A stretch of 64,000 nucleotides of DNA from positions 186,001 through 250,000 of the forward strand of contig NZ_VEEP01000006.1 of assembly GCF_007678455.1 (NCBI RefSeq), given 5' to 3'. The DNA comes from Cytobacillus oceanisediminis 2691 (lineage in GTDB: Bacteria; Bacillota; Bacilli; Bacillales; Cytobacillaceae). The position numbers were made by a program, and so were the translations under genes. Every line of letters starts with the position of its first letter. Position 1 is the stretch's first letter. Below, in pieces: positions 1-64,000 of the stretch. The notes under the pieces were generated by a model. That model had not been told where the DNA came from. It saw only the letters and a list, made by a program, of their open reading frames with translations, and did no database searches.

Positions 1-362
1 CAAAAACTTACTCCATCAAGGAACCATTTAAATAATTCTTCACCAAAACTAGTGAATATTATAACAAGAAGTAAATCTATAACGAAAGTGCCAATAAGTA
101 ATGTCGAAAAAAAGGTACGAAAATCCCTTCCGGCACTCTCGTACTCATAATAAGTTTTTTTAATTGTCACGACCTGACCAAGACCAAGAATACTTATCAT
201 AATCGACTTAAATAAAAGCAACAGTGAAACAGCGCCAAATTGCTCTACAGTCAAATAATTTGCATAGACAGGGAGCAAAGCAACATTTAAGCCTTTAGAT
301 AACAAGGCGGCAATAATATAAATTATTCCATTGATACCAATACTTCTTATATCCTTATTCAC
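1..362 (-). CDS. Polysaccharide flippase (Wzx-like), N-terminal part only
   Basis: Translation of the minus strand from a GTG at 362 gives an uninterrupted, strongly hydrophobic N-terminus that runs off the left edge. It starts MNKDIRSIGINGIIYIIAAL and continues with alternating membrane stretches, as in the MATE/Wzx oligosaccharide flippases, whose first helix often carries such a SIG.NGIIYI-type sequence. The start overlaps the stop of the acetyltransferase gene by 8 bp, so the two are translationally coupled in one exopolysaccharide operon. Such proteins move lipid-linked repeat units across the membrane. The family call rests on about 120 residues and context; a lipid II flippase-like or O-antigen transporter name would be equivalent. 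Confidence 0.7.
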   Translation of the reverse strand, partial: MNKDIRSIGINGIIYIIAALLSKGLNVALLPVYANYLTVEQFGAVSLLLLFKSIMISILGLGQVVTIKKTYYEYESAGRDFRTFFSTLLIGTFVIDLLLVIIFTSFGEELFKWFLDGVSF

Positions 363-1023
363 TGTGTTTACTTAACCCTCTTTTTTTAATTTCATCTAGA
401 ATACTTGCATTCAATTCAGTTTGAAATAAATCTATATTATTTTTAATTTGCTCCCTTGGCCAATCCCACCAAGAGAGCTTTTCTAACAACCCAATTTCAC
501 TCTCAGTAAAACGGTACCTAATAATTTTCGCAGGGACACCAGCTACGATCGCGTATGGCGGAACATCTTTTGTTACTACTGACCCTGCCCCTATTATGGC
601 ACCATTTCCGATATCTATTCCAGGAACTACGACACTGTTACAACCAATCCATACATCATTTCCAACTTTCGTGCGTACTTTATGTTGAGTATTTTCATTT
701 ACAAAATAACCGGCATATGGAACGTAAGGGAAAGCATGAGTAGTAATATTTTTGACAGGGTGATTCGTAGCTCCTATAGTAACATCCCAAGATATTGAGC
801 AAAATTTCCCTATATCGCAATAATTCACTTTAGAATATCTGCCAATAGAGGTATACTCTCCTACTGAAGAATGGACTAAAGAAGCATGATGGGATATGAT
901 AGCCCCTAAATCAATTTTTGATTCAGAAACATCAGCTTTCCAATTTAATTGTACGCCTTTTTTTCTATAAGACAGAAATGTTTTAATTTTATAGAATTGA
1001 TGTTTGATTTTTTTAAATAACAC
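355..1023 (-). CDS. Hexapeptide-repeat (CatB/WcaF-type) O-acetyltransferase
   Basis: 222 residues. The middle carries left-handed beta-helix hexapeptide repeats (IGRYSKVNYCDIGKF, then VGNDVWIGCNSVVVPGIDIG and IGAGSVVTKDVPPYAIVAG), ending in the PAKIIRYRF motif typical of xenobiotic/CatB-type acyltransferases. The motif TIGATNHP contains the expected catalytic His. The start is a GTG at 1023 with an AAAGGGATG ribosome binding site seven bases upstream. The gene sits 21 bp after a pyruvyl transferase gene and overlaps the flippase gene, so it probably acetylates a sugar of the exopolysaccharide repeat, using acetyl-CoA in the cytoplasm. The exact acceptor sugar cannot be read from sequence. Confidence 0.85.
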   Translation of the reverse strand: MLFKKIKHQFYKIKTFLSYRKKGVQLNWKADVSESKIDLGAIISHHASLVHSSVGEYTSIGRYSKVNYCDIGKFCSISWDVTIGATNHPVKNITTHAFPYVPYAGYFVNENTQHKVRTKVGNDVWIGCNSVVVPGIDIGNGAIIGAGSVVTKDVPPYAIVAGVPAKIIRYRFTESEIGLLEKLSWWDWPREQIKNNIDLFQTELNASILDEIKKRGLSKHSE

Positions 1024-1044
1024 TAGTCAACATCCCTTTAATAA

Positions 1045-2163
1045 CTAAATCGATTCAATAAACTGCTTCATATTTTTGTAATACCCATCAATCACTTCGT
1101 CAATTCCATTAAAACGGTTAAATCCATTGTGGATTTCTTCCTTCATATAGGAAATGACTTCATCGCTAATATCATTTTTCGCTTTGAAATTACCGATTGA
1201 TTTATTAATGCCTTTTTTAATCCATTTATTCTGGAACTTAACAGAAGCATTTCCGATTGAATTACTCTTATATGCATTAATTCCGCTTAAATTGAGTAAA
1301 TTGCAAAAACCAGTACCGCGTCCATCTTCATTGATTAAGAAACTTGGTTTTCTTTCGCTTAAGAAATAGAGATGTGCATGAACTCTATACCCAATATGAA
1401 GGTCAGTTTCACTGTAAAAATCAATTTTGGATAGATCACTTGAAGTATCCATTACTTCTAATCCAAGTCTTTCTGCCTCTTGTGCCATCTTTTCAAGGTG
1501 GATTCCCTCGAGCAATCCAGTGCCCTCTTCCCTACCGGTACCTCTATGGAAAGAAGCATAGATTTTTGCATCTGGAAATTCTTTCTTTAATGATTCCATT
1601 AGGCGAATGCTCTGATTTGCATACAGAGGATCCTGTGGCGTAGTGAATACAATCGTTTTAATTTCAGAAGGTTTACGTACACCCGTATTCAAGTATTCAA
1701 GATTATACAACACTGGACATCCAGTCATATTAATAGGATTAATCCCATTCATTTCAACTACTCTTTTTGTGAAATAATCACGGCAGCTAAGACCATTGTT
1801 TTGGGCTGCTTTGTTAAGTAATGCTTTTGCACTCTCGGTAAATTTGTAATTATTCATAACCTCCTGGTCACCAGTTACACCGTACCACCCTGCGCCAAGG
1901 ATATATATAGGGACCTTAATATCATCAAGGTTCTTTGTTAAGGGGTACACATTCGGATACATATCTTGTTTATATCCTGGCCCACCACAAATGATGATAC
2001 CATTTGATTGATTAACAATATCGAGTTTTTCATCAAGTGGTTCCCAAGAATTAAACTCTTTAAATTCTTCTGTAGGCTTCAAATGTTTTAAAAGTTTTAA
2101 AGAGCGGTCTCTAATAAGAAAATCGCCCACATTCTTTTTCGCGCCAGTCAATACAATATACAT
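1045..2163 (-). CDS. Polysaccharide pyruvyl transferase family protein
   Basis: 372 residues, resembling the polysaccharide pyruvyl transferase family (PF04230; WcaK/CsaB type). It opens with MYIVLTGAKKNVGDFLIRD, the glycine-rich N-terminal strand-loop of the family, and has IIICGGPGYKQD and the C-terminal IGYRVHAHLYFLSERKP motif (the R.H motif near the PEP-binding site). Such enzymes add a ketal-linked pyruvate from phosphoenolpyruvate to a sugar, giving an acidic polymer. An AAAGGAAG ribosome binding site precedes the ATG. Its place between the initiating sugar transferase and an acetyltransferase suggests that the repeat unit carries both pyruvyl and acetyl decorations. Substrate unknown. 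Confidence 0.85.
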   Translation of the reverse strand: MYIVLTGAKKNVGDFLIRDRSLKLLKHLKPTEEFKEFNSWEPLDEKLDIVNQSNGIIICGGPGYKQDMYPNVYPLTKNLDDIKVPIYILGAGWYGVTGDQEVMNNYKFTESAKALLNKAAQNNGLSCRDYFTKRVVEMNGINPINMTGCPVLYNLEYLNTGVRKPSEIKTIVFTTPQDPLYANQSIRLMESLKKEFPDAKIYASFHRGTGREEGTGLLEGIHLEKMAQEAERLGLEVMDTSSDLSKIDFYSETDLHIGYRVHAHLYFLSERKPSFLINEDGRGTGFCNLLNLSGINAYKSNSIGNASVKFQNKWIKKGINKSIGNFKAKNDISDEVISYMKEEIHNGFNRFNGIDEVIDGYYKNMKQFIESI

Positions 2164-2196
2164 GTTATCTTCCTTTCAGTTCCTCTAAGCAGTATT

Positions 2197-2874
2197 TTAA
2201 TAAGCATTCTTGGAAGCTACAATTTCCCTGAAAGTTTTAAAGATAATTTTCAGATCGAATAAAACGCTTCTCTTTTTGATGTATTCTAAGTCCAAATTGA
2301 CCATTTCTTTAAACCCTAAATTGTTCCTTCCGCTTACCTGCCATAAACCAGTACATCCTGGAGTTACCATCAGCCTTTGTTTATCATACTCTGTATACTC
2401 ATCGACTTCTCTTGGTAAAGGAGGCCTTGGACCAACTAGGCTCATCTCACCTTTAACTACATTCCACAATTGAGGCAATTCATCAATGCTGGTTTTACGG
2501 ATGAATTTACCTATCCTAGTTATGCGCGGGTCTTCTTTCATTTTAAACATTGCTCCAGACACTTCATTCCTATCCAATAGCTTTTGAAGAATATTCTCCG
2601 CATCTATTACCATTGAACGGAATTTATACATTTGAAACACTTTACCATTACGACCGACTCGAGTTTGCTTAAAAAAAATCGGGCCTTTTTGGTCCTCTAA
2701 TTTAATTAGCAACGCAATAAATAGAAATAGCGGGGCCAAAATGATTAGTCCCATTAACGCACCTACAAAGTCAATCTTCCTTTTTAGAAAGCTATAAACC
2801 TTTTTTTCTTCTATTTCATTACTATATATATAGGAAGCTTGTATGCTATCAATTCTTGAATCCTGTAATCCCAT
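2197..2874 (-). CDS. Initiating undecaprenyl-phosphate sugar phosphotransferase
   Basis: 225 residues, PF02397 bacterial sugar transferase (TuaA/EpsL/WcaJ C-terminal type). A single hydrophobic hairpin (about residues 31-55, VGALMGLIILAPLFLFIALL) is followed by the catalytic cytoplasmic domain with KQTRVGRNGKVFQMYKFRSM, then DELPQLWNVVKGEMSLVGPRP and GLWQVSGRN. These are the monotopic phosphoglycosyl transferase motifs. It lacks the N-terminal multi-spanning domain of polytopic members. It would transfer a sugar-1-phosphate from UDP-sugar to undecaprenyl phosphate, starting the repeat unit. It lies 20 bp downstream of galU, fitting UDP-glucose or UDP-galactose as donor, though this is inference. 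Confidence 0.9.
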   Translation of the reverse strand: MGLQDSRIDSIQASYIYSNEIEEKKVYSFLKRKIDFVGALMGLIILAPLFLFIALLIKLEDQKGPIFFKQTRVGRNGKVFQMYKFRSMVIDAENILQKLLDRNEVSGAMFKMKEDPRITRIGKFIRKTSIDELPQLWNVVKGEMSLVGPRPPLPREVDEYTEYDKQRLMVTPGCTGLWQVSGRNNLGFKEMVNLDLEYIKKRSVLFDLKIIFKTFREIVASKNAY

Positions 2875-2894
2875 AAGTATTGTTTCACATCCTA

Positions 2895-3779
2895 CTATTT
2901 AGTGAGAAATTTCTTTTCCTTTTGTAGTGTATCCTGTAAGTACTGCAGTATTTCTTCCTTCAACTCAGGCCTTTGTAAAGCAAATTCTATACTTGTTTTT
3001 AGGAAACCAGGAACTTCTCCTACATCATGTCGCACCCCTTGGAAATTATATGCGAATACCTTATTCCCAAAAGTTAAATGGTTAATAGCATCCGTTAACT
3101 GTATTTCTCCACCAGCACCAATTTCCTGCTGTTCAAGATATTCAAAAACTTCAGGAGTTAAAACATATCTCCCCATAATTGCCATATTCGATGGGGGATT
3201 ACTTTTAGGTTTTTCCACAAGTTTAGAAACTTCAAAAAGTCTTCCTTTTTGGTTCCCGCTGTCAATGATGCCATATCTTGATGTTTCTTCATGTGGAACT
3301 TCCTGTACTCCAACAACACTAGAATTTGTTATTTCATATTGTTGTATTAGTTGTTTTATACAAGGTTCCTCAGCTTGAACAATATCATCTCCAAGTAATA
3401 CAGCAAAGGGCTCATCACCAATGAATTTTCGCGCACACCATACAGCATGACCCAGACCCTTTGGCTCTTTTTGCCTGATATAGTGAATATCCACCATGGA
3501 TGGCTGTCTAACTTTTTCAAGAATATCAAACTTTCCTTTTTCCACAAGATTTTGCTCTAGTTCAAACGAGTTATCAAAATGGTCTTCTATTGCTCTTTTT
3601 CCTTTGCCCGTTACAATTATAATATCCTCGATCCCTGCCGCTACAGCTTCTTCTATTATATATTGAATAGTAGGCTTATCCACGATAGGCAACATTTCTT
3701 TTGGCATTGCCTTGGTTGCTGGCAGAAAACGGGTTCCTAATCCAGCAGCAGGAATTATAGCCTTTTTAACTTTTTTCAA
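2895..3779 (-). CDS. galU: UTP-glucose-1-phosphate uridylyltransferase
   Basis: 294 residues from a TTG at 3779. That start is preferred because an AAGGTGGGG ribosome binding site lies five bases upstream and the protein then begins [20 protein letters not shown], matching the GalU/GtaB family; a longer frame upstream adds 8 residues without support. The nucleotidyltransferase signature [19 protein letters not shown], the VLLGDD motif and the C-terminal [18 protein letters not shown] are all present. It makes UDP-glucose from UTP and glucose-1-phosphate. It is first in the exopolysaccharide operon and supplies nucleotide sugar to it. A housekeeping galU probably exists elsewhere. Confidence 0.95.
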
Positions 3780-3929
3780 GTAAACCCCACCTTTGAAACA
3801 CAATTATAATTTATTCGTAACAATCGAAATCACCAAAACAGTTTAGCATACATCCCTTTTTCCAACAATGGAAATTTTTCTCTGATTAGAACACTAAATA
3901 ATGCTTACCATTACATTTTATTACAAAAA

Positions 3930-3971
3930 CCTAATAATTCAACCATCTTTCGACGATTACCAATTATTAGG
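3930..3971 (-). promoter_or_regulatory. Inverted repeat in the exopolysaccharide operon leader
   Basis: Ten-base perfect arms (CCTAATAATT at 3930-3939, AATTATTAGG at 3962-3971) separated by 22 bases, upstream of galU. No T-run follows on the minus strand, so it is not a simple terminator. It could form a hairpin in the galU leader RNA. Function inferred only. Confidence 0.4.
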
Positions 3972-4019
3972 CACTTTAAACTTATGTTACATATTTGTGA
4001 CAACCCTCAAAATAAAATT

Positions 4020-4067
4020 AAACTTTTCGGCATTTTAATTATACTACTATTCTTCTTCGAAAAGTTT
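4020..4067 (-). promoter_or_regulatory. Second inverted repeat upstream of galU, with TATAAT inside
   Basis: Ten-base arms AAACTTTTCG (4020-4029) and CGAAAAGTTT (4058-4067). Read on the minus strand, the loop contains AGTATAATTA, a good -10-like element at about 4037-4042, but no convincing -35 at 17 bp. Together with the repeat at 3930-3971 this marks the 3780-4104 intergenic stretch as structured regulatory DNA. I see no gene in it. Confidence 0.35.
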
Positions 4068-4104
4068 AAAGATTATAGCAATTTGGCAGATTAAAAAGCA
4101 AAAA

Positions 4105-4140
4105 CTTGTAGATACATCAGCACAGCAGATCATCTACAAG
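4105..4140 (-). terminator. Rho-independent terminator of the CWB2/DMFase-like gene
   Basis: Arms CTTGTAGAT and ATCTACAAG. On the minus strand the stem is followed by TTTTTGCTTTTT. It lies 53 bp past the stop of the gene ending at 4193 and separates it from the exopolysaccharide operon. Confidence 0.8.
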
Positions 4141-4192
4141 CTATTAGGATATTTGTATAACTATTAATGTTTGGTCAAAAACATTTAATTTT

Positions 4193-6367
4193 TTATCTAT
4201 TTTTAAATTCACCCAAAACATTATTCATAATCCTAGTAAGTTTAGCATCCACTGCCAAGCTCCCCCCAAAGGTAATCGAACCAGTAGAAAATACACCCCC
4301 GCCTCCGGGATGATCATAATAAACCATATGTGCCCCTGCACCGATTGTATTAGTTCCTTTTGCGAGTATGATAGCATTCTTTGGCGTATATCTGTCCGCC
4401 TGGTCAGTTTCCCAGCCGGATGCCCCTCCTGTTGAATTGTTTATTTTGTTTAGACCCTGTGTACCGATTAGGTCTCCATTTTTTATGCCTGTGTTAGCAA
4501 AAATCCAGTGGTCTGCATTGCTCACCTTATATGGAGCAGGTACAGAAAACCCTGTTGATCTGTAGCCAACTCCTATTAGTGCTGTTTCTGGCTTTCCAGT
4601 TTGATAAAACAAGCCTCCGCGTTCACCTGTAAATGAGTGTTTGCCGCCATCTTTTCTTACTTCAATCTGATCACTCTTTAGAGCAGCCCTCCAATAGATT
4701 CCGTTTCCTGAAAGATATAATACATTGCCTCCATTTTTCAGATGGTTTTGAAGTCCGTCATACATTCGGGTTGACCAATATTCACTATGGGTGCTAATGA
4801 TAATGGTTTTGAATTTACGGATAAGGGCTGGATTATCGTTAAAGTCCCTTTCGGTAAACATGCTGTATGAATGGTTATTCCTCTCTAGCCAGCCTATTAT
4901 ATGCTTTTCACCGTTAGCGAGGTGTCCTATATTTCCGGATGGATCTGCACCGGGGTTAGGTCTGTCAAAACTGACAAATTCATTATATTTTCTTGCTCCA
5001 TTTACAATACTGTAGCTGTACAAACTCTTCCCGCCCCAGCTGTTGTATGCTTGCCAGGTATTTGTCGATGCCAATACTCCGATATCCGTAAAGGCAGGCG
5101 TTTTTTCCTTTACAATGAAGGTTATAAAAAAGCTATTTGCGCCATCGTATACCTTTGCCGCATACATACCAGTACTCCAACTGGACGGTATCGTGAACTT
5201 ATAAGCAGTATCCCAAAGTGCCCCCTCTTTATAGGCATCATTGAAATAATTTTGAACGGTACCTTTAATATTATTATTTATGCTGGAAACTATTTTTTCC
5301 TCTTTACCATATCTCATAAAATCTATTGAAAAATTCGCCTGAGGAGAATGAATCTTTAATTCTATTGTCTCACCTGGATAATAGCTTAATTTATTCGAGT
5401 ACCCTTCAATTGAATGGGTATTTTTTATAGGATATAAGTTCCCGGCAACCGATTGCTGTACCGACGATGTTCCCCCAAGAACTGTGATAGATTCTGCATT
5501 ACCCGGAAGCAGTATTTTTTTTATGGACTCCGGCACATTTGCCGGCATCGTAAGAAGCATAGGGGCTTCCTGTTTCGCCGCAAGCACGGATCCGGTTAAG
5601 GCATCAGCGAAAGTTAAACCGGTTGAAATAAAGAACCGGTTGGTATTTAAATTTAAATCCTTAATCACGTTTGCAGACACTTCAAATCTGTCTTTTCCGC
5701 TTATCCGTTTTCTGCCTGGCAAGCTGTTAAATACCTCCGGCCCTACACTGCCCTCTCCTCCCACAACAATTACCTTTGTCCGTCCCTCCAATGCCTTTTT
5801 TGTTATATCCGGAAGACGGTCCTTTCCAGTCAAAAGAATCGGATAGCCGCTTCTTGCTGCATAAGGTGCAATCGATAAGGCGTCTGGGAATTTCAAACCA
5901 TTAGCGATAATGGCAGTATCAGAAGGCCCTAATGATCTTGAAATATTGGAGGATACCTCAAATCTGTCTTTCCCGCTTATTCTTGATGCAGCTATCCCCA
6001 TTTTCTCAAGTTCAGTCTTAATGCTATTAGAAATACTTGCTGGCCCTCCAACAAGGATCGCTTGTTTTGGGTTCAATCTACTCAGCTCTTTTTTCGTCTT
6101 ATCTGTCAGAATATCTGCCTGTGTCAATAGAACAGGCGCATTATCCTTATAAGCTAACGGCGTTACCGCAAGGGCATCTGCAAATGCTTTGTAGTTTGTT
6201 ATATATACCTTCTCGCTGCCGCCAGGCCACCCTTTTACGGCAACCTCAATAGCTACATCAAAACGGTCATTTCCACTTAACCTTGAAACGTTACCTTCCG
6301 CCGCTGCGTGCTTTGTACTTCCGAGTACAAAAAACACCAAAATAATAAACAACAGTTTCATCCTCAT
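4193..6367 (-). CDS. Exported CWB2-anchored protein with dimethylformamidase-like C-terminal domain
   Basis: 724 residues. A signal peptide (about 1-23) is followed by three cell-wall-binding type 2 repeats (about 29-315; PF04122), each starting with a (L/I)SG.DRF(D/E)V motif and containing (K/L).(F/A)(A/P)DAL. The C-terminal half (about 430-720) resembles the large domain of N,N-dimethylformamidase beta subunit (PF20254): STNTWQAYNSWGG, SFDRP, HSEYWS, NGGNVLYLSGNGIYWR. This region has a glutamine-amidotransferase-like fold in the family. The start is ATG at 6367 behind GGGGGAAG. It is divergent from a CWB2 subtilase across 188 bp. CWB2 holds proteins to wall polymers non-covalently. The enzymatic activity and substrate are unknown; amide hydrolysis is only suggested by homology. 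Confidence 0.8.
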   Translation of the reverse strand: MRMKLLFIILVFFVLGSTKHAAAEGNVSRLSGNDRFDVAIEVAVKGWPGGSEKVYITNYKAFADALAVTPLAYKDNAPVLLTQADILTDKTKKELSRLNPKQAILVGGPASISNSIKTELEKMGIAASRISGKDRFEVSSNISRSLGPSDTAIIANGLKFPDALSIAPYAARSGYPILLTGKDRLPDITKKALEGRTKVIVVGGEGSVGPEVFNSLPGRKRISGKDRFEVSANVIKDLNLNTNRFFISTGLTFADALTGSVLAAKQEAPMLLTMPANVPESIKKILLPGNAESITVLGGTSSVQQSVAGNLYPIKNTHSIEGYSNKLSYYPGETIELKIHSPQANFSIDFMRYGKEEKIVSSINNNIKGTVQNYFNDAYKEGALWDTAYKFTIPSSWSTGMYAAKVYDGANSFFITFIVKEKTPAFTDIGVLASTNTWQAYNSWGGKSLYSYSIVNGARKYNEFVSFDRPNPGADPSGNIGHLANGEKHIIGWLERNNHSYSMFTERDFNDNPALIRKFKTIIISTHSEYWSTRMYDGLQNHLKNGGNVLYLSGNGIYWRAALKSDQIEVRKDGGKHSFTGERGGLFYQTGKPETALIGVGYRSTGFSVPAPYKVSNADHWIFANTGIKNGDLIGTQGLNKINNSTGGASGWETDQADRYTPKNAIILAKGTNTIGAGAHMVYYDHPGGGGVFSTGSITFGGSLAVDAKLTRIMNNVLGEFKNR

Positions 6368-6555
6368 CCTAAAACTTCCCCCAAATATTATTCTCTATAT
6401 ATCTCCTTTTCTATTATCGGACCTTCTTCCTTAGCCTTAATTGAAATTAACAATTTAATTCCAATTAACTTTTAGACGATTTAGCCGATTAAAATAGTGA
6501 CTAATTTTTAAAAAAATTTCCCTCTGCACAGGATTACTATCAAAGGAGAAACATA

Positions 6556-8526
6556 ATGAAGATTAAGCTAATATCACTCACGTTTTTGACAACTTTTACT
6601 CTTTGTCTCCTGGTCACTCCCCAACAGGCGTTAGGTAAGGAAACAACTGAGAAAATTGTTCTTTTCAGGGATGCAGTTAACCGGCATTTAATTGAGTCAT
6701 ACGAGGGAGTCATTATCGAGGAGTATAAGAATATTCCCGCTGTAAAAATAAATATTAATGAAGCAAAAATATTATCACTACAGTCAAACTCACAAATTTT
6801 ATTAATTGAAGATGAGCAGAGAGTCGAAAAAAGCGGCCAAATGGTTGAGTGGGGAGTAAAAGCCATTCAAACCCAAAAAGCCTGGAACAGTCATTACACA
6901 GGCAAGAATGTAAAGGTTGCAATAATGGACAGCGGTATTTCTCCACATGAAGATTTAAAAATAGCAGGCGGCAAATCGTTTGTGTCCTATACTGCTTCTT
7001 ATAAAGATGATTCTGGACATGGAACCCACGTTGCCGGGATAGTAGGGGCACAGAACAACGGATTAGGCATCGTAGGAGTTGCGCCAGACGCCAGGTTATA
7101 TGCACTGAAGGTTTTAGACAGAAATGGGCAAGGCTATCTGTCCGATATGATCGCTGCAATCGATTGGGCAATTACTAATAATATGGATGTTTTAAATTTA
7201 AGCCTTGGCTCCATGGAACCTTCTTATGTACTGGAAAGAGCTCTGAATAAAGCTTATAAAAGCGGAATGTTGATTGTCGCCGCGGGAGGAAACGAAGGAA
7301 CGAGTACTGGCAATGGAGATAATGTTGCGTACCCTGCTAAATACCCTGCTGTAATTGCCGTGTCTGCAGTTGATCAAAATAAAGTTAGAGGGAGCTTCTC
7401 CGCAACGGGAAATGCTATTGAGTTTTCTGCACCGGGAGTGGGAATTGTAAGTACACATTTGGATAACAAATATGTCAGCTATTCCGGAACCTCCATGGCT
7501 ACCGCATTTGTAACAGGAAGCCTTGCATTATTGAAAGAAATGTACCCTGATTTATCTGCCTCTGCGCTGCGTGAAAAGCTGGGAAGGAATGCTCTGGATC
7601 TAGGGGCTTCTGGAAAAGATTCCTGGTATGGATTGGGGTTAGTCCAAACACCACTCACTCCGGAGAGGCTATCAGGTAAAGACCGCTTCGAGGTTTCCGC
7701 TAACATTTCCCAGAAAGGCTGGGATTCAGCTGATACTGTATTTATCAGCAATTATAATGCTTTCGCTGATGCTTTATCAGCAGCACCGTTAGCATACAAA
7801 TACAATTCACCTATCCTTTTGACTCAAGCTGGCAGCCTAAATCCAGTAACTAAACAGGAGATCACAAGATTAAAGGCTAAGAACATTGTGTTGATAGGCG
7901 GGAGTGGAAGTCTTAATGACTCGATTGCGAAAGAATTGAGGGGTATGGGAAAAAACGTAAGAAGGATTGGCGGACAAAACAGATTTGAAGTTTCAAAGAA
8001 CATTGCATTGGAATTAGGAACTTATCAGACCGCCATAGTAGCTAACGGCTTGAATTATCCTGATGCGTTGGCCATCGCACCATTTGCTGCAAAAAATGGA
8101 TTTCCTATATTGCTCACTCGTCCAGAAGCTGCTTCTAGGGAAACTTTAGAGGTAATCCAAAAGAAGAATGTCCAAAATACAATTATTGTGGGCGGAGAGG
8201 CAAGTGTGAGCAGAAATGTCTCCTATAAGATGCCGAAACCAGTTCGTATTGGCGGGAAAGACCGCTACGAGGTCGCATTGAATATATTTAATAAGTATTT
8301 CGCCAATACTGGGAAACTCTACTTTGCCACAGGAACAACTTTTGCAGATGCATTAACCGGATCCGTATTAATCACAAAGGAAAATGCCACCATCCTGCTT
8401 ACTGGAAAGGATACACTGCCGGGTTCAGTTTCAGACACTTTGGCAAAACGCAAGATCCAAACTTACATTATTTTAGGTGGAACAGGTTCAGTTGGCAGTA
8501 ACGTCCTATCTTCGCTTAGTAAATAA
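6556..8526 (+). CDS. Secreted subtilisin-family protease with C-terminal CWB2 wall anchor
   Basis: 656 residues. Signal peptide about 1-27, a short I9-like propeptide (about 30-90), then the S8 catalytic domain: Asp125 (MDSGIS), His155 (DSGHGTHVAG), oxyanion Asn in AAGGNEG, and Ser313 (SGTSMATAF). Three CWB2 repeats fill about 372-656, each with a GKDRFEV/GGQNRFEV/GGKDRYEV-like start. The mature protease is therefore predicted to be surface-held. It resembles the Vpr/Epr-like minor extracellular proteases. The order (enzyme first, anchor last) is the reverse of its divergent neighbour. AAAGGAG lies eight bases before the ATG. A terminator follows at 8533. Confidence 0.93.
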   Translation: MKIKLISLTFLTTFTLCLLVTPQQALGKETTEKIVLFRDAVNRHLIESYEGVIIEEYKNIPAVKININEAKILSLQSNSQILLIEDEQRVEKSGQMVEWGVKAIQTQKAWNSHYTGKNVKVAIMDSGISPHEDLKIAGGKSFVSYTASYKDDSGHGTHVAGIVGAQNNGLGIVGVAPDARLYALKVLDRNGQGYLSDMIAAIDWAITNNMDVLNLSLGSMEPSYVLERALNKAYKSGMLIVAAGGNEGTSTGNGDNVAYPAKYPAVIAVSAVDQNKVRGSFSATGNAIEFSAPGVGIVSTHLDNKYVSYSGTSMATAFVTGSLALLKEMYPDLSASALREKLGRNALDLGASGKDSWYGLGLVQTPLTPERLSGKDRFEVSANISQKGWDSADTVFISNYNAFADALSAAPLAYKYNSPILLTQAGSLNPVTKQEITRLKAKNIVLIGGSGSLNDSIAKELRGMGKNVRRIGGQNRFEVSKNIALELGTYQTAIVANGLNYPDALAIAPFAAKNGFPILLTRPEAASRETLEVIQKKNVQNTIIVGGEASVSRNVSYKMPKPVRIGGKDRYEVALNIFNKYFANTGKLYFATGTTFADALTGSVLITKENATILLTGKDTLPGSVSDTLAKRKIQTYIILGGTGSVGSNVLSSLSK

Positions 8527-8532
8527 CCGTTT

Positions 8533-8566
8533 AAAAAACCAGTTGCTAATCAATTGGTTTTTTATA
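8533..8566 (+). terminator. Terminator after the CWB2 subtilase gene
   Basis: Imperfect stem AAAAAACCAGTT / AATTGGTTTTTT with a seven-base loop, running directly into a T-run just after the stop codon at 8526. Confidence 0.7.
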
Positions 8567-8714
8567 TTTTAGAAAAAAATAGCGGATTTTGTCTAAAAGT
8601 ATTTGTATCTTAAAGAAATTAACCCATTTATACTATTTTTAGGAAAATAAAGGGAGGGATATTTAGGCTTTTTGTCATGTCCGGTAGAAAAATATCTTAT
8701 TAGGGGAAAAGAAG

Positions 8715-11700
8715 ATGAAAAAAACTAGAATTCTATCATTAACTTTAGTTTTATTATTAGTGATGGGAAGTATACTTCCATATCCAGCTTCTGCTATATC
8801 TTCTGCAAAAGGAAATAAAGTTTCACAGATCAGCAAAACCAAATTTAAAGAAAAAGTAAAGAAAAGTCAGGTACAAGCTGACAAGAAGAACGGAAGTCCT
8901 GTTTCACTGAAAAAGAAAGCAGAAAATCCTTTAGAAACAAAATTAAAGAACAAAGCGAATAATAAAGATGGCCATAAAGAAAAAACTGCTACAAATGAAT
9001 TAATTATCAAATACAAAGCAAAAACTGATTCTAGTAAAATACAAACCCTTCACAAAAAGTTTTCTTTACATTCATCCAAGACACTGAAATCAGTAAATGC
9101 TGAAGTTGTAAAAATTCCAAAGGGCAAATCAGCATCAACTGTAATCAAAGAGTTAAAAAAGGATCCCACAATAGAATCTGTCCAGCCAAACTATAAGTAC
9201 TATGCAAGCGAGATCAATGATGCACCAAATTATTATGATCAGCTTTGGGGTATTCATAACACTGGCCAGGCAATTAAAAATATCCCAGGTATTGCAGATA
9301 TTGATGTAGATGCGAAAGAAGCAAGGACCAGTTATGCTGGTAAGCTATCACAGGTAGTGGTTGGGGTAATTGACACAGGAGTAGATATCAGCCACCCAGA
9401 TTTGAAAGATATTATATGGACCAATCCTGGTGAAGCTGGAGCTATGGCATCCGACGGAATTGATAATGACAAGAATGGCTATGTGGACGATGTCCATGGA
9501 TGGGACTTCGTCAATAATGACAATACTGTGTACGATCCTCTTGATGGAGACGAACATGGAACTCATGTATCAGGTACCATTGCAGCCGTTTTAGAAGGAA
9601 CAGGAAACAAAGGGGTGGTTGGAGTTGCCCCGAATGTTAAGATACTGCCTATTAAATTCTTAGGTCCCTGGGGAGGCACGACCTCAGATGCCATTTTAGC
9701 AATTGAATATGCAAAAAGCATGGGTATTAAAATCACAAACAATAGCTGGGGCGGCGGAGAATATGATCCACTATTAGAGGAGGCAATCAATAACTCCAAC
9801 AGCCTGTTTGTAGCAGCTGCCGGAAATGATGGAATGAATAATGATATGTACCAGTCTTTTCCATCAAGCTTTGAAAGTGCAAATATACTATCCGTTGCGG
9901 CTTTAGACAACATGGGTAATCTTGCAGACTTTTCTAATTACGGATTCAACTCCGTTGATGTGGCAGCACCCGGCGTTAACATTCTGAGCACAGTCCCTAA
10001 ATACCCTGACGTTGAAATAGCTTCTGCTCTTGGGGTTGAAAATTTAGGCGCCTCTGCACAAATAAATAACACAGAACTGAATTTCAAGGCTGTATTCGAC
10101 GGGGTCGGGTATGAAAAAATAAATGAGAACCAAAGATCAGATGCATTTGATAAAGCACTCAGCTTCCTTGATATTCCTAAAGATCAAACGAAAAAAATCC
10201 TGCTCGTCCAGGATGATGAACATGATATTGCAAGTGAAATTCCAGTTCCTGAATTACAGGAATATTTCAAGGACTATCTTTCAACTTATGAAAACCTTCT
10301 TGAAGGTTATAACTATGAAGTACAGTCATTGGATTTTGATTCTTCATTAATGGATAGCGGGGTAGATTTGTCTTTATATGATGCTGTGGTCTGGTTCACA
10401 GGACACGGGCTTGGAATAGGTGCCGATGAAGGAACAACACTTACCTCTGCTGATATTGATACGCTATCAAACTACCTATCTAACGGCGGCCGTCTTCTGC
10501 TGACAGGACAGGATGCCATTTATGGACAGGAATCCTCTCCTTTCGTACAGGAGTTGTTAAGCTTGAATGTTTATCCTGACATGGGACCAAACCTGAATGT
10601 ATCAGGGCTTCCTGGCGGCATTTACGAAGGCCTTTCATATGAAGTAGACCGTTTTGAATCTCCATATCCTTTTGCTGATTTTATCCAGTCAACCGGACCT
10701 TCAGCAACAGTGAATCTAAAGTATGTCTCTGCATATAAACAAGCATACGATTATTATAATGGTACCTCTATGGCTACACCGCATGTTACTGGTGTTGCTG
10801 CCTTATTTGCAGGCTTATATCCTAAAATGTCACCAGAATTAACAAAGCTTTATTTAAGCCATAAAGGGAAAGAGCTGCCAAATCTAAAAGGTCTTATTAA
10901 TAGCGGGAAATTAGCCAAAGCAAGCAAGCTCAATTTCTTTGATGACAACAATTTCCCTGGCACACCTTTAGTTAAGAACATTCTAAATGGCAGTGTCAAT
11001 GTTACAACAGATAAAGATGATGTCTATGCAGTCGCCCTAAAAGAAGGCGAAGTATTAAATATCTCCTTAACAGGACAGGCAGGAACCGACTTTGACTTAT
11101 ATTTATATGACAGCTCTGCAGCAGATATATCAAATGCGGGCGGAATGGTTGGTTATTCTGAGAACGAAAACACATCGAAAGAATCCATTAAATTTACAGC
11201 ACCAGCTACAGATGTTTATTTCATAGATGTCTATGCATTTAAAAACTCAGGTTCATATAAGCTTTCTGTTGGGAATTTTGCAGGCTCCTATGAAGATAAT
11301 TCAGATGCTTTGTCATACTGGGGCAATTGGGACTATATAGAAGACCCTGCTTTATCAAAAGGAACAGCAAGCGTTCTTAATTCGCAAGGTGAAGTCAACT
11401 TTTCTTTTGTGGGGTACAGTTTTGAATGGCAAGGCTTCAAAAACTATAATCAGGGAGTTGCAGATGTCTATATCGATGGAGTAAAACAGAGTTCACCATC
11501 GTTGTATTCATCAAGTTTCAAAGCAAAGGAAAGAATCTATAGAAAAGATTATTCATCCTATGGCGAGCATAAGGTGAAGATTGTCTGGACAGGAAAAACA
11601 GATGCTGCAGCCCGCAAGAGTGCTGCCGGAATCAATATTGACAGATTCATAGTGAGAAGTAATCCTGTTTCTCTGAATGTCTATTATGACACTGCGAAGA

Positions 11701-12662
11701 AACATCCGGTCGTTTCCTGGAATTCTGTTTCATGGGCAGCTTCCTATGATGTTTACCGTAAGGAAAGTACGCAAACTGAATATAAAAAGCTGAATACTAC
11801 TCCAGTTTCAGCTGTCAGCTTCAATGATACAACTGCATTGCCGGGCAAAACGTATGCATACAGCATTGTGATTAATACAAAAGATACTCAGGAAACACCG
11901 ATGTCCACGTCCTTCACTTTTGTTTACGACGACGATACAAAGGGACATATTAATTTATCATCAAGTACCGTAAAAGGATCTTTAAATTCAGCTTCAAAGG
12001 ACCTCAATGACGTTTGGTCCAAGCAATTGGAACAGGGAAAAACATATCAATTCGTCCTTACTGGTCCATCATCAGCTGACTTTAATCTTAAATTCTTTAA
12101 AACCGGAACGACGACGATTTATGGTGCAACTCCATTAAAAGAGTCTGCCTTATCTGGTTCAACCGAGAAAGTGACTTTTACACCGCAAACTACAGGACTA
12201 TATTATATAGTTCCAACCGCAAAGAGCGGAGCTGGGCAATATAGCCTCACAGCATCGGTGCAGACAACAAAACGTATGGAAAATACAGATTCAAATCTTA
12301 AATACACAGGAACATGGAGTAAGATAAGCTATTCCAGCGCTTCTGGAGGCAGCATTGGCCGGGCGAATTCAACATCAGCCAGTCTGGCATACTCTTTCAG
12401 TGGAACATCACTTAAGGTTTACGCTTTAAAGGATACAAACATGGGACTCGCCGATATATACATCGATGGTATCAAAGTCAAGCAGATCGATTTGTATGCA
12501 TCAAGCCGCAAATATAAAGTGAACGTCTATGAATATAAACCATCTGACAATAATAACCACACAATCAAGATTGTCCCAACCGGGAAAAAGAATAACGCTT
12601 CAGCAGGCACATATGTAAATATTGACGCTTTAGATTTAACAAAGTTTACGCCATTGAATTAA
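8715..12662 (+). CDS. Giant secreted subtilase with insertion in the catalytic domain and C-terminal PPC/beta-sandwich modules
   Basis: 1315 residues. Signal peptide about 1-27; Lys-rich linker about 35-95; propeptide about 96-170 (NELIIKYKAKTD ... VQPNYKYY). S8 catalytic residues: Asp220 (VIDTGVD), His281 (DEHGTHVSG), Asn371 (AAAGNDG), Ser685 (NGTSMATPHVTG). Asn-to-Ser spacing is 314 residues, against 66 in subtilisin BPN', so about 250 residues are inserted between ILSTVP and the Ser motif. The insert contains ILLVQDDEHD, WFTGHG, LSNGGRLLLTGQD and looks like a GATase1-like alpha/beta domain. After the protease come two PPC-like domains (about 760-860 and 1077-1185), two similar jelly-roll-like units ending in INIDRFIV / VNIDALDL, and an Fn3-like unit (about 985-1070). 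An AGGGGAAAAG site precedes the ATG. Role: extracellular protein degradation; exact target unknown. Confidence 0.92.
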   Translation: MKKTRILSLTLVLLLVMGSILPYPASAISSAKGNKVSQISKTKFKEKVKKSQVQADKKNGSPVSLKKKAENPLETKLKNKANNKDGHKEKTATNELIIKYKAKTDSSKIQTLHKKFSLHSSKTLKSVNAEVVKIPKGKSASTVIKELKKDPTIESVQPNYKYYASEINDAPNYYDQLWGIHNTGQAIKNIPGIADIDVDAKEARTSYAGKLSQVVVGVIDTGVDISHPDLKDIIWTNPGEAGAMASDGIDNDKNGYVDDVHGWDFVNNDNTVYDPLDGDEHGTHVSGTIAAVLEGTGNKGVVGVAPNVKILPIKFLGPWGGTTSDAILAIEYAKSMGIKITNNSWGGGEYDPLLEEAINNSNSLFVAAAGNDGMNNDMYQSFPSSFESANILSVAALDNMGNLADFSNYGFNSVDVAAPGVNILSTVPKYPDVEIASALGVENLGASAQINNTELNFKAVFDGVGYEKINENQRSDAFDKALSFLDIPKDQTKKILLVQDDEHDIASEIPVPELQEYFKDYLSTYENLLEGYNYEVQSLDFDSSLMDSGVDLSLYDAVVWFTGHGLGIGADEGTTLTSADIDTLSNYLSNGGRLLLTGQDAIYGQESSPFVQELLSLNVYPDMGPNLNVSGLPGGIYEGLSYEVDRFESPYPFADFIQSTGPSATVNLKYVSAYKQAYDYYNGTSMATPHVTGVAALFAGLYPKMSPELTKLYLSHKGKELPNLKGLINSGKLAKASKLNFFDDNNFPGTPLVKNILNGSVNVTTDKDDVYAVALKEGEVLNISLTGQAGTDFDLYLYDSSAADISNAGGMVGYSENENTSKESIKFTAPATDVYFIDVYAFKNSGSYKLSVGNFAGSYEDNSDALSYWGNWDYIEDPALSKGTASVLNSQGEVNFSFVGYSFEWQGFKNYNQGVADVYIDGVKQSSPSLYSSSFKAKERIYRKDYSSYGEHKVKIVWTGKTDAAARKSAAGINIDRFIVRSNPVSLNVYYDTAKKHPVVSWNSVSWAASYDVYRKESTQTEYKKLNTTPVSAVSFNDTTALPGKTYAYSIVINTKDTQETPMSTSFTFVYDDDTKGHINLSSSTVKGSLNSASKDLNDVWSKQLEQGKTYQFVLTGPSSADFNLKFFKTGTTTIYGATPLKESALSGSTEKVTFTPQTTGLYYIVPTAKSGAGQYSLTASVQTTKRMENTDSNLKYTGTWSKISYSSASGGSIGRANSTSASLAYSFSGTSLKVYALKDTNMGLADIYIDGIKVKQIDLYASSRKYKVNVYEYKPSDNNNHTIKIVPTGKKNNASAGTYVNIDALDLTKFTPLN

Positions 12663-12682
12663 CGAATAAAATATTGCATTAT

Positions 12683-12730
12683 GCTTGCAGACCCAGTCTA
12701 ATTTTTAGACAGGCCTGCAGGCTTTTTTTA
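12683..12730 (+). terminator. Terminator after the giant subtilase gene
   Basis: Stem pairing CTTGCAGAC..AGTCTAA with TTAGAC..CCTGCAGG, followed by TTTTTTTATT, about 20 bp after the stop at 12662. Confidence 0.7.
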
Positions 12731-12870
12731 TTCCAAAAGGATTTCTCGATAGGTATTTTTACTAAATTCAAAAGATTAAAAATTAGGAAAAAGCTCTCAG
12801 TGAACCTGTTAAATGAATGTGCTAAAATAATATTCGACATAATTAGACGGCATAATTCGTTGGAGGCAGC

Positions 12871-13887
12871 ATGAAATACAATCACACAATCGATAAACTA
12901 AAATTCTTTGCAGCTATTGCTGTTGTTCTAATCCACACCACCGGTTCGCTTCAACAGTTTAACCTTGCTACACTAACGAATTATTATTCATACAGGCCAT
13001 TGCTGGATCTTGCCGTACCTTTCTTTTTTGCGGCATCTGGTTATTTTCTTTCTGGGAAGACAGTATCCTACCTTCCAGGCTATCTAAAAAAGATTTTATC
13101 CATTTATATTTCCTTCACTGTCTTTTATTTATTATTTAAATTACTTATCACTTTCACTGATAGATTACTGTTAGGCACCGCCTTCTGGAACGGAATCAAC
13201 TCCTTCTTGAAAGGCCTTACATTTCAAGGTTTGATCAATGGCACTATAGGATCATTTCATTTATGGTTTTTGACAGCATTAATAATTTCAGCACTTCTTT
13301 TATTTATTTGTTTACGCCTTTCTATAAAATCCGAAATGATTTTTGTCTTGGCTGCTATTCTTTATTTTTCAAATTTAGTTGGTATTCTTAACTTCAACGA
13401 TGTATTTATGTATGGAGGATTTGCAAAAGGATTTTTCTATTTAGCTATGGGTTTTTATTTAGGAAATAAAGATATTTCAAAACTCAAGTGGCCCTTAGCG
13501 GGTTTAATCAGTTCTATCTTGATATTAACTTTATTGTCATACTACCATTCTAGTTTAAATGTACTTTTCTTAATGTCTGCTACCTACTATTTATTGGTAT
13601 ACGCTGTTCAAAATCCTGGAGAAAAAAGTTATTTATCCAATTGGGGATCTTACTCATTGAACATCTATATCCTTCACATCTTTGTGTATCAAAGTATAAA
13701 TAAAATATATATATACTCAGGTATAACTGAATACTATAAATTCCCTTACTATTATCTGACAACAACCCTATTAGCACTCGTTATACCTATATTATTGTAC
13801 AGACCTGTAGATAAGTTCCTGGCTGCCCCTGTTACACAATGGGTCCATAACATTACCTTTATTTTGAAAGAAAAAAGCGCAAAATAA
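12871..13887 (+). CDS. Membrane acyltransferase, acyltransferase-3 family
   Basis: 338 residues with about ten hydrophobic helices, as in the acyltransferase-3 family (PF01757; OafA/YrhL-like). The N-terminus has KLKFFAAIAVVLIHTTGS, with the family's conserved His in helix 1, and the RPLLDLAVPFFFAASGYFLSG segment. These integral enzymes acetylate or succinylate extracytoplasmic glycans. GGAGG lies seven bases before the ATG. It is monocistronic between two terminators. There is no SGNH domain, so it would act alone. The acceptor polymer is not identifiable; the nearby wall and lipoteichoic acid genes make envelope glycans a fair guess. Confidence 0.85.
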   Translation: MKYNHTIDKLKFFAAIAVVLIHTTGSLQQFNLATLTNYYSYRPLLDLAVPFFFAASGYFLSGKTVSYLPGYLKKILSIYISFTVFYLLFKLLITFTDRLLLGTAFWNGINSFLKGLTFQGLINGTIGSFHLWFLTALIISALLLFICLRLSIKSEMIFVLAAILYFSNLVGILNFNDVFMYGGFAKGFFYLAMGFYLGNKDISKLKWPLAGLISSILILTLLSYYHSSLNVLFLMSATYYLLVYAVQNPGEKSYLSNWGSYSLNIYILHIFVYQSINKIYIYSGITEYYKFPYYYLTTTLLALVIPILLYRPVDKFLAAPVTQWVHNITFILKEKSAK

Positions 13888-13956
13888 TGCAAAGAGAAAT
13901 GCAGAGGATTACCAGCATATAAAGTTTGCGAATAAAATTCTTATACACAAGAAACC

Positions 13957-13999
13957 AAAAATGGCATGTCAAACTGCTGTCAGTTTGCACGCCATTTTT
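13957..13999. terminator. Bidirectional terminator between convergent genes
   Basis: Stem AAAAATGGCATGTCAAACTG / CAGTTTGCACGCCATTTTT with a four-base loop and A/T runs on both sides. It lies between the converging acyltransferase gene (+) and LtaS-family gene (-). Confidence 0.85.
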
Positions 14000-14062
14000 A
14001 TTGTCACTTATTTGATTTGCACCCCAAAAACAGAACAGTTAAGAATGTTAGATGGGATTATG

Positions 14063-15940
14063 CTATTTAAAAATATCGTTGATCAGGTTATTCTCCAAAA
14101 GAAATTGAGAGGTTTCTATGTCCTTCATCAATTTGTTATAACCGGGCCTGCATGCTTCAATATTCGCTTTTTGGCCGGTTCTGTTGTCTATACAAGTCCC
14201 TGAGTCAAACGTGCCTTTATGTGATGCATGATAATCATATCGGTCAGAATAAAAGGTGTATCTTGTTGTTTCATAAGCAAAACCTACAAATCCTTCTTGA
14301 TCGATATCCAGCGGCTTCCCAAATTGAGCCAGCGGTTCATCTATCCCGAGCAAGGAAGAAATAGTCGGATATATATCCATCTGGCTGGTGACCTTCGTAC
14401 TCACAAACCCCTTAACCTGTCCAGGATGGTGGATAATTAAAGGAACATTGAATTGTTCCTTTTCACCAAACTTAATTCCCAGCAATTCCTTTAATTCGTT
14501 TTGATTCTTTGGCAGCAATCCGTAATGGTCCCCATATAATACAAATATGGTATTATCCCATAGGTTTTCTTTCTTTAGATCTTCAATGAATTTGCCAACA
14601 GCCTTGTCAAAGTAACTAACACTTTGCAGATAATTCCCCGTTGAGGTTCCCTCCAACTTTTCGGAGAGGTAAAGAAATTCATATGGGTCAGGCATCTCGA
14701 ATGGCCTATGCAAACTGAGCGTAATAATAAAGCTATAAAAAGGCTTTTCTGACTGCTTATATTCATCAATCATCTGGGAAAACATGCTAGCATCTGATAT
14801 TCCCATCCCAATCACGTCATCCTTTTTAATAGAAGGGTGATTGGCATGATAAAACTCTTCATACCCCTGCTTTTCGTAAGCTGCTTGTCTATTCCAGAAT
14901 TCAGGAGAGTTACCATGAGAGGCGCTAGTTTGATATCCTCTTTTCTTTAATATATTGGCTAGTGACAGATAATTATTTTGAGGGAAGCCTTTGTAAATTC
15001 CCTCTGGCGACATTGGATATAAAGAATTATTGGCAACGAATTCTGCATCCGATGTATTTCCTCGCCCAATCTGTAAATAAGCATTAGGGTAATAATGACT
15101 TCCTGAGATCAGCTTATTTAGATTAGGGGTAATTTCCTGCCCCTCAACCTCCAGTCCAATAGGGAAAGTATTCAGAGATTCTGCTTGAACCATAATGATA
15201 TTCTTATCTTTAAATTGTCCATAATAGGGTGAGGTTTTTTGAAGCATCTGATTTTTTTCAAATTCACTTCTTATCTCTGTTAGTTGTGCAGAGGTTACAC
15301 TTACAGGCTCCTCTGCAAGGGTATCGGCAAAGAGTGAATGACCTTCCGAATAGATATGTGCTGGCAGGACCCCTGTCAAAGATACCATGTACTGATCCGA
15401 AAATGACGATTTTAATGGGAAGAAAGCGGTGAATAATAGCATAGCAATACCTGTTACCATAAACAAAGAAGAAAGCATAGATTTTCTTTCTTCGGCAACT
15501 TTCCGGTTAAACCAGTAAAAAAAGAATAAAACAAACGGTATGTCAATCCAATATATAAAATCACTGGCATATATCAAACTAATGACGGATCCTGCAACAT
15601 CTCCCAGCTGATTAGCCTGACCTGCCATCTCAATGTGAAGAATGGCATCATAATATCTCTCATAAAGGACATCTCCATAAAACAACATACTTAAAGCTAA
15701 ATACAGTAAACCGGCAATAAAGCTATAAAACTTTGATTTTCTCAAGACTAGCAAACTAGTCAGCACCAGACTTAAGCCGCCAGAAGAAAATAAAATAAAT
15801 TTTTTATGGGGATTTAACTCTAATTCATGAACAAAGTAGAATGTTCTTAGACTCCAGACAGTGGTTACTATTAGAGGTAATAATATAGTGTATAATATAA
15901 ACCGTTTATTATATGATAAACGCAATGAATACAACTCCAT
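14063..15940 (-). CDS. Lipoteichoic acid synthase family (LtaS/YvgJ-like) sulfatase-fold enzyme
   Basis: 625 residues. Five N-terminal membrane helices (to about residue 190) precede an extracellular sulfatase-fold domain (PF00884). Visible motifs: IIMVQAESLN (metal-binding Glu), RGNTSDAEFVANNSLYP with the nucleophile Thr296, the SHGNSPEFWN segment, and VLYGDHYGL with metal-binding Asp/His. This is the arrangement of LtaS paralogues, which polymerise or prime glycerol phosphate from phosphatidylglycerol on the outer membrane face. Bacillus genomes usually hold several paralogues (LtaS, YfnI, YqgS, YvgJ); I cannot tell which this is. The length agrees with the family. It is monocistronic, with a weak ribosome binding site. 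Confidence 0.9.
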   Translation of the reverse strand: MELYSLRLSYNKRFILYTILLPLIVTTVWSLRTFYFVHELELNPHKKFILFSSGGLSLVLTSLLVLRKSKFYSFIAGLLYLALSMLFYGDVLYERYYDAILHIEMAGQANQLGDVAGSVISLIYASDFIYWIDIPFVLFFFYWFNRKVAEERKSMLSSLFMVTGIAMLLFTAFFPLKSSFSDQYMVSLTGVLPAHIYSEGHSLFADTLAEEPVSVTSAQLTEIRSEFEKNQMLQKTSPYYGQFKDKNIIMVQAESLNTFPIGLEVEGQEITPNLNKLISGSHYYPNAYLQIGRGNTSDAEFVANNSLYPMSPEGIYKGFPQNNYLSLANILKKRGYQTSASHGNSPEFWNRQAAYEKQGYEEFYHANHPSIKKDDVIGMGISDASMFSQMIDEYKQSEKPFYSFIITLSLHRPFEMPDPYEFLYLSEKLEGTSTGNYLQSVSYFDKAVGKFIEDLKKENLWDNTIFVLYGDHYGLLPKNQNELKELLGIKFGEKEQFNVPLIIHHPGQVKGFVSTKVTSQMDIYPTISSLLGIDEPLAQFGKPLDIDQEGFVGFAYETTRYTFYSDRYDYHASHKGTFDSGTCIDNRTGQKANIEACRPGYNKLMKDIETSQFLLENNLINDIFK

Positions 15941-16177
15941 TCACAATGCTAAATATAGTGTTCTTACTATTTTTAACATAAATTTACAAAAACTTAAACC
16001 TATTTTAATATTTTTCTCCCTAAAACCTAGAAATTCTACATACTTTTTACACATTTTGTAGTTTTTTTGGTTTTCAAAAATAAAGGATATAACAAGTAGA
16101 AGATGAATAATATTAAGATAGGTTACTCTCCATTTAAAAGTGGGTATATTAAATAAAAAATCCAGGGAAGTGATATC

Positions 16178-16303
16178 ATGGAGCACGAAGGTAATTTTGC
16201 GATTGGATTATCATGGGGAATTTCGTTAAGTATACCGCTTTGGATATCAATGCTTGGATGGGTAAAACTTTTAGGCAGCTTTTTATATTTGCTCTTTTCT
16301 TAA
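16178..16303 (+). CDS. Small membrane protein, 41 residues, unknown
   Basis: A short frame starting at an ATG at 16178, preceded by AGGGAAGTG. The product is MEHEGNFAIGLSWGISLSIP followed by a hydrophobic, Trp-rich helix ending LYLLFS, that is, one predicted membrane segment and a short acidic N-terminus. I do not recognise a family. It lies between the divergent LtaS-family gene and galE and is followed by the terminator at 16366. The ribosome binding site, membrane-like composition and terminator together support a real small gene, without proof of translation. Confidence 0.55.
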   Translation: MEHEGNFAIGLSWGISLSIPLWISMLGWVKLLGSFLYLLFS

Positions 16304-16365
16304 ACATTGTTGCAATAGTATTACGAAGCTAGAAGGCATAGATTTAAAAGCAATAATCGATACAA

Positions 16366-16397
16366 AAACAGCACCCGCTTCATTGTGGGTGCTGTTT
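16366..16397. terminator. Bidirectional terminator between the small membrane gene and galE
   Basis: Perfect 11-base arms AAACAGCACCC / GGGTGCTGTTT with a ten-base loop; A-rich on one side and T-rich on the other, four bases beyond the galE stop. Confidence 0.85.
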
Positions 16398-16400
16398 CTT

Positions 16401-17420
16401 TTACTTAGACACTTCATATCCCTTAGGATTGCTTTGCTGCCATCTCCACGAATCCCTGCACATCTCTTCAATTCCTCGTTCCGCTTCCCAGCCAAGTTCT
16501 TCTTTGGATTTACTAGGGTCAGCAAAACAAACAGCAATATCACCAGGACGCCGGTCCACGATTTTATACGGTACCTTGTTTCCTGAAGCATTTTCAAAGG
16601 CGTGGACAATCTCAAGAACACTGTAACCTCTTCCAGTTCCGAGATTGTATGCTTCTACTCCGTTAGATTCCATGACTTTTTCTAACGCCTTTAAATGGCC
16701 CACCGCCAGGTCCACGACATGGATATAATCCCGGACCCCAGTACCATCTACTGTTGGATAGTCATTACCGAAAATCTGTAATTCCTCAAGTTTTCCAATC
16801 GCAACCTGGGTTATATACGGCATCAAATTATTAGGGACTCCAGTTGGATCCTCTCCGATCCGTCCGCTTTCATGTGCCCCAATTGGATTGAAATAGCGCA
16901 GCAATGCAATGCTCCAGCTATTGTCCGCTACATTCAAGTCTTTTAAGATTTGTTCAATCATCAATTTTGTGCTGCCATATGGGTTGGTTGTGCTGAGCGG
17001 GAAGTCTTCTGAAATAGGCGTTTTTTCCGGCATGCCATATACCGTAGCTGATGAGCTGAACACCAGCTTCTTAACCTCAAACTCCTGCATCACCTGGCAA
17101 AGCACTAAAGTACCTGTAATATTATTATGATAATAATGAAGCGGCATGGAGACTGATTCTCCTACTGCTTTCAATCCCGCAAAATGAATAACTGCTTCAA
17201 TTTGGTTTTCCGCGAATACTTTTGCCAGGGCTTCCCGGTCAAGCAAATCCACATCGTAATAGGAGAATTCCTTTCCTGTAAGCTCCTTCACCCTTTTTAA
17301 TGATTCCGGTTTGCTGTTTGAGAAATTATCAACAACGATAATCTCCTTGCCAGCGTTCAATAATTCCACACATGTATGGCTGCCGATGTAGCCGGCACCC
17401 CCTGTTACTAGAATAGCCAT
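16401..17420 (-). CDS. galE: UDP-glucose 4-epimerase
   Basis: 339 residues from ATG at 17420, chosen because AGGAGGTCC sits just upstream and the protein then starts [15 protein letters not shown], the NAD-binding Rossmann motif [10 protein letters not shown]. The catalytic Ser-Tyr-Lys set is visible ([19 protein letters not shown]), with DYIHVVDLA and the C-terminal [22 protein letters not shown]. Length equals the family norm. It interconverts UDP-glucose and UDP-galactose in the cytoplasm and would provide UDP-galactose for the envelope polymers made nearby. It is monocistronic. Confidence 0.96.
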
Positions 17421-17665
17421 TGAGGACCTCCTAATTATAAAAAAACAATTTTTATTACTTTCAACGTATGCAATCTTAATATAACAAATTAAGTCAATTG
17501 CTAAAAGCAGGAACTGAATTTCAACTGAAAGTTTTCCAAAATCAACCGATTTTCTCATTAATGTCAGCCTTCCTCAATTGATTACTCCCATATCATCATA
17601 CCTGCTTTTTTTCTACATATAAGTTTAATAAAGGAGTGTGCCATCAAATACAGAGGAGCTATTTT

Positions 17666-18124
17666 ATGCGCAAAAAACACCGTCAAAAAGGAATCATTTT
17701 GGCTATTTTTATAATGGCAGTTCTTTTTTTTCTTTTTAACTTAATCACTTTATCTCCTTCTAAACAGGCAGAATCATTAGTTAGCAAGTTTTACTCATTT
17801 GAGCAGGATGGCAATTATTCTGAATCATGGAAATTACTGCACCCCTTTATAAAAGAAAAGTTCCCCAAGGCTGCTTTCATCCAGGATCGTGCCCATGTAT
17901 TTAATGGCCATTTTGGTGCAGAAACGTTTGCTTATGAAATAGAAGATGCCACAGAAGTAAAAGGCTGGAAACCAGCTAAAGGGGAAAAATCCTATAAAAA
18001 GGCTTACAAATTTATAGTGAAACAGAGATATTCTGGAAAGTACGGAAAGTTCCATTTCTCGCAGGAGGTCTATGTAGTGAACTACAAAAAAGAACTGGTG
18101 ATTTTATGGGATTATAATCATTAA
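17666..18124 (+). CDS. Membrane-anchored or secreted hypothetical protein, NTF2-like
   Basis: 152 residues from ATG at 17666 (AGAGGAG upstream; the frame extends ten residues further without a site). A basic N-terminus and a helix (about 12-32, IILAIFIMAVLFFLFNLITL) predict an N-terminal anchor or uncleaved signal. The outer domain contains AESLVSKFYSFEQDGNYSES and ends in a beta-rich QEVYVVNYKKELVILWDYNH, a pattern like small NTF2/DUF4878-type domains in Gram-positive lipoproteins and membrane proteins. Function is not known, and the fold assignment is tentative. Confidence 0.7.
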   Translation: MRKKHRQKGIILAIFIMAVLFFLFNLITLSPSKQAESLVSKFYSFEQDGNYSESWKLLHPFIKEKFPKAAFIQDRAHVFNGHFGAETFAYEIEDATEVKGWKPAKGEKSYKKAYKFIVKQRYSGKYGKFHFSQEVYVVNYKKELVILWDYNH

Positions 18125-18275
18125 GAGGCTTTGGATATCACTTCTCCTGTGAATTTTCCCATGCTGCCATATTGAAAAAGAAAGAATGCTGTCGTTTCTT
18201 ATCGAGAACATTTTATACAAAAACGTTCACTATTAAATTAAAATAAAGATAATACCTTTTAAGGAGGACCAATGG

Positions 18276-18404
18276 ATGCCATTATTGCAGATGAAGGAAG
18301 TATTCACACCTCTTAAACTAGTCGGGATCAAAGTATTTAAATGCAAGGAAGGGTTTACCTATATTAAATTTTGGAACAGGCCCCGAAAAAAAATCTTTGG
18401 TTAA
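18276..18404 (+). CDS. Possible 42-residue basic peptide
   Basis: An excellent AAGGAGG lies eight bases before an ATG at 18276 (another ATG four bases earlier gives only 14 codons). The product is MPLLQMKEVFTPLKLVGIKV then a Cys/Lys/Arg-rich tail ending NRPRKKIFG. I do not recognise it. It lies in an otherwise empty stretch (18125-18590) where I see no other coding sequence. The ribosome binding site is the main support, and the peptide could equally be a remnant. Confidence 0.4.
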   Translation: MPLLQMKEVFTPLKLVGIKVFKCKEGFTYIKFWNRPRKKIFG

Positions 18405-18590
18405 AAATGTTTTCGTATTGATATCTGCTTCCCGAATATTATACTATCTATCACATTCTGACTGATCACGCGGCTCTTTTCTTTCTGCTAATTAACAGAG
18501 GATGCATGTAAAATCCTAAAAATACTTTTGTTTGAGAAACCAACAAAGGAGCTATAGTAAAAAATAAAAGAAGCATACCGAAGCCTGCTC

Positions 18591-18755
18591 CTACATTTTC
18601 ATCCTAAGTGAAATTGCTTGTTGCCCATGGTAACTGGCTTTTTGTTTTAAATGGGCTCTTAGCTTATCACACACCGCATCCTGCATCAATGCTTCATTAT
18701 ATTGCTGTAAAAACAAATGAATTTTGCATTTCAACCTTACAAGTGATTTCAACAC
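18591..18755 (-). CDS. Small hypothetical protein, about 54 residues
   Basis: On the minus strand AAGGAGG is followed after five bases by GTG (18755) and after eight by TTG (18752), giving a 53-54 residue product with KSLVRLKCKIHLFLQQYNEA and QDAVCDKLRAHLKQKAS. It is Lys/Arg/Gln-rich, helical and has two Cys. A longer in-frame extension upstream to 18824 has no site of its own. No family is recognised; it is not a Spo0E-type peptide because the SQELD motif is absent. The strong ribosome binding site is the reason for listing it. The 18825-19030 stretch beside it holds nothing I can identify. Confidence 0.5.
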   Translation of the reverse strand: MLKSLVRLKCKIHLFLQQYNEALMQDAVCDKLRAHLKQKASYHGQQAISLRMKM

Positions 18756-19031
18756 ATATTCCTCCTTAAAATACATAAATCGCAGGAGACGAAGTCGTAT
18801 TCGGAAACTGGCTGACATGATCACATTATAGTGAAGTTAGTCCCTGTAGCTTTGCGTCACCATTTTTCAATGGTTTTGCCATTATCGTACGATTTATGTG
18901 TATGTATCTAAAGTACCGAACTCCATCATATTTGTTAAGGGACTTTAGACCTATTAACTGTTTTTTATATTGGAAAATACTTCGAATTTATACCCTTTTT
19001 CTATATTTATTAAACATTTTCATCTAAAAAA

Positions 19032-19063
19032 TGAGTGTCCGAAAAATAATTACTGGACACTCA
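19032..19063 (-). terminator. Terminator of the SH3/glucosaminidase gene
   Basis: Nine-base perfect arms TGAGTGTCC / GGACACTCA. On the minus strand the stem is followed by TTTTTT. It lies 16 bp past the stop at 19079. Confidence 0.85.
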
Positions 19064-19078
19064 CATTCTATCTATTTC

Positions 19079-21538
19079 TTATTTTAATTCCAGAATGACA
19101 TACTGGGCACTAACCCAGCCCGTTCTCCCATCAGCAAGCTTGACATTGTACCAAGACTTCGTACCATCCATAATAACATTGCCAGCAGAATCTACAGAAA
19201 GGGGAATAAAATCATTCAGCTTCAATGCTGCTATTGGAGCCTGAGCAGTGGAAGCAATCGGCCGTACATTTAACGAAGACGCTGTCACTCTGCCCAGATT
19301 CTTAACTGTGATGAACTCTTTATAGCGATCGAACTTAATATCATTTGTCCAATAATCTCTATTATCGACTGAGAGTTTTACCCAATAATCGTTATGCTTC
19401 TCAAGTATGGTGAACAATTGGTCTTTTTTCAAAGTTTGAGATGCAACGGTACTTCCCTTTTGATTTACAAGCTTTATATCCTGTTTGGCCACTGCCGAAA
19501 TACCTGATGGAAAACCATCCTTCCCTTCAGGTCTGGATGGATATGAAAACAAGTTCGAATTGGCAGCGATATTATATTCAGCATTATTATAAGGGTAAAT
19601 CTTCTGCATATGGGCTGCTATCTTTTGCCCCCATTTGACATCGCTGGCATAATAGAAATTCATCCCTGCGCTATTCGAATCCAATCTGCTATTGTCTGAA
19701 ACTGTTCTGGTACTATAGCCCAAATAGGCACCTTTATACTTCCAGCTTGCCGGATTAAGATAGGTAGACACCAATTCCTGTGCAATATAATCAATATTTT
19801 GTTCAATTGAAGCAAAGCGGACCGCACCTATATAAGGAGCAGCATCAAATGCTCCAAATCCAAACAGATTATATTTCCCTAAGGAAATATTCGAAGTGCC
19901 AAATGCACTCTCATGGACGGCGTGGGCTGCCAGATATAAAGAATTGATGCCATATTTGTTCCCCGCATCTATGAAAGCTTGTCCTTTCCCTTTTAATACG
20001 CTGATCCTGCCTGAACTCAAATTGTTATCGATATACTGGTTAATCTGTGCAGCCGTGACCCTGGAGGGCTTTCGCAGATCAATAAATTGATAACCTTCCC
20101 GATGAAGCGGATCTCCAGTCACAACCTCCTTTATGTATCCTCCCGAAACGTATCCGGTTCTTCCGTTAAATACAGTCTTGAACCATCCATTGGATACTGT
20201 ATGAGTAGGATTGATCAGCGACCCATAAGGCAGTACTGCCAGAATTTCAGAATCAGTCGCAGCTGTTTTTCTCAGGTTTAAATTAGCTGCAGTTACATAG
20301 GTTTTTCCAGAAATAGCTGTTTCTGACACCTCCAGCTGCTGTTCTGGCTCTTGTGATGGGCTTGCTGTCACTGGCACCACTGGATCCTGGATCTGAGGTG
20401 CAGGAGATATCGGTTCTTGTTCCACCGGCGCCTGCTCGACTGGCACCTGAGGAACAGGGACCTGCTGGACTGGCGCAGGCTTGGTAGCCGGCGGCGTATA
20501 GCTTGTCATTTCTCCACCAAAAACATACCCGGATTTTCCCGCAAAACTGAAACTATACCAGTTTCCAACACTATACTTGGAACTCACTATGGTATTTTTC
20601 GGGATTTTCACCAGTTTCGTATATATATTTCCATAAGATGAATACAAATAAGTATCCTTGTTGGTGGTAAAGTTCATTTGGCTGAAGGATTTTCCACTTT
20701 GAGCAGTCACTTCAGTCAATTGCACATAAACCGGTTTCCCATTATATACGACTTTTAACCATGTTTCCCCCGCACTATTAATAACCTTTTGAGTTGCCTG
20801 AAACCCATTATCCTTGCTTACTTTTAAAATAGCATTCTTCTTTTTGTCCGGGGATGCGTAAAGTTGAGCTTCTTTTTTCGTCAGATAAGTACCGTTTATA
20901 TTGGAGTATTGGTAATACTCCTTAAGATAACCCGCACTCACCCAGCCTGTAGCTGAAGTGATTTTTTTGTTCACTGTGTAGGTATAGGAAACCTTGACCC
21001 ATTCTCCGTTTCTTTCAGAAGATGAAACAACCGTGCCTTTTGGAATCGTTTTAATGATACCGTTTTTGGTACTTGGTCCTGAGCGTAAATTCAAGTTAGC
21101 AGTGGTTTGATACTTGATTACAGGAGTATTCGCTTTATTGGCACTGACATTTTGTTTTTTATCCGGTTGTGTGCTTTTAGGCGAAGCTGTGATTGGTTTA
21201 GCTGCTTCAGCATAAACCCTCATAATATAAGAACCTGCTACCCACCCAGTCCGTGAAACCTTTTTTCCTTTTTCAGCATAAGAATAGGTTACCTTGTACC
21301 AATCCCCAGAGCGCGATACAGCAGTAATCTGCTTGCCTTTTGGAATGGTCATCATGATTTTGTACTTTGTTCCCGCCCCTGTCCTCATGTTTAAATTAGC
21401 AGTAGTTTGATAAACCGAATTGCTAAGAATAACCGGTGATGCTGCTTCCCCGTAATTAATAAAAGGTGCACCAGGCAGTGACGTACTGCCGGCTAAAAGA
21501 GCTGCAGACATAAATAATACTCTGCCATATTGCTTCAT
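19079..21538 (-). CDS. Secreted multi-SH3 endo-beta-N-acetylglucosaminidase (autolysin)
   Basis: 819 residues from ATG at 21538 (GGAAGTG upstream, then MKQYGRVLFMSAALLAG, a signal peptide to about residue 33). Bacterial SH3 domains with ANLNMRTG/ANLNLRSG/ANLNLRKT starts lie at about 45-110, 140-210 and 410-480, with a further SH3-like unit between, a Pro/Glu/Val-rich linker at about 355-400 (repeated PVPQVPVEQAP), a glucosaminidase domain (PF01832, GH73) at about 495-665 with the catalytic Glu543 in AVHESAFGTS, and two more SH3-like units to the end. It should cleave the GlcNAc-MurNAc glycan strand, like LytG/LytD. SH3 repeats bind peptidoglycan. Monocistronic. Confidence 0.93.
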   Translation of the reverse strand: MKQYGRVLFMSAALLAGSTSLPGAPFINYGEAASPVILSNSVYQTTANLNMRTGAGTKYKIMMTIPKGKQITAVSRSGDWYKVTYSYAEKGKKVSRTGWVAGSYIMRVYAEAAKPITASPKSTQPDKKQNVSANKANTPVIKYQTTANLNLRSGPSTKNGIIKTIPKGTVVSSSERNGEWVKVSYTYTVNKKITSATGWVSAGYLKEYYQYSNINGTYLTKKEAQLYASPDKKKNAILKVSKDNGFQATQKVINSAGETWLKVVYNGKPVYVQLTEVTAQSGKSFSQMNFTTNKDTYLYSSYGNIYTKLVKIPKNTIVSSKYSVGNWYSFSFAGKSGYVFGGEMTSYTPPATKPAPVQQVPVPQVPVEQAPVEQEPISPAPQIQDPVVPVTASPSQEPEQQLEVSETAISGKTYVTAANLNLRKTAATDSEILAVLPYGSLINPTHTVSNGWFKTVFNGRTGYVSGGYIKEVVTGDPLHREGYQFIDLRKPSRVTAAQINQYIDNNLSSGRISVLKGKGQAFIDAGNKYGINSLYLAAHAVHESAFGTSNISLGKYNLFGFGAFDAAPYIGAVRFASIEQNIDYIAQELVSTYLNPASWKYKGAYLGYSTRTVSDNSRLDSNSAGMNFYYASDVKWGQKIAAHMQKIYPYNNAEYNIAANSNLFSYPSRPEGKDGFPSGISAVAKQDIKLVNQKGSTVASQTLKKDQLFTILEKHNDYWVKLSVDNRDYWTNDIKFDRYKEFITVKNLGRVTASSLNVRPIASTAQAPIAALKLNDFIPLSVDSAGNVIMDGTKSWYNVKLADGRTGWVSAQYVILELK

Positions 21539-21703
21539 ATATTCACTTCCACTCATTTATTTTCTTCAGACCAGAGTGACTATCAGTAAAAAGTGTTACT
21601 AATTTATTTATCGGTAAAAAGAAGGCTTTTTGTAGACTTCCAGTTTTATAGGTTTTAAAAAAATTTCTTCAGCCCTAAAGAACAGCTATGACTGCATAAA
21701 AAT

Positions 21704-21733
21704 AGGCCGGAACCCTTTTCAAGGATCCGGCCT
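21704..21733 (-). terminator. Terminator of the xpaC-telA operon
   Basis: Arms AGGCCGG(AACCC) / (GGAT)CCGGCCT with a short loop. On the minus strand TATTTTTATG follows. It lies six bases past the telA-like stop. Confidence 0.8.
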
Positions 21734-21738
21734 TGCTA

Positions 21739-22917
21739 TTATTTATCTTTAATTTCCAACAACTTTACCCTCAGTTCATTTTCCATCGTCGCAAGGTCCA
21801 GCTCTGCCTGGCGTCTCTTCGTCCGCCCTTCCTCCTGAATCCTCAATGTTTCTTCCAATGTGGTGATCAGGTTTTCCTGGGTTTTTTTCAATGTTTCGAT
21901 ATCGACAAGGCCGCGTTCGTTTTCTTTCGCGGTTTCAATTGTATTTGTTTTAAGCATTTCTGCGTTTTTCAGCAGGAGTTCGTTTGTCGTCTTGGATACT
22001 TGTTTCTGAGCCTCCACCGCGTGCCGCTGCCTGATCAGTGTCAGAGCGATGGCAACCTGGTTTTTCCAGAGTGGAATGGCTGTCACAATCGATGACTGGA
22101 TTTTTTCGACCAGTGCCTGGTTCGTGTTTTGGATCAGGCGGATTTGCGGCGCACTCTGGATTGTGATTTCCCTGCTTAGCTTCAGGTCATAAAGGCGTTT
22201 ATCCAGACGGTCGGCAAACTGGATCATATCGTTGACTTCCTGGAATTTCATCTGGTCCTGGGAAGCTTCTGCTTCTCTCTTTAACTGAGGGATCGTCTTT
22301 TCATGGAGCTCCTCAAGCTTCAGTTCCCCCGCAGCAATGTAAATGTTCAAGGCATTAAAATATTCTTTATTTGTTTCATATAGTTTCTCGAGCATCCCGA
22401 TGTCAGATAGAAGCACATTTTTGCTTCGGTCGAGTTTCACGCTGATCCGGTCGATTTGCGCACCCGTCTTCTGATACTTTGAAAGGATCTCCTGGACAGA
22501 ACCCGAAAGCTTGCCAAACATTCGTGAAAAGAAAGAGGGCTTTTCAGTACTAAGTTCATCTGGGTTCATATTATTGAGATGCTTCATCAAATCATTGATG
22601 ACCTCTCCCACTTCGCCGACATCCTTTTTCTGGACATGCTCGAGCATCGCATGCGAAAAAGTCAGGAGCTTTCCTTGTGCCTGTGTACCATATAGAATCA
22701 TCGCCTGGTGGTTTTTCGGGTCAATCTGCTCCGCCAATTGGAAAGCTCTCTGGCGATTTTCCTCCGGAATGACATCTATCAGCTTAACCGGTTTGCTTTC
22801 CTGGTGCTGCGGGCTACGCTCCAGCTGCAATTCAGGTGAATCGCCAAAAGGGTTTGTTAAAATATCATCCATGATATTGCCGGTATTTTTTAATAGGTCA
22901 GGGTTTTTGTCTGCCAT
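21739..22917 (-). CDS. telA: TelA-family (toxic anion resistance) protein
   Basis: 392 residues, PF05816, the TelA/YceH/KlaA family. The protein is almost entirely helical with long charged amphipathic segments, and contains [19 protein letters not shown] and the family-typical QTQLALIRQ-like block close to it, followed by [20 protein letters not shown]. The family is associated with tellurite and cell-envelope stress and with resistance to some antimicrobials, but its biochemical role is not established. Its ATG overlaps the stop of the upstream XpaC-like gene (TAATG), so the two are translationally coupled, the arrangement seen widely in Firmicutes. Confidence 0.92.
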
Positions 22918-23567
22918 TATTTCAACCTCCTGGTCTCATCAGGAATTTCATTTAGCTTCTTGATTGAATGCTTTGCTACGTCAATTTCAAAATTCAAATG
23001 ATCAATATCGTCAGCCAGCATATAACTCAAATCTTTCTCAACGATCTTGTTAAGTTCTTTTAATGTATCCTGAGTATCATATAAGGATCGCTCAAGCTCA
23101 CGGTTTTTGCCCGGCTGCGAAGAAAGAAAAGCATACTTTTCACTCAGTTCCATAATCGAATCCAAATGTGAAAAATAAAACTGTTCTGCCTTGAAAAATC
23201 TTCTCGGCTCCCGGTTGCTTAGCCTTTGGATGTTTTTTACCATACGCAAAAGCTCCATTCTTATTTTCAGTGAACGGATATGCCGGATCGAAAAGAGCGA
23301 CTTCTGGATTCTCTTTATCTTCACATTAGCTTCTTTAAGATTTCTCTGTATATATTTGTATTCCTTCATCGTGAGTCTGTTTTTTTCAAGAATTCGTTTT
23401 TGATAATAATACCCGACTCCGAAAAACATAACACCGCCGCCAATCACCCCATAAAGCGAGGACATCCAGAATGTCTGGCCAAATCCAGCATAAGTCAGCA
23501 GCCACATGAATGCCGAAAACGGAATTGCGGCACCGGTTTGTATGAAACGTAAAAGGAATTTATTCAT
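22917..23567 (-). CDS. xpaC: XpaC-family (5-bromo-4-chloroindolyl phosphate hydrolysis) protein
   Basis: 216 residues from ATG at 23567, chosen for the CAGGAGT site; 21 upstream in-frame residues are unsupported. Two hydrophobic segments near the N-terminus (about 8-26 and 30-50, with a [13 protein letters not shown] stretch) are followed by a Lys/Arg-rich helical cytoplasmic region with repeated heptads, matching PF10112. XpaC was named for a phosphatase-like phenotype, but no active-site motif is visible and the true function is unclear. It always tends to sit beside TelA, as here, suggesting that the two proteins act together at the membrane. Confidence 0.88.
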
Positions 23568-23781
23568 TAATATCGACTCCTGTTTTTGAATCTTCCTATT
23601 TATACGAATAGGAGACGCAGAATGTTTCATTCGCTGTAAATAAATGTTTTCTTACTTATACAATACTTCAAAGCACGCTATTTTTCTACAGACTCGGTCT
23701 GTAATGACTTCTAGGTCCTGGGACTGAGTTGATTGGATATTTTCACGGTTTAGAGCAATAAATGCACGCTCAAAGTTCGTA

Positions 23782-23831
23782 ATTGCACCGTCATCCTCTA
23801 TGATTGCACCATTTAGATCAATAATTGCACC
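23782..23831. repeat. Three-copy 21-bp tandem repeat (ATTGCACC core)
   Basis: ATTGCACC occurs at 23782, 23803 and 23824, exactly 21 bp apart. On the minus strand the period gives a seven-residue repeat (GAIIDLN, GAIIEDD, GAITNFE), which continues as a degenerate frame. There is no ribosome binding site and nothing recognisable as a gene in 23568-24040, so I treat it as an intergenic tandem repeat or a remnant of a repeat-rich coding sequence. Confidence 0.5.
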
Positions 23832-24052
23832 AAAAAAAGATAATGGCACTTTCATTCAAATTATGAAATTTTCCCTCACCTTTCTTCTGCCTTCTTCTCC
23901 CATCGACAAAAGAGAAGGAAAGAGAAGGACAAGCTTGTAGAAACAACTGGTAATTTGTAGAAATTTTTGTTGTTTGATTTTTTAAAAAAGGCGGTATATA
24001 AGGATTAAAGAAGAAAAAGTAAAAAAATTCAAATGATAAGGAGTGTTTTTAC

Positions 24053-24160
24053 ATGAGAGTAAAAGCAGGCAGCTGGAGCATGTTGAGCCCGGAGGAAAAA
24101 TTATTGTTATTAACAGTCGTCAGTAATCAATCTAAAAAGCAAAAAATTAATGAGAAATAA
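24053..24160 (+). CDS. Small hypothetical peptide, 35 residues
   Basis: ATG at 24053 with GATAAGGAG eleven bases upstream. Product MRVKAGSWSMLSPEEKLLLL followed by a polar tail ending KQKINEK. It is amphipathic with a central Leu-rich helix. Short peptides of this SPEEK-LLLL kind are commonly annotated as hypothetical in Bacillaceae, but I cannot assign a family. It is followed by about 300 bp containing only the control region of the NlpC/P60 gene. Confidence 0.5.
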   Translation: MRVKAGSWSMLSPEEKLLLLTVVSNQSKKQKINEK

Positions 24161-24383
24161 AAAACGGAGTGAATTTAGCTGTAATGGATATAAAAGCAGT
24201 GATAGAGGAAGACTGTTATAATAGAAATCTTAAATTACAAATATAGCAGTCTTTCATAGTATTTTTCCTAATTTCTATTGTCCACACACCCCCCCTCATC
24301 CCACATAATTGAAATCTCCGAGGCACATATGACAATTTATCTGCTCGTTTCGTCACCCAAATCTGGCAGCTTTTGTCGTAAAT

Positions 24384-24400
24384 TGTAATATAAATGTAAT
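24384..24400 (+). promoter_or_regulatory. WalR (YycF) box upstream of the NlpC/P60 gene
   Basis: TGTAAT-ATAAA-TGTAAT is an exact match to the published WalR consensus of two TGT(A/T)A(A/T/C) hexamers five bases apart. It lies 73 bp before the start of a wall hydrolase gene, the typical WalKR target class. The rest of 24161-24473 has no gene. Binding is inferred. Confidence 0.65.
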
Positions 24401-24473
24401 TATTCCGTTATTTGTTTGTAACCCCTTTCGCTATATACTAGGTTTAACTTTTAACTAACGGGGGTAAAACTAC

Positions 24474-25160
24474 TTGTTTAAGAGAATTCTAGCATCTTTA
24501 TTGCTCATCACCTTAGTAGCCACTGTCGCACCGTCTTTTGATAAAGCCTCTGCCTCTGGAACCACTTATTATGTAAAAGTTAATTCTGGAACATTAAATA
24601 TGCGAAACAAACCTTCCACTTCCGGAAAAATTGTTACCAAACTTTCTAAGAATCAGCTTGTAACTGTTTCTTCCCAGTCAAAAGGCTGGGCGAAGGTATC
24701 AGCAAAAGGGAAGGCGGGTTATGTAAGCTCAAAATACATAGCACCTAAAGCTCCTGCTAAAAAGGCTTCAGCTGCAAAAACGACAGCAGCCAAACCAGCC
24801 AATTATAAAGCTAAAGCAATCTCGACTGCCAAAAGTAATATGGGAGTTAAGTATAAATGGGGCGGAAATAATCCAAATGGATTTGACTGCTCAGGATTAG
24901 TGACCTACTCTTTCGCAAAAGCCGGAAAGAAGCTGCCTCGAACTGCTGCAGAAATGTATAACGTCGGCACAAAAGTTTCTTCCTACCAGCCTGGTGATCT
25001 ATTATTCTACGCAACCAGCGGCGGCAAAAAAGTAACACATGTTGCGATTTATATTGGGAATGGACAAATGATCCACTCTGCAACTTCAAAGGGTGTATCT
25101 GTTGCAAGCATGAACAATCCATATTGGAAGCCAAGACTTGTTGGCGCCAAAAGATTATAA
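24474..25160 (+). CDS. SH3-NlpC/P60 peptidoglycan endopeptidase
   Basis: 228 residues from a TTG at 24474, behind a GGGGG site eight bases upstream. Signal peptide about 1-28 (cleavage near ASAS), one SH3 domain about 31-90 (SGTLNMRNKPSTSGKIV), an Ala/Lys-rich linker about 91-110, then an NlpC/P60 domain (111-228). The catalytic triad is visible: Cys139 in GFDCSGLV, His189 in VTHVAIYIG, and His201 in MIHSA. Such enzymes (CwlO/LytE/LytF/YvcE type) cut the D-Glu-meso-DAP bond in stem peptides. The SH3 unit replaces LysM. A WalR box upstream fits control by WalKR. A terminator follows directly. Confidence 0.95.
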   Translation: MFKRILASLLLITLVATVAPSFDKASASGTTYYVKVNSGTLNMRNKPSTSGKIVTKLSKNQLVTVSSQSKGWAKVSAKGKAGYVSSKYIAPKAPAKKASAAKTTAAKPANYKAKAISTAKSNMGVKYKWGGNNPNGFDCSGLVTYSFAKAGKKLPRTAAEMYNVGTKVSSYQPGDLLFYATSGGKKVTHVAIYIGNGQMIHSATSKGVSVASMNNPYWKPRLVGAKRL

Positions 25161-25163
25161 AGA

Positions 25164-25190
25164 AAAAGTGGCTATCGAGCCACTTTTTTT
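25164..25190 (+). terminator. Terminator of the NlpC/P60 gene
   Basis: AAAAAGTGGCT-ATCG-AGCCACTTTTTTT, a strong stem with a four-base loop, starting four bases after the stop. Confidence 0.92.
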
Positions 25191-25195
25191 GTTTC

Positions 25196-25285
25196 TCATG
25201 CATTCGAGCGTTTGATCCAGCCGCCGAAATGCATGGCTATGAAGGCTACTTCATCTTTTTGCAAATGACCTCTTAAAGATGTAAA
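25196..25285 (-). pseudogene. C-terminal remnant of a PRD-containing antiterminator/activator
   Basis: A minus-strand frame between two stops reads HLQKDEVAFIAMHFGGWIKR then SNA and a stop. DEVAFIAMHFG closely resembles the end of a PTS regulation domain in BglG/LicR/MtlR-type regulators (consensus like DEI.YIALHFGA). Nothing else of such a gene is present. It overlaps the glpD remnant by 13 bp, and seems to be the far side of a deletion junction. Assignment rests on about 15 residues. Confidence 0.45.
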
Positions 25286-25446
25286 TTACTTTTTGGGTGC
25301 ATTTCAAGCACTGCAGTGTTGAGTCCTCCCGCCGTTGCATCCAAAGCGATTTCGGCTCCCGTAATGCCGCCGCCGATTACGAGTAAATCAAATTTATTAT
25401 TTTTCAAATTGGAGATAATATCATTTCGTTTTAGATTCGTGAACAT
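25273..25446 (-). pseudogene. glpD: Truncated glpD (glycerol-3-phosphate dehydrogenase) 5' end
   Basis: ATG at 25446 with AAGGAGG ten bases upstream starts a 57-residue frame containing KFDLLVIGGGITGAEIALDA, the FAD-binding N-terminus of GlpD (family: YDL.IIGGGITGAG.ALDA), then TAGGLNTAVLEM and an abrupt stop; normal GlpD has about 555 residues. The third glycine of GxGxxG-like GGGITGAG is Glu here, which would harm FAD binding. Position, downstream of glpK and behind its own leader terminator, is the usual glpD place. A functional copy must be elsewhere if glycerol is used aerobically. Confidence 0.85.
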
Positions 25447-25471
25447 GGTGTTTTCCTCCTTAAACAGGAAA

Positions 25472-25519
25472 AGAGACCGTGAAGTATTACCAAACTGACG
25501 GTAATGCTTCGCGGTCTCT
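25472..25519 (-). promoter_or_regulatory. glpD leader terminator (GlpP-type antitermination site)
   Basis: Twenty-base arms AGAGACCGTGAAGTATTACC / GGTAATGCTTCGCGGTCTCT with three mismatches and an eight-base loop; on the minus strand the stem is followed by TTTTCCTGTTT. It lies between glpK and the glpD start, the position of the GlpP-controlled terminator in Bacillus glpD leaders. It has outlived the gene it served. Confidence 0.75.
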
Positions 25520-25575
25520 CTAATCTCCTGCCGATTTATTAATTTGTAATCATTGTAGAAAATGCCACTTGAGAT

Positions 25576-27090
<1,515 letters not shown>

Positions 27091-27105
27091 TTAAACGCTT
27101 TCAAG
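27091..27105 (-). promoter_or_regulatory. Imperfect cre-like element between glpF and glpK
   Basis: TTGAAAGCGTTTAAG (minus strand) matches the CcpA consensus TGWAANCGNTNWCA with one or two mismatches. It sits just upstream of the glpK start. A weaker candidate than the perfect site upstream of glpF. Confidence 0.35.
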
Positions 27106-27116
27106 TTTATCGTTTT

Positions 27117-27941
27117 TTATGCGCCAACTTTAGATGTATCCAATTGCCCTTCTTGTTTTTTCCCTACTGTATAAGCTAATGCCAGTACTACTGCTACTAT
27201 ACCAACTACACTCCAAAAAGTCCCTGTGATTGCTCCCTTGAAAAGCACTTTATAAACGACTGCTCCAAGTGAACCTCCCAGTAGCGGGCCAACAACCGGA
27301 ATCCAAGAATAGCCCCAGTTCGATCCTCCCTTGCCTGGAATCGGCAGCACAAAGTGGGCAATACGCGGGCCGAGATCACGTGCCGGGTTAATCGCATATC
27401 CTGTTGTACCGCCAAGAGACATTCCAATTACAACAATCAATAATCCAACTGCAATAGGGTTCAACCCTTCAGTAAACTTGTTTGCTCCGATAAATAATAA
27501 TCCTAAAACAAGAATAAAAGTGCCGAAAATCTCACTGAATAGATTTGAAAAAGTGTTTGGAATTGCCGGGCCTGTAGAAAAAACGCCCAATTTTACACCA
27601 GGGTCATCGGTTGCCTTCCAATGTGGAAGATAATGCAGGAACACTAGTGTCGCCCCGATGATCGCCCCAATCATCTGGGCCAGCATATAGCCTGGTACAT
27701 CTGCCCATGGAAATGAGCCATCAATCGCAAGCGCCAGAGTAACCGCAGGGTTAAGATGTGCCCCGCTTATCGATCCTACCGCAAAAACTCCCATTGTAAC
27801 CGCAAGTCCCCACGCTATCGTAATGACAATCCAGCCGGCGTCCTTCGCATAAGAATTTTTCAACGATGAGCCAGCACCAATCCCCGCACCGAAGACAATC
27901 AAAATCATCGTGCCAACTACCTCTCCCATAAATGGTGACAT
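27117..27941 (-). CDS. glpF: Glycerol uptake facilitator (aquaglyceroporin)
   Basis: 274 residues, MIP family with six membrane helices and two NPA half-helices: SGAHLNPAVTLALA (about residue 63) and GYAINPARDLGPR (about 187). The Asp directly after the second NPAR (NPARDLGPR) is characteristic of glycerol-conducting members. It equilibrates glycerol across the membrane, with GlpK trapping it. It is first in the glpFK unit behind a promoter with an overlapping cre and a leader terminator at 28002-28059, so expression should need GlpP antitermination and be repressed by CcpA. Confidence 0.96.
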   Translation of the reverse strand: MSPFMGEVVGTMILIVFGAGIGAGSSLKNSYAKDAGWIVITIAWGLAVTMGVFAVGSISGAHLNPAVTLALAIDGSFPWADVPGYMLAQMIGAIIGATLVFLHYLPHWKATDDPGVKLGVFSTGPAIPNTFSNLFSEIFGTFILVLGLLFIGANKFTEGLNPIAVGLLIVVIGMSLGGTTGYAINPARDLGPRIAHFVLPIPGKGGSNWGYSWIPVVGPLLGGSLGAVVYKVLFKGAITGTFWSVVGIVAVVLALAYTVGKKQEGQLDTSKVGA

Positions 27942-28001
27942 ACACAGTTCCCCTTTCGTGTGTCCTTGTTAATGTGTATACAGCCAAGAAGAAACAAAAA
28001 A

Positions 28002-28059
28002 GGGAGATCCACAAACAGCATGCCTAAAAAAAACCTAGGCATTTCTGTGTGAATCTCCC
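28002..28059 (-). promoter_or_regulatory. glpFK leader terminator (GlpP antitermination site)
   Basis: Long stem GGGAGAT.CACA.AG.ATGCCTA / TAGGCAT.CTGT.TGTG.ATCTCCC on the minus strand, ending in TTTTTTG. It lies between the glpF promoter and start. In Bacillus, GlpP with glycerol-3-phosphate prevents termination at such leaders. GGAGATT is shared with the glpD leader. Confidence 0.85.
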
Positions 28060-28091
28060 ATTCTCCGTCACATTCTTAACTTGTACCATGA

Positions 28092-28120
28092 AGTATACCG
28101 AATGTTGAAAACGCTGTCAA
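28092..28120 (-). promoter_or_regulatory. Sigma-A promoter of glpFK with overlapping perfect cre
   Basis: On the minus strand TTGACA (28115-28120) and TATACT (28092-28097) are separated by 17 bp. A perfect CcpA site, TGAAAACGCTGTCA on the plus strand (28106-28119), overlaps the -35 and spacer, so catabolite repression by promoter occlusion is expected. Confidence 0.88.
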
Positions 28121-28167
28121 CGACTTTTTCTCATTATTTTGATTTTTTTTAGTAACAGTGAAATTAT

Positions 28168-28392
28168 TCAAAATGCTTCCAACATGATTTTTTTGACGTT
28201 CGTAACCGTTTTTGCACCAGCTTCAAGTTCTATACTCCTGATAAACCCTCCTTCGAAAAGCTGGATATTCATCCTTTCATTCACTTCAGCAATAAGCTCG
28301 AGTACTACGCCCGGAAGGACTTCAATATGATCCGGCTTCGTCTTCTCAAGTGTATGGGAATCGAGAAGTAACACACGCTGGAACGCAATGAT
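28168..28392 (-). pseudogene. glpP: Truncated glpP (glycerol operon antiterminator) remnant
   Basis: The frame retains FQRVLLLDSHTLEK, KPDHIEVLPG and EGGFIR, matching the C-terminal half of GlpP (family: QRLFLLDS..MEK, KPDFIEVLPG, AGGLIR). The N-terminal half (about 100 residues) is absent, as are about eight residues after LEK and several after GGFIR. It lies just upstream of glpF, the usual glpP position. It is probably non-functional. If so, glpFK needs a second GlpP elsewhere or is uninducible. Confidence 0.8.
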
Positions 28393-28407
28393 AAAGTTAA
28401 ATAAAGA

Positions 28408-28431
28408 AGAACCCCAGGCCCCTGGAGTTCT
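28408..28431 (-). terminator. Terminator-like hairpin between comK and the glpP remnant
   Basis: Arms AGAACCCCAGG / CCTGGAGTTCT with one mismatch; TTCTTTATTT follows on the minus strand. It could end comK transcription, whose stop lies 311 bp upstream. Confidence 0.5.
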
Positions 28432-28435
28432 CCCC

Positions 28436-28455
28436 TTAATCAAACGTTTGATTAA
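28436..28455. promoter_or_regulatory. 20-bp perfect palindrome, possible TetR-type operator
   Basis: TTAATCAAACGTTTGATTAA reads identically on both strands. Symmetry and length resemble operators of TetR/AcrR-family repressors, but no regulator or intact promoter-gene pair lies beside it. It abuts the truncation edge of glpP. The rest of 28456-28741 holds only a 60-codon open frame without a start. Confidence 0.35.
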
Positions 28456-28741
28456 CTTTCATTCTAAAAACTTAAGTGGTGAGTCCCTGAAATGGTATAT
28501 TCATCGATTATGTGTTTCTGGAGGATGATGAAGAACGGATTTATGTGACGTGGATCCTGGTGGTTCTATCTAATCTGTTCGGGCTTTCCCGCCAAGTGCC
28601 TGATGGAATTTTCAGGAGAAGACACTGGCTGTTGACTGGTATCCCACCATCAATGGCTTTTCTAGTCCAGTAACCTTCTTGCGATGTCAACCATTTCGTC
28701 TAAAGTGGATCTCTGCCCCAATTCCCAGGCACTTCTCTTTT

Positions 28742-29293
28742 TCACTTTATCCTGTACCTGTTTCTCCCTTCACCTTCCCGAATCGTCAAGCCTTTTTTGG
28801 GCTTTTCGACGTAGAAGGTGAGCATTCCCTGGGAGTTTTTCATCATCTCTTCGCGCAATTCTATCGCTTTCTTTCTTCTTTGGTTGAAATGGGATTCTTT
28901 CATGTTGATGACAAAGGTGTGATTATAGCTTAGGTATACTTCTGTTTTTCGGATGCCGATTGCTTTTGTTCCTTTTACATGTGCCAGGGAAAACCAGACA
29001 CAAAAGTCATCATTGTATGACTTAGTCGGGAACAGCCAGATACCAAGATTGCAGTTAATCTTGATCGGACACATATAGATTTCTCCGAGTATTTCCCTGG
29101 AGCTCTTCCGGCCGGCATTGAAGTCTGACCCTAAACCGAGCAATGTTTTATTTATGATTTCAAGTGGTTTCTTATCGATCAGATAAGGGACTTCTCCTTC
29201 AATTACTCTCGCGCAAAGCTTTCCGTATTCGTTGTATTCCCCAGTCAGCAATACTGTTTCCTGATTAATTGTATAGTCACTTATTAGATTCAT
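28742..29293 (-). CDS. comK: Competence transcription factor ComK
   Basis: 183 residues from ATG at 29293 (AAAGGAGGTC upstream). ComK family features are clear: KLCARVIEGEVPYLIDKKPLEI..., GLGSDFNAGRKSSREILG, PIKIN..LGIWLFPTKSYN, W(F/I)SLAHV, and a C-terminal helix. B. subtilis ComK has 192 residues and ends differently; here the tail is YVEKPKKGLTIREGEGRNRYRIK. ComK activates DNA-uptake genes and its own promoter by binding AT-boxes. The frame continues upstream to a second start with its own AGGAGGG at 29433-29439 (ATG 29431/29428), which would add 45-46 residues. It is divergent from a sigma factor gene. Confidence 0.93.
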   Translation of the reverse strand: MNLISDYTINQETVLLTGEYNEYGKLCARVIEGEVPYLIDKKPLEIINKTLLGLGSDFNAGRKSSREILGEIYMCPIKINCNLGIWLFPTKSYNDDFCVWFSLAHVKGTKAIGIRKTEVYLSYNHTFVINMKESHFNQRRKKAIELREEMMKNSQGMLTFYVEKPKKGLTIREGEGRNRYRIK

Positions 29294-29615
29294 TATTTTT
29301 GACCTCCTTTGTATTTGTTTTATTTCACAAAAAAGGTATACTAACAGAGTTGGCATACCCAACACACCTTGTCCTCGGGAAATGTCCGCCTGACTATTTT
29401 CCCGGGGCTTTTCACTTTTATTTTTCATCATACCCTCCTGTCTATTTGAACAGAGCTTTATGTAAAAATGATCTTGGTGGCTGCGTATAGCCCTATAGGT
29501 ATTATTATATTGATAGTGGTATTTCTATGTAAATCTGTATTTTTATGTTACATGAATTCTAGTTCTTATGGAATATTGCCAAAATTTCATTTTATTAGTA
29601 TAATATATTTTTCAG

Positions 29616-29645
29616 CGGGCCAGCATTTAGGCCCGTTTTTTCTTT
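29616..29645 (+). terminator. Terminator-like hairpin in the comK-sigma intergenic region
   Basis: CGGGCC-AGCATTTA-GGCCCG followed by TTTTTTCTT on the plus strand. No supported gene lies upstream on this strand, so it may end a small untranslated RNA or a comK-antisense transcript. The rest of 29440-29940 shows no supported gene. Confidence 0.55.
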
Positions 29646-29959
29646 ATTTCGGGCCAATGCTATGGTGTTACTACTATAGTGGCGAGAGTAAGTAACCCCC
29701 TATCCATTAAGAAAAATTTTTTTGGTAATTGTCTAAAATAATTCACAATTTCACTTTCCATCCTTGATTTCTTCGCTAATTTACAGCTTTTTCTTAATAA
29801 GGTCTCCAAAAATCAGTTTTGAAGCATATTTTGAAGTTTTTTAGCCATTTTGCCTTTAAAAAATGAATTTTCGTGATTGGTACCCTCTTCTGTTCCAGGA
29901 GTATGTTAGAGCTACCCGGGAATACAATGGAACGCGCGCGATCCCGAAAGGATTGCAAA

Positions 29960-30451
29960 ATGGAAAGCTTTGAACAGCTGGCGAAACAATATGAACCGAT
30001 GATCCATAAAATCATCCGCGCACTGAATATCTATAAAAATAAAGAAGATTACTTTCATATCGGGCTTGTCGGTCTATGGGAGGCTTCTGAGGCCTTTAAT
30101 CCAGAAAAAGGCGACTTCACCAACTATGCATATACGTTCGTGAAAGGACACATCCTGAATGAAATGAACCGAAACAATCGGCTGGAAGAACGAAGTGTTC
30201 ATCCAAAAGAGGAATACTGGGAAACCGTCGAAGAAACGAACACTGACCATCCACTTGAAGTCGAGTTTTTACTAAGCTACTGCCAGATGCTTACTGAAAA
30301 AGAAACAAAGTGGGTCATCTACACTTGCGTCGATTTCCTATCAGTCAGGGAAATAGCCGATAAAGAGAATGTCTCCCTGTCAGCGGTCAAGCAGTGGCGG
30401 AGCAGTGCGAAAAAGAAGCTTAAGGAGCAATGGATGGAAGTAGCAGATTAA
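29960..30451 (+). CDS. Small sigma-70-family RNA polymerase sigma factor
   Basis: 163 residues from ATG at 29960 (AAAGGA upstream; 29 in-frame residues further up are unsupported). Region 2: YEPMIHKIIRALNIYKNKEDYFHIGLVGLWEASEAFNPEKGDFTNYAYTFVKGHILNEM, matching core-binding and -10 recognition sequences. Region 4 near the C-terminus: LTEKETKWVIYT ... LSVREIADKENVSLSAVKQWRSSAKKKLKE, an HTH for the -35. No region 3 and no visible anti-sigma partner. It resembles the SigH/ComX-like or YvrI-like small sigma factors. Its position beside comK suggests, but does not show, a link to competence or stationary-phase control. Confidence 0.88.
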   Translation: MESFEQLAKQYEPMIHKIIRALNIYKNKEDYFHIGLVGLWEASEAFNPEKGDFTNYAYTFVKGHILNEMNRNNRLEERSVHPKEEYWETVEETNTDHPLEVEFLLSYCQMLTEKETKWVIYTCVDFLSVREIADKENVSLSAVKQWRSSAKKKLKEQWMEVAD

Positions 30452-30460
30452 CCTGAAAAA

Positions 30461-30506
30461 AAAAACGCCTGAAACCGACAATTCATTCATGGTTTCAGGC
30501 GTTTTT
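30461..30506. terminator. Bidirectional terminator between sigma factor and IDEAL genes
   Basis: Sixteen-base perfect arms AAAAACGCCTGAAACC / GGTTTCAGGCGTTTTT with a 14-base loop, A-run before and T-run after. It serves both converging genes. Confidence 0.93.
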
Positions 30507-30535
30507 ATATTCTCAATATCCTTGTTACTTTCACT

Positions 30536-30802
30536 CTACAAAGCATCCTTCCAGTTTTCCGAAGTCAATTTCATAAACCTTTCTTTATCCCTGTTCGCAA
30601 GAGCCAAATCAATTTCCTCTGCTCTTCTTTTCTCCAAGAACTCCATCTGAACCTTTTCGATAATTTTGCTGGCACCTTCTGTATACCTTGTTTTTTCCCT
30701 ATTCAAAATCAATTCAGTGTTGTCTTGATCATGAATGGTGTCCATGTACATATTCAAATTCATTTCTTGTTTATAATAATTAGAGTTCTTGTCGTTCTTC
30801 AC
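30536..30802 (-). CDS. Small IDEAL-domain protein
   Basis: 88 residues from a GTG at 30802 (AGGGA six bases upstream); a TTG two codons earlier is an alternative. The C-terminal part, FLEKRRAEEIDLALANRDKE then RFMKLTSENW, fits the IDEAL domain (PF08858; consensus IDEALD.GDKE.FM.L), a short helical module found in small Bacillaceae proteins. The N-terminal half is polar with Asn/Tyr/Met and no motif. IDEAL proteins have no well-defined biochemical role; some are linked to spore or competence-related functions. It is convergent with the sigma factor gene. Confidence 0.75.
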   Translation of the reverse strand: MKNDKNSNYYKQEMNLNMYMDTIHDQDNTELILNREKTRYTEGASKIIEKVQMEFLEKRRAEEIDLALANRDKERFMKLTSENWKDAL

Positions 30803-31056
30803 TTTCAATCCCTACTTTCTTTTAGGTAATTGTTACTTACTATTTACCCAATTTTACAGGAATATAACATATTCAGCGATTTTCAATTTTCAAAAAAGAA
30901 TTAGATTAGAAATGATAAAGAGAACTCATCCAATAAATAGTAATTATATTAAAAAAATAATACAAAATGGTTAAATGATAATTAAAATAAGGAAATCTAA
31001 CTTTTTCTCTTATATGATGTAGAAGGATTTCTCTACATTTATAAGAAGGTTGTGAG

Positions 31057-32169
31057 ATGGAAATGAGCAATAAATGTGAGCATATTTATGAAATTCATTA
31101 TATCAGGGCAATCGCAAGTTTAATGGTCCTCCTTGTCCATGTTTCAGCTGCTTATTTCTATCAACATGGCAAACAGTATAATGATTATACCTTTTTTATT
31201 AATCAAATCAGCCGCTTTGGTACACCGATGTTTGCTATGATAAGCGGTTTCCTGCTGTTCTACCAGACAAGGAAAAAAGGATTTAAACTCAATAAGTTTG
31301 TCTCAAGCAGGTTTACTAAAATCGGCATTCCTTTTTTAATTTGGAGTATCTTTTATCTTTTATTTTCATATTTCGCTTTAAAAATCAATCCAATGAAGGA
31401 CGGTTCAAATTTATTCCTGGTAAACTTTCTATCAGGTAATGCTTTCCATCACTTATATTTCATAGCACTCGTCTTTCAGTTCTATCTTATTTTTCCACTA
31501 TTGCAGCTAATCCGTTCAAAAATAGTCTGGCCCCTCATATTGATACTAGCAGCAATCATTAACTGGTACTTTGTGAAAGTTGATGTTTCTGCCTTCTTTG
31601 AAGGAATGCCAGCATTAGTAATAAGCCAGCGTGCTTTCCTGCCGGAATGGATTTTCTTCTTTGTTTTTGGAGGATTTTTAGCTTATTATTGGGAGCCCCT
31701 TCAATCCTTTTCCAAGAAGTTCAAATTCTCCCTAAGTCTGGTTGCTGTAATGGTGGTCATATTAGCAGTAATGGAGTACCGAAGTGTCGGTTCCATCCCT
31801 TCTAACAGGGTAACCAACTTCATTAATATTCCTATTTTGACATTGTTTATGGCAGGTATCATGGACAGTTTAAAAAAGATAAATATATTTGATAAATTCC
31901 TAAAGGAAATAGGCAGCCTATCAATGGCTATTTATCTTATCCATCCATTTGTGATTAACATATTCGATAGATTTGCTCCGCAAATTTTTTGGAAAACTTC
32001 TTTATTCCCTATTACTTTCGGAATCATTCTTTTAGGGACAATCATTTTTACAAAACTAATACAGCGGCTTCCCTTCAGCAGCTATATTTTAACTGTCCCT
32101 AAACTTAAAGTCTCTGGCAGTAATAAACAGATTCAACCAAGAGTTAATGAAGTATCTGTTGCTAAATAG
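31057..32169 (+). CDS. Membrane acyltransferase, acyltransferase-3 family (second copy)
   Basis: 370 residues with about ten membrane helices. Acyltransferase-3 features: IHYIRAIASLMVLLVHVSAAYF (the conserved R.. and H of helix 1), ISRFGTPMFAMISGFLLFY, LYFIALVFQFYLIFPLL, and a late helix with YLIHPFVIN. It may modify surface polysaccharide with acyl groups; the family also includes IcaC-like O-succinyltransferases of poly-N-acetylglucosamine. Given the icaA/icaD-like pair 3 kb downstream, an IcaC-type role is possible but they are separate transcription units. A GAAGG site lies before the ATG. A terminator follows. Confidence 0.83.
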   Translation: MEMSNKCEHIYEIHYIRAIASLMVLLVHVSAAYFYQHGKQYNDYTFFINQISRFGTPMFAMISGFLLFYQTRKKGFKLNKFVSSRFTKIGIPFLIWSIFYLLFSYFALKINPMKDGSNLFLVNFLSGNAFHHLYFIALVFQFYLIFPLLQLIRSKIVWPLILILAAIINWYFVKVDVSAFFEGMPALVISQRAFLPEWIFFFVFGGFLAYYWEPLQSFSKKFKFSLSLVAVMVVILAVMEYRSVGSIPSNRVTNFINIPILTLFMAGIMDSLKKINIFDKFLKEIGSLSMAIYLIHPFVINIFDRFAPQIFWKTSLFPITFGIILLGTIIFTKLIQRLPFSSYILTVPKLKVSGSNKQIQPRVNEVSVAK

Positions 32170-32180
32170 CAAAATAAAAT

Positions 32181-32211
32181 GAGAGCTTGCAAAAAAGCAG
32201 CTCTCTTTTAA
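32181..32211 (+). terminator. Terminator of the acyltransferase gene
   Basis: GAGAGCTTGC-AAAAAA-GCAGCTCTC followed by TTTTAATTTT, twelve bases after the stop. Confidence 0.8.
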
Positions 32212-32287
32212 TTTTGCAGTTTTGGTGCTCGAGCTGCATTAATAGTTACTTTTAAAAAAACACTGGTCATTTATGGAGGAGCTGCTA

Positions 32288-32995
32288 CTACTCATCCTGT
32301 CGTTTCTCTCCTACTATCTTTGACCAGGTAAACAGATTTCCTGGATCCGTCTTTCGTTCCTGTGCGTATTCATCATGACCAATGATATGTATTCTGTCTC
32401 GTTTAACCTTTTTATTCCTTGCCAGGATGTCATCAAGCAGCAGATTAAGAGATTTATATTGTGCTTCGGTGTAACCGATATGTTCTTGTGGGATTTTTTT
32501 ATAGTCATTGGAGGTCATCACAGATTTCATTTCAGCTTCTGTTCCAATTGCCATCAGTTCGATTCCAATAGAATAGTCATTCAGGCTATCCTTGTAATCA
32601 GGGAAATCCAACAGTTCTCCCTTTCCCGCATGCCTGGCTCTGCGGCTTTCCGGCAACAAAAAGTAAATGTCACCATCACGGTCAATCATATAATGAGGAG
32701 AAACATCGTAATCAATGAAAATCTGCCTGATTTCTTCATATACATAAGGATTCTTGGGATTATTGGCGGCATTGCTGATAAAATGCAATACCACATGAGT
32801 TTTTATATCGCTCCTTGGCACAAAATTCATATTTGGCATGAAGTCCTTCTTCACCGGAACTTGAATTCCGGAAGAAGCCAGCTTCGGATTTTCAGCCTTC
32901 GTTTTTGCCACAGCCTCTTCCTCAAACCTTTGAGAACACCCGCCTGCCATGAAAATAAAAATAGCCAATACGGCCATTACTAGCCTCTTATTCAT
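32288..32995 (-). CDS. N-acetylmuramoyl-L-alanine amidase (amidase_2), lipoprotein
   Basis: 235 residues from ATG at 32995 (GGGGGAGAAG upstream). The N-terminus is a lipoprotein signal with Cys at about 20 (FMAGGCSQ), so the enzyme should be anchored to the outer membrane face. The catalytic domain (about 60-225) is of the PGRP/amidase_2 type: zinc ligand candidates are His in THVVLHFISN, His in RRARHAGKG... and the later HIIGHDEYAQERKTDPG motif, which has the conserved Lys-Thr-Asp-Pro. It should cut MurNAc-L-Ala bonds in peptidoglycan. Monocistronic, convergent with the upstream acyltransferase. Confidence 0.88.
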   Translation of the reverse strand: MNKRLVMAVLAIFIFMAGGCSQRFEEEAVAKTKAENPKLASSGIQVPVKKDFMPNMNFVPRSDIKTHVVLHFISNAANNPKNPYVYEEIRQIFIDYDVSPHYMIDRDGDIYFLLPESRRARHAGKGELLDFPDYKDSLNDYSIGIELMAIGTEAEMKSVMTSNDYKKIPQEHIGYTEAQYKSLNLLLDDILARNKKVKRDRIHIIGHDEYAQERKTDPGNLFTWSKIVGEKRQDE

Positions 32996-33238
32996 TCTTC
33001 TCCCCCAACATTCTTCTATCATCTTACTATCCTAATTCGTGTTTATTATCTAAACTCCTTCCAAATGGAAAAAGAATCATTTAGATCTATTGATACGATT
33101 CTTTTGAACTATATTCTCTTATTTTTCAATTAATTTACTTATCATTAATATAAATTTGATAGAATAAAAGTGATTTGGCACCTGGCTTCCTGCTTAGGTT
33201 AGGTTCAAACTATTTTATTACAAGGGGGAAAATTGTTA

Positions 33239-34873
33239 ATGAAGCATCGGGACAAGATCTACCGCAAACTTTTATCAGTAGCTGCTTCTGCTATTCTTTT
33301 GTCATCAATTGCTGTTCCTGCAGCATCGGCGAACATGAAAGGCAAGAAGCCTGGCAAGCCTTACGAGTTAACAGTCATGCATACCAATGATACGCATGCG
33401 CATTTAGACTCAGTTGCTAAAAGAATTTCGGCGATTAATCAAGTGCGCGCAGAGAACGCTAATACATTATTATTAGATGCAGGGGATGTTTTTTCAGGCA
33501 CCCTCTATTTTAACGAGTTTCAGGGACTGGCAGATTTGGAGTTCATGAATCTGGCGGGCTATGATGCCATGACTTTCGGAAATCATGAATTTGATAAAGG
33601 AACCGCCACTCTTGCTAATTTCGTAAAAGGAGCGGAATTCCCCTTCGTTGATGCAAACGTAAACTTTGATAATGATGAAAATATGAATATGCTATCAAAT
33701 AATGAATTCTCTTCTAAAGCAGATGACGGGGAAGTCTACAAAGGCATCGTAAAAGAGGTAAATGGGGAGAAAATCGGTATCTTTGGCCTCACGACGGCTG
33801 AAACAGTTGATATCTCAAGCCCTGGAGAGGGTGTCGAATTCACTGACTACATCAATGAAGCAAAAGCTGCAGTTGAAGCATTTGAAAAGCAAGGAGTCAA
33901 TAAAATCATTGCGCTGACTCATATCGGTCTGAATGATGGCGGAGGAGACAATGACCTCACACTTGCTGAAGAAGTTGAAGGCATCGATGTCATCGTAGGC
34001 GGTCATACTCATGTTAAGTTGGACGAGCCAATTTTAGTGGAAGCCGGCAAAGAACCGACAGTCATCGTCCAGGCAAATGAGTATGGCAAGTTCCTTGGTA
34101 CCCTGGATGTTAAATTTAATAAAAATGGCCGTGTTATCGAATATGCTGGCGAATTGTTGGATGTGAAAAATTTCGAAGATGATCAAGAAGCAGCTAAAAT
34201 CCTGAACGAAAAATACAAACCTGCTGTTGATGAGATGAAAAACACAGTAATCGGGACAACTGCTGTTGATTTGATTGGTGGAAACCCTGCGGCAAGAACA
34301 GTTGAAACGAATCTTGGAAATCTGATTACGGATGGAATGCTCGCAAAAGCAAAAACGATCAACCCTAATACAGTAATTGCGGTCCAAAACGGCGGCGGGA
34401 TCCGTACTTCCGTTAATGCGGGAGACATTACGATGGCGAAGGTACTAGAAGTCATGCCATTCGGAAATTCTTTAGGAATCATGCAGCTTACTGGCGCTGA
34501 AATCAAAGAAGCATTGGAGCATAGCGTCAAGGACGCCCCAACAGCATTTGGAGGATTCTTGCAGGTCTCAGGATTAAAATTCACTTATGACAGTTCTCTT
34601 CCGGCTGGCCAGCGTGTTCAGTCAGTTGAAGTGAAGGAAGATAGCGTCAACTACGTAGGCCTGGATCTTACTAAAACATATGCAGTTGCAACAAACACTT
34701 TTACTGCTAAAGGCGGAGACGGATATGATGTATTCGGAAAAGCTTATAGCGAGGGACGTGTAAGCGAACCTGGTTTCGTTGACTGGGAAATCTTCACTGA
34801 ATATGTGAACCAGCAAGAAAACAAGACAGTAAGTCCTGCTGTTGAAGGCCGAATTATCGACCTAGCAAACTAA
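33239..34873 (+). CDS. Secreted 5'-nucleotidase/metallophosphatase (UshA family)
   Basis: 544 residues from ATG at 33239; a TTG two codons earlier has a similar distance to the AAGGGGG site. Signal peptide about 1-31 (ends PAASA). Metallophosphatase domain with the dinuclear metal motifs MHTNDTHAHLD, LLDAGDVFSG, TFGNHEFDKG, ALTHIGLND and VGGHTHV. The 5'-nucleotidase C-terminal domain (about 340-530) has LGNLITDGML, QNGGGIR and TKGGDGYD-like sequences. There is no LPXTG anchor and the protein ends at DLAN, so it should be released or loosely held. It would dephosphorylate extracellular nucleotides for phosphate and nucleoside uptake. Confidence 0.94.
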   Translation: MKHRDKIYRKLLSVAASAILLSSIAVPAASANMKGKKPGKPYELTVMHTNDTHAHLDSVAKRISAINQVRAENANTLLLDAGDVFSGTLYFNEFQGLADLEFMNLAGYDAMTFGNHEFDKGTATLANFVKGAEFPFVDANVNFDNDENMNMLSNNEFSSKADDGEVYKGIVKEVNGEKIGIFGLTTAETVDISSPGEGVEFTDYINEAKAAVEAFEKQGVNKIIALTHIGLNDGGGDNDLTLAEEVEGIDVIVGGHTHVKLDEPILVEAGKEPTVIVQANEYGKFLGTLDVKFNKNGRVIEYAGELLDVKNFEDDQEAAKILNEKYKPAVDEMKNTVIGTTAVDLIGGNPAARTVETNLGNLITDGMLAKAKTINPNTVIAVQNGGGIRTSVNAGDITMAKVLEVMPFGNSLGIMQLTGAEIKEALEHSVKDAPTAFGGFLQVSGLKFTYDSSLPAGQRVQSVEVKEDSVNYVGLDLTKTYAVATNTFTAKGGDGYDVFGKAYSEGRVSEPGFVDWEIFTEYVNQQENKTVSPAVEGRIIDLAN

Positions 34874-34881
34874 TGAAGAAG

Positions 34882-34916
34882 TGCCCAGCAAACCGAGATG
34901 GTTGCTGGGCATTTTT
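34882..34916 (+). terminator. Terminator of the 5'-nucleotidase gene
   Basis: TGCCCAGCAAACC / GGTTGCTGGGCA with a short loop and then TTTTTAT, nine bases after the stop. Confidence 0.9.
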
Positions 34917-35107
34917 ATATTTAAAAATACTACATTACTCCGCAGAATTACACCGGACTAATTCTTCCTCCCTCTCTCTAATGGCATAAATATAATCACT
35001 CCATAATTTGGCAGCACATTCTCCACCAAAAATAGATTGCTATTTCTATCACCCACAAAGTAATATCTTCTTATTACAACTCACATTTTAATAGGACGGG
35101 TGCGAAT

Positions 35108-36346
35108 TTGATCAACTTCTTGGTGCTGTTTCTATTTTATTATCCACTGGTCATGGGAATTGTTTGGATTACTGGAAGTTTGATTTATTATGTAAAAAAA
35201 GAGAAACGGGATTTCTTTCTCGAACACAAAATAGAGGAGCTGCCTTTTGTTTCCCTGTTGATTCCGGCATACAATGAGGAACAGACAATTGAGGAAACGG
35301 TAAAATATGCTTCAGAGCTCAATTATCCCTATTTTGAAGTGATCGTTATCAACGATGGCAGCAAAGACCGCACGATGGATATACTCAAATCGTTGCTGGA
35401 ACTGTACCCGAAATTGCGTGTTGTCAATGTCGTGAACAACAAAGGAAAAGCGAATGCCCTGAAACAGGGAGTTTTGGCTTCTAAAGGCGAACTCATCGCG
35501 ACGATTGACAGTGACGCCATCCTCGACAAAGACGCATTAACCTATATTGTCCCTCATTTCATTACACCCAATAACGGGGAAAGAGTGGGTGCGGTGACAG
35601 GCAATCCTAGAATCCGCAACCGGACAAGCCTGCTCGCAAAAATCCAGCTGGTTGAGTATGCGAGTATTATCGGACTGATAAAAAGGACGCAAAGAGTGCT
35701 TGGAAAAGTCATGACGGTTTCCGGAGTGTTTGTTGTTTTTCGTAAAAAAGCCCTGCTGGATGCAGGAATGTGGGATACAGACCTTATTACTGATGATATC
35801 GGGATTACCTGGAAGCTGCAAAGAAGGTTCTGGGATGTCCGGTACGAACCGAAGGCGCTTTGCTGGATGCTCGTACCGGAAACATTGAGAGGAATTTGGA
35901 AGCAGCGTTTGCGATGGACTCAGGGCGGCATCGAAGTCACCCTGCGCCATATGGATATCTTTCTCGACTGGCGCCAGCGAAGATTATACCCGGTTTATAT
36001 CGAACAGGTACTTAGCGTCGTCTGGTCAATCACCTGGTTTATCTCTCTGCTGATGATGCTGTACAACTATATATTCCATCAGGAATTCATCCTGCCGATA
36101 TTATGGATAGGAAACTACCTATCTATTATTTGTCTACTGCAATTCCTGGTCGCTCTTTATATTGAGAGGAAGTATGAAAAAGGGATCCTGAAATACATGC
36201 TATGGGGAATCTGGTACCCAATCCTTTACTGGCATATCAATGCCCTGCTTGTTATCAGGGCGCTTCCTAGAGGATTAAAAATCCTTAGGAAAAATAAAAA
36301 CCAATTCGCAACCTGGGAGAGTCCCGACCGCGGGCTCCACCTGTAA
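35108..36346 (+). CDS. icaA: Poly-beta-1,6-N-acetylglucosamine synthase-like GT2
   Basis: 412 residues from a TTG at 35108 (AGGACGGGTG upstream). An N-terminal helix (about 3-25), a GT2 domain (about 48-300) with LIPAYNEEQTI, VINDGSKDRT, TIDSDAILD, LITDDIGITWKL and the processive-synthase motif QRLRWTQGG (Q..RW), then three C-terminal helices. This matches IcaA/PgaC in length and layout. With the IcaD-like partner it should polymerise UDP-GlcNAc to PNAG at the membrane, a biofilm polymer. Neither an IcaB/PgaB deacetylase nor an IcaC is adjacent. Other processive GT2 enzymes cannot be excluded. Confidence 0.85.
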   Translation: MINFLVLFLFYYPLVMGIVWITGSLIYYVKKEKRDFFLEHKIEELPFVSLLIPAYNEEQTIEETVKYASELNYPYFEVIVINDGSKDRTMDILKSLLELYPKLRVVNVVNNKGKANALKQGVLASKGELIATIDSDAILDKDALTYIVPHFITPNNGERVGAVTGNPRIRNRTSLLAKIQLVEYASIIGLIKRTQRVLGKVMTVSGVFVVFRKKALLDAGMWDTDLITDDIGITWKLQRRFWDVRYEPKALCWMLVPETLRGIWKQRLRWTQGGIEVTLRHMDIFLDWRQRRLYPVYIEQVLSVVWSITWFISLLMMLYNYIFHQEFILPILWIGNYLSIICLLQFLVALYIERKYEKGILKYMLWGIWYPILYWHINALLVIRALPRGLKILRKNKNQFATWESPDRGLHL

Positions 36347-36355
36347 GGAGAAGCC

Positions 36356-36724
36356 ATGATCATCAACAGCAAACAGTCCAAACCGCGAAAAATCATCGAT
36401 CTGTTTTTCACTTTTTTCGGCTGGCTATTTCTCATCCTGTTCTTATATAACTTAAGTTCTCACTTTGAACGAAACCTTGATTTCACTTTTCTTGAATTAA
36501 ACTTGGACAATGCAAATTCCATACTGCTCTTCACATTCCTTGTGGGCATCACAAGTGCTGCTTCCTTGAGCTGGTGGAGTTCCTATAACAGGCGAAAATA
36601 CGGCCACCTTAAAAGAAGGACGTTCCCGCCGCAAACAAATGAAAAAGATCTGGCTGAGTATTTTCAGATGACAGAAGTCGAACTGGAAACCATTAAAAAA
36701 GGTAGCTATATTGAACGAAACTAA
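36356..36724 (+). CDS. icaD: IcaD/PgaD-like auxiliary membrane protein
   Basis: 122 residues. Two membrane helices (about 15-35, FFTFFGWLFLILFLYNL; about 55-78, ILLFTFLVGITSAASLSWW) followed by a charged cytoplasmic tail with YNRRKYGHLKRRTFP. It starts nine bases after the icaA-like stop with AAGGAG before the ATG. Size, topology and pairing match PgaD (PF13994), the partner that makes the synthase active. The family is divergent, so the name depends partly on neighbourhood. Confidence 0.78.
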   Translation: MIINSKQSKPRKIIDLFFTFFGWLFLILFLYNLSSHFERNLDFTFLELNLDNANSILLFTFLVGITSAASLSWWSSYNRRKYGHLKRRTFPPQTNEKDLAEYFQMTEVELETIKKGSYIERN

Positions 36725-36729
36725 AAAAA

Positions 36730-36767
36730 CAAGGGGACGGTTATTCCATTCAGAAACCGTTCCCTTG
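36730..36767. terminator. Terminator after the icaA-icaD pair
   Basis: CAAGGGGACGGTT / AACCGTTCCCTTG with a 12-base loop, A-run before and TCTTATCTTTTT after; six bases past the stop. The remaining bases to 36976 contain no gene I can support. Confidence 0.82.
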
Positions 36768-36976
36768 TCTTATCTTTTTAATCTTTTGCTTGCTTCCTGC
36801 GGATTGCTGCTCCCGGTGATCGAAATATAGTGTAGTTACTGTGCTTCTTTTTTATGGAGACATGAAGCAGAATCTTGAACCATTGGAAGCAAAGGTTAGT
36901 GCTTCCCTTTCGATAATTTCGGGTGGTGACACACCTGTCGAATTAAAAAGGAGGCAAAGGGCTTCCCTGCCCGATA

Positions 36977-38467
36977 TTAAAACCTAAATCCAACCAACTC
37001 TTTCCTCTTCTCATCCAATACACGTACTTTTTCTGTGTATTTCTCCAGGTCTCTGCTTAATTTCTCTTTTCTATCCCCAATCATCCGCATAACCTCTTTC
37101 GGGCTTGGCCCGCCTGGCAAGTCGCGAATTTCGATGAAGTATTCTGGCGAAATGATTTTTTGCCATTCTTCTTCTGTGAGTGACACGTTGACGAATTGCT
37201 GAATCACCGTGTTAATCGCTTCGACGTCCCATTCGTAAAGTTCTTTTCCTTCTTTAACAGTCTCCTTGGAAATGAAGCTTGCAATCGAGTGGGCTTTCCT
37301 GAATGGAACGCCATATTCACGGGCCAACGTGTCCGCCAGTTCTGTAATCGTGATGCTGGACTTCTTCGCCATTTCTTTCGTGTGCTCTCCGTTCACTTTC
37401 AGTGTCGCAATCACCGCGTACATCAGCTTCCAGACGCGGTTGGCGTTATTGAAAGCTCGGTACAAGTGCGGCTGCAAATCGTCTTCTGTATCGACGATAT
37501 CGCCGAATGGTGTATTGTGGACCATATTGAAAGCGGCAAGCGCGTCCCCATAAGCACTGCTGGCAATCGAGCGGGAATGCTCAATCGACACCGGATTGCG
37601 CTTTTGCGGCATAATGCTGCTGCATTGCACGTAAGGATCGGCGACGTAAAAAGAACCGAATTCGCGTGTGACATGCTGAAGGAAGTCCTGGATCCAGCGG
37701 CCGGTGTTCACCATGCTCGTCATCAATGCTGAAGCAGTCTCAAGCAGGTAATCCCCTCCGCCAATCGAGTCATAGGAATTCTCGACAATCCGGTCAAACC
37801 CTAGCAATTCCCGAGTACGCTCACGACTGATCGGGAATCCCGTCGTCGTCAGGGCAGCAGCCCCAAGCGAGGACTGGTTGACCGTCCGATAAGCCGCCCA
37901 TAGTCTCTGAATATCGCGTCCCAAAACATCATAGATAGCCAGGAAGTAATGCCCCAGTGTCGTCGGCTGGGCTGGCTGCGTATGTGTATAACCAGTAATG
38001 ATCGTATCGGTATGGCTCTCAGCCTGCTCAAGCAACGCCTCGCTCAATTGATAGGCACTTGCAAGCAAATTGACGAGATGCTCCCTGAGCACGAGGCGGT
38101 ACATTGCGACCCCCATATCATTGCGGCTGCGGCCGATATGGATTTTACCGGCAAGCTCAGCGCCGATTTCCTCGCCGATTTTCGCTTCCATCATGAAAAA
38201 TAAATCCTCGAACTGCGGCTCATAACTCAGCTGCCCGACATCCGTCACGGCAACCTTATTAATCCCCTCAAGCATCACTTTCGCTTCATCTTTTTCGATA
38301 ATCCCCTGTTCAGCAAGCATAATCACATGCGCCCGGTGGATATCAAACATGACATGGAACAAATAATCCCGCTGGTCATTGAAGACCGGCTTCAGCAGTG
38401 CCTCAATATACGTCTTCCCGGGAAAAGCCGCCCCTTCATTCTTGATAAACTCTTCTAGCTTGTTCAT
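36977..38467 (-). CDS. ArgH-superfamily C-N lyase, non-canonical (annotated as argininosuccinate lyase)
   Basis: 496 residues, clearly longer than typical ArgH (about 460). Fumarase/aspartase-superfamily signatures are present: GRSRNDMGVAMYR, TGYTHTQPAQPTTLGHY, and the signature loop SSIMPQKRNP with Ser283/Ser284 as candidate catalytic base. Canonical ArgH normally reads SSIMPQKKNPD; the Lys-to-Arg and missing Asp differ, as does the added length. It is the last gene of a ROK-ABC transporter operon, 41 bp behind the permease, with no argG or other arginine gene near. Family members of this kind include EDDS lyase, which adds or removes amines on fumarate. A catabolic lyase releasing fumarate from an imported N-linked compound is my inference. 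Confidence 0.8.
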   Translation of the reverse strand: MNKLEEFIKNEGAAFPGKTYIEALLKPVFNDQRDYLFHVMFDIHRAHVIMLAEQGIIEKDEAKVMLEGINKVAVTDVGQLSYEPQFEDLFFMMEAKIGEEIGAELAGKIHIGRSRNDMGVAMYRLVLREHLVNLLASAYQLSEALLEQAESHTDTIITGYTHTQPAQPTTLGHYFLAIYDVLGRDIQRLWAAYRTVNQSSLGAAALTTTGFPISRERTRELLGFDRIVENSYDSIGGGDYLLETASALMTSMVNTGRWIQDFLQHVTREFGSFYVADPYVQCSSIMPQKRNPVSIEHSRSIASSAYGDALAAFNMVHNTPFGDIVDTEDDLQPHLYRAFNNANRVWKLMYAVIATLKVNGEHTKEMAKKSSITITELADTLAREYGVPFRKAHSIASFISKETVKEGKELYEWDVEAINTVIQQFVNVSLTEEEWQKIISPEYFIEIRDLPGGPSPKEVMRMIGDRKEKLSRDLEKYTEKVRVLDEKRKELVGFRF

Positions 38468-38508
38468 ATTTTCATCTCCGATTCTATGATTATGCTAATA
38501 TTCCAGCC

Positions 38509-40200
38509 TTAAGATAACGACTGTTCGGCCTTGACCCCGAAGAACTTGTTCGAAATAAGCAAGACGACTGCGATCAAGACAATCTGAATCATCCCATATG
38601 CAGCTGCCTGGCCCATATTGAACATCCGCAGCTGGTTCATGATTTCAATTGAAATCGGCCTGTTTGAAATCGTATACAGCAATACCGATGTCGGGAACTC
38701 ACCGACAGATTCCACAAATGCCAGCAAAGTCCCTGATAGCACGCCAGGCATAATGATTGGTAAAATAACCTTACGGAATGTGTAGAACCATTTTGCCCCA
38801 AGGCTTCTTGAGGCTTCCTCAATCGAGTCATCCAGCTGCTCCAAAACAGCGTTTGTCGAGCGGACAACGAGCGGAATATGCCTGATAAAGTATGCAAGCG
38901 GCAAGATCCAGAATGTACCGACAAGGATATTCCCGAACGAGAAAATATTCGGCTCGTTAAAAGCAATGATCAAGTTCATCCCGATGACCGTCGCCGGCAA
39001 TGCCCACGGAATCATCACGAGGATATCAACAAAGCTTTTGCCGACAAACTTCCGCTTAACCAACACATACGAAGCGAGCACACCGAACACCAGGTTCCCC
39101 GCCGTCGCGATCACTGACAACAGCAAGCTGTTTTTCAGAGGCTTGAAGATATTCGGGTCTTCGAGCAGCAAGCGATAGTTTTCAAAGTTAAACACCGACG
39201 GATACGTCTGCCATGTCCAGGTTCCATCCGGAACGAGCGACAGCAGCAGAATCGTGAAATGCGGCAGCAGCAGGATGATAACGCCGATGACGCCAATGAA
39301 CACCATCGTCCATTTCAGCACCGGATTGTTCACTTCACTGCGGTGCGCGCCAATTCCCTTTGACGCCATCCGGTAGTCCTTGCGGTTCTGGTACCAGCGC
39401 ATGAACAATAAGAAGGAAATCGACACAATCGACAGAATGACAGATTGAGTCGCAGCAACTTCCATGTCTCCATTAATCTTCGAAAAATAAATCTGCAGGC
39501 TCAGCACCCGGAATCCGCCCGCCAGCAAGAACGGCGCACTGAAGGAGGCCATCGAAATCATGAACACCAACAGCGAAGCGGCAACGATTGCGGGGGTCAA
39601 CAGCGGGAACGTCACCTTCCAGAACACCTGGAAACGACTGGCGCCCAGATTGTATGCCGACTCCTCAAGCGACGGGTCGATTTTATGGATTGCCGATGAC
39701 ACCGTCATGTAGAAATAAACATACATCGTATAAGCATGAACAATCAGGATGCCTGAAATCCCGCCGATTTTAAAAGGCACTTCTTCCAGTCCAAACAAAT
39801 CCTTAATCGCGTTCGGCACAAGCCCAGTTTCCCCATAAAGGAACATGAATGCCATAACCCCTACCAATGACGGCAGGACGATCGGCATGATCGCAGCCGT
39901 TGCGAAAAAACCTCTGCCAGGGAAATCATACCGGTTAAAAATAAACGCCAGCGGAATCCCGATTGCCGCACTCACCAAAACACTGAGGACAGATATATAG
40001 ACCGAATTCCACAACGCTTGCAGATTCGTCTTCGATTCCTGCGAGAAAAAGTCCTCAAAGTTCCCAAATGTAAAACTGCCCTCTTTTTGCAGACTTTCAA
40101 GAATCGTCCTTATTGATGGGTATAGGACATAGGCAATCAAGACAAGCAGCACTGGAATCAGCAAATATAATGTCAGCCGGTTATCGCGATTTTTCATCAT
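38509..40200 (-). CDS. ABC transporter permease, two fused permease domains (iron/sugar-phosphate/AfuB-like)
   Basis: 563 residues with about twelve membrane helices. Two BPD_transp_1 units lie head to tail (about 60-270 and 350-550), each with an EAA loop contacting the ATPase: EESAYNLGASRFQVFWKVTFP and EEASRSLGAKWFYTFRKVILP. This FbpB/AfuB/ThiP-type fusion needs no second permease gene. Its ATG overlaps the stop of the ATPase gene by four bases (coupled). Substrate class (Fe3+, aminophosphonate, sugar phosphate) cannot be fixed by the permease alone. Confidence 0.92.
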   Translation of the reverse strand: MMKNRDNRLTLYLLIPVLLVLIAYVLYPSIRTILESLQKEGSFTFGNFEDFFSQESKTNLQALWNSVYISVLSVLVSAAIGIPLAFIFNRYDFPGRGFFATAAIMPIVLPSLVGVMAFMFLYGETGLVPNAIKDLFGLEEVPFKIGGISGILIVHAYTMYVYFYMTVSSAIHKIDPSLEESAYNLGASRFQVFWKVTFPLLTPAIVAASLLVFMISMASFSAPFLLAGGFRVLSLQIYFSKINGDMEVAATQSVILSIVSISFLLFMRWYQNRKDYRMASKGIGAHRSEVNNPVLKWTMVFIGVIGVIILLLPHFTILLLSLVPDGTWTWQTYPSVFNFENYRLLLEDPNIFKPLKNSLLLSVIATAGNLVFGVLASYVLVKRKFVGKSFVDILVMIPWALPATVIGMNLIIAFNEPNIFSFGNILVGTFWILPLAYFIRHIPLVVRSTNAVLEQLDDSIEEASRSLGAKWFYTFRKVILPIIMPGVLSGTLLAFVESVGEFPTSVLLYTISNRPISIEIMNQLRMFNMGQAAAYGMIQIVLIAVVLLISNKFFGVKAEQSLS

Positions 40201-41291
40201 GACACATCACCGCTTAACATCGGAATCAATCTGATTTGGTCGGCAGGAAGCTCAACCCATACATCCGCTCCCGGCTTCAGATTCGCTGAAACATGATTCA
40301 GCACATTCACCTCAAGCAGCAAGTCATTGACCTTTACCGCCAGATTGATGATCGTTCCGAAGAACTGTACTTTTTCAACTATTCCTTTAAAAACATTGTG
40401 CCTATCAACCTTTTCATCAAGAATCTTCACGGACTCAGGACGAACCGAGAGGGACAATTCACGATCTTCGTTTTCCCTACTAAAATTAAAAGGCGTATTA
40501 TGTACAACAAATTGATTTTCACCAGCCGAGACAGTGACAAGAGCGTCGTCAACCTGCTCCACTTTTACAGGAAGAAGATTGATCTCGCCTATGAAACTGG
40601 CAACAAAGTCATTGGCCGGTTCATTATAAATCTCCGACGGCGTCCCCACCTGGTGGCACACCCCGAAATTGAAGACAGCGATCCTGTCACTCATCGACAG
40701 CGCCTCTGCCTGGTCGTGGGTAACATAAATCGTCGTAATCTTATATTCTTTCTGCAGCCTGAGGATCTCCGCCCGCATCTCGTCGCGCAGTTTCGCATCC
40801 AGGTTGCTTAACGGCTCATCCAGCAACAGGATTTCAGGTTCAATCACTAATGCCCTCGCAAGAGCCACACGCTGCTGCTGACCTCCACTCAACTGACTCA
40901 CCTGACGATCGGCGTATTGCTCGAGCCTGACCTTGCGAAGGACCTCGTGCACCCTGGTTTTTACTTCACTGGAGGCCATCTTCCTTACCTTCAATCCAAA
41001 CGCGACATTTTCAAAGACCGTCATATGAGGAAAAAGGGCATAGTTTTGGAAAACCATGCCCGTATTTCTTTTTTCAGGAGGTACACGCGTCATATCTTTA
41101 TCGCCAAATCGCACGACACCTTTGGTAGGATAATAGAATCCGGCAATCATCCGCAGCGTTGTCGTCTTGCCGCAGCCACTCGGTCCGAGGAAGGTAAAGA
41201 ACTCCCCATCATTGATTTCCAGATTCAAATGATCAACTGCCACTACCTTTCCGAAGGCTTTTTGGACATTTTCTATTTTTATCGACGCCAT
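40197..41291 (-). CDS. ABC transporter ATP-binding protein with TOBE domain
   Basis: 364 residues from ATG at 41291. Walker A GPSGCGKTT, Q-loop MVFQNYALFPHMTV, signature QLSGGQQQRVALARAL, Walker B EILLLDEPLSNLD, H-loop TIYVTHDQAEA. A C-terminal TOBE-type region (about 245-360) is present. PotA/FbpC/AfuC subfamily. It powers the adjacent fused permease and solute-binding protein. The stop overlaps the permease start. Confidence 0.94.
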   Translation of the reverse strand: MASIKIENVQKAFGKVVAVDHLNLEINDGEFFTFLGPSGCGKTTTLRMIAGFYYPTKGVVRFGDKDMTRVPPEKRNTGMVFQNYALFPHMTVFENVAFGLKVRKMASSEVKTRVHEVLRKVRLEQYADRQVSQLSGGQQQRVALARALVIEPEILLLDEPLSNLDAKLRDEMRAEILRLQKEYKITTIYVTHDQAEALSMSDRIAVFNFGVCHQVGTPSEIYNEPANDFVASFIGEINLLPVKVEQVDDALVTVSAGENQFVVHNTPFNFSRENEDRELSLSVRPESVKILDEKVDRHNVFKGIVEKVQFFGTIINLAVKVNDLLLEVNVLNHVSANLKPGADVWVELPADQIRLIPMLSGDVS

Positions 41292-41303
41292 ACCGTACAC
41301 ATC

Positions 41304-42392
41304 CTATTCTTTGATTTCTTTTTCTCCGCTCTTAATGTTTTCATCCCAATACTTCATCCACGCATCACTATTGTCCTGGAAGACCTTCCAGTCGATATCC
41401 ATCGCCTTGATTTCAGTATCCGTGATCCACTTCGGCAGATCCTTCACATCATCACGAGTAGGGATGCGGTAGTATTTTTCTGCTAAAAGCTTCGCCGCTT
41501 CAGGCGTATTGACAAACTCATAGAATGCTTCAGCCGCTTTCTGGTGCGGCGCATTCTTCACGATCGCGATTCCTTCAGTCAGGACTGGCGTTCCGCTTTC
41601 AGGAACGATGAACTCAAATGGATAGTTCTTGTTTTCCTTCAGCATGACAACATCTGGCATTGCCCAGACAGAGACGGAACCTTCACCCTTGGCAACCTTG
41701 TTGTACATCATTTCCGGGTTAGCAGAGTATTCCTTCGTATTCGCATCAAGCTTTTCAAGCCACTCATAACCCTTTGCTGTGTCCTGGGAATCCTTGAAAT
41801 CACGGTAGATCATCGCAGAGAAGATCGTTCTCATCGTACCGGAAGCAAGCGGATAACGAATGATGATTTCATCCTTCCATTTCGGATCAAGCAGGTCATC
41901 CCAATCCTTCGGCGCTTCTTCCTTTGTCAGCTCTTTGCTGTTGTACATGATAACCTCAGGTGTCTGGCTTGTTCCTGACCAGTTCCAGTCTGCTTCGTGG
42001 AAATTATCAGCCAATGCCCCGGAGTAGGAAGGTTCATACGGCTGTAAAAGTCCTTCGTCCTTGGCCTGGTCGAACATGACGGATGGGGCTCCCCACCATA
42101 CGTCTGCCTGAGGGTTATTCTTTTCAGAACGGACACGGTCAAGGACTTCCTGGGAACCCATGTCAAGCCATTCGACATCGACGTCATATTCAGCTTCAAA
42201 CTGCTTCTCGAATTCTGATAAAATATCTTTTCCGTGTGGAGAATAAATCACCACTTTATCTTCCAGCTTGTCTTTGGAGCCATTATCTCCTGCCGGTTTG
42301 CTAGATCCCTCTTCAGAGCTGCATGCCGCTAAAAATAGTGATGCAGATAAAGTCAAAGCCGTGATAATTGAAACTTTCTTCTTGTGTTTCAC
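41304..42392 (-). CDS. ABC transporter solute-binding lipoprotein (AfuA/FbpA-like)
   Basis: 362 residues. A lipoprotein signal with FLAACSSEEG (Cys about 24) anchors it outside. The mature part is a type-2 periplasmic-binding fold of the ferric/AfuA/aminoethylphosphonate group: KVVIYSPHGKDILSEFEKQF, ADVWWGAPS, WDDLLDPKWKDEIIIRYPLASGT, and VPESGTPVLTEGIAIVKNAP. The fold is shared by Fe3+-, spermidine- and sugar-phosphate-binding proteins, so the ligand cannot be read out. No run of the two Tyr typical of bacterial FbpA iron coordination is obvious, making free Fe3+ less likely. It sits between the ROK gene (15 bp) and the ATPase gene (12 bp). Confidence 0.9.
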   Translation of the reverse strand: MKHKKKVSIITALTLSASLFLAACSSEEGSSKPAGDNGSKDKLEDKVVIYSPHGKDILSEFEKQFEAEYDVDVEWLDMGSQEVLDRVRSEKNNPQADVWWGAPSVMFDQAKDEGLLQPYEPSYSGALADNFHEADWNWSGTSQTPEVIMYNSKELTKEEAPKDWDDLLDPKWKDEIIIRYPLASGTMRTIFSAMIYRDFKDSQDTAKGYEWLEKLDANTKEYSANPEMMYNKVAKGEGSVSVWAMPDVVMLKENKNYPFEFIVPESGTPVLTEGIAIVKNAPHQKAAEAFYEFVNTPEAAKLLAEKYYRIPTRDDVKDLPKWITDTEIKAMDIDWKVFQDNSDAWMKYWDENIKSGEKEIKE

Positions 42393-42407
42393 AGAAACTC
42401 CCCCTCA

Positions 42408-43619
42408 TTAATGGTATTTAATCAAACTTTCATGTTCCCTCATGAACAGTGACACGGCACCAAGAACCCCTGCGTTGTCACCCAATTGGGACGTCTTCAG
42501 CTGGACTGAACTAGGAAGGTATTGATTCACAATCTCCTGCAGCTTCGGCAGAATGAAATCGGATGATTTAAGAACACCACCTCCTAAAATAACAATCTCT
42601 GGATTCAGCAAACTGGCAGCATTCACAACCCCATATGCCAGATGCTCAATGGCTTCATCAATGACTTTAAGCGCAATCTGATCACCACTTTTCGCCAGCT
42701 TGAACGCCACCTCCCCCGACAGCTCGGAGGCAAGTGCTTGTTGGTGCAAGGGATGCTCCGGCTCCTTCTGGATGCACCTTGTCAGCCTGTCTCCAATCGA
42801 TTTACCGCCGGCTACGCTTTCAAGATAGCCATAGCGGTGAAAAATCGGCTTGAACTCATTTTTCATATCATTCTTGTCCGTCACCATGTAGCCAATTTCA
42901 CCAGCCGCGCTGGACGAGCCGCGGTATAGCTGATTGTTGATGATAATTCCGCTGCCGATTCCCGTGCCGACGGCGATGAACAGCACACTCTGCTTATCGC
43001 GCGCATTTCCAAGCCACTGCTCGCCAAGCGCTGCGACATTCACATCGTTATCGACATGAACCGGGTACGGAATATGACGCTTCGCCTCTGTAATAAAAGG
43101 ATACCGGACCCAGTTCAGGCTCGGGGCCTCAACGACAATCCCGTTTGCCGTCTCAGTGATTCCCGGAACGCCTGCACCCATTCCGAGGATCTTCTCGTCT
43201 TCGATTCCTTCCTTGTTCACCATAAACTCTATTTCTCTGGCAATCTGCTTCAGCAGCCCTGAGTCTAGATACTGGCAAGTGTTAAAACTGCTACTCGCAA
43301 CGATGTTCCCATTCAAATCGCAAATAACCGTCTTCACTTTCGTCCCGCCAATATCCGTTCCGATTATGTATGCTGCCTTTTCATTGAAGTACAGCTGGAT
43401 TGGCCTTCTGCCTCCCTGTGACGTCGACTCACCAATCCCCTTCTCAAAAATCCACTTTTCCTGAATCAATTCATCAACCAGTAATGATACGGTTGGCTTG
43501 CTGATATTGATTTTCGCGGCTATTTCCGCCCTGGAGATCGGTGAACTTTCCTGAATGCACTGTAGCACCCTTTTCTTGTTGAGTGATTTCAGCTGTACCG
43601 GTGTTCCACTTAGATTCAT
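42408..43619 (-). CDS. ROK-family transcriptional repressor (XylR/NagC type)
   Basis: 403 residues. N-terminal winged HTH (about 10-65): LQCIQESSPISRAEIAAKINISKPTVSLLVDELI. The ROK domain has GTDIGGTKVKTVICDLNG (phosphate-binding loop), MGAGVPGI, VHVDNDVNVAALGEQWLG, AVGTGIGSGIIINNQLYRG and AAGEIGYMV. The usual CxCGxxGCxE zinc motif after GEIGH is missing here: the sequence runs MVTDKNDMKNEFKPIFHRYGYLESVAGG, so zinc binding is doubtful. ROK repressors usually sense sugars or phosphosugars. It is first in its operon, and two TTAGT..ACTAA palindromes upstream suit a XylR-like operator, indicating autoregulation and control of the divergent PIG-L gene. Confidence 0.92.
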   Translation of the reverse strand: MNLSGTPVQLKSLNKKRVLQCIQESSPISRAEIAAKINISKPTVSLLVDELIQEKWIFEKGIGESTSQGGRRPIQLYFNEKAAYIIGTDIGGTKVKTVICDLNGNIVASSSFNTCQYLDSGLLKQIAREIEFMVNKEGIEDEKILGMGAGVPGITETANGIVVEAPSLNWVRYPFITEAKRHIPYPVHVDNDVNVAALGEQWLGNARDKQSVLFIAVGTGIGSGIIINNQLYRGSSSAAGEIGYMVTDKNDMKNEFKPIFHRYGYLESVAGGKSIGDRLTRCIQKEPEHPLHQQALASELSGEVAFKLAKSGDQIALKVIDEAIEHLAYGVVNAASLLNPEIVILGGGVLKSSDFILPKLQEIVNQYLPSSVQLKTSQLGDNAGVLGAVSLFMREHESLIKYH

Positions 43620-43647
43620 AACATCACGGCCTTAAAATTCTTTTTGG

Positions 43648-43672
43648 TTAGTAAGATTTACTAATTAACTAA
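43648..43672. promoter_or_regulatory. ROK/XylR-type operator, operon side
   Basis: TTAGTAA-GAT-TTACTAA is a perfect palindrome (43648-43664), followed at once by TTAACTAA, the half-site of the second operator. It lies 29 bp upstream of the ROK start. It resembles xyl operators (TTAGTTTG...CAAACTAA). Binding is inferred. Confidence 0.65.
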
Positions 43673-43924
43673 AAATATACATTACTTTGTAACCGTTTAC
43701 AACCATAAAGTTCTGAAAATTTAAAATCGTGTTTAAGAAAAATATATTTTTTCAATTTGAAAGATATTCTTGATCTGTCGCTTCCTTATAAAATAAAATA
43801 TCCAGTTGGTTCCATTTACCCACCTGCAAAATGGATATAAATAACCATTTTTAATATTCTGACAATTATTTATTTTACAATATTATCTAACTATGATTAT
43901 CTTGAATTAGGTGTTATATCTGTT

Positions 43925-43947
43925 GTTAGTTAGGCAGATTAACTAAC
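43925..43947. promoter_or_regulatory. ROK/XylR-type operator, PIG-L side
   Basis: GTTAGTTA-GGCAGAT-TAACTAAC, perfect eight-base arms, 73 bp before the PIG-L start. Shares TTAACTAA with the operator at 43648. The 250 bp between the two operators contain no gene; one TTACCCACC-type short repeat is seen. Confidence 0.7.
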
Positions 43948-44019
43948 CTACAAATACATACAGAGGAAGGAGTGTTCATTATTTCTCAGCAAAACTCAAA
44001 AATGAAAGGGGTTACAAAA

Positions 44020-46530
44020 ATGAGGAAGTACTTTATTGGTTTGCTCTCGTTATTGCTAGTCGTTTCCATGCTGCCCTTAAGCAGTTCAGCTGCCCAGACC
44101 CAGGAGCCTGACGTCGAACTCTGGAATGCAGTGAAGCCACTCGACACGACCGTGACCTTCCTGAATACCGGCGCCCATCCCGATGATGAGCGAAGCGACT
44201 TTTTAGCGTATCTGTCACGAGGACTCGGCGTTAAAACCGCCAGCATGATCGCGAACCGCGGTGAAGGCGGCCAGAACGAAATCGGCAATGAGCTTGGAAA
44301 TGGCCTTGGAATCATCCGTTCCCGCGAAATGATCGAAGCCGCCAAGATCACTGGTGTTACCGCTTATCACTTAAGCGAAACCACGAACGATGCAATCTAC
44401 GACTTCGGTTTTTCAAAAAGCCCTGATGAGACACTTTCAAAATGGGATAAAGATGTTGCGTACGAGCGTTTGATCCGTTTCATCCGGACATACCAGCCGG
44501 ATATCGTCATGCCTTCATTCAGGAACTCCCCGACACAGCACGGTCATCACCGCGCAATGGAAATCCTGAGTGAGAAAGCATTTGAAGATGCAGCAGATCC
44601 TTCAGTCTACCCTGAACAGTTAAAAGAAGGATTATCAGTATGGCAGATTAAAAAGCTCTTCCTCCCTGCCGAATCAAAAGACACGGCCACCACTTCAATT
44701 GAAATTGGAATGTACGATCCAATTTATCAAATGTCCTATCCACAGCTGGGAGAAGCATCCCGTTATATGCACAAAAGCCAGGGAATGGGCAATGACATCC
44801 CTGTCGCACCACGCCAGACTCACCTAGAATTGCTTTACAGCGCTGTTGATACAAACAACAGCAACGAACTATTTGCAGGTGTACCATATGATTTTGCAGC
44901 ATGGGCAAAAACTCTTCCAAAGAACGCAAACTCTCTCTCAGTCCAATACACAAAACTCCAGGAACAGCTTGAATCCATCATTGATTCCTATCCTGACAGA
45001 GATGCAGTATTCACACAATCACAGAAAGCTTTGAAGGATGTCCTCCGCCTGCAAAAGAAGACGGAAAATGCAAAGCTTGATGATGAACTGAAAACTGATT
45101 TGCTCCACAAGCTGAGCCTGAAAGAAGAGCAGCTACAAGAAGCAAGCTTCGTTTCATCCAGCCTGGATGTGACTGCTGAAGCAGAATCCACTGTCCTGAC
45201 AAAAGGCCAGGATACTACGGTTACCGTAACACTAGAGAACAATGGCTCGCAGAAGCTGGAGCATTTGAATGTTGAATTACTCGCACCTGAAGGCTGGGCC
45301 ATTACATCAAAAGCAAAGGACTCTGATTTGGCTCCAGGAAAAACCGCAACCCTCACATTCGATGTGGCTGTCCCAGAAGATGCCGATTTCTATCATGCGT
45401 ACAAAGAACCTGTTTTACAGGCAAAGGTTTCATACAAAAATAAAGGTGCTTCCGTTGAACAAGTAAAACAGCTCGAAGGCACAATCGCAGTCCTGCCAGA
45501 CGCTGCCGTTACCCTGAATCCTGAGGATATCATCGTCAATACAGCCAATGTCCAGGATGAAATTCCGGTGACCGCAAAAGTGAAGAACTATTTTAACGGA
45601 GCATCACAAGCCGTTGTGTCTCTAAAAGCTCCTGAAGGCTGGGATGTAGAACCGAAATCCGCAACCGTTGATTTCAGTTCACAGTTCGAGGAAAAAGAAG
45701 TAGCCTTCACCCTTTCACCACCTAAAGGCATTCAACCAGGAGACTTCAATATAGACGCTGAAGTGGCAGTGAATGGCAAAACATTCAATTCAACAATCCA
45801 GGAAATTAGCTACGACCATATCGGCACATTCTATTATCAGTACCCTGCCCAGGTGAATGGCGTAGCATTCGAACTGCTGACAAATGATAACCTGAAAGTC
45901 GGTTATATCGACAGCGGCTTCGATTTGGTTGCTGACTATTTATCAAATGCCGGCATGAACATCACAAAACTGACTGAAGCCGATCTGGCGACAGCAGATT
46001 TAGGCCAGTATGACACAATCGTAGTCGGCATCCGCGCTTATCTGTCAAGAGCAGACCTGATCGCGAATAACGCCCGCCTGCTTAAATACGTTGAAGACGG
46101 CGGACACCTGGTCGTCCAGTATCACAAGCCAAACGATGGCTGGAATAAAGACACCACTGCACCATATCCATTAACAATCGGAAATGTTTCGATCAAATGG
46201 CGCGTAACCGATGAAAACGCAAAAGTAAACGTCCTGCAGCCAGAATCACCGTTATTCAACTATCCAAACAAAATCACAGACAGCGACTGGGATCACTGGA
46301 TCCAGGAAAGAGGACTCTACTACCCAATGGCATGGGGACCAGAATACCAGACATTCGTCAGCATGGCTGACCCAGGAGAAGACGCATTCGACGGCGGCAT
46401 CCTGATGGCGAATTACGGCAAAGGAACCTACCTTTATACAAACCTTGTATTCTACCGCCAGATCCAGGGGCAAGTACCTGGTGGGTATAGGATTTTCACG
46501 AACCTGATCAGTTATGGGGCACAGGAGTAA
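44020..46530 (+). CDS. Exported PIG-L family deacetylase with NEW3-like and GATase1-like domains
   Basis: 836 residues from ATG at 44020 (AAAGGGG eight bases upstream, then a clear signal peptide to about 25). The PIG-L de-N-acetylase domain (about 46-300) has the zinc/catalytic motif AHPDDE (52-57) and HGHH (174-177). A long helical linker (about 305-390) follows, then two beta-sandwich NEW3-like units (about 395-600; ENNGSQKLEHLNVELLAPEGW and VKNYFNGASQAVVSLKAPEGW). The C-terminal part (about 620-836) looks GATase1-like: NDNLKVGYIDSG, DTIVVGIRAYL, YVEDGGHLVVQYH. PIG-L enzymes deacetylate GlcNAc-type substrates. Export is unusual compared with BshB/MshB. Divergent from the ROK operon and terminated at 46565. 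Confidence 0.88.
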   Translation: MRKYFIGLLSLLLVVSMLPLSSSAAQTQEPDVELWNAVKPLDTTVTFLNTGAHPDDERSDFLAYLSRGLGVKTASMIANRGEGGQNEIGNELGNGLGIIRSREMIEAAKITGVTAYHLSETTNDAIYDFGFSKSPDETLSKWDKDVAYERLIRFIRTYQPDIVMPSFRNSPTQHGHHRAMEILSEKAFEDAADPSVYPEQLKEGLSVWQIKKLFLPAESKDTATTSIEIGMYDPIYQMSYPQLGEASRYMHKSQGMGNDIPVAPRQTHLELLYSAVDTNNSNELFAGVPYDFAAWAKTLPKNANSLSVQYTKLQEQLESIIDSYPDRDAVFTQSQKALKDVLRLQKKTENAKLDDELKTDLLHKLSLKEEQLQEASFVSSSLDVTAEAESTVLTKGQDTTVTVTLENNGSQKLEHLNVELLAPEGWAITSKAKDSDLAPGKTATLTFDVAVPEDADFYHAYKEPVLQAKVSYKNKGASVEQVKQLEGTIAVLPDAAVTLNPEDIIVNTANVQDEIPVTAKVKNYFNGASQAVVSLKAPEGWDVEPKSATVDFSSQFEEKEVAFTLSPPKGIQPGDFNIDAEVAVNGKTFNSTIQEISYDHIGTFYYQYPAQVNGVAFELLTNDNLKVGYIDSGFDLVADYLSNAGMNITKLTEADLATADLGQYDTIVVGIRAYLSRADLIANNARLLKYVEDGGHLVVQYHKPNDGWNKDTTAPYPLTIGNVSIKWRVTDENAKVNVLQPESPLFNYPNKITDSDWDHWIQERGLYYPMAWGPEYQTFVSMADPGEDAFDGGILMANYGKGTYLYTNLVFYRQIQGQVPGGYRIFTNLISYGAQE

Positions 46531-46564
46531 AAAAGAACCCCTTTAGATTGATAGCTTTAACCCT

Positions 46565-46601
46565 GGAGCAATTAACTTTAGAGGATGATTGCTCCTTTTT
46601 T
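46565..46601 (+). terminator. Terminator of the PIG-L gene
   Basis: GGAGCAAT / ATTGCTCC with a 15-base loop and a TTTTTT run. Downstream, 46602-46917 has only a short inverted repeat (TCTCTCAA / TTGAGAGA at 46700-46727) and no supported gene. Confidence 0.75.
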
Positions 46602-46929
46602 ACCGCATTACATGATGGCGATCACCTATCTTTATCGAATTTTCAAGAGAGGTAACTCCCGGGTTAAAAAAGGAGGGCGTTTCCAGCGCCTAATGTTTCT
46701 CTCTCAAAAATCAGGTCCATTGAGAGATAAACAAAAAAAACATGACTCTTCGCCCCCTCTTTCTCTTAAGTGTTGGAACTAAACTACTAATAGATCAATA
46801 ATATTCTAGTGCCTTCCACTCATTTATTTAGGAAAACGAAATATTCGACAAATTGCAGCACCCTTTTCCCTATTAAACTGATTATGATAACCATGAAATT
46901 AATTTACTAGATTAGGAGTGATTGATTCT

Positions 46930-48144
46930 ATGAAAAAAGGCAAAAAGGTTTTGGCAGGATTAAGCGTACTGGCTTTGTGCGCCTCACTTACTGCTCCTGC
47001 ATTAGCTTCCAATTCACCGAACGGAAATCTTTACAATGAAAACCAGGTTTATTCGGTAAACGGCTATACTGATTATGCTGAGATGGTGAAGCGTCTACAG
47101 CAAATTGAGGCAAACAGCCAGGGCAGAGTTGCTTTGGAGATTGTCGGCCAGTCGAACAAAGGAAGAGATATTTACCAGGCTCGAGTCGGAACTGGCGATA
47201 AAGTGGTCTTGATTGAAAGTGAAATCCACGGAAATGAAAACACGGGCACGGAAGCAATCCTTAGCATGCTTCAATATCTTGGATCCAGCAATTCTCCAGA
47301 AGCTAAGAAAATCCGCGAGGAAATCACCCTTGTTACTCTGCCGAAAATGAATCCAGATGCATCAGAACTTGACCGCCGCGGCAATGATATGTCATGGGAA
47401 GAAGTTGTCGATGACTTCCCAAAGCTGGCTGATGCTGCAGGCCCTGCATGGAATTACTATAACAATCGCATCCTTCAGGACAGAGATTATAATGGCCGCC
47501 CTGGTTTCGATGTGAACCGTGACTTTAATCCAGACTTGAATTATGTCCCTCAGGCTTCTGACTTTCCAGGTAATTCAAGCAAAGCTGGCTGGTACATTAC
47601 ACCTGAATCCCAAACTGTACGAGATGTCTATAAATCCCTTCAAGCAGAGTTTGGAAATGTAGATGTGTTCATCGATCTTCATCATCAGGGACAATATTAT
47701 GTTGAAGGTACAGATGACATTGTCACTATGTCCCTTTCCGCTGACTTTGTTCCAGATCCAAACAAGCCAGAGGGAGCAAAGTACGCTCAATATGCAGACA
47801 ACTATAATTTCGAGTTCTCCAAGCAACTGAATCTAGCTGCATATAACGCACTACAATCATTGGGTGAAAACTCACCTTTCAATAACATCACCCTTTACAG
47901 CCAAAATTTAGATCTTCCAGGTACAGCACTTGGCAGTTTCGCCTTGAATGGCAGCGGTACCGTCTTATTTGAAGTACGTGGCCAATCCCATTCTTTAGGA
48001 CAAAAGAAAAAAGGCCAGCTGGTGAAAGCTGTTGAAACAGGACTATATGGAATTATTAACGGCGTAGTTGATGGTTCGGTTGAACAGCTAGACCCTGCAG
48101 AATATGACAACATCCCGCTCACATCGTATTCACCAGGAATCTAA
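46930..48144 (+). CDS. Secreted zinc carboxypeptidase, peptidase family M14
   Basis: 404 residues from ATG at 46930 (AGGAGTG nine bases upstream). Signal peptide about 1-27 (KKGKKVLAGLSVLALCASLT, cleavage near ALA). The M14 catalytic domain has the zinc motif HGNE (ESEIHGNENTGTEAI), the second His in VDVFIDLHHQGQ, substrate-binding Asn-Arg in GFDVNRDFNPDLN, and the general-base Glu in VLFEVRGQSHSLG. Such enzymes trim C-terminal residues from proteins or wall peptides (gamma-D-Glu-DAP type). No wall-binding domain is present. Monocistronic with a terminator following. Confidence 0.92.
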   Translation: MKKGKKVLAGLSVLALCASLTAPALASNSPNGNLYNENQVYSVNGYTDYAEMVKRLQQIEANSQGRVALEIVGQSNKGRDIYQARVGTGDKVVLIESEIHGNENTGTEAILSMLQYLGSSNSPEAKKIREEITLVTLPKMNPDASELDRRGNDMSWEEVVDDFPKLADAAGPAWNYYNNRILQDRDYNGRPGFDVNRDFNPDLNYVPQASDFPGNSSKAGWYITPESQTVRDVYKSLQAEFGNVDVFIDLHHQGQYYVEGTDDIVTMSLSADFVPDPNKPEGAKYAQYADNYNFEFSKQLNLAAYNALQSLGENSPFNNITLYSQNLDLPGTALGSFALNGSGTVLFEVRGQSHSLGQKKKGQLVKAVETGLYGIINGVVDGSVEQLDPAEYDNIPLTSYSPGI

Positions 48145-48226
48145 AAGAGTCATGTGGACAGTTCTTTTATAACAAATTCCCATATTGGTTATTCATTAGG
48201 AAAAAGTACCCTCCACATCAAAGACA

Positions 48227-48258
48227 AAAGGGAAGCATCATTTTTGCTTCCCCTTTTT
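48227..48258 (+). terminator. Terminator of the M14 peptidase gene
   Basis: AAAAGGGAAGCA / TGCTTCCCCTTTTT, 83 bp after the stop. Confidence 0.8.
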
Positions 48259-48297
48259 AATCTGGCAGTATTTAAGTAAAAAGATAGTTAAAACAGA

Positions 48298-48333
48298 ACG
48301 CGATTGAATTCAAATTCAACAGCGTTTTTTTAT
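48298..48333. terminator. Second terminator-like hairpin
   Basis: AACGC.ATTGAATT / AATTCAACAGCGTT with a T-run (TTTTTTTATATTTT) on the plus strand. It may back up the preceding terminator. Confidence 0.5.
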
Positions 48334-48432
48334 ATTTTCCACAAGAATTGTCCTGGATTTTCAAGAGATAAAACAAACTGCTCCCCTTTTATGCGTCTCC
48401 CGAATGAGACACAAGAACCAAGTAATTCGCAC

Positions 48433-48872
48433 CTAACCAATTATTCCATTTGCCTCCAATAACCGAAGGGCGATTTTAACATCGGAAACATTGACTATAA
48501 TGGCATTGTTTTCTCCATAGTATATAGCTTTCACTTTTACCTTATGGAATAAAGCCTCATAAATACCGCTTAAGACGCCTGTGGTTCCGGTTACCAGCCC
48601 AAGAATCTGGATGACTTTTTCCTCCTGAACCTTACGCCTTCTGAGCGAAGAACCTCTCTGACAACCTCATTTTCCTCTGGATGATTCGATTGTGGGGGAC
48701 CAACAACGATTCTGACAAGATTGGTGTTTTGCAGCTTAGTGATGGTGGCAGCAGTAAAACTTACTCCTCTATCTGATATATCCTTTAGAATCTTATTAAG
48801 CGTTTTATCGTCCGCGGTGAAAGTAAATTGCTGTCTAATTCGAGCGGTCAAATGAAAATTCATGTCGTTCAT
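48433..48872 (-). pseudogene. Hypothetical two-domain protein split by a frameshift
   Basis: ATG at 48872 behind AGGGAGTG starts MNDMNFHLTARIRQQFTFTA and stays open to RFRRKKSSRFLGW then stops. Reading with a -1 shift at the AAAAAG run near 48613-48620 continues VIQILGLVTGTTGVLSGIYE ... KIALRLLEANGIIG to a TAG at 48433, giving about 146 residues. The first part looks ACT-like (VSFTAATITKLQNTNLVRIVV). No family is recognised. One extra A in the five-A run would restore the frame. AGGAGG directly before the run could suggest recoding, or a start site for the second part. Disabling mutation, sequencing error or recoding are all open. Confidence 0.6.
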
Positions 48873-48971
48873 AAATTTCACTCCCTTTCTATAATAAGTT
48901 ATTCATTTTATAAACATGATGACCGTTTATCTGTCCTTACTCGTCCGCCTCATTTAATTTGACAAATAAAA

Positions 48972-48999
48972 AATGACGTGTGACAATTCACACGTCATT
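48972..48999 (-). terminator. Terminator for the transporter remnant
   Basis: Twelve-base perfect arms AATGACGTGTGA / TCACACGTCATT with a four-base loop; TTTTTTATTTG follows on the minus strand. Confidence 0.85.
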
Positions 49000-49157
49000 A
49001 AGCAAGGAAGCGGTTCTAAAGCTCCACAATTTAATTTATGTTTTCATTTTTCAATACGCAAGCACCCTCCCACGCACTTTCTTAAAGGGCCAAAATCACC
49101 TGCACTGGGTTCCTTTTCGCTCCACAATAACTACAACCAACTCCTATGATAACTTCG

Positions 49158-49601
49158 CTAACCCCCGTGTATTTGGGAACCTGTGTCTTTCCCCTCTTCA
49201 TGTTTCATCTTACCTAAGACAGCCAAAAACACAAAGCCCGCTCCAGCAGAAAATGTATATATCAAAATCAGGTTTCCATAACTTATAAACTCCGATAGCA
49301 ACCCAAAAAGTAAATAACCTACTGTGGAACCAATTAGTGTTGTATTCATATAGAGGGTCGTCGCTGTGCCGGTGGCTTCTGGAATAAAGTCCTGAAAATA
49401 GGAAATGGCGATTCCTGCGGTAATTGACACCTGAGCTGCGCTCAAGATTTGCAGCGGGTAGATTTGCCAAGGCTCTGTAACTAAGCTGAACAATAAGAAA
49501 TAAACAAAAGCGATAAAGAAACCAATTCTAACTAATATGCCATTATCTATTTTTGTCGGAATTGTAGAATCGAAGTATCCTCTGCTCCCACCTAACTCCA
49601 C
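49158..49601 (-). pseudogene. C-terminal fragment of an MFS transporter (sugar-efflux SET-like)
   Basis: The frame encodes about 147 residues, with four to five membrane helices corresponding to the last third of a 12-helix MFS protein. AISYFQDFIPEATGTATTLYMNTTLIGSTVGYLLFG resembles the SetA-like sugar efflux family. No N-terminal two thirds and no credible ribosome binding site were found upstream (49602-50010 shows no coding signal). It is best read as a decayed gene with its terminator still present. Confidence 0.7.
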
Positions 49602-50016
49602 TAATAATTTTCAGTTCATTTTTGGTTTCTTGTAAACGAACTCACAGATCTGAACATTTCAAACAGGACACTGCCATTACATATTCCTGAGAGTAGAGTA
49701 GATATGAATAATGGTGACCTTTCCATTCTCCAATGTTCTCATCTTCAAAAATCCCACAATATATTAGGCAGACTGATGGGCAAGTGTTCGATATTGGATC
49801 GGGCTTCTGACTTTTTAATTTTCCTTAAACCGCTCAGATTCCTTATTCCTTAAACGTTGGAACTGCTCTTTTTCCCTCATGATAAGTCCTATTCACACCT
49901 ATCAAAAGTATCAACAGTTTAAAATATGGAAAATAATATTAATTTTATTTAAAAGTGTAAGAAATGTTTTCTGGTTCTCTAACTAACGCCTTTCAAATGG
50001 ATTAAACAAAATAAAG

Positions 50017-50041
50017 CCCGGCAGCCCTTAAAGACTGCTGG
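50017..50041 (-). terminator. Terminator of the GH15 operon
   Basis: CCGGCAG / CTGCTGG stem (one G-U) with a TTTATTTTG run on the minus strand, about 60 bp after the GH15 stop. Confidence 0.6.
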
Positions 50042-50101
50042 ACCTACGATTTTAAGATTTGAAAAAGCATATTTAAAATTAATAGGGGGAATATCCCTTA
50101 T

Positions 50102-52045
50102 TCAATCTAATTCACCTTTCTCTTCAAGTGCAATAACAGTGAGCACATACATTGCATGAGACCAGGTTAGTGGCATAACCCACGCAGGTTCTCCGGTTTT
50201 TTTATCAATTTGTTCAGGCAGAAGTCCTAGATGGTTTGCCTGAGAAACTGACCATTTTAAGTATTCACGGGACTTTTCATATTTACCGATTCGCACATAA
50301 TATTGGGCAAGCCAAAGAGTTGTTAAGATCCATGGGTTGCCTCCGATATATACGTCTCCCGGAAAACGTTCAATCCCGCCAACGATTGGCGAGGTCAATA
50401 TACGCTCGATCGTTTCGGCTGTTTTCATCATTCTCTGGTCGTTTTCTGGCAGCATATTAAAAGGGACATTCAAGCCAAGCAGACTTACATCTACTACAGG
50501 ATCTTCCCATACGCGGTAGGTCGGATATCCTTTTTTGTTATACTCTACCAATGTTGCCTTTCTCTCGGATTTTGCCTCTTCGTAATATTTTTGATCCACT
50601 GCCAGTTTTAATCCCCTTAAGTAGGAATCTGAAGATTCATTCCAGCACTTTTCTTCGATGGTCGCCTTGATTAAATGGGCAGTGCGCTCCCATTTATCAG
50701 CCAGATCGCCTCGGTCAAATTTTCTTGCCAGTTCTGCAGAGCCTGCTAAGCCTCCATAAACGGCCGCTGCAGAATAGAGATGTTCTCCATCCCGCTTCTC
50801 CCAAAGGTCCTTGCTGGGCATGGGGAGATTCGTTTCAGGGTCGATAAAGCTATTGATAAACTCAGCACCTTTTTGTACTGCCGGCCAAATATCCTGTAAA
50901 AACTGCTCATCTCCAGACTCAAGATAGTGCTGGTGGATTCCCCAAAGGATTGACCCGCTCTCATCAATTTGCAAACCCCACGTAGGTGCAAGCTTACCGT
51001 CAATATAATGACGCTGCTCCCATGATCCGTCTTCACTTTGCAGTTCCGTTGTGGCGTTGTAGAATTTTGAAACTGTACCATGGTAACCAGCCTTGTCCAC
51101 CGCATTTGCGATATAAGCAGCGTCACGTCCCCAGCAATATGCATACCCACCAGAGTAATCATAATCTTCATCTACTTCCGGACCAGCAATAAAGCCGCCC
51201 TTCTCTTCATCATTTAGAAGTTTAAAAGCCAATAAAGACCTGATGTAGACTTCCCTGGTCCTGGTATCTTTTATTTCAAACTGCTTCGCTTGCTTAAGGT
51301 AATTCTCCCAATAATCAGCAGTCTTCTTGTATAACTCATCTGCCCCTGTATGTTTTGCTTCTCGCAGCTCACATATTGCATCTTCCACTGTATGACCTGC
51401 TGCAATGAAAATAGGCAACTCCACTTCTTCCCCCGGTTCAAGCATGCCTAAGTTCCATGATACGGAGCCATCCGTCTTGTTCATGATTTCTTTACCGTTC
51501 ATTTTATTGGTTTTTGAGGCATCCAGGGCCAGGCCACTTTGATATTGAGCTGCTTCGTATGTGCTGCCAACCGCAAATGCATACTCGCGGTGATAATGCA
51601 CTAGGCAATCTTCTTCTTGACTGAAGAGCACAGTATTGAAACGAACACGATCATCCACAGTAAAATCTGAATAGATGACAAATGACATCTCGCGGCTAAC
51701 GTCAGAGATATTCTTAATCCTATAGTTTCGGACAAAAACATCTTTTCCAGGTACCACATAATCCGTCTGCCGAATGGCAAACCCGCTTTCTTCCTGTACC
51801 GCAGCTGTGGTTAAAATGTTTGTTTCAGCTTCATATTTCTGTTCGTGTTTCCAGCCATCCTCGTGCATAAACATCGTTACATTTTCTTCACCATCCACAT
51901 GAACACCAGTATAAAACCTGTTCATATGCTGGGAAAAGTCGATATGCGGCCAAAAAAGCCGCTGCAGCTGCCCATCCTTTGTCAATGAAACGAGCATTTT
52001 TGAATTCCCAATAATACCATCTATCAGATACGGTTTTTTTCTCAT
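50102..52045 (-). CDS. Glycoside hydrolase family 15 (glucoamylase/glucodextranase-like), cytoplasmic
   Basis: 647 residues from ATG at 52045 (CAGGAGTG six bases upstream). No signal peptide. An N-terminal beta-sandwich (about 1-260; YLIDGIIGNSKMLVSLTKDG) precedes the (alpha/alpha)6 barrel with GGYAYCWGRDAAYIANAVDKAG, EDGSWEQRHYIDG and RFPGDVYIGGNPWILTTLWLAQYY, sequences expected around the two catalytic Glu. GH15 releases glucose by inversion from alpha-1,4 or alpha-1,6 glucans, and bacterial intracellular members act on maltooligo- or isomaltooligosaccharides. It is the last gene of the binding protein-permease operon, so imported oligosaccharides are its likely substrate. Confidence 0.93.
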   Translation of the reverse strand: MRKKPYLIDGIIGNSKMLVSLTKDGQLQRLFWPHIDFSQHMNRFYTGVHVDGEENVTMFMHEDGWKHEQKYEAETNILTTAAVQEESGFAIRQTDYVVPGKDVFVRNYRIKNISDVSREMSFVIYSDFTVDDRVRFNTVLFSQEEDCLVHYHREYAFAVGSTYEAAQYQSGLALDASKTNKMNGKEIMNKTDGSVSWNLGMLEPGEEVELPIFIAAGHTVEDAICELREAKHTGADELYKKTADYWENYLKQAKQFEIKDTRTREVYIRSLLAFKLLNDEEKGGFIAGPEVDEDYDYSGGYAYCWGRDAAYIANAVDKAGYHGTVSKFYNATTELQSEDGSWEQRHYIDGKLAPTWGLQIDESGSILWGIHQHYLESGDEQFLQDIWPAVQKGAEFINSFIDPETNLPMPSKDLWEKRDGEHLYSAAAVYGGLAGSAELARKFDRGDLADKWERTAHLIKATIEEKCWNESSDSYLRGLKLAVDQKYYEEAKSERKATLVEYNKKGYPTYRVWEDPVVDVSLLGLNVPFNMLPENDQRMMKTAETIERILTSPIVGGIERFPGDVYIGGNPWILTTLWLAQYYVRIGKYEKSREYLKWSVSQANHLGLLPEQIDKKTGEPAWVMPLTWSHAMYVLTVIALEEKGELD

Positions 52046-52074
52046 GTTAGTCACTCCTGGCTAAAGTTGTTTAG

Positions 52075-52896
52075 TTACCCTTTGACAGAACCCGATGTTA
52101 ACCCTGAAACAATTCTCCGCTGGAATAACAAAACAAGGATGACAATCGGTATGGTCACGATGACTGTCGCAGCAGTTATATCTCCCCACGGTACTGTATA
52201 ATCACTCTGATATAAAGAAATCCCTACAGGAATGGTCCTTGATGACTCCTGTGAATTTATTGTCAGGGCGAATAAGTATTCATTCCAGGCCGTTATAAAA
52301 ACAAGGATTGCAGTTGTGAAAACCCCTGGTGCGGCCAAGGGAAAAATCACCTTGCGGAAAGTTTGAAATGGCGTTGCCCCATCCATTTTTGCAGATTCCT
52401 CCAGCTCGTGAGGAATCTTTTGAAAAAATGTTGACAGCAGCCAAATAGCTAGCGGCAAACTGAACGTAATATACGGGATAACAAGCCCCATATAAGTGTT
52501 TCTTAAATGAAAATCTGTCACAAAATTATAGATTGGTGAAATTATCGCAATATGAGGGAACATTGATGACGCAAGCACAATACCCAGGATCAATCCTTTA
52601 AACTTAATCGGCAGCCGCGTTAAGGCATAGGCAGCAAAGGAAGCGAATACTACCGCTATCAGGGTAGTTAAAGTAGAAACTATGAAACTATTTTTCATAT
52701 ACGTCAACAAAGGCCTCGTTGTTAAGGCAGATAGATAGGATTCAATTGTTGGGTTCTCGGAAAACCAGGCGAATGATGAGAAAATTTCTCCCGGCGGTTT
52801 AATTGAAGTCAGAAAAACCCAGATAAACGGAAACATAACAAGGAAGACAAATACTGCTAAAAATAGATAGAATGATGCTCCTGCTCGCTTGTTCAT
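52075..52896 (-). CDS. Carbohydrate ABC permease, MalG type
   Basis: 273 residues with six membrane helices and the EAA loop ELEESAKMDGATPFQTFRKVIFPLAAPG. MalG/AmyC subfamily, ending WIRRIVSG-like (FQRRIVSGLTSGSVKG). It pairs with the MalF-type permease 16 bp upstream. No ATPase gene is present in this module. Confidence 0.92.
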   Translation of the reverse strand: MNKRAGASFYLFLAVFVFLVMFPFIWVFLTSIKPPGEIFSSFAWFSENPTIESYLSALTTRPLLTYMKNSFIVSTLTTLIAVVFASFAAYALTRLPIKFKGLILGIVLASSMFPHIAIISPIYNFVTDFHLRNTYMGLVIPYITFSLPLAIWLLSTFFQKIPHELEESAKMDGATPFQTFRKVIFPLAAPGVFTTAILVFITAWNEYLFALTINSQESSRTIPVGISLYQSDYTVPWGDITAATVIVTIPIVILVLLFQRRIVSGLTSGSVKG

Positions 52897-52912
52897 TTCT
52901 CCATCCTCCTCA

Positions 52913-54238
52913 TTATTTCATTTTCCCTTCGAATAGGTCGGATCCAATAAATTTGATATAAATAACACTAATTAACGCTACGGATAGGAAAACGATGACG
53001 GATAAGACCGAACCAGCTCCAAAATTCTGTTGTGAAAACAGAGTTTTATAAGCATAAACCGTAATGGCTTCTGTGGAGTTTGCAGGCCCGCCGCCAGTCA
53101 ATACATAGATCAAATCGAACACCCTGAATGCATCCAGTGTCCTGAATAGTAATGCAACCAAAATGGATGATTTTAATAATGGCAGGGTAATTTTAAAGAA
53201 CTGCTGAATCTTGTTTGCCCCATCCACTTCTGCCGCTTCATATAATGAGGACGGAATTGTTTGCAGACCTGCCAATAGGAGCAATGACATGTACGGGGTG
53301 GTCTTCCATACATCGGTGAAGATAATTGAGAACATAGCACCTGTTGAAGTCGTCAATAAGTCCCCTGCACTGGATATGAGGCCGAATTGTTCGAAGTAAT
53401 GAGCAATAATGCCTGATTGTCCGTCGTAAAGATATTTCCACATCATTGCCGAAACCGCAGTCGGAATCGCCCATGGTATAAGTACAGAGGCCCTGATGAT
53501 TCCTCTGCCGAAGAAAGCACGGTTAATAAGCAGAGCGATCATCAACCCGAGAACCAGCTCAAAGAATACTGAAATCACAGTGAAAACGCCTGTATTCGCA
53601 AGTGATTTCCACATTCTTTTTTCCTGGAAGTAATGACTGTAATTTGCAAGGCCGATAAAATTCGATTCAAGTATTGCTTCATCAGTTGCTTTCATTTGTT
53701 CTTTAATATCAGCCAGACTGCCTTCTTGCTCTTCTTCAAGCTTCAATTGCCGGATGGAATTTATAGAATCCCGCAGAGTTGCTTTATAATCCTCTGCAAG
53801 GTCACTCTCAATTTTTGCGTATTTCAAATCATCATCTACTACTGGTTTAAAGGAAGCAATCAAGTCATTAACCTGATCATATTTCCCTTTCATTTCTGGA
53901 TTTTCTAATAGTTGATCATGATAACCTTCAATACGATCTTTGATTTCACTAATCGTTTTTTTGGATTCAGAGTCGTTTGAACTTGCTTCTAATTCTTCCA
54001 AGGAGCTGGATAAGTAATAATAATTGTTTGCATATCTTTCTAAGTCAATATGTTCCGATACCATCTTCTGCGACTTTGCAGGATCATTCAACCTGTAATC
54101 AAATAAGCTATTCCAAAATGAAAGACTGATTGGCCACAATATAATTCCAATAATCAATATGAGTGAAGGCAGAACCATCATATAGCCTAGCTGCTTTTCA
54201 CTTAAGCTGAAACGTTCTTTGTTTGGTTTCCCAGCCAC
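52913..54238 (-). CDS. Carbohydrate ABC permease, MalF type, with a coiled-coil insertion
   Basis: 441 residues from a GTG at 54238 (AAAGGGTGG five bases upstream; 18 further in-frame residues unsupported). Helix 1 (about 15-35, YMMVLPSLILIIGIILWPISL) is followed by about 150 polar residues, strongly helical and Glu/Lys-rich (LSSSLEELEASSNDSESKK, ISEIKDRIEGYHDQLLENPE, LKLEEEQEGSLADIKEQMK), then five helices and the EAA loop SSLYEAAEVDGANKIQQFFKITLP. Typical MalF/AmyD permeases have about 290-320 residues, so this is an extracytoplasmic insertion, larger than in the second module's permease (287 residues). It could contact the binding protein. The reading frame is uninterrupted. Confidence 0.9.
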   Translation of the reverse strand: MAGKPNKERFSLSEKQLGYMMVLPSLILIIGIILWPISLSFWNSLFDYRLNDPAKSQKMVSEHIDLERYANNYYYLSSSLEELEASSNDSESKKTISEIKDRIEGYHDQLLENPEMKGKYDQVNDLIASFKPVVDDDLKYAKIESDLAEDYKATLRDSINSIRQLKLEEEQEGSLADIKEQMKATDEAILESNFIGLANYSHYFQEKRMWKSLANTGVFTVISVFFELVLGLMIALLINRAFFGRGIIRASVLIPWAIPTAVSAMMWKYLYDGQSGIIAHYFEQFGLISSAGDLLTTSTGAMFSIIFTDVWKTTPYMSLLLLAGLQTIPSSLYEAAEVDGANKIQQFFKITLPLLKSSILVALLFRTLDAFRVFDLIYVLTGGGPANSTEAITVYAYKTLFSQQNFGAGSVLSVIVFLSVALISVIYIKFIGSDLFEGKMK

Positions 54239-54273
54239 AACAACCACCCTTTCGGTAAAATGAAAGAGAGGCA

Positions 54274-54289
54274 GGTGTGCTTTCACACC
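54274..54289 (-). promoter_or_regulatory. Intercistronic hairpin between binding protein and permease genes
   Basis: GGTGTG-CTTT-CACACC, without a T-run. In such operons hairpins after the binding-protein gene commonly stabilise its mRNA. The same arrangement occurs in the second module at 62160. Confidence 0.5.
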
Positions 54290-54310
54290 CACCCCATTTT
54301 GAATAAAAAA

Positions 54311-55612
54311 TTATTTCAGAGCTTTCTCCATTTTCTCCTGCATGTTCTTAACAGCTTGCTCAGGAGTGATTTCTTTTGTCAGTGCCTTGGATACTTCAAT
54401 TTGCATAATATCTGAGACTTCTGGATAATTCGGTGTAATCGGCCTTGGAACTGCACTATGCAATACCTTGATAAACTCTTCATTGCCGAACAATGGAGTA
54501 GCACTCTTTACTTCCTCTTTTTCATATAAATCTTTTAAAGTCGGTGCTCTTCCGCCTTCTACAGCAGAAATAGTTTGTCCATCTGCTCCTGTCATGAACT
54601 TCACGAATTCCCATGCCGCTTCTGGTTCATCTGTATAACGGTTAATCATCGTCATATAACCGCCCAGAGTAGCAGCTGAACCCGCATCACCTGATGGAAG
54701 AACAGCAAAACCTACCTTGTCCAATACCTTTGACCGTTCCTTATCAGCTGCTGATTTAGACATGTAAGGCCAGTTACGGGCAAGAACAGTTTGTCCTTCG
54801 ATAAAGGCCGTTTCAGTTTCTGTTTCTGAGAAGGTCAAAATATTATTTGGCATAAAATCAGCATTCACGATTTCAACCATTTTGGTAAGACCTTTAACAG
54901 ATTCAGGGCTATCAATGACCACTTTATTATTTTCATCGATTACCTGGCCGCCGTAAGACTCAATGAACTCAATTGCGTTTACTACCAATCCTTCATATTG
55001 GTTAGCCTGTAGTGCATAGCCAAACTTAGTGCCTTCCTTGCCATTGCCTTCTTTAGCAGCCGCTATTAATTCATCCCAGGTTTTTGGAGCTTCTTTTACA
55101 ATATCAGTACGGTAATACAAAAGACCTGCATCCATATACTTCGGCATTGCCCATTGTTTACCGCTGAATTTCCCTGCCTGCACAGTTCCTGGGAAGTAGT
55201 CTTCCATCTTGATTCCATCTTTTTCAATCAGACGGTCAAGCTCCAATGCATAGTTAGCCTGGGCGAATTCAGCCGGCCAAACAACGTCTGCATCAAAAAC
55301 ATCGATTTCCGTACTCTTGCTGCTGAAAGCCGTCACATATTGATCATGCTGCTGTCCGCTGCTATTTGGCATCTCTTGATATTCGACATCTATATTTGGG
55401 TGGGCTTTCTCGAACGCTTCAATGAGCTTTTCTGTGCTTCCTGTAGTATCTGCTCCACGTGCATAAGTGATTTTTACAACCTCTTCAGATGATGGCTTTT
55501 TTTCCTTGTCCGATGAAGCTTTTTCATTGGAATCAGTAGATGAACACGCTGCAAGGCTAAGAGCTAATGTGGCTGAAGATACAAGACCGAAGATTTTTTT
55601 CTTCTTTGACAT
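54311..55612 (-). CDS. Carbohydrate ABC solute-binding lipoprotein
   Basis: 433 residues from ATG at 55612, 13 bases after GGAGG; the upstream in-frame stretch lacks a site. Lipoprotein signal with SLAACSSTD (Cys about 22). Type-2 (MalE-like) fold: VVKITYARGADTTGSTEKLIEAFEKAHPNIDVEYQEMP, VFDADVVWPAEFAQ, YLDAGLLYYRTDIVKEAPKTWDELI-like core, and VEGGRAPTLKDLY. It belongs to the family-1 sugar binding proteins and should deliver oligosaccharides to the MalF/MalG-type permeases encoded next. Three LacI-type operators precede the gene. Confidence 0.92.
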   Translation of the reverse strand: MSKKKKIFGLVSSATLALSLAACSSTDSNEKASSDKEKKPSSEEVVKITYARGADTTGSTEKLIEAFEKAHPNIDVEYQEMPNSSGQQHDQYVTAFSSKSTEIDVFDADVVWPAEFAQANYALELDRLIEKDGIKMEDYFPGTVQAGKFSGKQWAMPKYMDAGLLYYRTDIVKEAPKTWDELIAAAKEGNGKEGTKFGYALQANQYEGLVVNAIEFIESYGGQVIDENNKVVIDSPESVKGLTKMVEIVNADFMPNNILTFSETETETAFIEGQTVLARNWPYMSKSAADKERSKVLDKVGFAVLPSGDAGSAATLGGYMTMINRYTDEPEAAWEFVKFMTGADGQTISAVEGGRAPTLKDLYEKEEVKSATPLFGNEEFIKVLHSAVPRPITPNYPEVSDIMQIEVSKALTKEITPEQAVKNMQEKMEKALK

Positions 55613-55645
55613 ATAAATGGAGCCTCCTAAAATTCTTTTTATTTT

Positions 55646-55660
55646 GTAATCGATTTCAAT
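55646..55660. promoter_or_regulatory. LacI-type operator copy 1 (diverged)
   Basis: GTAATCGATTTCAAT, a variant of TTGAAATCGATTTCAA with one half diverged, 34-48 bp upstream of the binding-protein start. Confidence 0.6.
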
Positions 55661-55703
55661 TAAATGTTTAATGAAGAGATGCTTATTGAGTGATGAAGCA
55701 CTC

Positions 55704-55721
55704 TTTGAAATCGATTTCAAA
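55704..55721. promoter_or_regulatory. LacI-type operator copy 2
   Basis: TTTGAAATCGATTTCAAA, an 18-bp perfect palindrome, 92 bp upstream of the binding-protein start. Confidence 0.75.
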
Positions 55722-55771
55722 CAGCTTTAAAAAAATTACACTTTAATCATTTTCGTTTTATCCGTAAAAAC

Positions 55772-55787
55772 TTGAAATCGATTTCAA
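55772..55787. promoter_or_regulatory. LacI-type operator copy 3
   Basis: TTGAAATCGATTTCAA, a perfect 16-bp palindrome, between the regulator stop and the binding-protein gene. Spacing to copy 2 is 68 bp between starts, compatible with DNA looping. Confidence 0.75.
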
Positions 55788-55833
55788 TACACTGCTTTTA
55801 AAACCTTTCTTCACTTTTTAGTAAAAGAAAGGT

Positions 55834-56841
55834 TCATCTTTTTTCCGTTGCAGAATTTCGTTCCACCAGTTGAAGGGGAAATACATAAGATTCATACTCC
55901 AACGGTGCATCGTCGTTATTGATCTTTTCAATCATAACCTTTACAGCCTGTTCTCCCATCTCACCTATCGGCTGATGCACTGTGGTTATAGCAGGGTCAA
56001 TCAATTCGGATATTGGCTGGTCATCAAAACCAACTACAGATAAATCCTCAGGAACCCTGACGCCAAAAAGCTTTGCTTCTGCGATTATGCCAGCTGCTGC
56101 TTCATCCCCACCAACAAACACGGCTGTGATTTTTTTCGGTAATTGGTGGAAAGCTTTTTTACCGTCCTCTACCGTGTAGACACCTTTAAAAAGTGCATGT
56201 TCATCAAAGTGCTTGCCGAACTCCTCATGTGCCTTAATGAGACCTTCCATTCTGCCTTTCCCAACACTTGTCTTTAAGTCACCTATACAATAAGCAATAT
56301 GCTCGTGCCCTAAATCCAGCAAGTGCTTTACAGCGATATACCCGCCAATTACCTGGTCAGCATAAATGGTCGGCACTTTCGCCTCCCTGTGAAATTCGTT
56401 GACTAGAATGAGAGGGCCAAAATTCTGATACGGTTCGATTTCACTCCAGTCATTTTCAATGGATGCAAGAATTATCCCATCAACTTTCTTTGCCTTAAGC
56501 ATATCCAAATACTGCAACTCTCTCGTTTTTGAATACCTCGTCTGGCATACAATCAGCTGATAGCCACTATTCATTGCCGCAATCTCCATCGCTTCGATTA
56601 ACTTACTGAAGAATGGGTTTGTAATCCTATTGATTAAGACAGCAATCGTTTCAGTCTTCCTATTTCGCAATCTGCGAGCTGAGGAATTAGGATAGTATCC
56701 AAGCTGTTCCATCGCATTTTTTACTGCACGCTTTTTATCTTCTGAGATATGAGGATAATTATTGATTACCCTAGAGACAGTAGCTCTCGATAGACCGGCA
56801 AGCTCAGCCACTTCCTTAATGGTAATTCGTTGTTCGATCAC
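55834..56841 (-). CDS. LacI-family repressor of the first alpha-glucan module
   Basis: 335 residues from a GTG at 56841: GGGGAGG lies eleven bases upstream, and the longer frame would begin inside the promoter's -10, so it is rejected. HTH at residues 6-26 (TIKEVAELAGLSRATVSRVI), hinge NSSARRLRNRKT, then a periplasmic-binding-like ligand domain (KVDGIILAS, VVGFDDQPISELIDPAITTV, the LacI-family C-terminal core). The promoter carries an overlapping copy of the same operator that precedes the binding-protein gene three times, so it probably represses itself and the operon. MalR-like; effector likely maltose or an isomaltooligosaccharide (inferred). Confidence 0.92.
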   Translation of the reverse strand: MIEQRITIKEVAELAGLSRATVSRVINNYPHISEDKKRAVKNAMEQLGYYPNSSARRLRNRKTETIAVLINRITNPFFSKLIEAMEIAAMNSGYQLIVCQTRYSKTRELQYLDMLKAKKVDGIILASIENDWSEIEPYQNFGPLILVNEFHREAKVPTIYADQVIGGYIAVKHLLDLGHEHIAYCIGDLKTSVGKGRMEGLIKAHEEFGKHFDEHALFKGVYTVEDGKKAFHQLPKKITAVFVGGDEAAAGIIAEAKLFGVRVPEDLSVVGFDDQPISELIDPAITTVHQPIGEMGEQAVKVMIEKINNDDAPLEYESYVFPLQLVERNSATEKR

Positions 56842-56885
56842 CCCTGCTATCGCCTCCCCTAAAATGAAATCGCCTTTATGGGTTA

Positions 56886-56914
56886 AATATATCAATTGTT
56901 GAAATCGATTTCAA
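56886..56914 (-). promoter_or_regulatory. Promoter of the LacI gene with overlapping operator copy 4
   Basis: On the minus strand TTGAAA (56909-56914), 17 bp, TATATT (56886-56891). The -35 is half of the perfect palindrome TTGAAATCGATTTCAA (56899-56914), giving a direct way for autorepression. Confidence 0.78.
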
Positions 56915-56982
56915 TCATTTTTTAGACTATTTATTCCTTTAGAGCTTTTCAATTCAATTTCTACCTGGTTTCACTCACAAAA

Positions 56983-57005
56983 AGCCGCCCTTTTAAAGAG
57001 CGGCT
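56983..57005 (-). terminator. Terminator of the first GH13 gene
   Basis: AGCCGC.CTTT / AAAG.GCGGCT stem, TTTTTG following on the minus strand, 35 bp past the stop. Confidence 0.75.
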
Positions 57006-57039
57006 AAAGCATTATAAATTTAATTCTTGAAGGCGGGTT

Positions 57040-58674
57040 TTATGATTCGATTATCTGATAAACCCTCGCCTCATGCGGATCAAGCAGGTTTTTTCCACTT
57101 TGCGTCTTCGGCTGATAATTGCTGATGATCAGCTGTTTTCCCCTTTGCTGTAGTTCTTCAGGGAAAACAAAGGTTTGCTGCTCGTCTGAATGGTTCAGGA
57201 CAATCAGCCAGGTTACCCCGTTGTAAGAACGGGTGTAAACATATAGATTTTCATCATCAGGCAATAAATCCTGATAATCTCCGTATACCATAACCTCATT
57301 TTCTTTTCGCAGACTGATCAGCTTTTTGTAGTAATAATAGACAGAGTCCTGGTCTTTCAATGCGGTCTCCACATTGATGTCCTTATAGTTCGGATTGACT
57401 TTAATCCATGGTTCACCGTTTGTAAAACCTGCCTGTGGAGCTTCATTCCAATGCATTGGTGTTCTGGAATTATCCCGGCTTAACAGCAGCAGGCTCTCAA
57501 AAACCTCCTGAGGATCGCGTCCTTTTGCCACTTCCTCATGGTATTTGTTTCTCATGGCAATATCGTTATAATCCTCAATGGAATCAAACCTGACTCCGGT
57601 CATCCCGATTTCTTCGCCCTGATAAATATAAGGAGTTCCTGGCAGTGTATGGATCATTGTTACCAGCAGCTTGGCTGACTGTTCCCGATATTTCCCGTCA
57701 TTTCCATAGCGTGTCACTTGCCTTGTGTGGTCATGATTGTTCAGGAATTGAGAGTTCCAGCCTTTTCCCTTTAAGCCATCGTACCAGCTTGATTGGATTC
57801 TCTTAAAACGGATCATATCCCATCTCGGCATTTCGTCGGCCACCTGGAAATGGAATAATGTATTAAGCTCGTTTCGGTCTTCATCGACATAGAGTAGCCC
57901 CTCTGTTGGCGTTACAAAAGGAATTTCGCCTACTGTCATGGCATCATAATGTTGGAGTACCTCACGATTCATTTCTTGGAGGTAATCATGAATTCCTGGA
58001 TTGTTGGCAAGGTAACTAATGTCATATGGATTTTCGGCGTCTGAAAAATCCTCTCTTTTAGCAAGAAGATTGATCACATCCATACGGAAACCATCAATTC
58101 CTTTATCAAGCCAGAATCGCATCATCTTATAAATTTCTTTTCGCAGCTCAGGGTTTTTCCAGTTAAGGTCCGGCTGCTCCACCGCAAAAGAATGATAATA
58201 ATATTGCCCTGTTGCCAGGTCAAATTCCCAGCATGATGGGGCAAAATAGGAACGCCAGTTATTCGGCTCCTTGCCCTCTTTTGGATCCTCCCAAATATAC
58301 CAGTCCCTCTTTGGGTTATCCTTGGAAGAGCGGGACTCCAGAAACCATGGATGTTGATCAGATGTATGGTTGACGACTAAATCCATGATCACCTTCATGC
58401 CCCGGTTATGGATTTCCTGGACCAATTCCTGAAAAATAGCCATGTCTCCAGCCTTTTCCATTACACGAAAATAATTAGAGATATCGTACCCATTATCACG
58501 GTCTGGAGATTCATAGAAAGGATTAAGCCAGATCACGTCGATTCCAAGGCTTTTGATGTAATCAAGCTTTTTAATTACCCCTCTCAAATCACCATATCCA
58601 TCACCATCGGAGTCATAAAAGCTTCGCCAGTAAATCTGGTAAACAACAGCCTCTTTCCACCATTTTTTCTTCAT
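57040..58674 (-). CDS. GH13 alpha-glucosidase, oligo-1,6-glucosidase type
   Basis: 544 residues, no signal peptide. GH13 subfamily 31 layout: QIYWRSFYDSDGDGYGDLRG at the N-terminus, VNHTSDQHPWF, catalytic nucleophile Asp199 (GFRMDVINLL), acid/base Glu250 (TVGEIPF) and Asp315 (LNNHDHTRQ). The residue after the nucleophile is Val, which in oligo-1,6-glucosidases favours alpha-1,6 bonds, whereas alpha-1,4-specific members often have Ala, Thr or Gly. It should act in the cytoplasm on isomaltose/panose-type products. It follows a terminator-like hairpin after the second GH13 gene, so its level may differ. Distal gene of the second module. Confidence 0.93.
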   Translation of the reverse strand: MKKKWWKEAVVYQIYWRSFYDSDGDGYGDLRGVIKKLDYIKSLGIDVIWLNPFYESPDRDNGYDISNYFRVMEKAGDMAIFQELVQEIHNRGMKVIMDLVVNHTSDQHPWFLESRSSKDNPKRDWYIWEDPKEGKEPNNWRSYFAPSCWEFDLATGQYYYHSFAVEQPDLNWKNPELRKEIYKMMRFWLDKGIDGFRMDVINLLAKREDFSDAENPYDISYLANNPGIHDYLQEMNREVLQHYDAMTVGEIPFVTPTEGLLYVDEDRNELNTLFHFQVADEMPRWDMIRFKRIQSSWYDGLKGKGWNSQFLNNHDHTRQVTRYGNDGKYREQSAKLLVTMIHTLPGTPYIYQGEEIGMTGVRFDSIEDYNDIAMRNKYHEEVAKGRDPQEVFESLLLLSRDNSRTPMHWNEAPQAGFTNGEPWIKVNPNYKDINVETALKDQDSVYYYYKKLISLRKENEVMVYGDYQDLLPDDENLYVYTRSYNGVTWLIVLNHSDEQQTFVFPEELQQRGKQLIISNYQPKTQSGKNLLDPHEARVYQIIES

Positions 58675-58695
58675 GTCAGCACCTCAGTTCCATGA

Positions 58696-58720
58696 AAAAG
58701 GGCCCATCATAGGCCCTTTT
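58696..58720 (-). terminator. Terminator-like hairpin between the two GH13 genes
   Basis: AAAAGGGCC / GGCCCTTTT with a seven-base loop, and TTTTTC on the minus strand, immediately downstream of the stop at 58723 and ending 21 bp before the next start. It may attenuate the distal gene. Confidence 0.7.
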
Positions 58721-58722
58721 CA

Positions 58723-60408
58723 TTATTTTGTTAATCGATACACCCTTGCTTCATAAGGCTGAAGCGTTAATTCCTCGATAGATTCATTTCCATCAACGCT
58801 AAGATTTGAAATCAGTAATTCCTTTGATGAATAACGTACACTTTCAGGAAGGGTAAAGACAGGATTCTGGTCACTGAAGTTACAGATCACCAATAATTGA
58901 TCATCCCCAAGTGTCCGGATGTAAGCAAAAATCTGCTCATCCTCTTCCATTACTACATCATATGTGCCGTAGACCACTACTTCGTTTTGCTTTCTTAGTT
59001 CGATGAGCTTCTTATAGTAATAGAAAATAGAGTCTTCATCTTTTAAAACTGCTTCGGCATTGATCGTCTCATAATTAGGATTCACATTGATCCATGGTGT
59101 CCCAGTTGTAAAGCCGGCATTGGCGCTGCTGTCCCACTGAACCGGAGTCCTTGCATTATCACGGCCGCGCTCATGGATTCCCTTGAAAATTTCTTCATGT
59201 GTCAATGAATCGGGAGTTAAATCGCGGTAGGCATTCAATGTTTCGATATCCCGGTAATCATTGATATCATCGAATTTCACATTCGTCATGCCGATTTCTT
59301 CACCCTGATAAATATATGGCGTACCCTGCATCATGTGGAGGCAGGTAGCAACCATCTTGCCAGATATAACCCTGTACTCATCAGAGTCATTGCCCCAGCG
59401 TGAAATAGCCCGCGGCTGGTCATGGTTACTCCAGTAAAGACTGTTCCAGCCGTCTTTTTCGAGACCCTTTTGCCATTTAGTGAAGATTTCCTTCAGCTGT
59501 GTCAGCTTCCATTCACGCGGATCCCATTTGCCGTATTGTCCGTCACCGAGGCCAACATGTTCAAAATGGAACACCATATTCAATTCTTTGCGGTCTGTAC
59601 CTGTATAGAGCTTACCCTCGTCAACCGTAACACCTGGCATCTCTCCTACAGTAATGGTGTCATAACTGCTTAGTGCCTCTTTGTTCATTTCCTGGAGAAA
59701 TTCATGAATTTTCGGCCCGTTCATATAATACTTGCTTCCGTCCCCATATTTATGGCCTTCCCGGACTTCTCCCTGAGGATAGCTTGTATCTTTAGAGATA
59801 AAATTGATGACATCCATCCTGAATCCGTCAATGCCTTTATCCAGCCAAAAACGCATCATTTCATATACTTCGTTTCTCAATACAGGGTTTTCCCAGTTAA
59901 GGTCCGGCTGCTTTTTGCTAAAAAGGTGGAGATAATACTCGCCTGTCTCTTCATCATATTCCCAGACACTCCCGCCAAAAGCAGCACCCCAATTCGTCGG
60001 CGGCTCGCCATTCTCTGGCTTTTTCCAAATATAATAGTCTCTGTATGGATTGTCCTTTGACTTCCGGGACTCCTGGAACCATGCATGCTCATCGCTAGAG
60101 TGGTTAACAACCAGGTCCATCATGATTTTGATTCCATGACGGTGAGCTTCTGCCAGCATATTATCAAAGTCCTGCATGGTCCCGAACTCGTCCATAATAT
60201 TCCGATAATCAGAAATATCATATCCATTATCATCATTAGGTGATTGATAAACTGGAGATAGCCAGATCACATCAATGCCAAGCTCGCTTAAATATGGAAT
60301 TTTTTCCGTTATTCCATTGATGTCGCCAATTCCGTCTCCATTTGAATCATTGAAGCTCCTCGGATAAATTTGATAAATAACACTTTCTTTCCACCAGGTC
60401 TTGTTCAC
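58723..60408 (-). CDS. malL: GH13 alpha-glucosidase, oligo-1,6-glucosidase type (second copy)
   Basis: 561 residues. Motifs: QIYPRSFNDSNGDGIGDING, VNHSSDEHAWF, nucleophile Asp199 (GFRMDVINFI), acid/base Glu256 (TVGEMPG), Asp330 (YWSNHDQPR). The numbering almost equals that of B. cereus oligo-1,6-glucosidase (199/255/329). Val200 follows the nucleophile, suggesting alpha-1,6 specificity like MalL/IMase. It is a paralogue of the neighbouring GH13 enzyme, which is shorter and lacks the HKYGDGSKYYMNGP loop near residue 218-231. Both are cytoplasmic and work on oligosaccharides imported by the module's transporter. The malL name is by family only. Confidence 0.92.
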   Translation of the reverse strand: MNKTWWKESVIYQIYPRSFNDSNGDGIGDINGITEKIPYLSELGIDVIWLSPVYQSPNDDNGYDISDYRNIMDEFGTMQDFDNMLAEAHRHGIKIMMDLVVNHSSDEHAWFQESRKSKDNPYRDYYIWKKPENGEPPTNWGAAFGGSVWEYDEETGEYYLHLFSKKQPDLNWENPVLRNEVYEMMRFWLDKGIDGFRMDVINFISKDTSYPQGEVREGHKYGDGSKYYMNGPKIHEFLQEMNKEALSSYDTITVGEMPGVTVDEGKLYTGTDRKELNMVFHFEHVGLGDGQYGKWDPREWKLTQLKEIFTKWQKGLEKDGWNSLYWSNHDQPRAISRWGNDSDEYRVISGKMVATCLHMMQGTPYIYQGEEIGMTNVKFDDINDYRDIETLNAYRDLTPDSLTHEEIFKGIHERGRDNARTPVQWDSSANAGFTTGTPWINVNPNYETINAEAVLKDEDSIFYYYKKLIELRKQNEVVVYGTYDVVMEEDEQIFAYIRTLGDDQLLVICNFSDQNPVFTLPESVRYSSKELLISNLSVDGNESIEELTLQPYEARVYRLTK

Positions 60409-60453
60409 ATCAAAACACTCCGATCAATTTAAAAATCTATTTTACTGCTAAAG

Positions 60454-61275
60454 TTATTTTATCGAACCTTTCATCACACCGCTAATAATCCATTTCTGGG
60501 CAAAAATGTACACGATAATCATCGGTGCAAGAGCCATCAAGTAAGAGGCAAATGCCAGATTATAATCTGTGCTGAATTGCGATTGGAAAATATACTGAAC
60601 AAGCGGCAGTGTCGCCATATCCCTGTCACTCAGCAAGACGAGCGGCAGCATGAAGTCATTCCATGCTCCAAGACTGGTAATGATCGCGACTGTAGCGTTC
60701 ATTGGTGCAAGCAGCGGGAAGATGACCTTCCAGAAAACACCCCAGGTACTTGCTCCATCCATGATCGCCGCTTCTTCCAGTTCCACAGGGATGGACTTGA
60801 TATATCCAATGTAAATGAATACGTTGAAGGATAGATTGAACACGATGTACAGGATGATCAGACCCACCAGATTATCCATTCCCCATGCACTTGTCTGCTT
60901 TACGAGCGGCAGCATGATAATCGGAAAAGGAATGAACATCGCACTTAAAAAGTAGAAGTATAAAAACTTATAAAACTTCTTATGCATGTTCCTGGCTATT
61001 GCATAAGAGACAAGTGAATTGGTCATTACCGTAAAGATGACCACAAAAACCGTCACAAACGCACTGTTTTTGAAGGCATTAAAGAAATTTGTCATTTCAA
61101 TCGCATTGGCAAAGTTATCAAAAGACCATGATTTCGGAAGCGCCAATAAATTGCCGGCCATTTCTGGCGGTGTTTTAAAAGCGATGGTAACTGTTAAATA
61201 TAGTGGAAATAGAATCAATAATGAACCTAAAATCAAGAGAGTGGTAATGACCCAGCTATGTTTTTTGCGATTCAT
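60454..61275 (-). CDS. Carbohydrate ABC permease, MalG type (second module)
   Basis: 273 residues, six helices, EAA loop ELEEAAIMDGASTWGVFWKVIFPLLAPM, C-terminal QKWIISGVMKGSIK. The start ATG overlaps the stop of the MalF-type permease by one base (TGATG), so translation is coupled. Partner of the gene at 61275-62138. Confidence 0.92.
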   Translation of the reverse strand: MNRKKHSWVITTLLILGSLLILFPLYLTVTIAFKTPPEMAGNLLALPKSWSFDNFANAIEMTNFFNAFKNSAFVTVFVVIFTVMTNSLVSYAIARNMHKKFYKFLYFYFLSAMFIPFPIIMLPLVKQTSAWGMDNLVGLIILYIVFNLSFNVFIYIGYIKSIPVELEEAAIMDGASTWGVFWKVIFPLLAPMNATVAIITSLGAWNDFMLPLVLLSDRDMATLPLVQYIFQSQFSTDYNLAFASYLMALAPMIIVYIFAQKWIISGVMKGSIK

Positions 61276-62138
61276 CAGTTTTCCACCTCTCTTTTATTTA
61301 AGAATTTTAATTGAATGACAGAAAAGATGATGATGACGATAAAGTAAATGACGGCATTCGCAGATTGATAGGCAAATTGCCCGCCTTCAAAACCGCCGCG
61401 GTAAATCAGCAACGAAATCGATTCGGTTGATTTTCCTGGTCCGCCGCCGGTCAATGCGACGATCTGGTCAAACACCATCAAGAAGTTTTTAAGGGACAAA
61501 ACCATATTAATCGTAAAGAAAGGTGCGATTAACGGGAATGTAATCTTCCAGAACTTCGTCCAAATACCAGCTCCGTCAATGCTCGCAGCCTCATATAAAT
61601 CCTCGGAAATCGTCACCAGTCCAGCAAGGTATAGAATCGTATTGAAGGATACAGCCTGCCATACCGCGACAATGACAATCCCTATCCACGCAAGATCCGG
61701 ATTACCAAGGATATTCATGCTAAGGAATTCCCAGCCCATTGCCTCGCCGACTCTAGGCAGAACATGTGCAAAAATGAAGTTAAAAATAAAACCAACAATC
61801 AATATGCTAAGAATATAAGGCAAGAAGTAGATTGCCCTAAGAGTCTTGTGGAATTTAATCTTAGAGTTAAGCCCAATCGCAACAGCAAGGCTTATGATAT
61901 TTACGAGAATGGTAGAAACAATAGCGAATTTAAATGTGAACAGGTACGCATCACCAGCACGGCCGTCCTTGAAGACATTCAAGTAATTTTTTAATCCTAC
62001 AAAGTTCCAGTCCCCATAGCCCTTCCAGTCTGTGAAGCTGTAAAAAATCCCCTGCAATGCAGGATAGCTATGAAAAATAAAAAAAAGGATGAAGGCAGGT
62101 ATGGCAATGACCAGGAAAACATTATTTTTCTTTTTCAT
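61275..62138 (-). CDS. Carbohydrate ABC permease, MalF type (second module)
   Basis: 287 residues, six helices, N-terminal FLVIAIPAFILFFIFHSYPALQGI, EAA loop DLYEAASIDGAGIWTKFWKITFPLIAP. Normal length for this family, without the coiled-coil insertion of its counterpart at 52913-54238. It lies 59 bp after the binding-protein gene, with a hairpin between. It forms the membrane channel with the MalG-type partner. Confidence 0.92.
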   Translation of the reverse strand: MKKKNNVFLVIAIPAFILFFIFHSYPALQGIFYSFTDWKGYGDWNFVGLKNYLNVFKDGRAGDAYLFTFKFAIVSTILVNIISLAVAIGLNSKIKFHKTLRAIYFLPYILSILIVGFIFNFIFAHVLPRVGEAMGWEFLSMNILGNPDLAWIGIVIVAVWQAVSFNTILYLAGLVTISEDLYEAASIDGAGIWTKFWKITFPLIAPFFTINMVLSLKNFLMVFDQIVALTGGGPGKSTESISLLIYRGGFEGGQFAYQSANAVIYFIVIIIFSVIQLKFLNKREVEN

Positions 62139-62159
62139 GATGACAACTCCTTTTTAGGA

Positions 62160-62188
62160 AAGCCAGGGATCCTTAGACACCCTGGCTT
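62160..62188 (-). promoter_or_regulatory. Intercistronic hairpin after the second binding-protein gene
   Basis: Perfect nine-base arms AAGCCAGGG / CCCTGGCTT with an eleven-base loop; on the minus strand only TCC follows before AAAAAGG, so no terminator T-run. It probably protects the binding-protein mRNA or lowers downstream expression. Confidence 0.6.
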
Positions 62189-62197
62189 CTTTGCGGA

Positions 62198-63430
62198 TTA
62201 ACGATTTTGTACTTTCTCCCACTCGCTGTCCATTTTTTTCAAGAATTTTTCCTTGTCTTTCTTGATCAAGAATTCCTGTACCAGGTTTTCAGCTCCCATT
62301 CCTGCTGGATAATAGTGATCTGGGAAGCTAGTGATGGCACCAGTTTCAAAGTTGCCTTTGATTCCTTCAAATACAGGGTTTTCCTGGTAAACACCTTCAA
62401 TAGCAGAGAACGCCTTTTGCTCGTCAATATACTTTTTGGCCGTTTCCTGATTCATCATGAATTCAACAAATTTCATTGCTTCTTCTTTATGCTCAGTATC
62501 TTTGTTTACAGTCAGAAGTACGTCAACACCTGATACTAATTTATTTTTTGCAGGGTCATTAGTAACTGGCATTGGGAATACACCCAATTCCATGTCCGGA
62601 TTTGCTTTCAGGATTTCTGGAATCGCCCAGTTACCTTGAAGATAGAATACAGACTTTCCGTTGGCAAAAGCATTATTTCCATCGCCATACGCAACACCCA
62701 TATTATCCTTGTGGCCATATTTCACCAAAGTTGCCATCTTATCAGCTACTTCATCATAGCTTTTTACGAAGGATGTTTCTCCGGCATTCTTCTTTTCAGC
62801 GAAATCTTCACCTGCGACATTAGCACCTAGTGAGTTCCAGGCAATCATGCCAGTCCATGCGTCCTTTAATGTAAAGTAAATCGGAGTGTCTCCCGCAGCC
62901 TTCACTTTTTCAAGGCTAGCGATAAATTCATCCCAGGTAGTTGGAACTGTAAGTCCATGTTCTTCAAACTTTGCCTTATTATAAATAACAGCATTTGCAT
63001 TCGTAGCATATGGAAGACCAAACGTACCCTTTTCTTCAGGTCCAACCAGGCGGTTAATCATATCAACATATGATGGCTGGACTTTCTTTTCCAACTCTGA
63101 ACCTGAGAAGTCTTCCAATACACCTGCACGGCCTAATTCACCATATGTAGCATTACCAGCGATGGACATAATATCAGGAAGGTCATTTTTAGTAAGACGT
63201 GTCTTTAAAACAGTTTCCGCTTCAGGCGGTGCATCCAGTTTGATTTTGATGTCTGGATTTTGTTTTTCGAATTCTTTAATTAATCCCTTATAAGTCTGGA
63301 TACTTTCGGATTTATTTGAAAACAGCTCTAATGTTACTTTTCCATCATCCGCTTTGTCTGATGAGCATCCTGCTAATAAGGAAGCTCCCAGGGCTACTGC
63401 CATTACACCTGCTGTCACTTTCTTGAACAT
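62198..63430 (-). CDS. Carbohydrate ABC solute-binding lipoprotein (second module)
   Basis: 410 residues. Lipoprotein signal with SLLAGCSSDKAD (Cys 22). MalE-like fold: VTLELFSNKSESIQTYKGLIKEFEKQNPDIKIKL, RLTKNDLPDIMSI, VPTTWDEFIASLEKVKAAG, VFYLQGNWAIPEI, VGGDVLLTVNKD-like segment. ATG follows TTAGGAGG by six bases. It is the first gene of the operon and the transporter's specificity subunit. Only weakly similar to the first module's binding protein, so ligand ranges probably differ. Confidence 0.92.
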   Translation of the reverse strand: MFKKVTAGVMAVALGASLLAGCSSDKADDGKVTLELFSNKSESIQTYKGLIKEFEKQNPDIKIKLDAPPEAETVLKTRLTKNDLPDIMSIAGNATYGELGRAGVLEDFSGSELEKKVQPSYVDMINRLVGPEEKGTFGLPYATNANAVIYNKAKFEEHGLTVPTTWDEFIASLEKVKAAGDTPIYFTLKDAWTGMIAWNSLGANVAGEDFAEKKNAGETSFVKSYDEVADKMATLVKYGHKDNMGVAYGDGNNAFANGKSVFYLQGNWAIPEILKANPDMELGVFPMPVTNDPAKNKLVSGVDVLLTVNKDTEHKEEAMKFVEFMMNQETAKKYIDEQKAFSAIEGVYQENPVFEGIKGNFETGAITSFPDHYYPAGMGAENLVQEFLIKKDKEKFLKKMDSEWEKVQNR

Positions 63431-63464
63431 GTCTATTCCTCCTAAGTTTTCACGCTTTTTTTAC

Positions 63465-63476
63465 GTAAACGTTTAC
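63465..63476. promoter_or_regulatory. LacI-type operator of the second module
   Basis: GTAAACGTTTAC, a perfect palindrome (extended AAGTAAACGTTTACGT with mismatch), between the regulator stop and the binding-protein start. Differs from the first module's operator, so the two LacI proteins probably act separately. It could also bind CcpA, with two mismatches to cre. Confidence 0.6.
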
Positions 63477-63503
63477 TTAAATGTCCTGAGAAAAAGAGAG
63501 TCA

Positions 63504-64000
63504 TTAAGCTCTCTTTTTTACACTTAATCTTTCAACTACTTTATGAGGCATAATCCGGCTTTCCGGGATTTCACCTGTTTCGAGTATTTTAAATAACATT
63601 TGTGCTGATGCTTCACCCATTTTAGCCAGCGGCTGGCCGATTGTAGTAAGCGGCGGAATCGTCATTTCCGCAAGATTCAGATTATCGAAACCCATCACTG
63701 ACAGCTCTTCAGGCACTTTTATTCCCTGCTGATAAGCCGCTGATAACACACCCATGGCAATTTCATCACTGGCCGCAAAAATCGCTGTTACCTCAGGAAA
63801 TTGTTCTTTCATTTTCCTCAAACCATCCAAGCCATCATGAAAGCCAAAGCCCTTGCTGTTAACGATATTTCTCTCACCGCAGGCAATCCCATGGTCTGCC
63901 AGAGCCTTTTGAAAACCATCGATCCTCGGTTTCCCGGCAACGATATCTTCTTTGTTCCCGCTGATCATGCCGATTTCAGTATGTCCTTTATCAATTAAAT
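63504..64000 (-). CDS. LacI-family regulator, C-terminal part (runs off the window)
   Basis: The ligand-binding domain is present from the right edge (LIDKGHTEIGMISGNKEDI) to the stop at 63504. Family motifs: RIDGFQKALADHGIA, TAIFAASDEIAMGVL, ELSVMGFDNLNLAEMTIPPLTTI, GEASAQMLFKIL, then PHKVVERLSVKKRA. The N-terminal HTH lies beyond position 64000. It precedes the second alpha-glucan module in the same direction, with an operator-like palindrome between, and is likely its local regulator. Confidence 0.9.
   Translation of the reverse strand, partial: LIDKGHTEIGMISGNKEDIVAGKPRIDGFQKALADHGIACGERNIVNSKGFGFHDGLDGLRKMKEQFPEVTAIFAASDEIAMGVLSAAYQQGIKVPEELSVMGFDNLNLAEMTIPPLTTIGQPLAKMGEASAQMLFKILETGEIPESRIMPHKVVERLSVKKRA

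Follow-up and report, generated by a model that had tools for sequence, protein, structure and literature searches.

The window, by which we mean the whole 64,000-nucleotide stretch of Cytobacillus oceanisediminis 2691 DNA that was analysed, carries on its forward strand an open frame (8715-12662) whose translation is a secreted-type subtilase of 1315 residues with an inserted domain; the protein begins with what we take to be a signal peptide. The gene and the parts of the protein are laid out as follows.

8715..12662, forward strand: whole gene, an open frame with S8, PPC and prodomain matches
8952..9191, forward strand: prodomain (residues 80-159), Fervidolysin_NPro-like, PF22148 (Pfam E 2.2e-12)
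9351..9995, forward strand: first piece of the subtilase domain (residues 213-427; Pfam PF00082 profile positions 3-221), with the invariant residues D220 (9372-9374), H284 (9564-9566) and N371 (9825-9827)
9996..10193, forward strand: N-terminal unit of the insert (residues 428-493), a helix, beta hairpin and helix, probably corresponding to the unit at the C-terminal end of free copies (from profile comparison, matches of this part after the core in Bacteroidota, and secondary structure)
10194..10745, forward strand: core of the insert (residues 494-677), probably a GATase1-like alpha/beta domain, with ILLVQDDE at its start (from structural matches that begin at that strand and a profile match to free copies)
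10746..10919, forward strand: second piece of the subtilase domain (about residues 678-735; second PF00082 match), with the invariant S685 (10767-10769)
11019..11237, forward strand: PPC domain (residues 769-841), the better-scoring of two stretches (Pfam PF04151, E 2.1e-16)

Directly upstream (6556-8526, forward strand) lies a second subtilase which lacks the insert and ends in three cell wall binding repeats (CWB2). A reverse-strand gene at 4193-6367 encodes an unusual combination of three CWB2 repeats and a DMFA2_C domain (dimethylformamidase beta-like); another at 19079-21556 encodes a glucosaminidase, four stretches of which match SH3_3 and relatives of which lie near the protease in locus L003; and glycan genes at 50102-58674, also on the reverse strand, include members of the GH15 and alpha-amylase families. 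Besides the protease, the window shares only scattered paralogues with loci L001-L003 in a neighbourhood comparison.

By its motifs and predicted fold the protein is a member of subtilase family S8 (PF00082), and is predicted to be proteolytically active. The PF00082 match (E 3e-52) stops at profile position 221, which is residue 427, and a second S8 match begins again at profile position 217 (nucleotides 10698-10865 of the window). The residues D220, H284, N371, and S685 are invariant in alignments of 4 of 4 full-length proteins and 10 of 10 catalytic domains, and the Asp and His motifs accompany the Ser motif in 37 of the 39 distinct insert-bearing proteins, those of the other two falling outside the motif window used. 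Some insert-bearing subtilases depart from the usual motifs: HGTA or HGTG replaces HGTH in L016, L020, L021, and L024, and GTSIA replaces GTSMA in the first three of these, L024 stopping at a contig end ahead of the Ser motif.

The insert itself is 250 residues long (428-677, nucleotides 9996-10745) and lies between ILSTVP and YDYYNGTSMA. A domain of about this size between the Asn and Ser of a subtilase was what the earlier note had proposed, and a discrete domain is indeed found there, directly ahead of the catalytic serine; the Asn371-Ser685 spacing of 314 residues that the note gave is correct, as are its coordinates, and the motifs it quoted (ILSTVP, ILLVQDDEHD, VVWFTGHG, and NGGRLLLTGQD) all occur in the translation. 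The corresponding spacing in subtilisin BPN' is 66. Counted on the translation, the gap from the end of APG to GTS is 262 residues in the window protein; its median is 16 (range 15-123) in 56 subtilase entries that were not de-duplicated, and in a further 64 entries the gap exceeds 150 residues. If every match that extends from profile position ≤16 to ≥221 is taken as the inserted form, then all 36 distinct cores of this kind (loci L016-L063 and L112-L143) lie at a single site, between APG (or like) and GTS[MIL]. Two of the 24 other distinct matches are pieces of the contig-broken G437 protein; the remainder begin at profile position 49 or later and lie ~160-550 residues behind GTSM, where the locus frame includes GTSM.

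Subtilases with a PA domain, among them the paralogue L166 from the window's own genome and C5a peptidase, likewise carry a domain between Asn and Ser, but the PA domain of L166 precedes the APG strand (PA 457-539, APG 584, GTSM 615) whereas the window insert follows APG. No PF02225 match was found in the window protein or in any of 26 inserts. A PA domain at this position, which would have spoken against the earlier proposal, is thus absent; nor is the disordered loop that was its other named counter-case predicted, mean pLDDT in ten-residue blocks of the insert ranging from 67 to 97 in the second of our two structural models.

Model 1 was built from 4 sequences, and has a folded insert (blocks 46-92) and an unfolded protease part; model 2 was built from 33 sequences, of which 29 lack the insert, and has a folded protease (mean pLDDT 84.6, pTM 0.82). 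Model 2 was searched with VIA as a whole, and subtilases filled the list: it superimposes on deseasin MCP-01 with Z 46.1 (1.8 A over 312 residues, 47% identity), the catalytic domains being alike but the 329-residue deseasin chain having no counterpart of the insert in the alignment. The structural matches of the insert accordingly come from model 1. The best are STM3548 (Z 8.2, 3.7 A, 156 aligned), a GH42 enzyme domain (8.1), STM1381 (8.1), and a GH42 mutant (7.9), followed by peptidase E, cyanophycinase, gamma-glutamyl peptidase, IFT52, and a ThuA-like protein; STM3548, the GH42 domain, STM1381, peptidase E, and similar entries presumably share the GATase1-like fold. In 32 of the 50 VIA matches the alignment starts at model residues 311-317, just before ILLVQDDE, the canonical first strand, leaving residues 428-489 in front of it. 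Folds unrelated to these also appear (IMPa metallopeptidase, thymidine kinase, glutamate receptor, DOT1L, and a PLP enzyme), and VIA warns that a Z under 8 may reflect a common arrangement; Foldseek, run with model 1, returned RecA, lumazine synthase, and other matches of large rmsd (best E 5.3e-4) and did not show a GATase1-like fold. Taken in the wide sense, a GATase1-like alpha/beta fold for the insert core has moderate support from the VIA matches.

The earlier note had likened the segment to ThuA/GATase1-type folds. The GATase1-like half of this comparison holds to the moderate degree that a VIA Z of about 8 allows; profiles do not support membership of ThuA (PF06283), which 8 of 26 inserts match at best E 0.021, below cut-off, and which hhalign aligns at E 0.012. 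(Open frames of 1939-2067 residues at L155-L158 and L160, in the same genus, also match part of ThuA below cut-off.) Peptidase E (Peptidase S51, PF03575) was rejected as well, hhalign against 29 relatives giving no signal though structural matches exist. No Pfam model scores over cut-off for the insert in the window protein or in the 26 inserts, no NCBIfam family is matched by more than 1 of the 26 (best E 0.0073), and the window insert itself has no match among PDB sequences, where the best match to a profile of 10 inserts was a designed TIM barrel (E 0.026) that we take as chance. The note had also suggested looking for a Cys-His-Glu or other catalytic set: no column of the 26 aligned inserts has Cys or His in at least 30% of them, so the insert is probably not an enzyme, and membership of the class I glutamine amidotransferases, with their catalytic Cys and His, was rejected. 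The insert thus resembles STM3548, the GH42 domain, ThuA-like proteins, and peptidase E in core fold, but has neither an over-cut-off profile match nor a conserved Cys or His.

Relatives of the insert also exist as free copies, which are C-terminal in other Firmicutes subtilases and common in Bacteroidota proteins. The free copies finish with a hairpin, an FPFE-like motif, and a helix (for example YRVVFFAFPFEAIP), and the inserts open with a similar unit (for example NYKAIFDGIGYEKI) and then a helix. Sequence comparison gives good support to the reading that the insert is a circular permutation, with the hairpin-helix unit before the core rather than after it as in free copies. Specifically, i) when profiles of 26 inserts and 10 free copies are compared, the N-terminal part of the insert pairs with the C-terminal part of the free domain at E 3.7e-6 (probability 87; E-values are for one comparison), against E 0.42 and 0.27 for the wrong pairings, and a smaller profile set gives a similar picture (E 2.8e-5, against 0.6 and 0.18); ii) the unswapped insert scores 162 over 140 columns against the free profile (columns 15-52 also align to 164-205, at E 5.4e-4), and the insert with its parts swapped scores 183.5 over 194 columns; iii) 37 of 198 Bacteroidota genomes match the 26-insert profile, nearly always from profile position ~50 onward; and iv) of 18 distinct Bacteroidota proteins with a core match, 16 show the N-terminal part of the insert profile downstream of the core and the other 2 do not show it at all, duplicates having been dropped from the 18, although some are close kin (L212-L214 72-88%, L226/L227 95%, and L209/L222 71% identical), and the count being 13 of 15 without L218-L220, which were picked because an N-terminal match was already listed. 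Among the 16, eight match at iE <0.01 (best 4.5e-6 and 6.9e-6), five at 0.01-0.13, and three at 1.1-1.8; in none of the 18 does the N-terminal part stand directly before the only core.

Several single cases deserve mention. L209, which has two cores, shows a weak N-terminal match (iE 1.4) between them, 24 residues from the first and 106 from the second; a further Bacteroidota protein, L229, has the N-terminal part downstream of the core (iE 1.9e-4); L221 has an N-terminal match without a core; and one Bacteroidota match gave the impression of running from the N-terminal part into the core (profile 18-192), but there too the N-terminal part matches downstream (iE 1.9e-4), the upstream stretch seemingly being a chance extension. 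The free form in several Bacteroidota proteins (L208-L229) is followed by a tail like NYPNPFNP, which we take to be typical of secreted proteins of that phylum. In some Firmicutes subtilases (L036, L039, and L041) the protease domain is followed by two free copies, a possible source for a permuted copy.

If the insert were instead unpermuted, its N-terminal strand and helix would be an added unit, natural in peptidase E. Peptidase E structures do align from the N-terminal strand of the insert (3l4e, Z 7.3, model residues 278-493; 6a4t, Z 6.9), and permutation tests on single sequences are weak: 18 of 26 inserts scored higher after rotation, mostly by little, and the profile of the free C-terminal part matched 11 of the 26 upstream and 5 at another place, with no match in the other 10. 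Against this stand the profile pairing given under i), the silence of the 29 peptidase E relatives, and the occurrence of the N-terminal part after the core in free proteins, and we regard the unpermuted reading as improbable. Under the permutation, E467 of the insert and the Glu of FPFE are counterparts. The residues most conserved among the 26 inserts are D500 (26), W560 (26), D501 (25), Y674 (25), D580 (24), D655 (23), E606 (22), and E467 (21), and the 10 free copies retain a DDD triplet (10), the W (10), and the FPFE Glu (9). Our guess is that D500, D501, and E467 might form a ligand or metal pocket. The free domain, found in Firmicutes subtilases with PKD domains and in Bacteroidota, thus has the core sequence, DDD, W, and Glu in common with the insert, but it is in canonical order and lies C-terminal to or outside the protease domain, whereas the window insert is permuted.

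Searched with the window insert itself, 9 of 101 relative genomes match. A profile built from 10 inserts matched 20 of 193 family genomes, so that the insert is patchy and absent from 173 of the 193; in a search of 398 phylum genomes this profile matched 28. The 26-insert profile matched 4 of 398 class genomes and, at E 1e-5, 35 of 398 phylum genomes, the two phylum searches apparently having been run on an identical draw of genomes. Of those 35, 15 carry the inserted form (broken by contig ends in G437) and 20 have other matches only, mainly the free form; tentatively grouped with the 20 is G158, which has a match to profile positions 12-160 in the phylum search and no match at the level of frames. 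The inserted form is spread over 14 different family codes in the relative, class, and phylum searches together, and no internal stop lies within the matches listed for relative and family genomes. This recurrence in relative and family genomes, free of stops in the listed matches, argues that the insert is neither a product of chance nor a local oddity, and the insert-bearing architecture is conserved across many Firmicutes subtilases. What the earlier note saw, a discrete GATase1-like domain ahead of the serine, therefore survives; what it missed is the permutation and this conservation.

A tree of 63 catalytic domains, chosen to include 26 with insert, 7 with a free tail, 13 from the window's own genome, and 17 others, is compatible with a single origin of the insert: the 26 insert-bearing rows require 3 changes, and a single clade has p-AU 0.573, with lnL 3.07 higher when they are held together. 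Mobile carriage was considered and rejected, since tblastn found no match to the window insert in plasmids or phages; plasmids likewise gave no tblastn match to two distant inserts, none of 48 subtilase loci in a viral collection had an insert match, and pattern scans of that collection turned up nothing related to the insert or to its free form.

Subtilases that contain inserted domains are already known: those with PA domains, and CspB, a Clostridium spore germination subtilase in which a folded domain likewise interrupts the subtilase domain (PMC3567191). The CspB insertion is a jellyroll of ~130 residues, and the window insert differs in size and fold, being ~250 residues, alpha/beta in both models, and permuted. 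Assignment to a CspB type was rejected because the insert, alpha/beta in both models, is no jellyroll. In the open-licence literature, outside which most subscription journals fall, we found no description of a subtilase with a GATase1-like domain, of any such insert, or of circular permutation together with a subtilisin-like insertion; one passage of a 2026 survey of domain insertions treats permutation and insertion as distinct (PMC13114784). The domain, the site, and the permutation in subtilases thus seem to be undescribed.

What might the insert do? The predicted subtilase fold and the triad are intact, and the loop before the catalytic serine holds what is well supported as a whole permuted GATase1-like domain, whose permuted order lets it leave and rejoin the protease at one loop. 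The insert adjoins the residue equivalent to BPN' Tyr217, which in BPN' lines the primed side of the cleft, and would therefore lie near that side; of 39 distinct insert-bearing proteins, 25 have an aromatic residue at the equivalent position, four before Ser, and 14 do not. We infer that the insert may be a non-catalytic module, most likely an exosite or gate beside the primed side, and give this reading an even chance. Such a module would have no activity of its own, and would bind part of the substrate or restrict access to the cleft, as other subtilase exosites do; C5a peptidase, for one, is steered by an exosite on its Fn2 domain (PMC9720508). Gating of substrate access, to which the earlier note had pointed, would fit the position of the insert in the sequence.

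The main rival, by analogy with the CspB jellyroll, is that the insert braces the protease, perhaps with its prodomain, and so aids folding and autoprocessing. Deletion of the jellyroll reduced stability and processing of CspB (PMC3567191), and the strongly conserved residues of the insert for the most part belong to the core. Yet only one of the 17 S8 matches in the window genome coincides with an insert match, and those of its subtilases in the tree set that lack the insert have ordinary or PA-type spacing; the subtilase fold therefore does not need the insert, and we consider bracing possible, though clearly less probable than an exosite or gate. It is unlikely that the insert does nothing but bind, anchoring the protease to polymer, cell wall, or ligand with catalysis unaffected: the free domain does occur beside PKD domains in subtilases and in other kinds of Bacteroidota protein, a context common for binding modules, but a tail that only binds would not have to be placed ahead of the serine, and C-terminal PPC domains are already present. 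A second enzyme, an amidase or glutaminase of the class I amidotransferase type, has fold resemblance in its favour and nothing else, and the lack of any Cys or His column makes it very improbable.

Returning to the exosite or gate, we wish to raise one further, speculative version of it, that the protein is a natural protease switch in which a sensor domain, rotated such that its two ends come together, occupies the loop ahead of the nucleophile serine, and in which a ligand bound in the putative acidic pocket changes the primed side or how it is reached. We think this doubtful; if true, the switch would be evolution's version of the domain-insertion switches built by engineers.

Whatever its function, the insert marks a domain family that is unnamed in Pfam and NCBIfam, and brings circular permutation and domain insertion together in one lineage. 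Since unpermuted free relatives are still at hand, the order of these events can be worked out, and since the module immediately precedes the nucleophile in one of the best-studied enzyme folds, the effect of the insert on specificity should be simple to measure.
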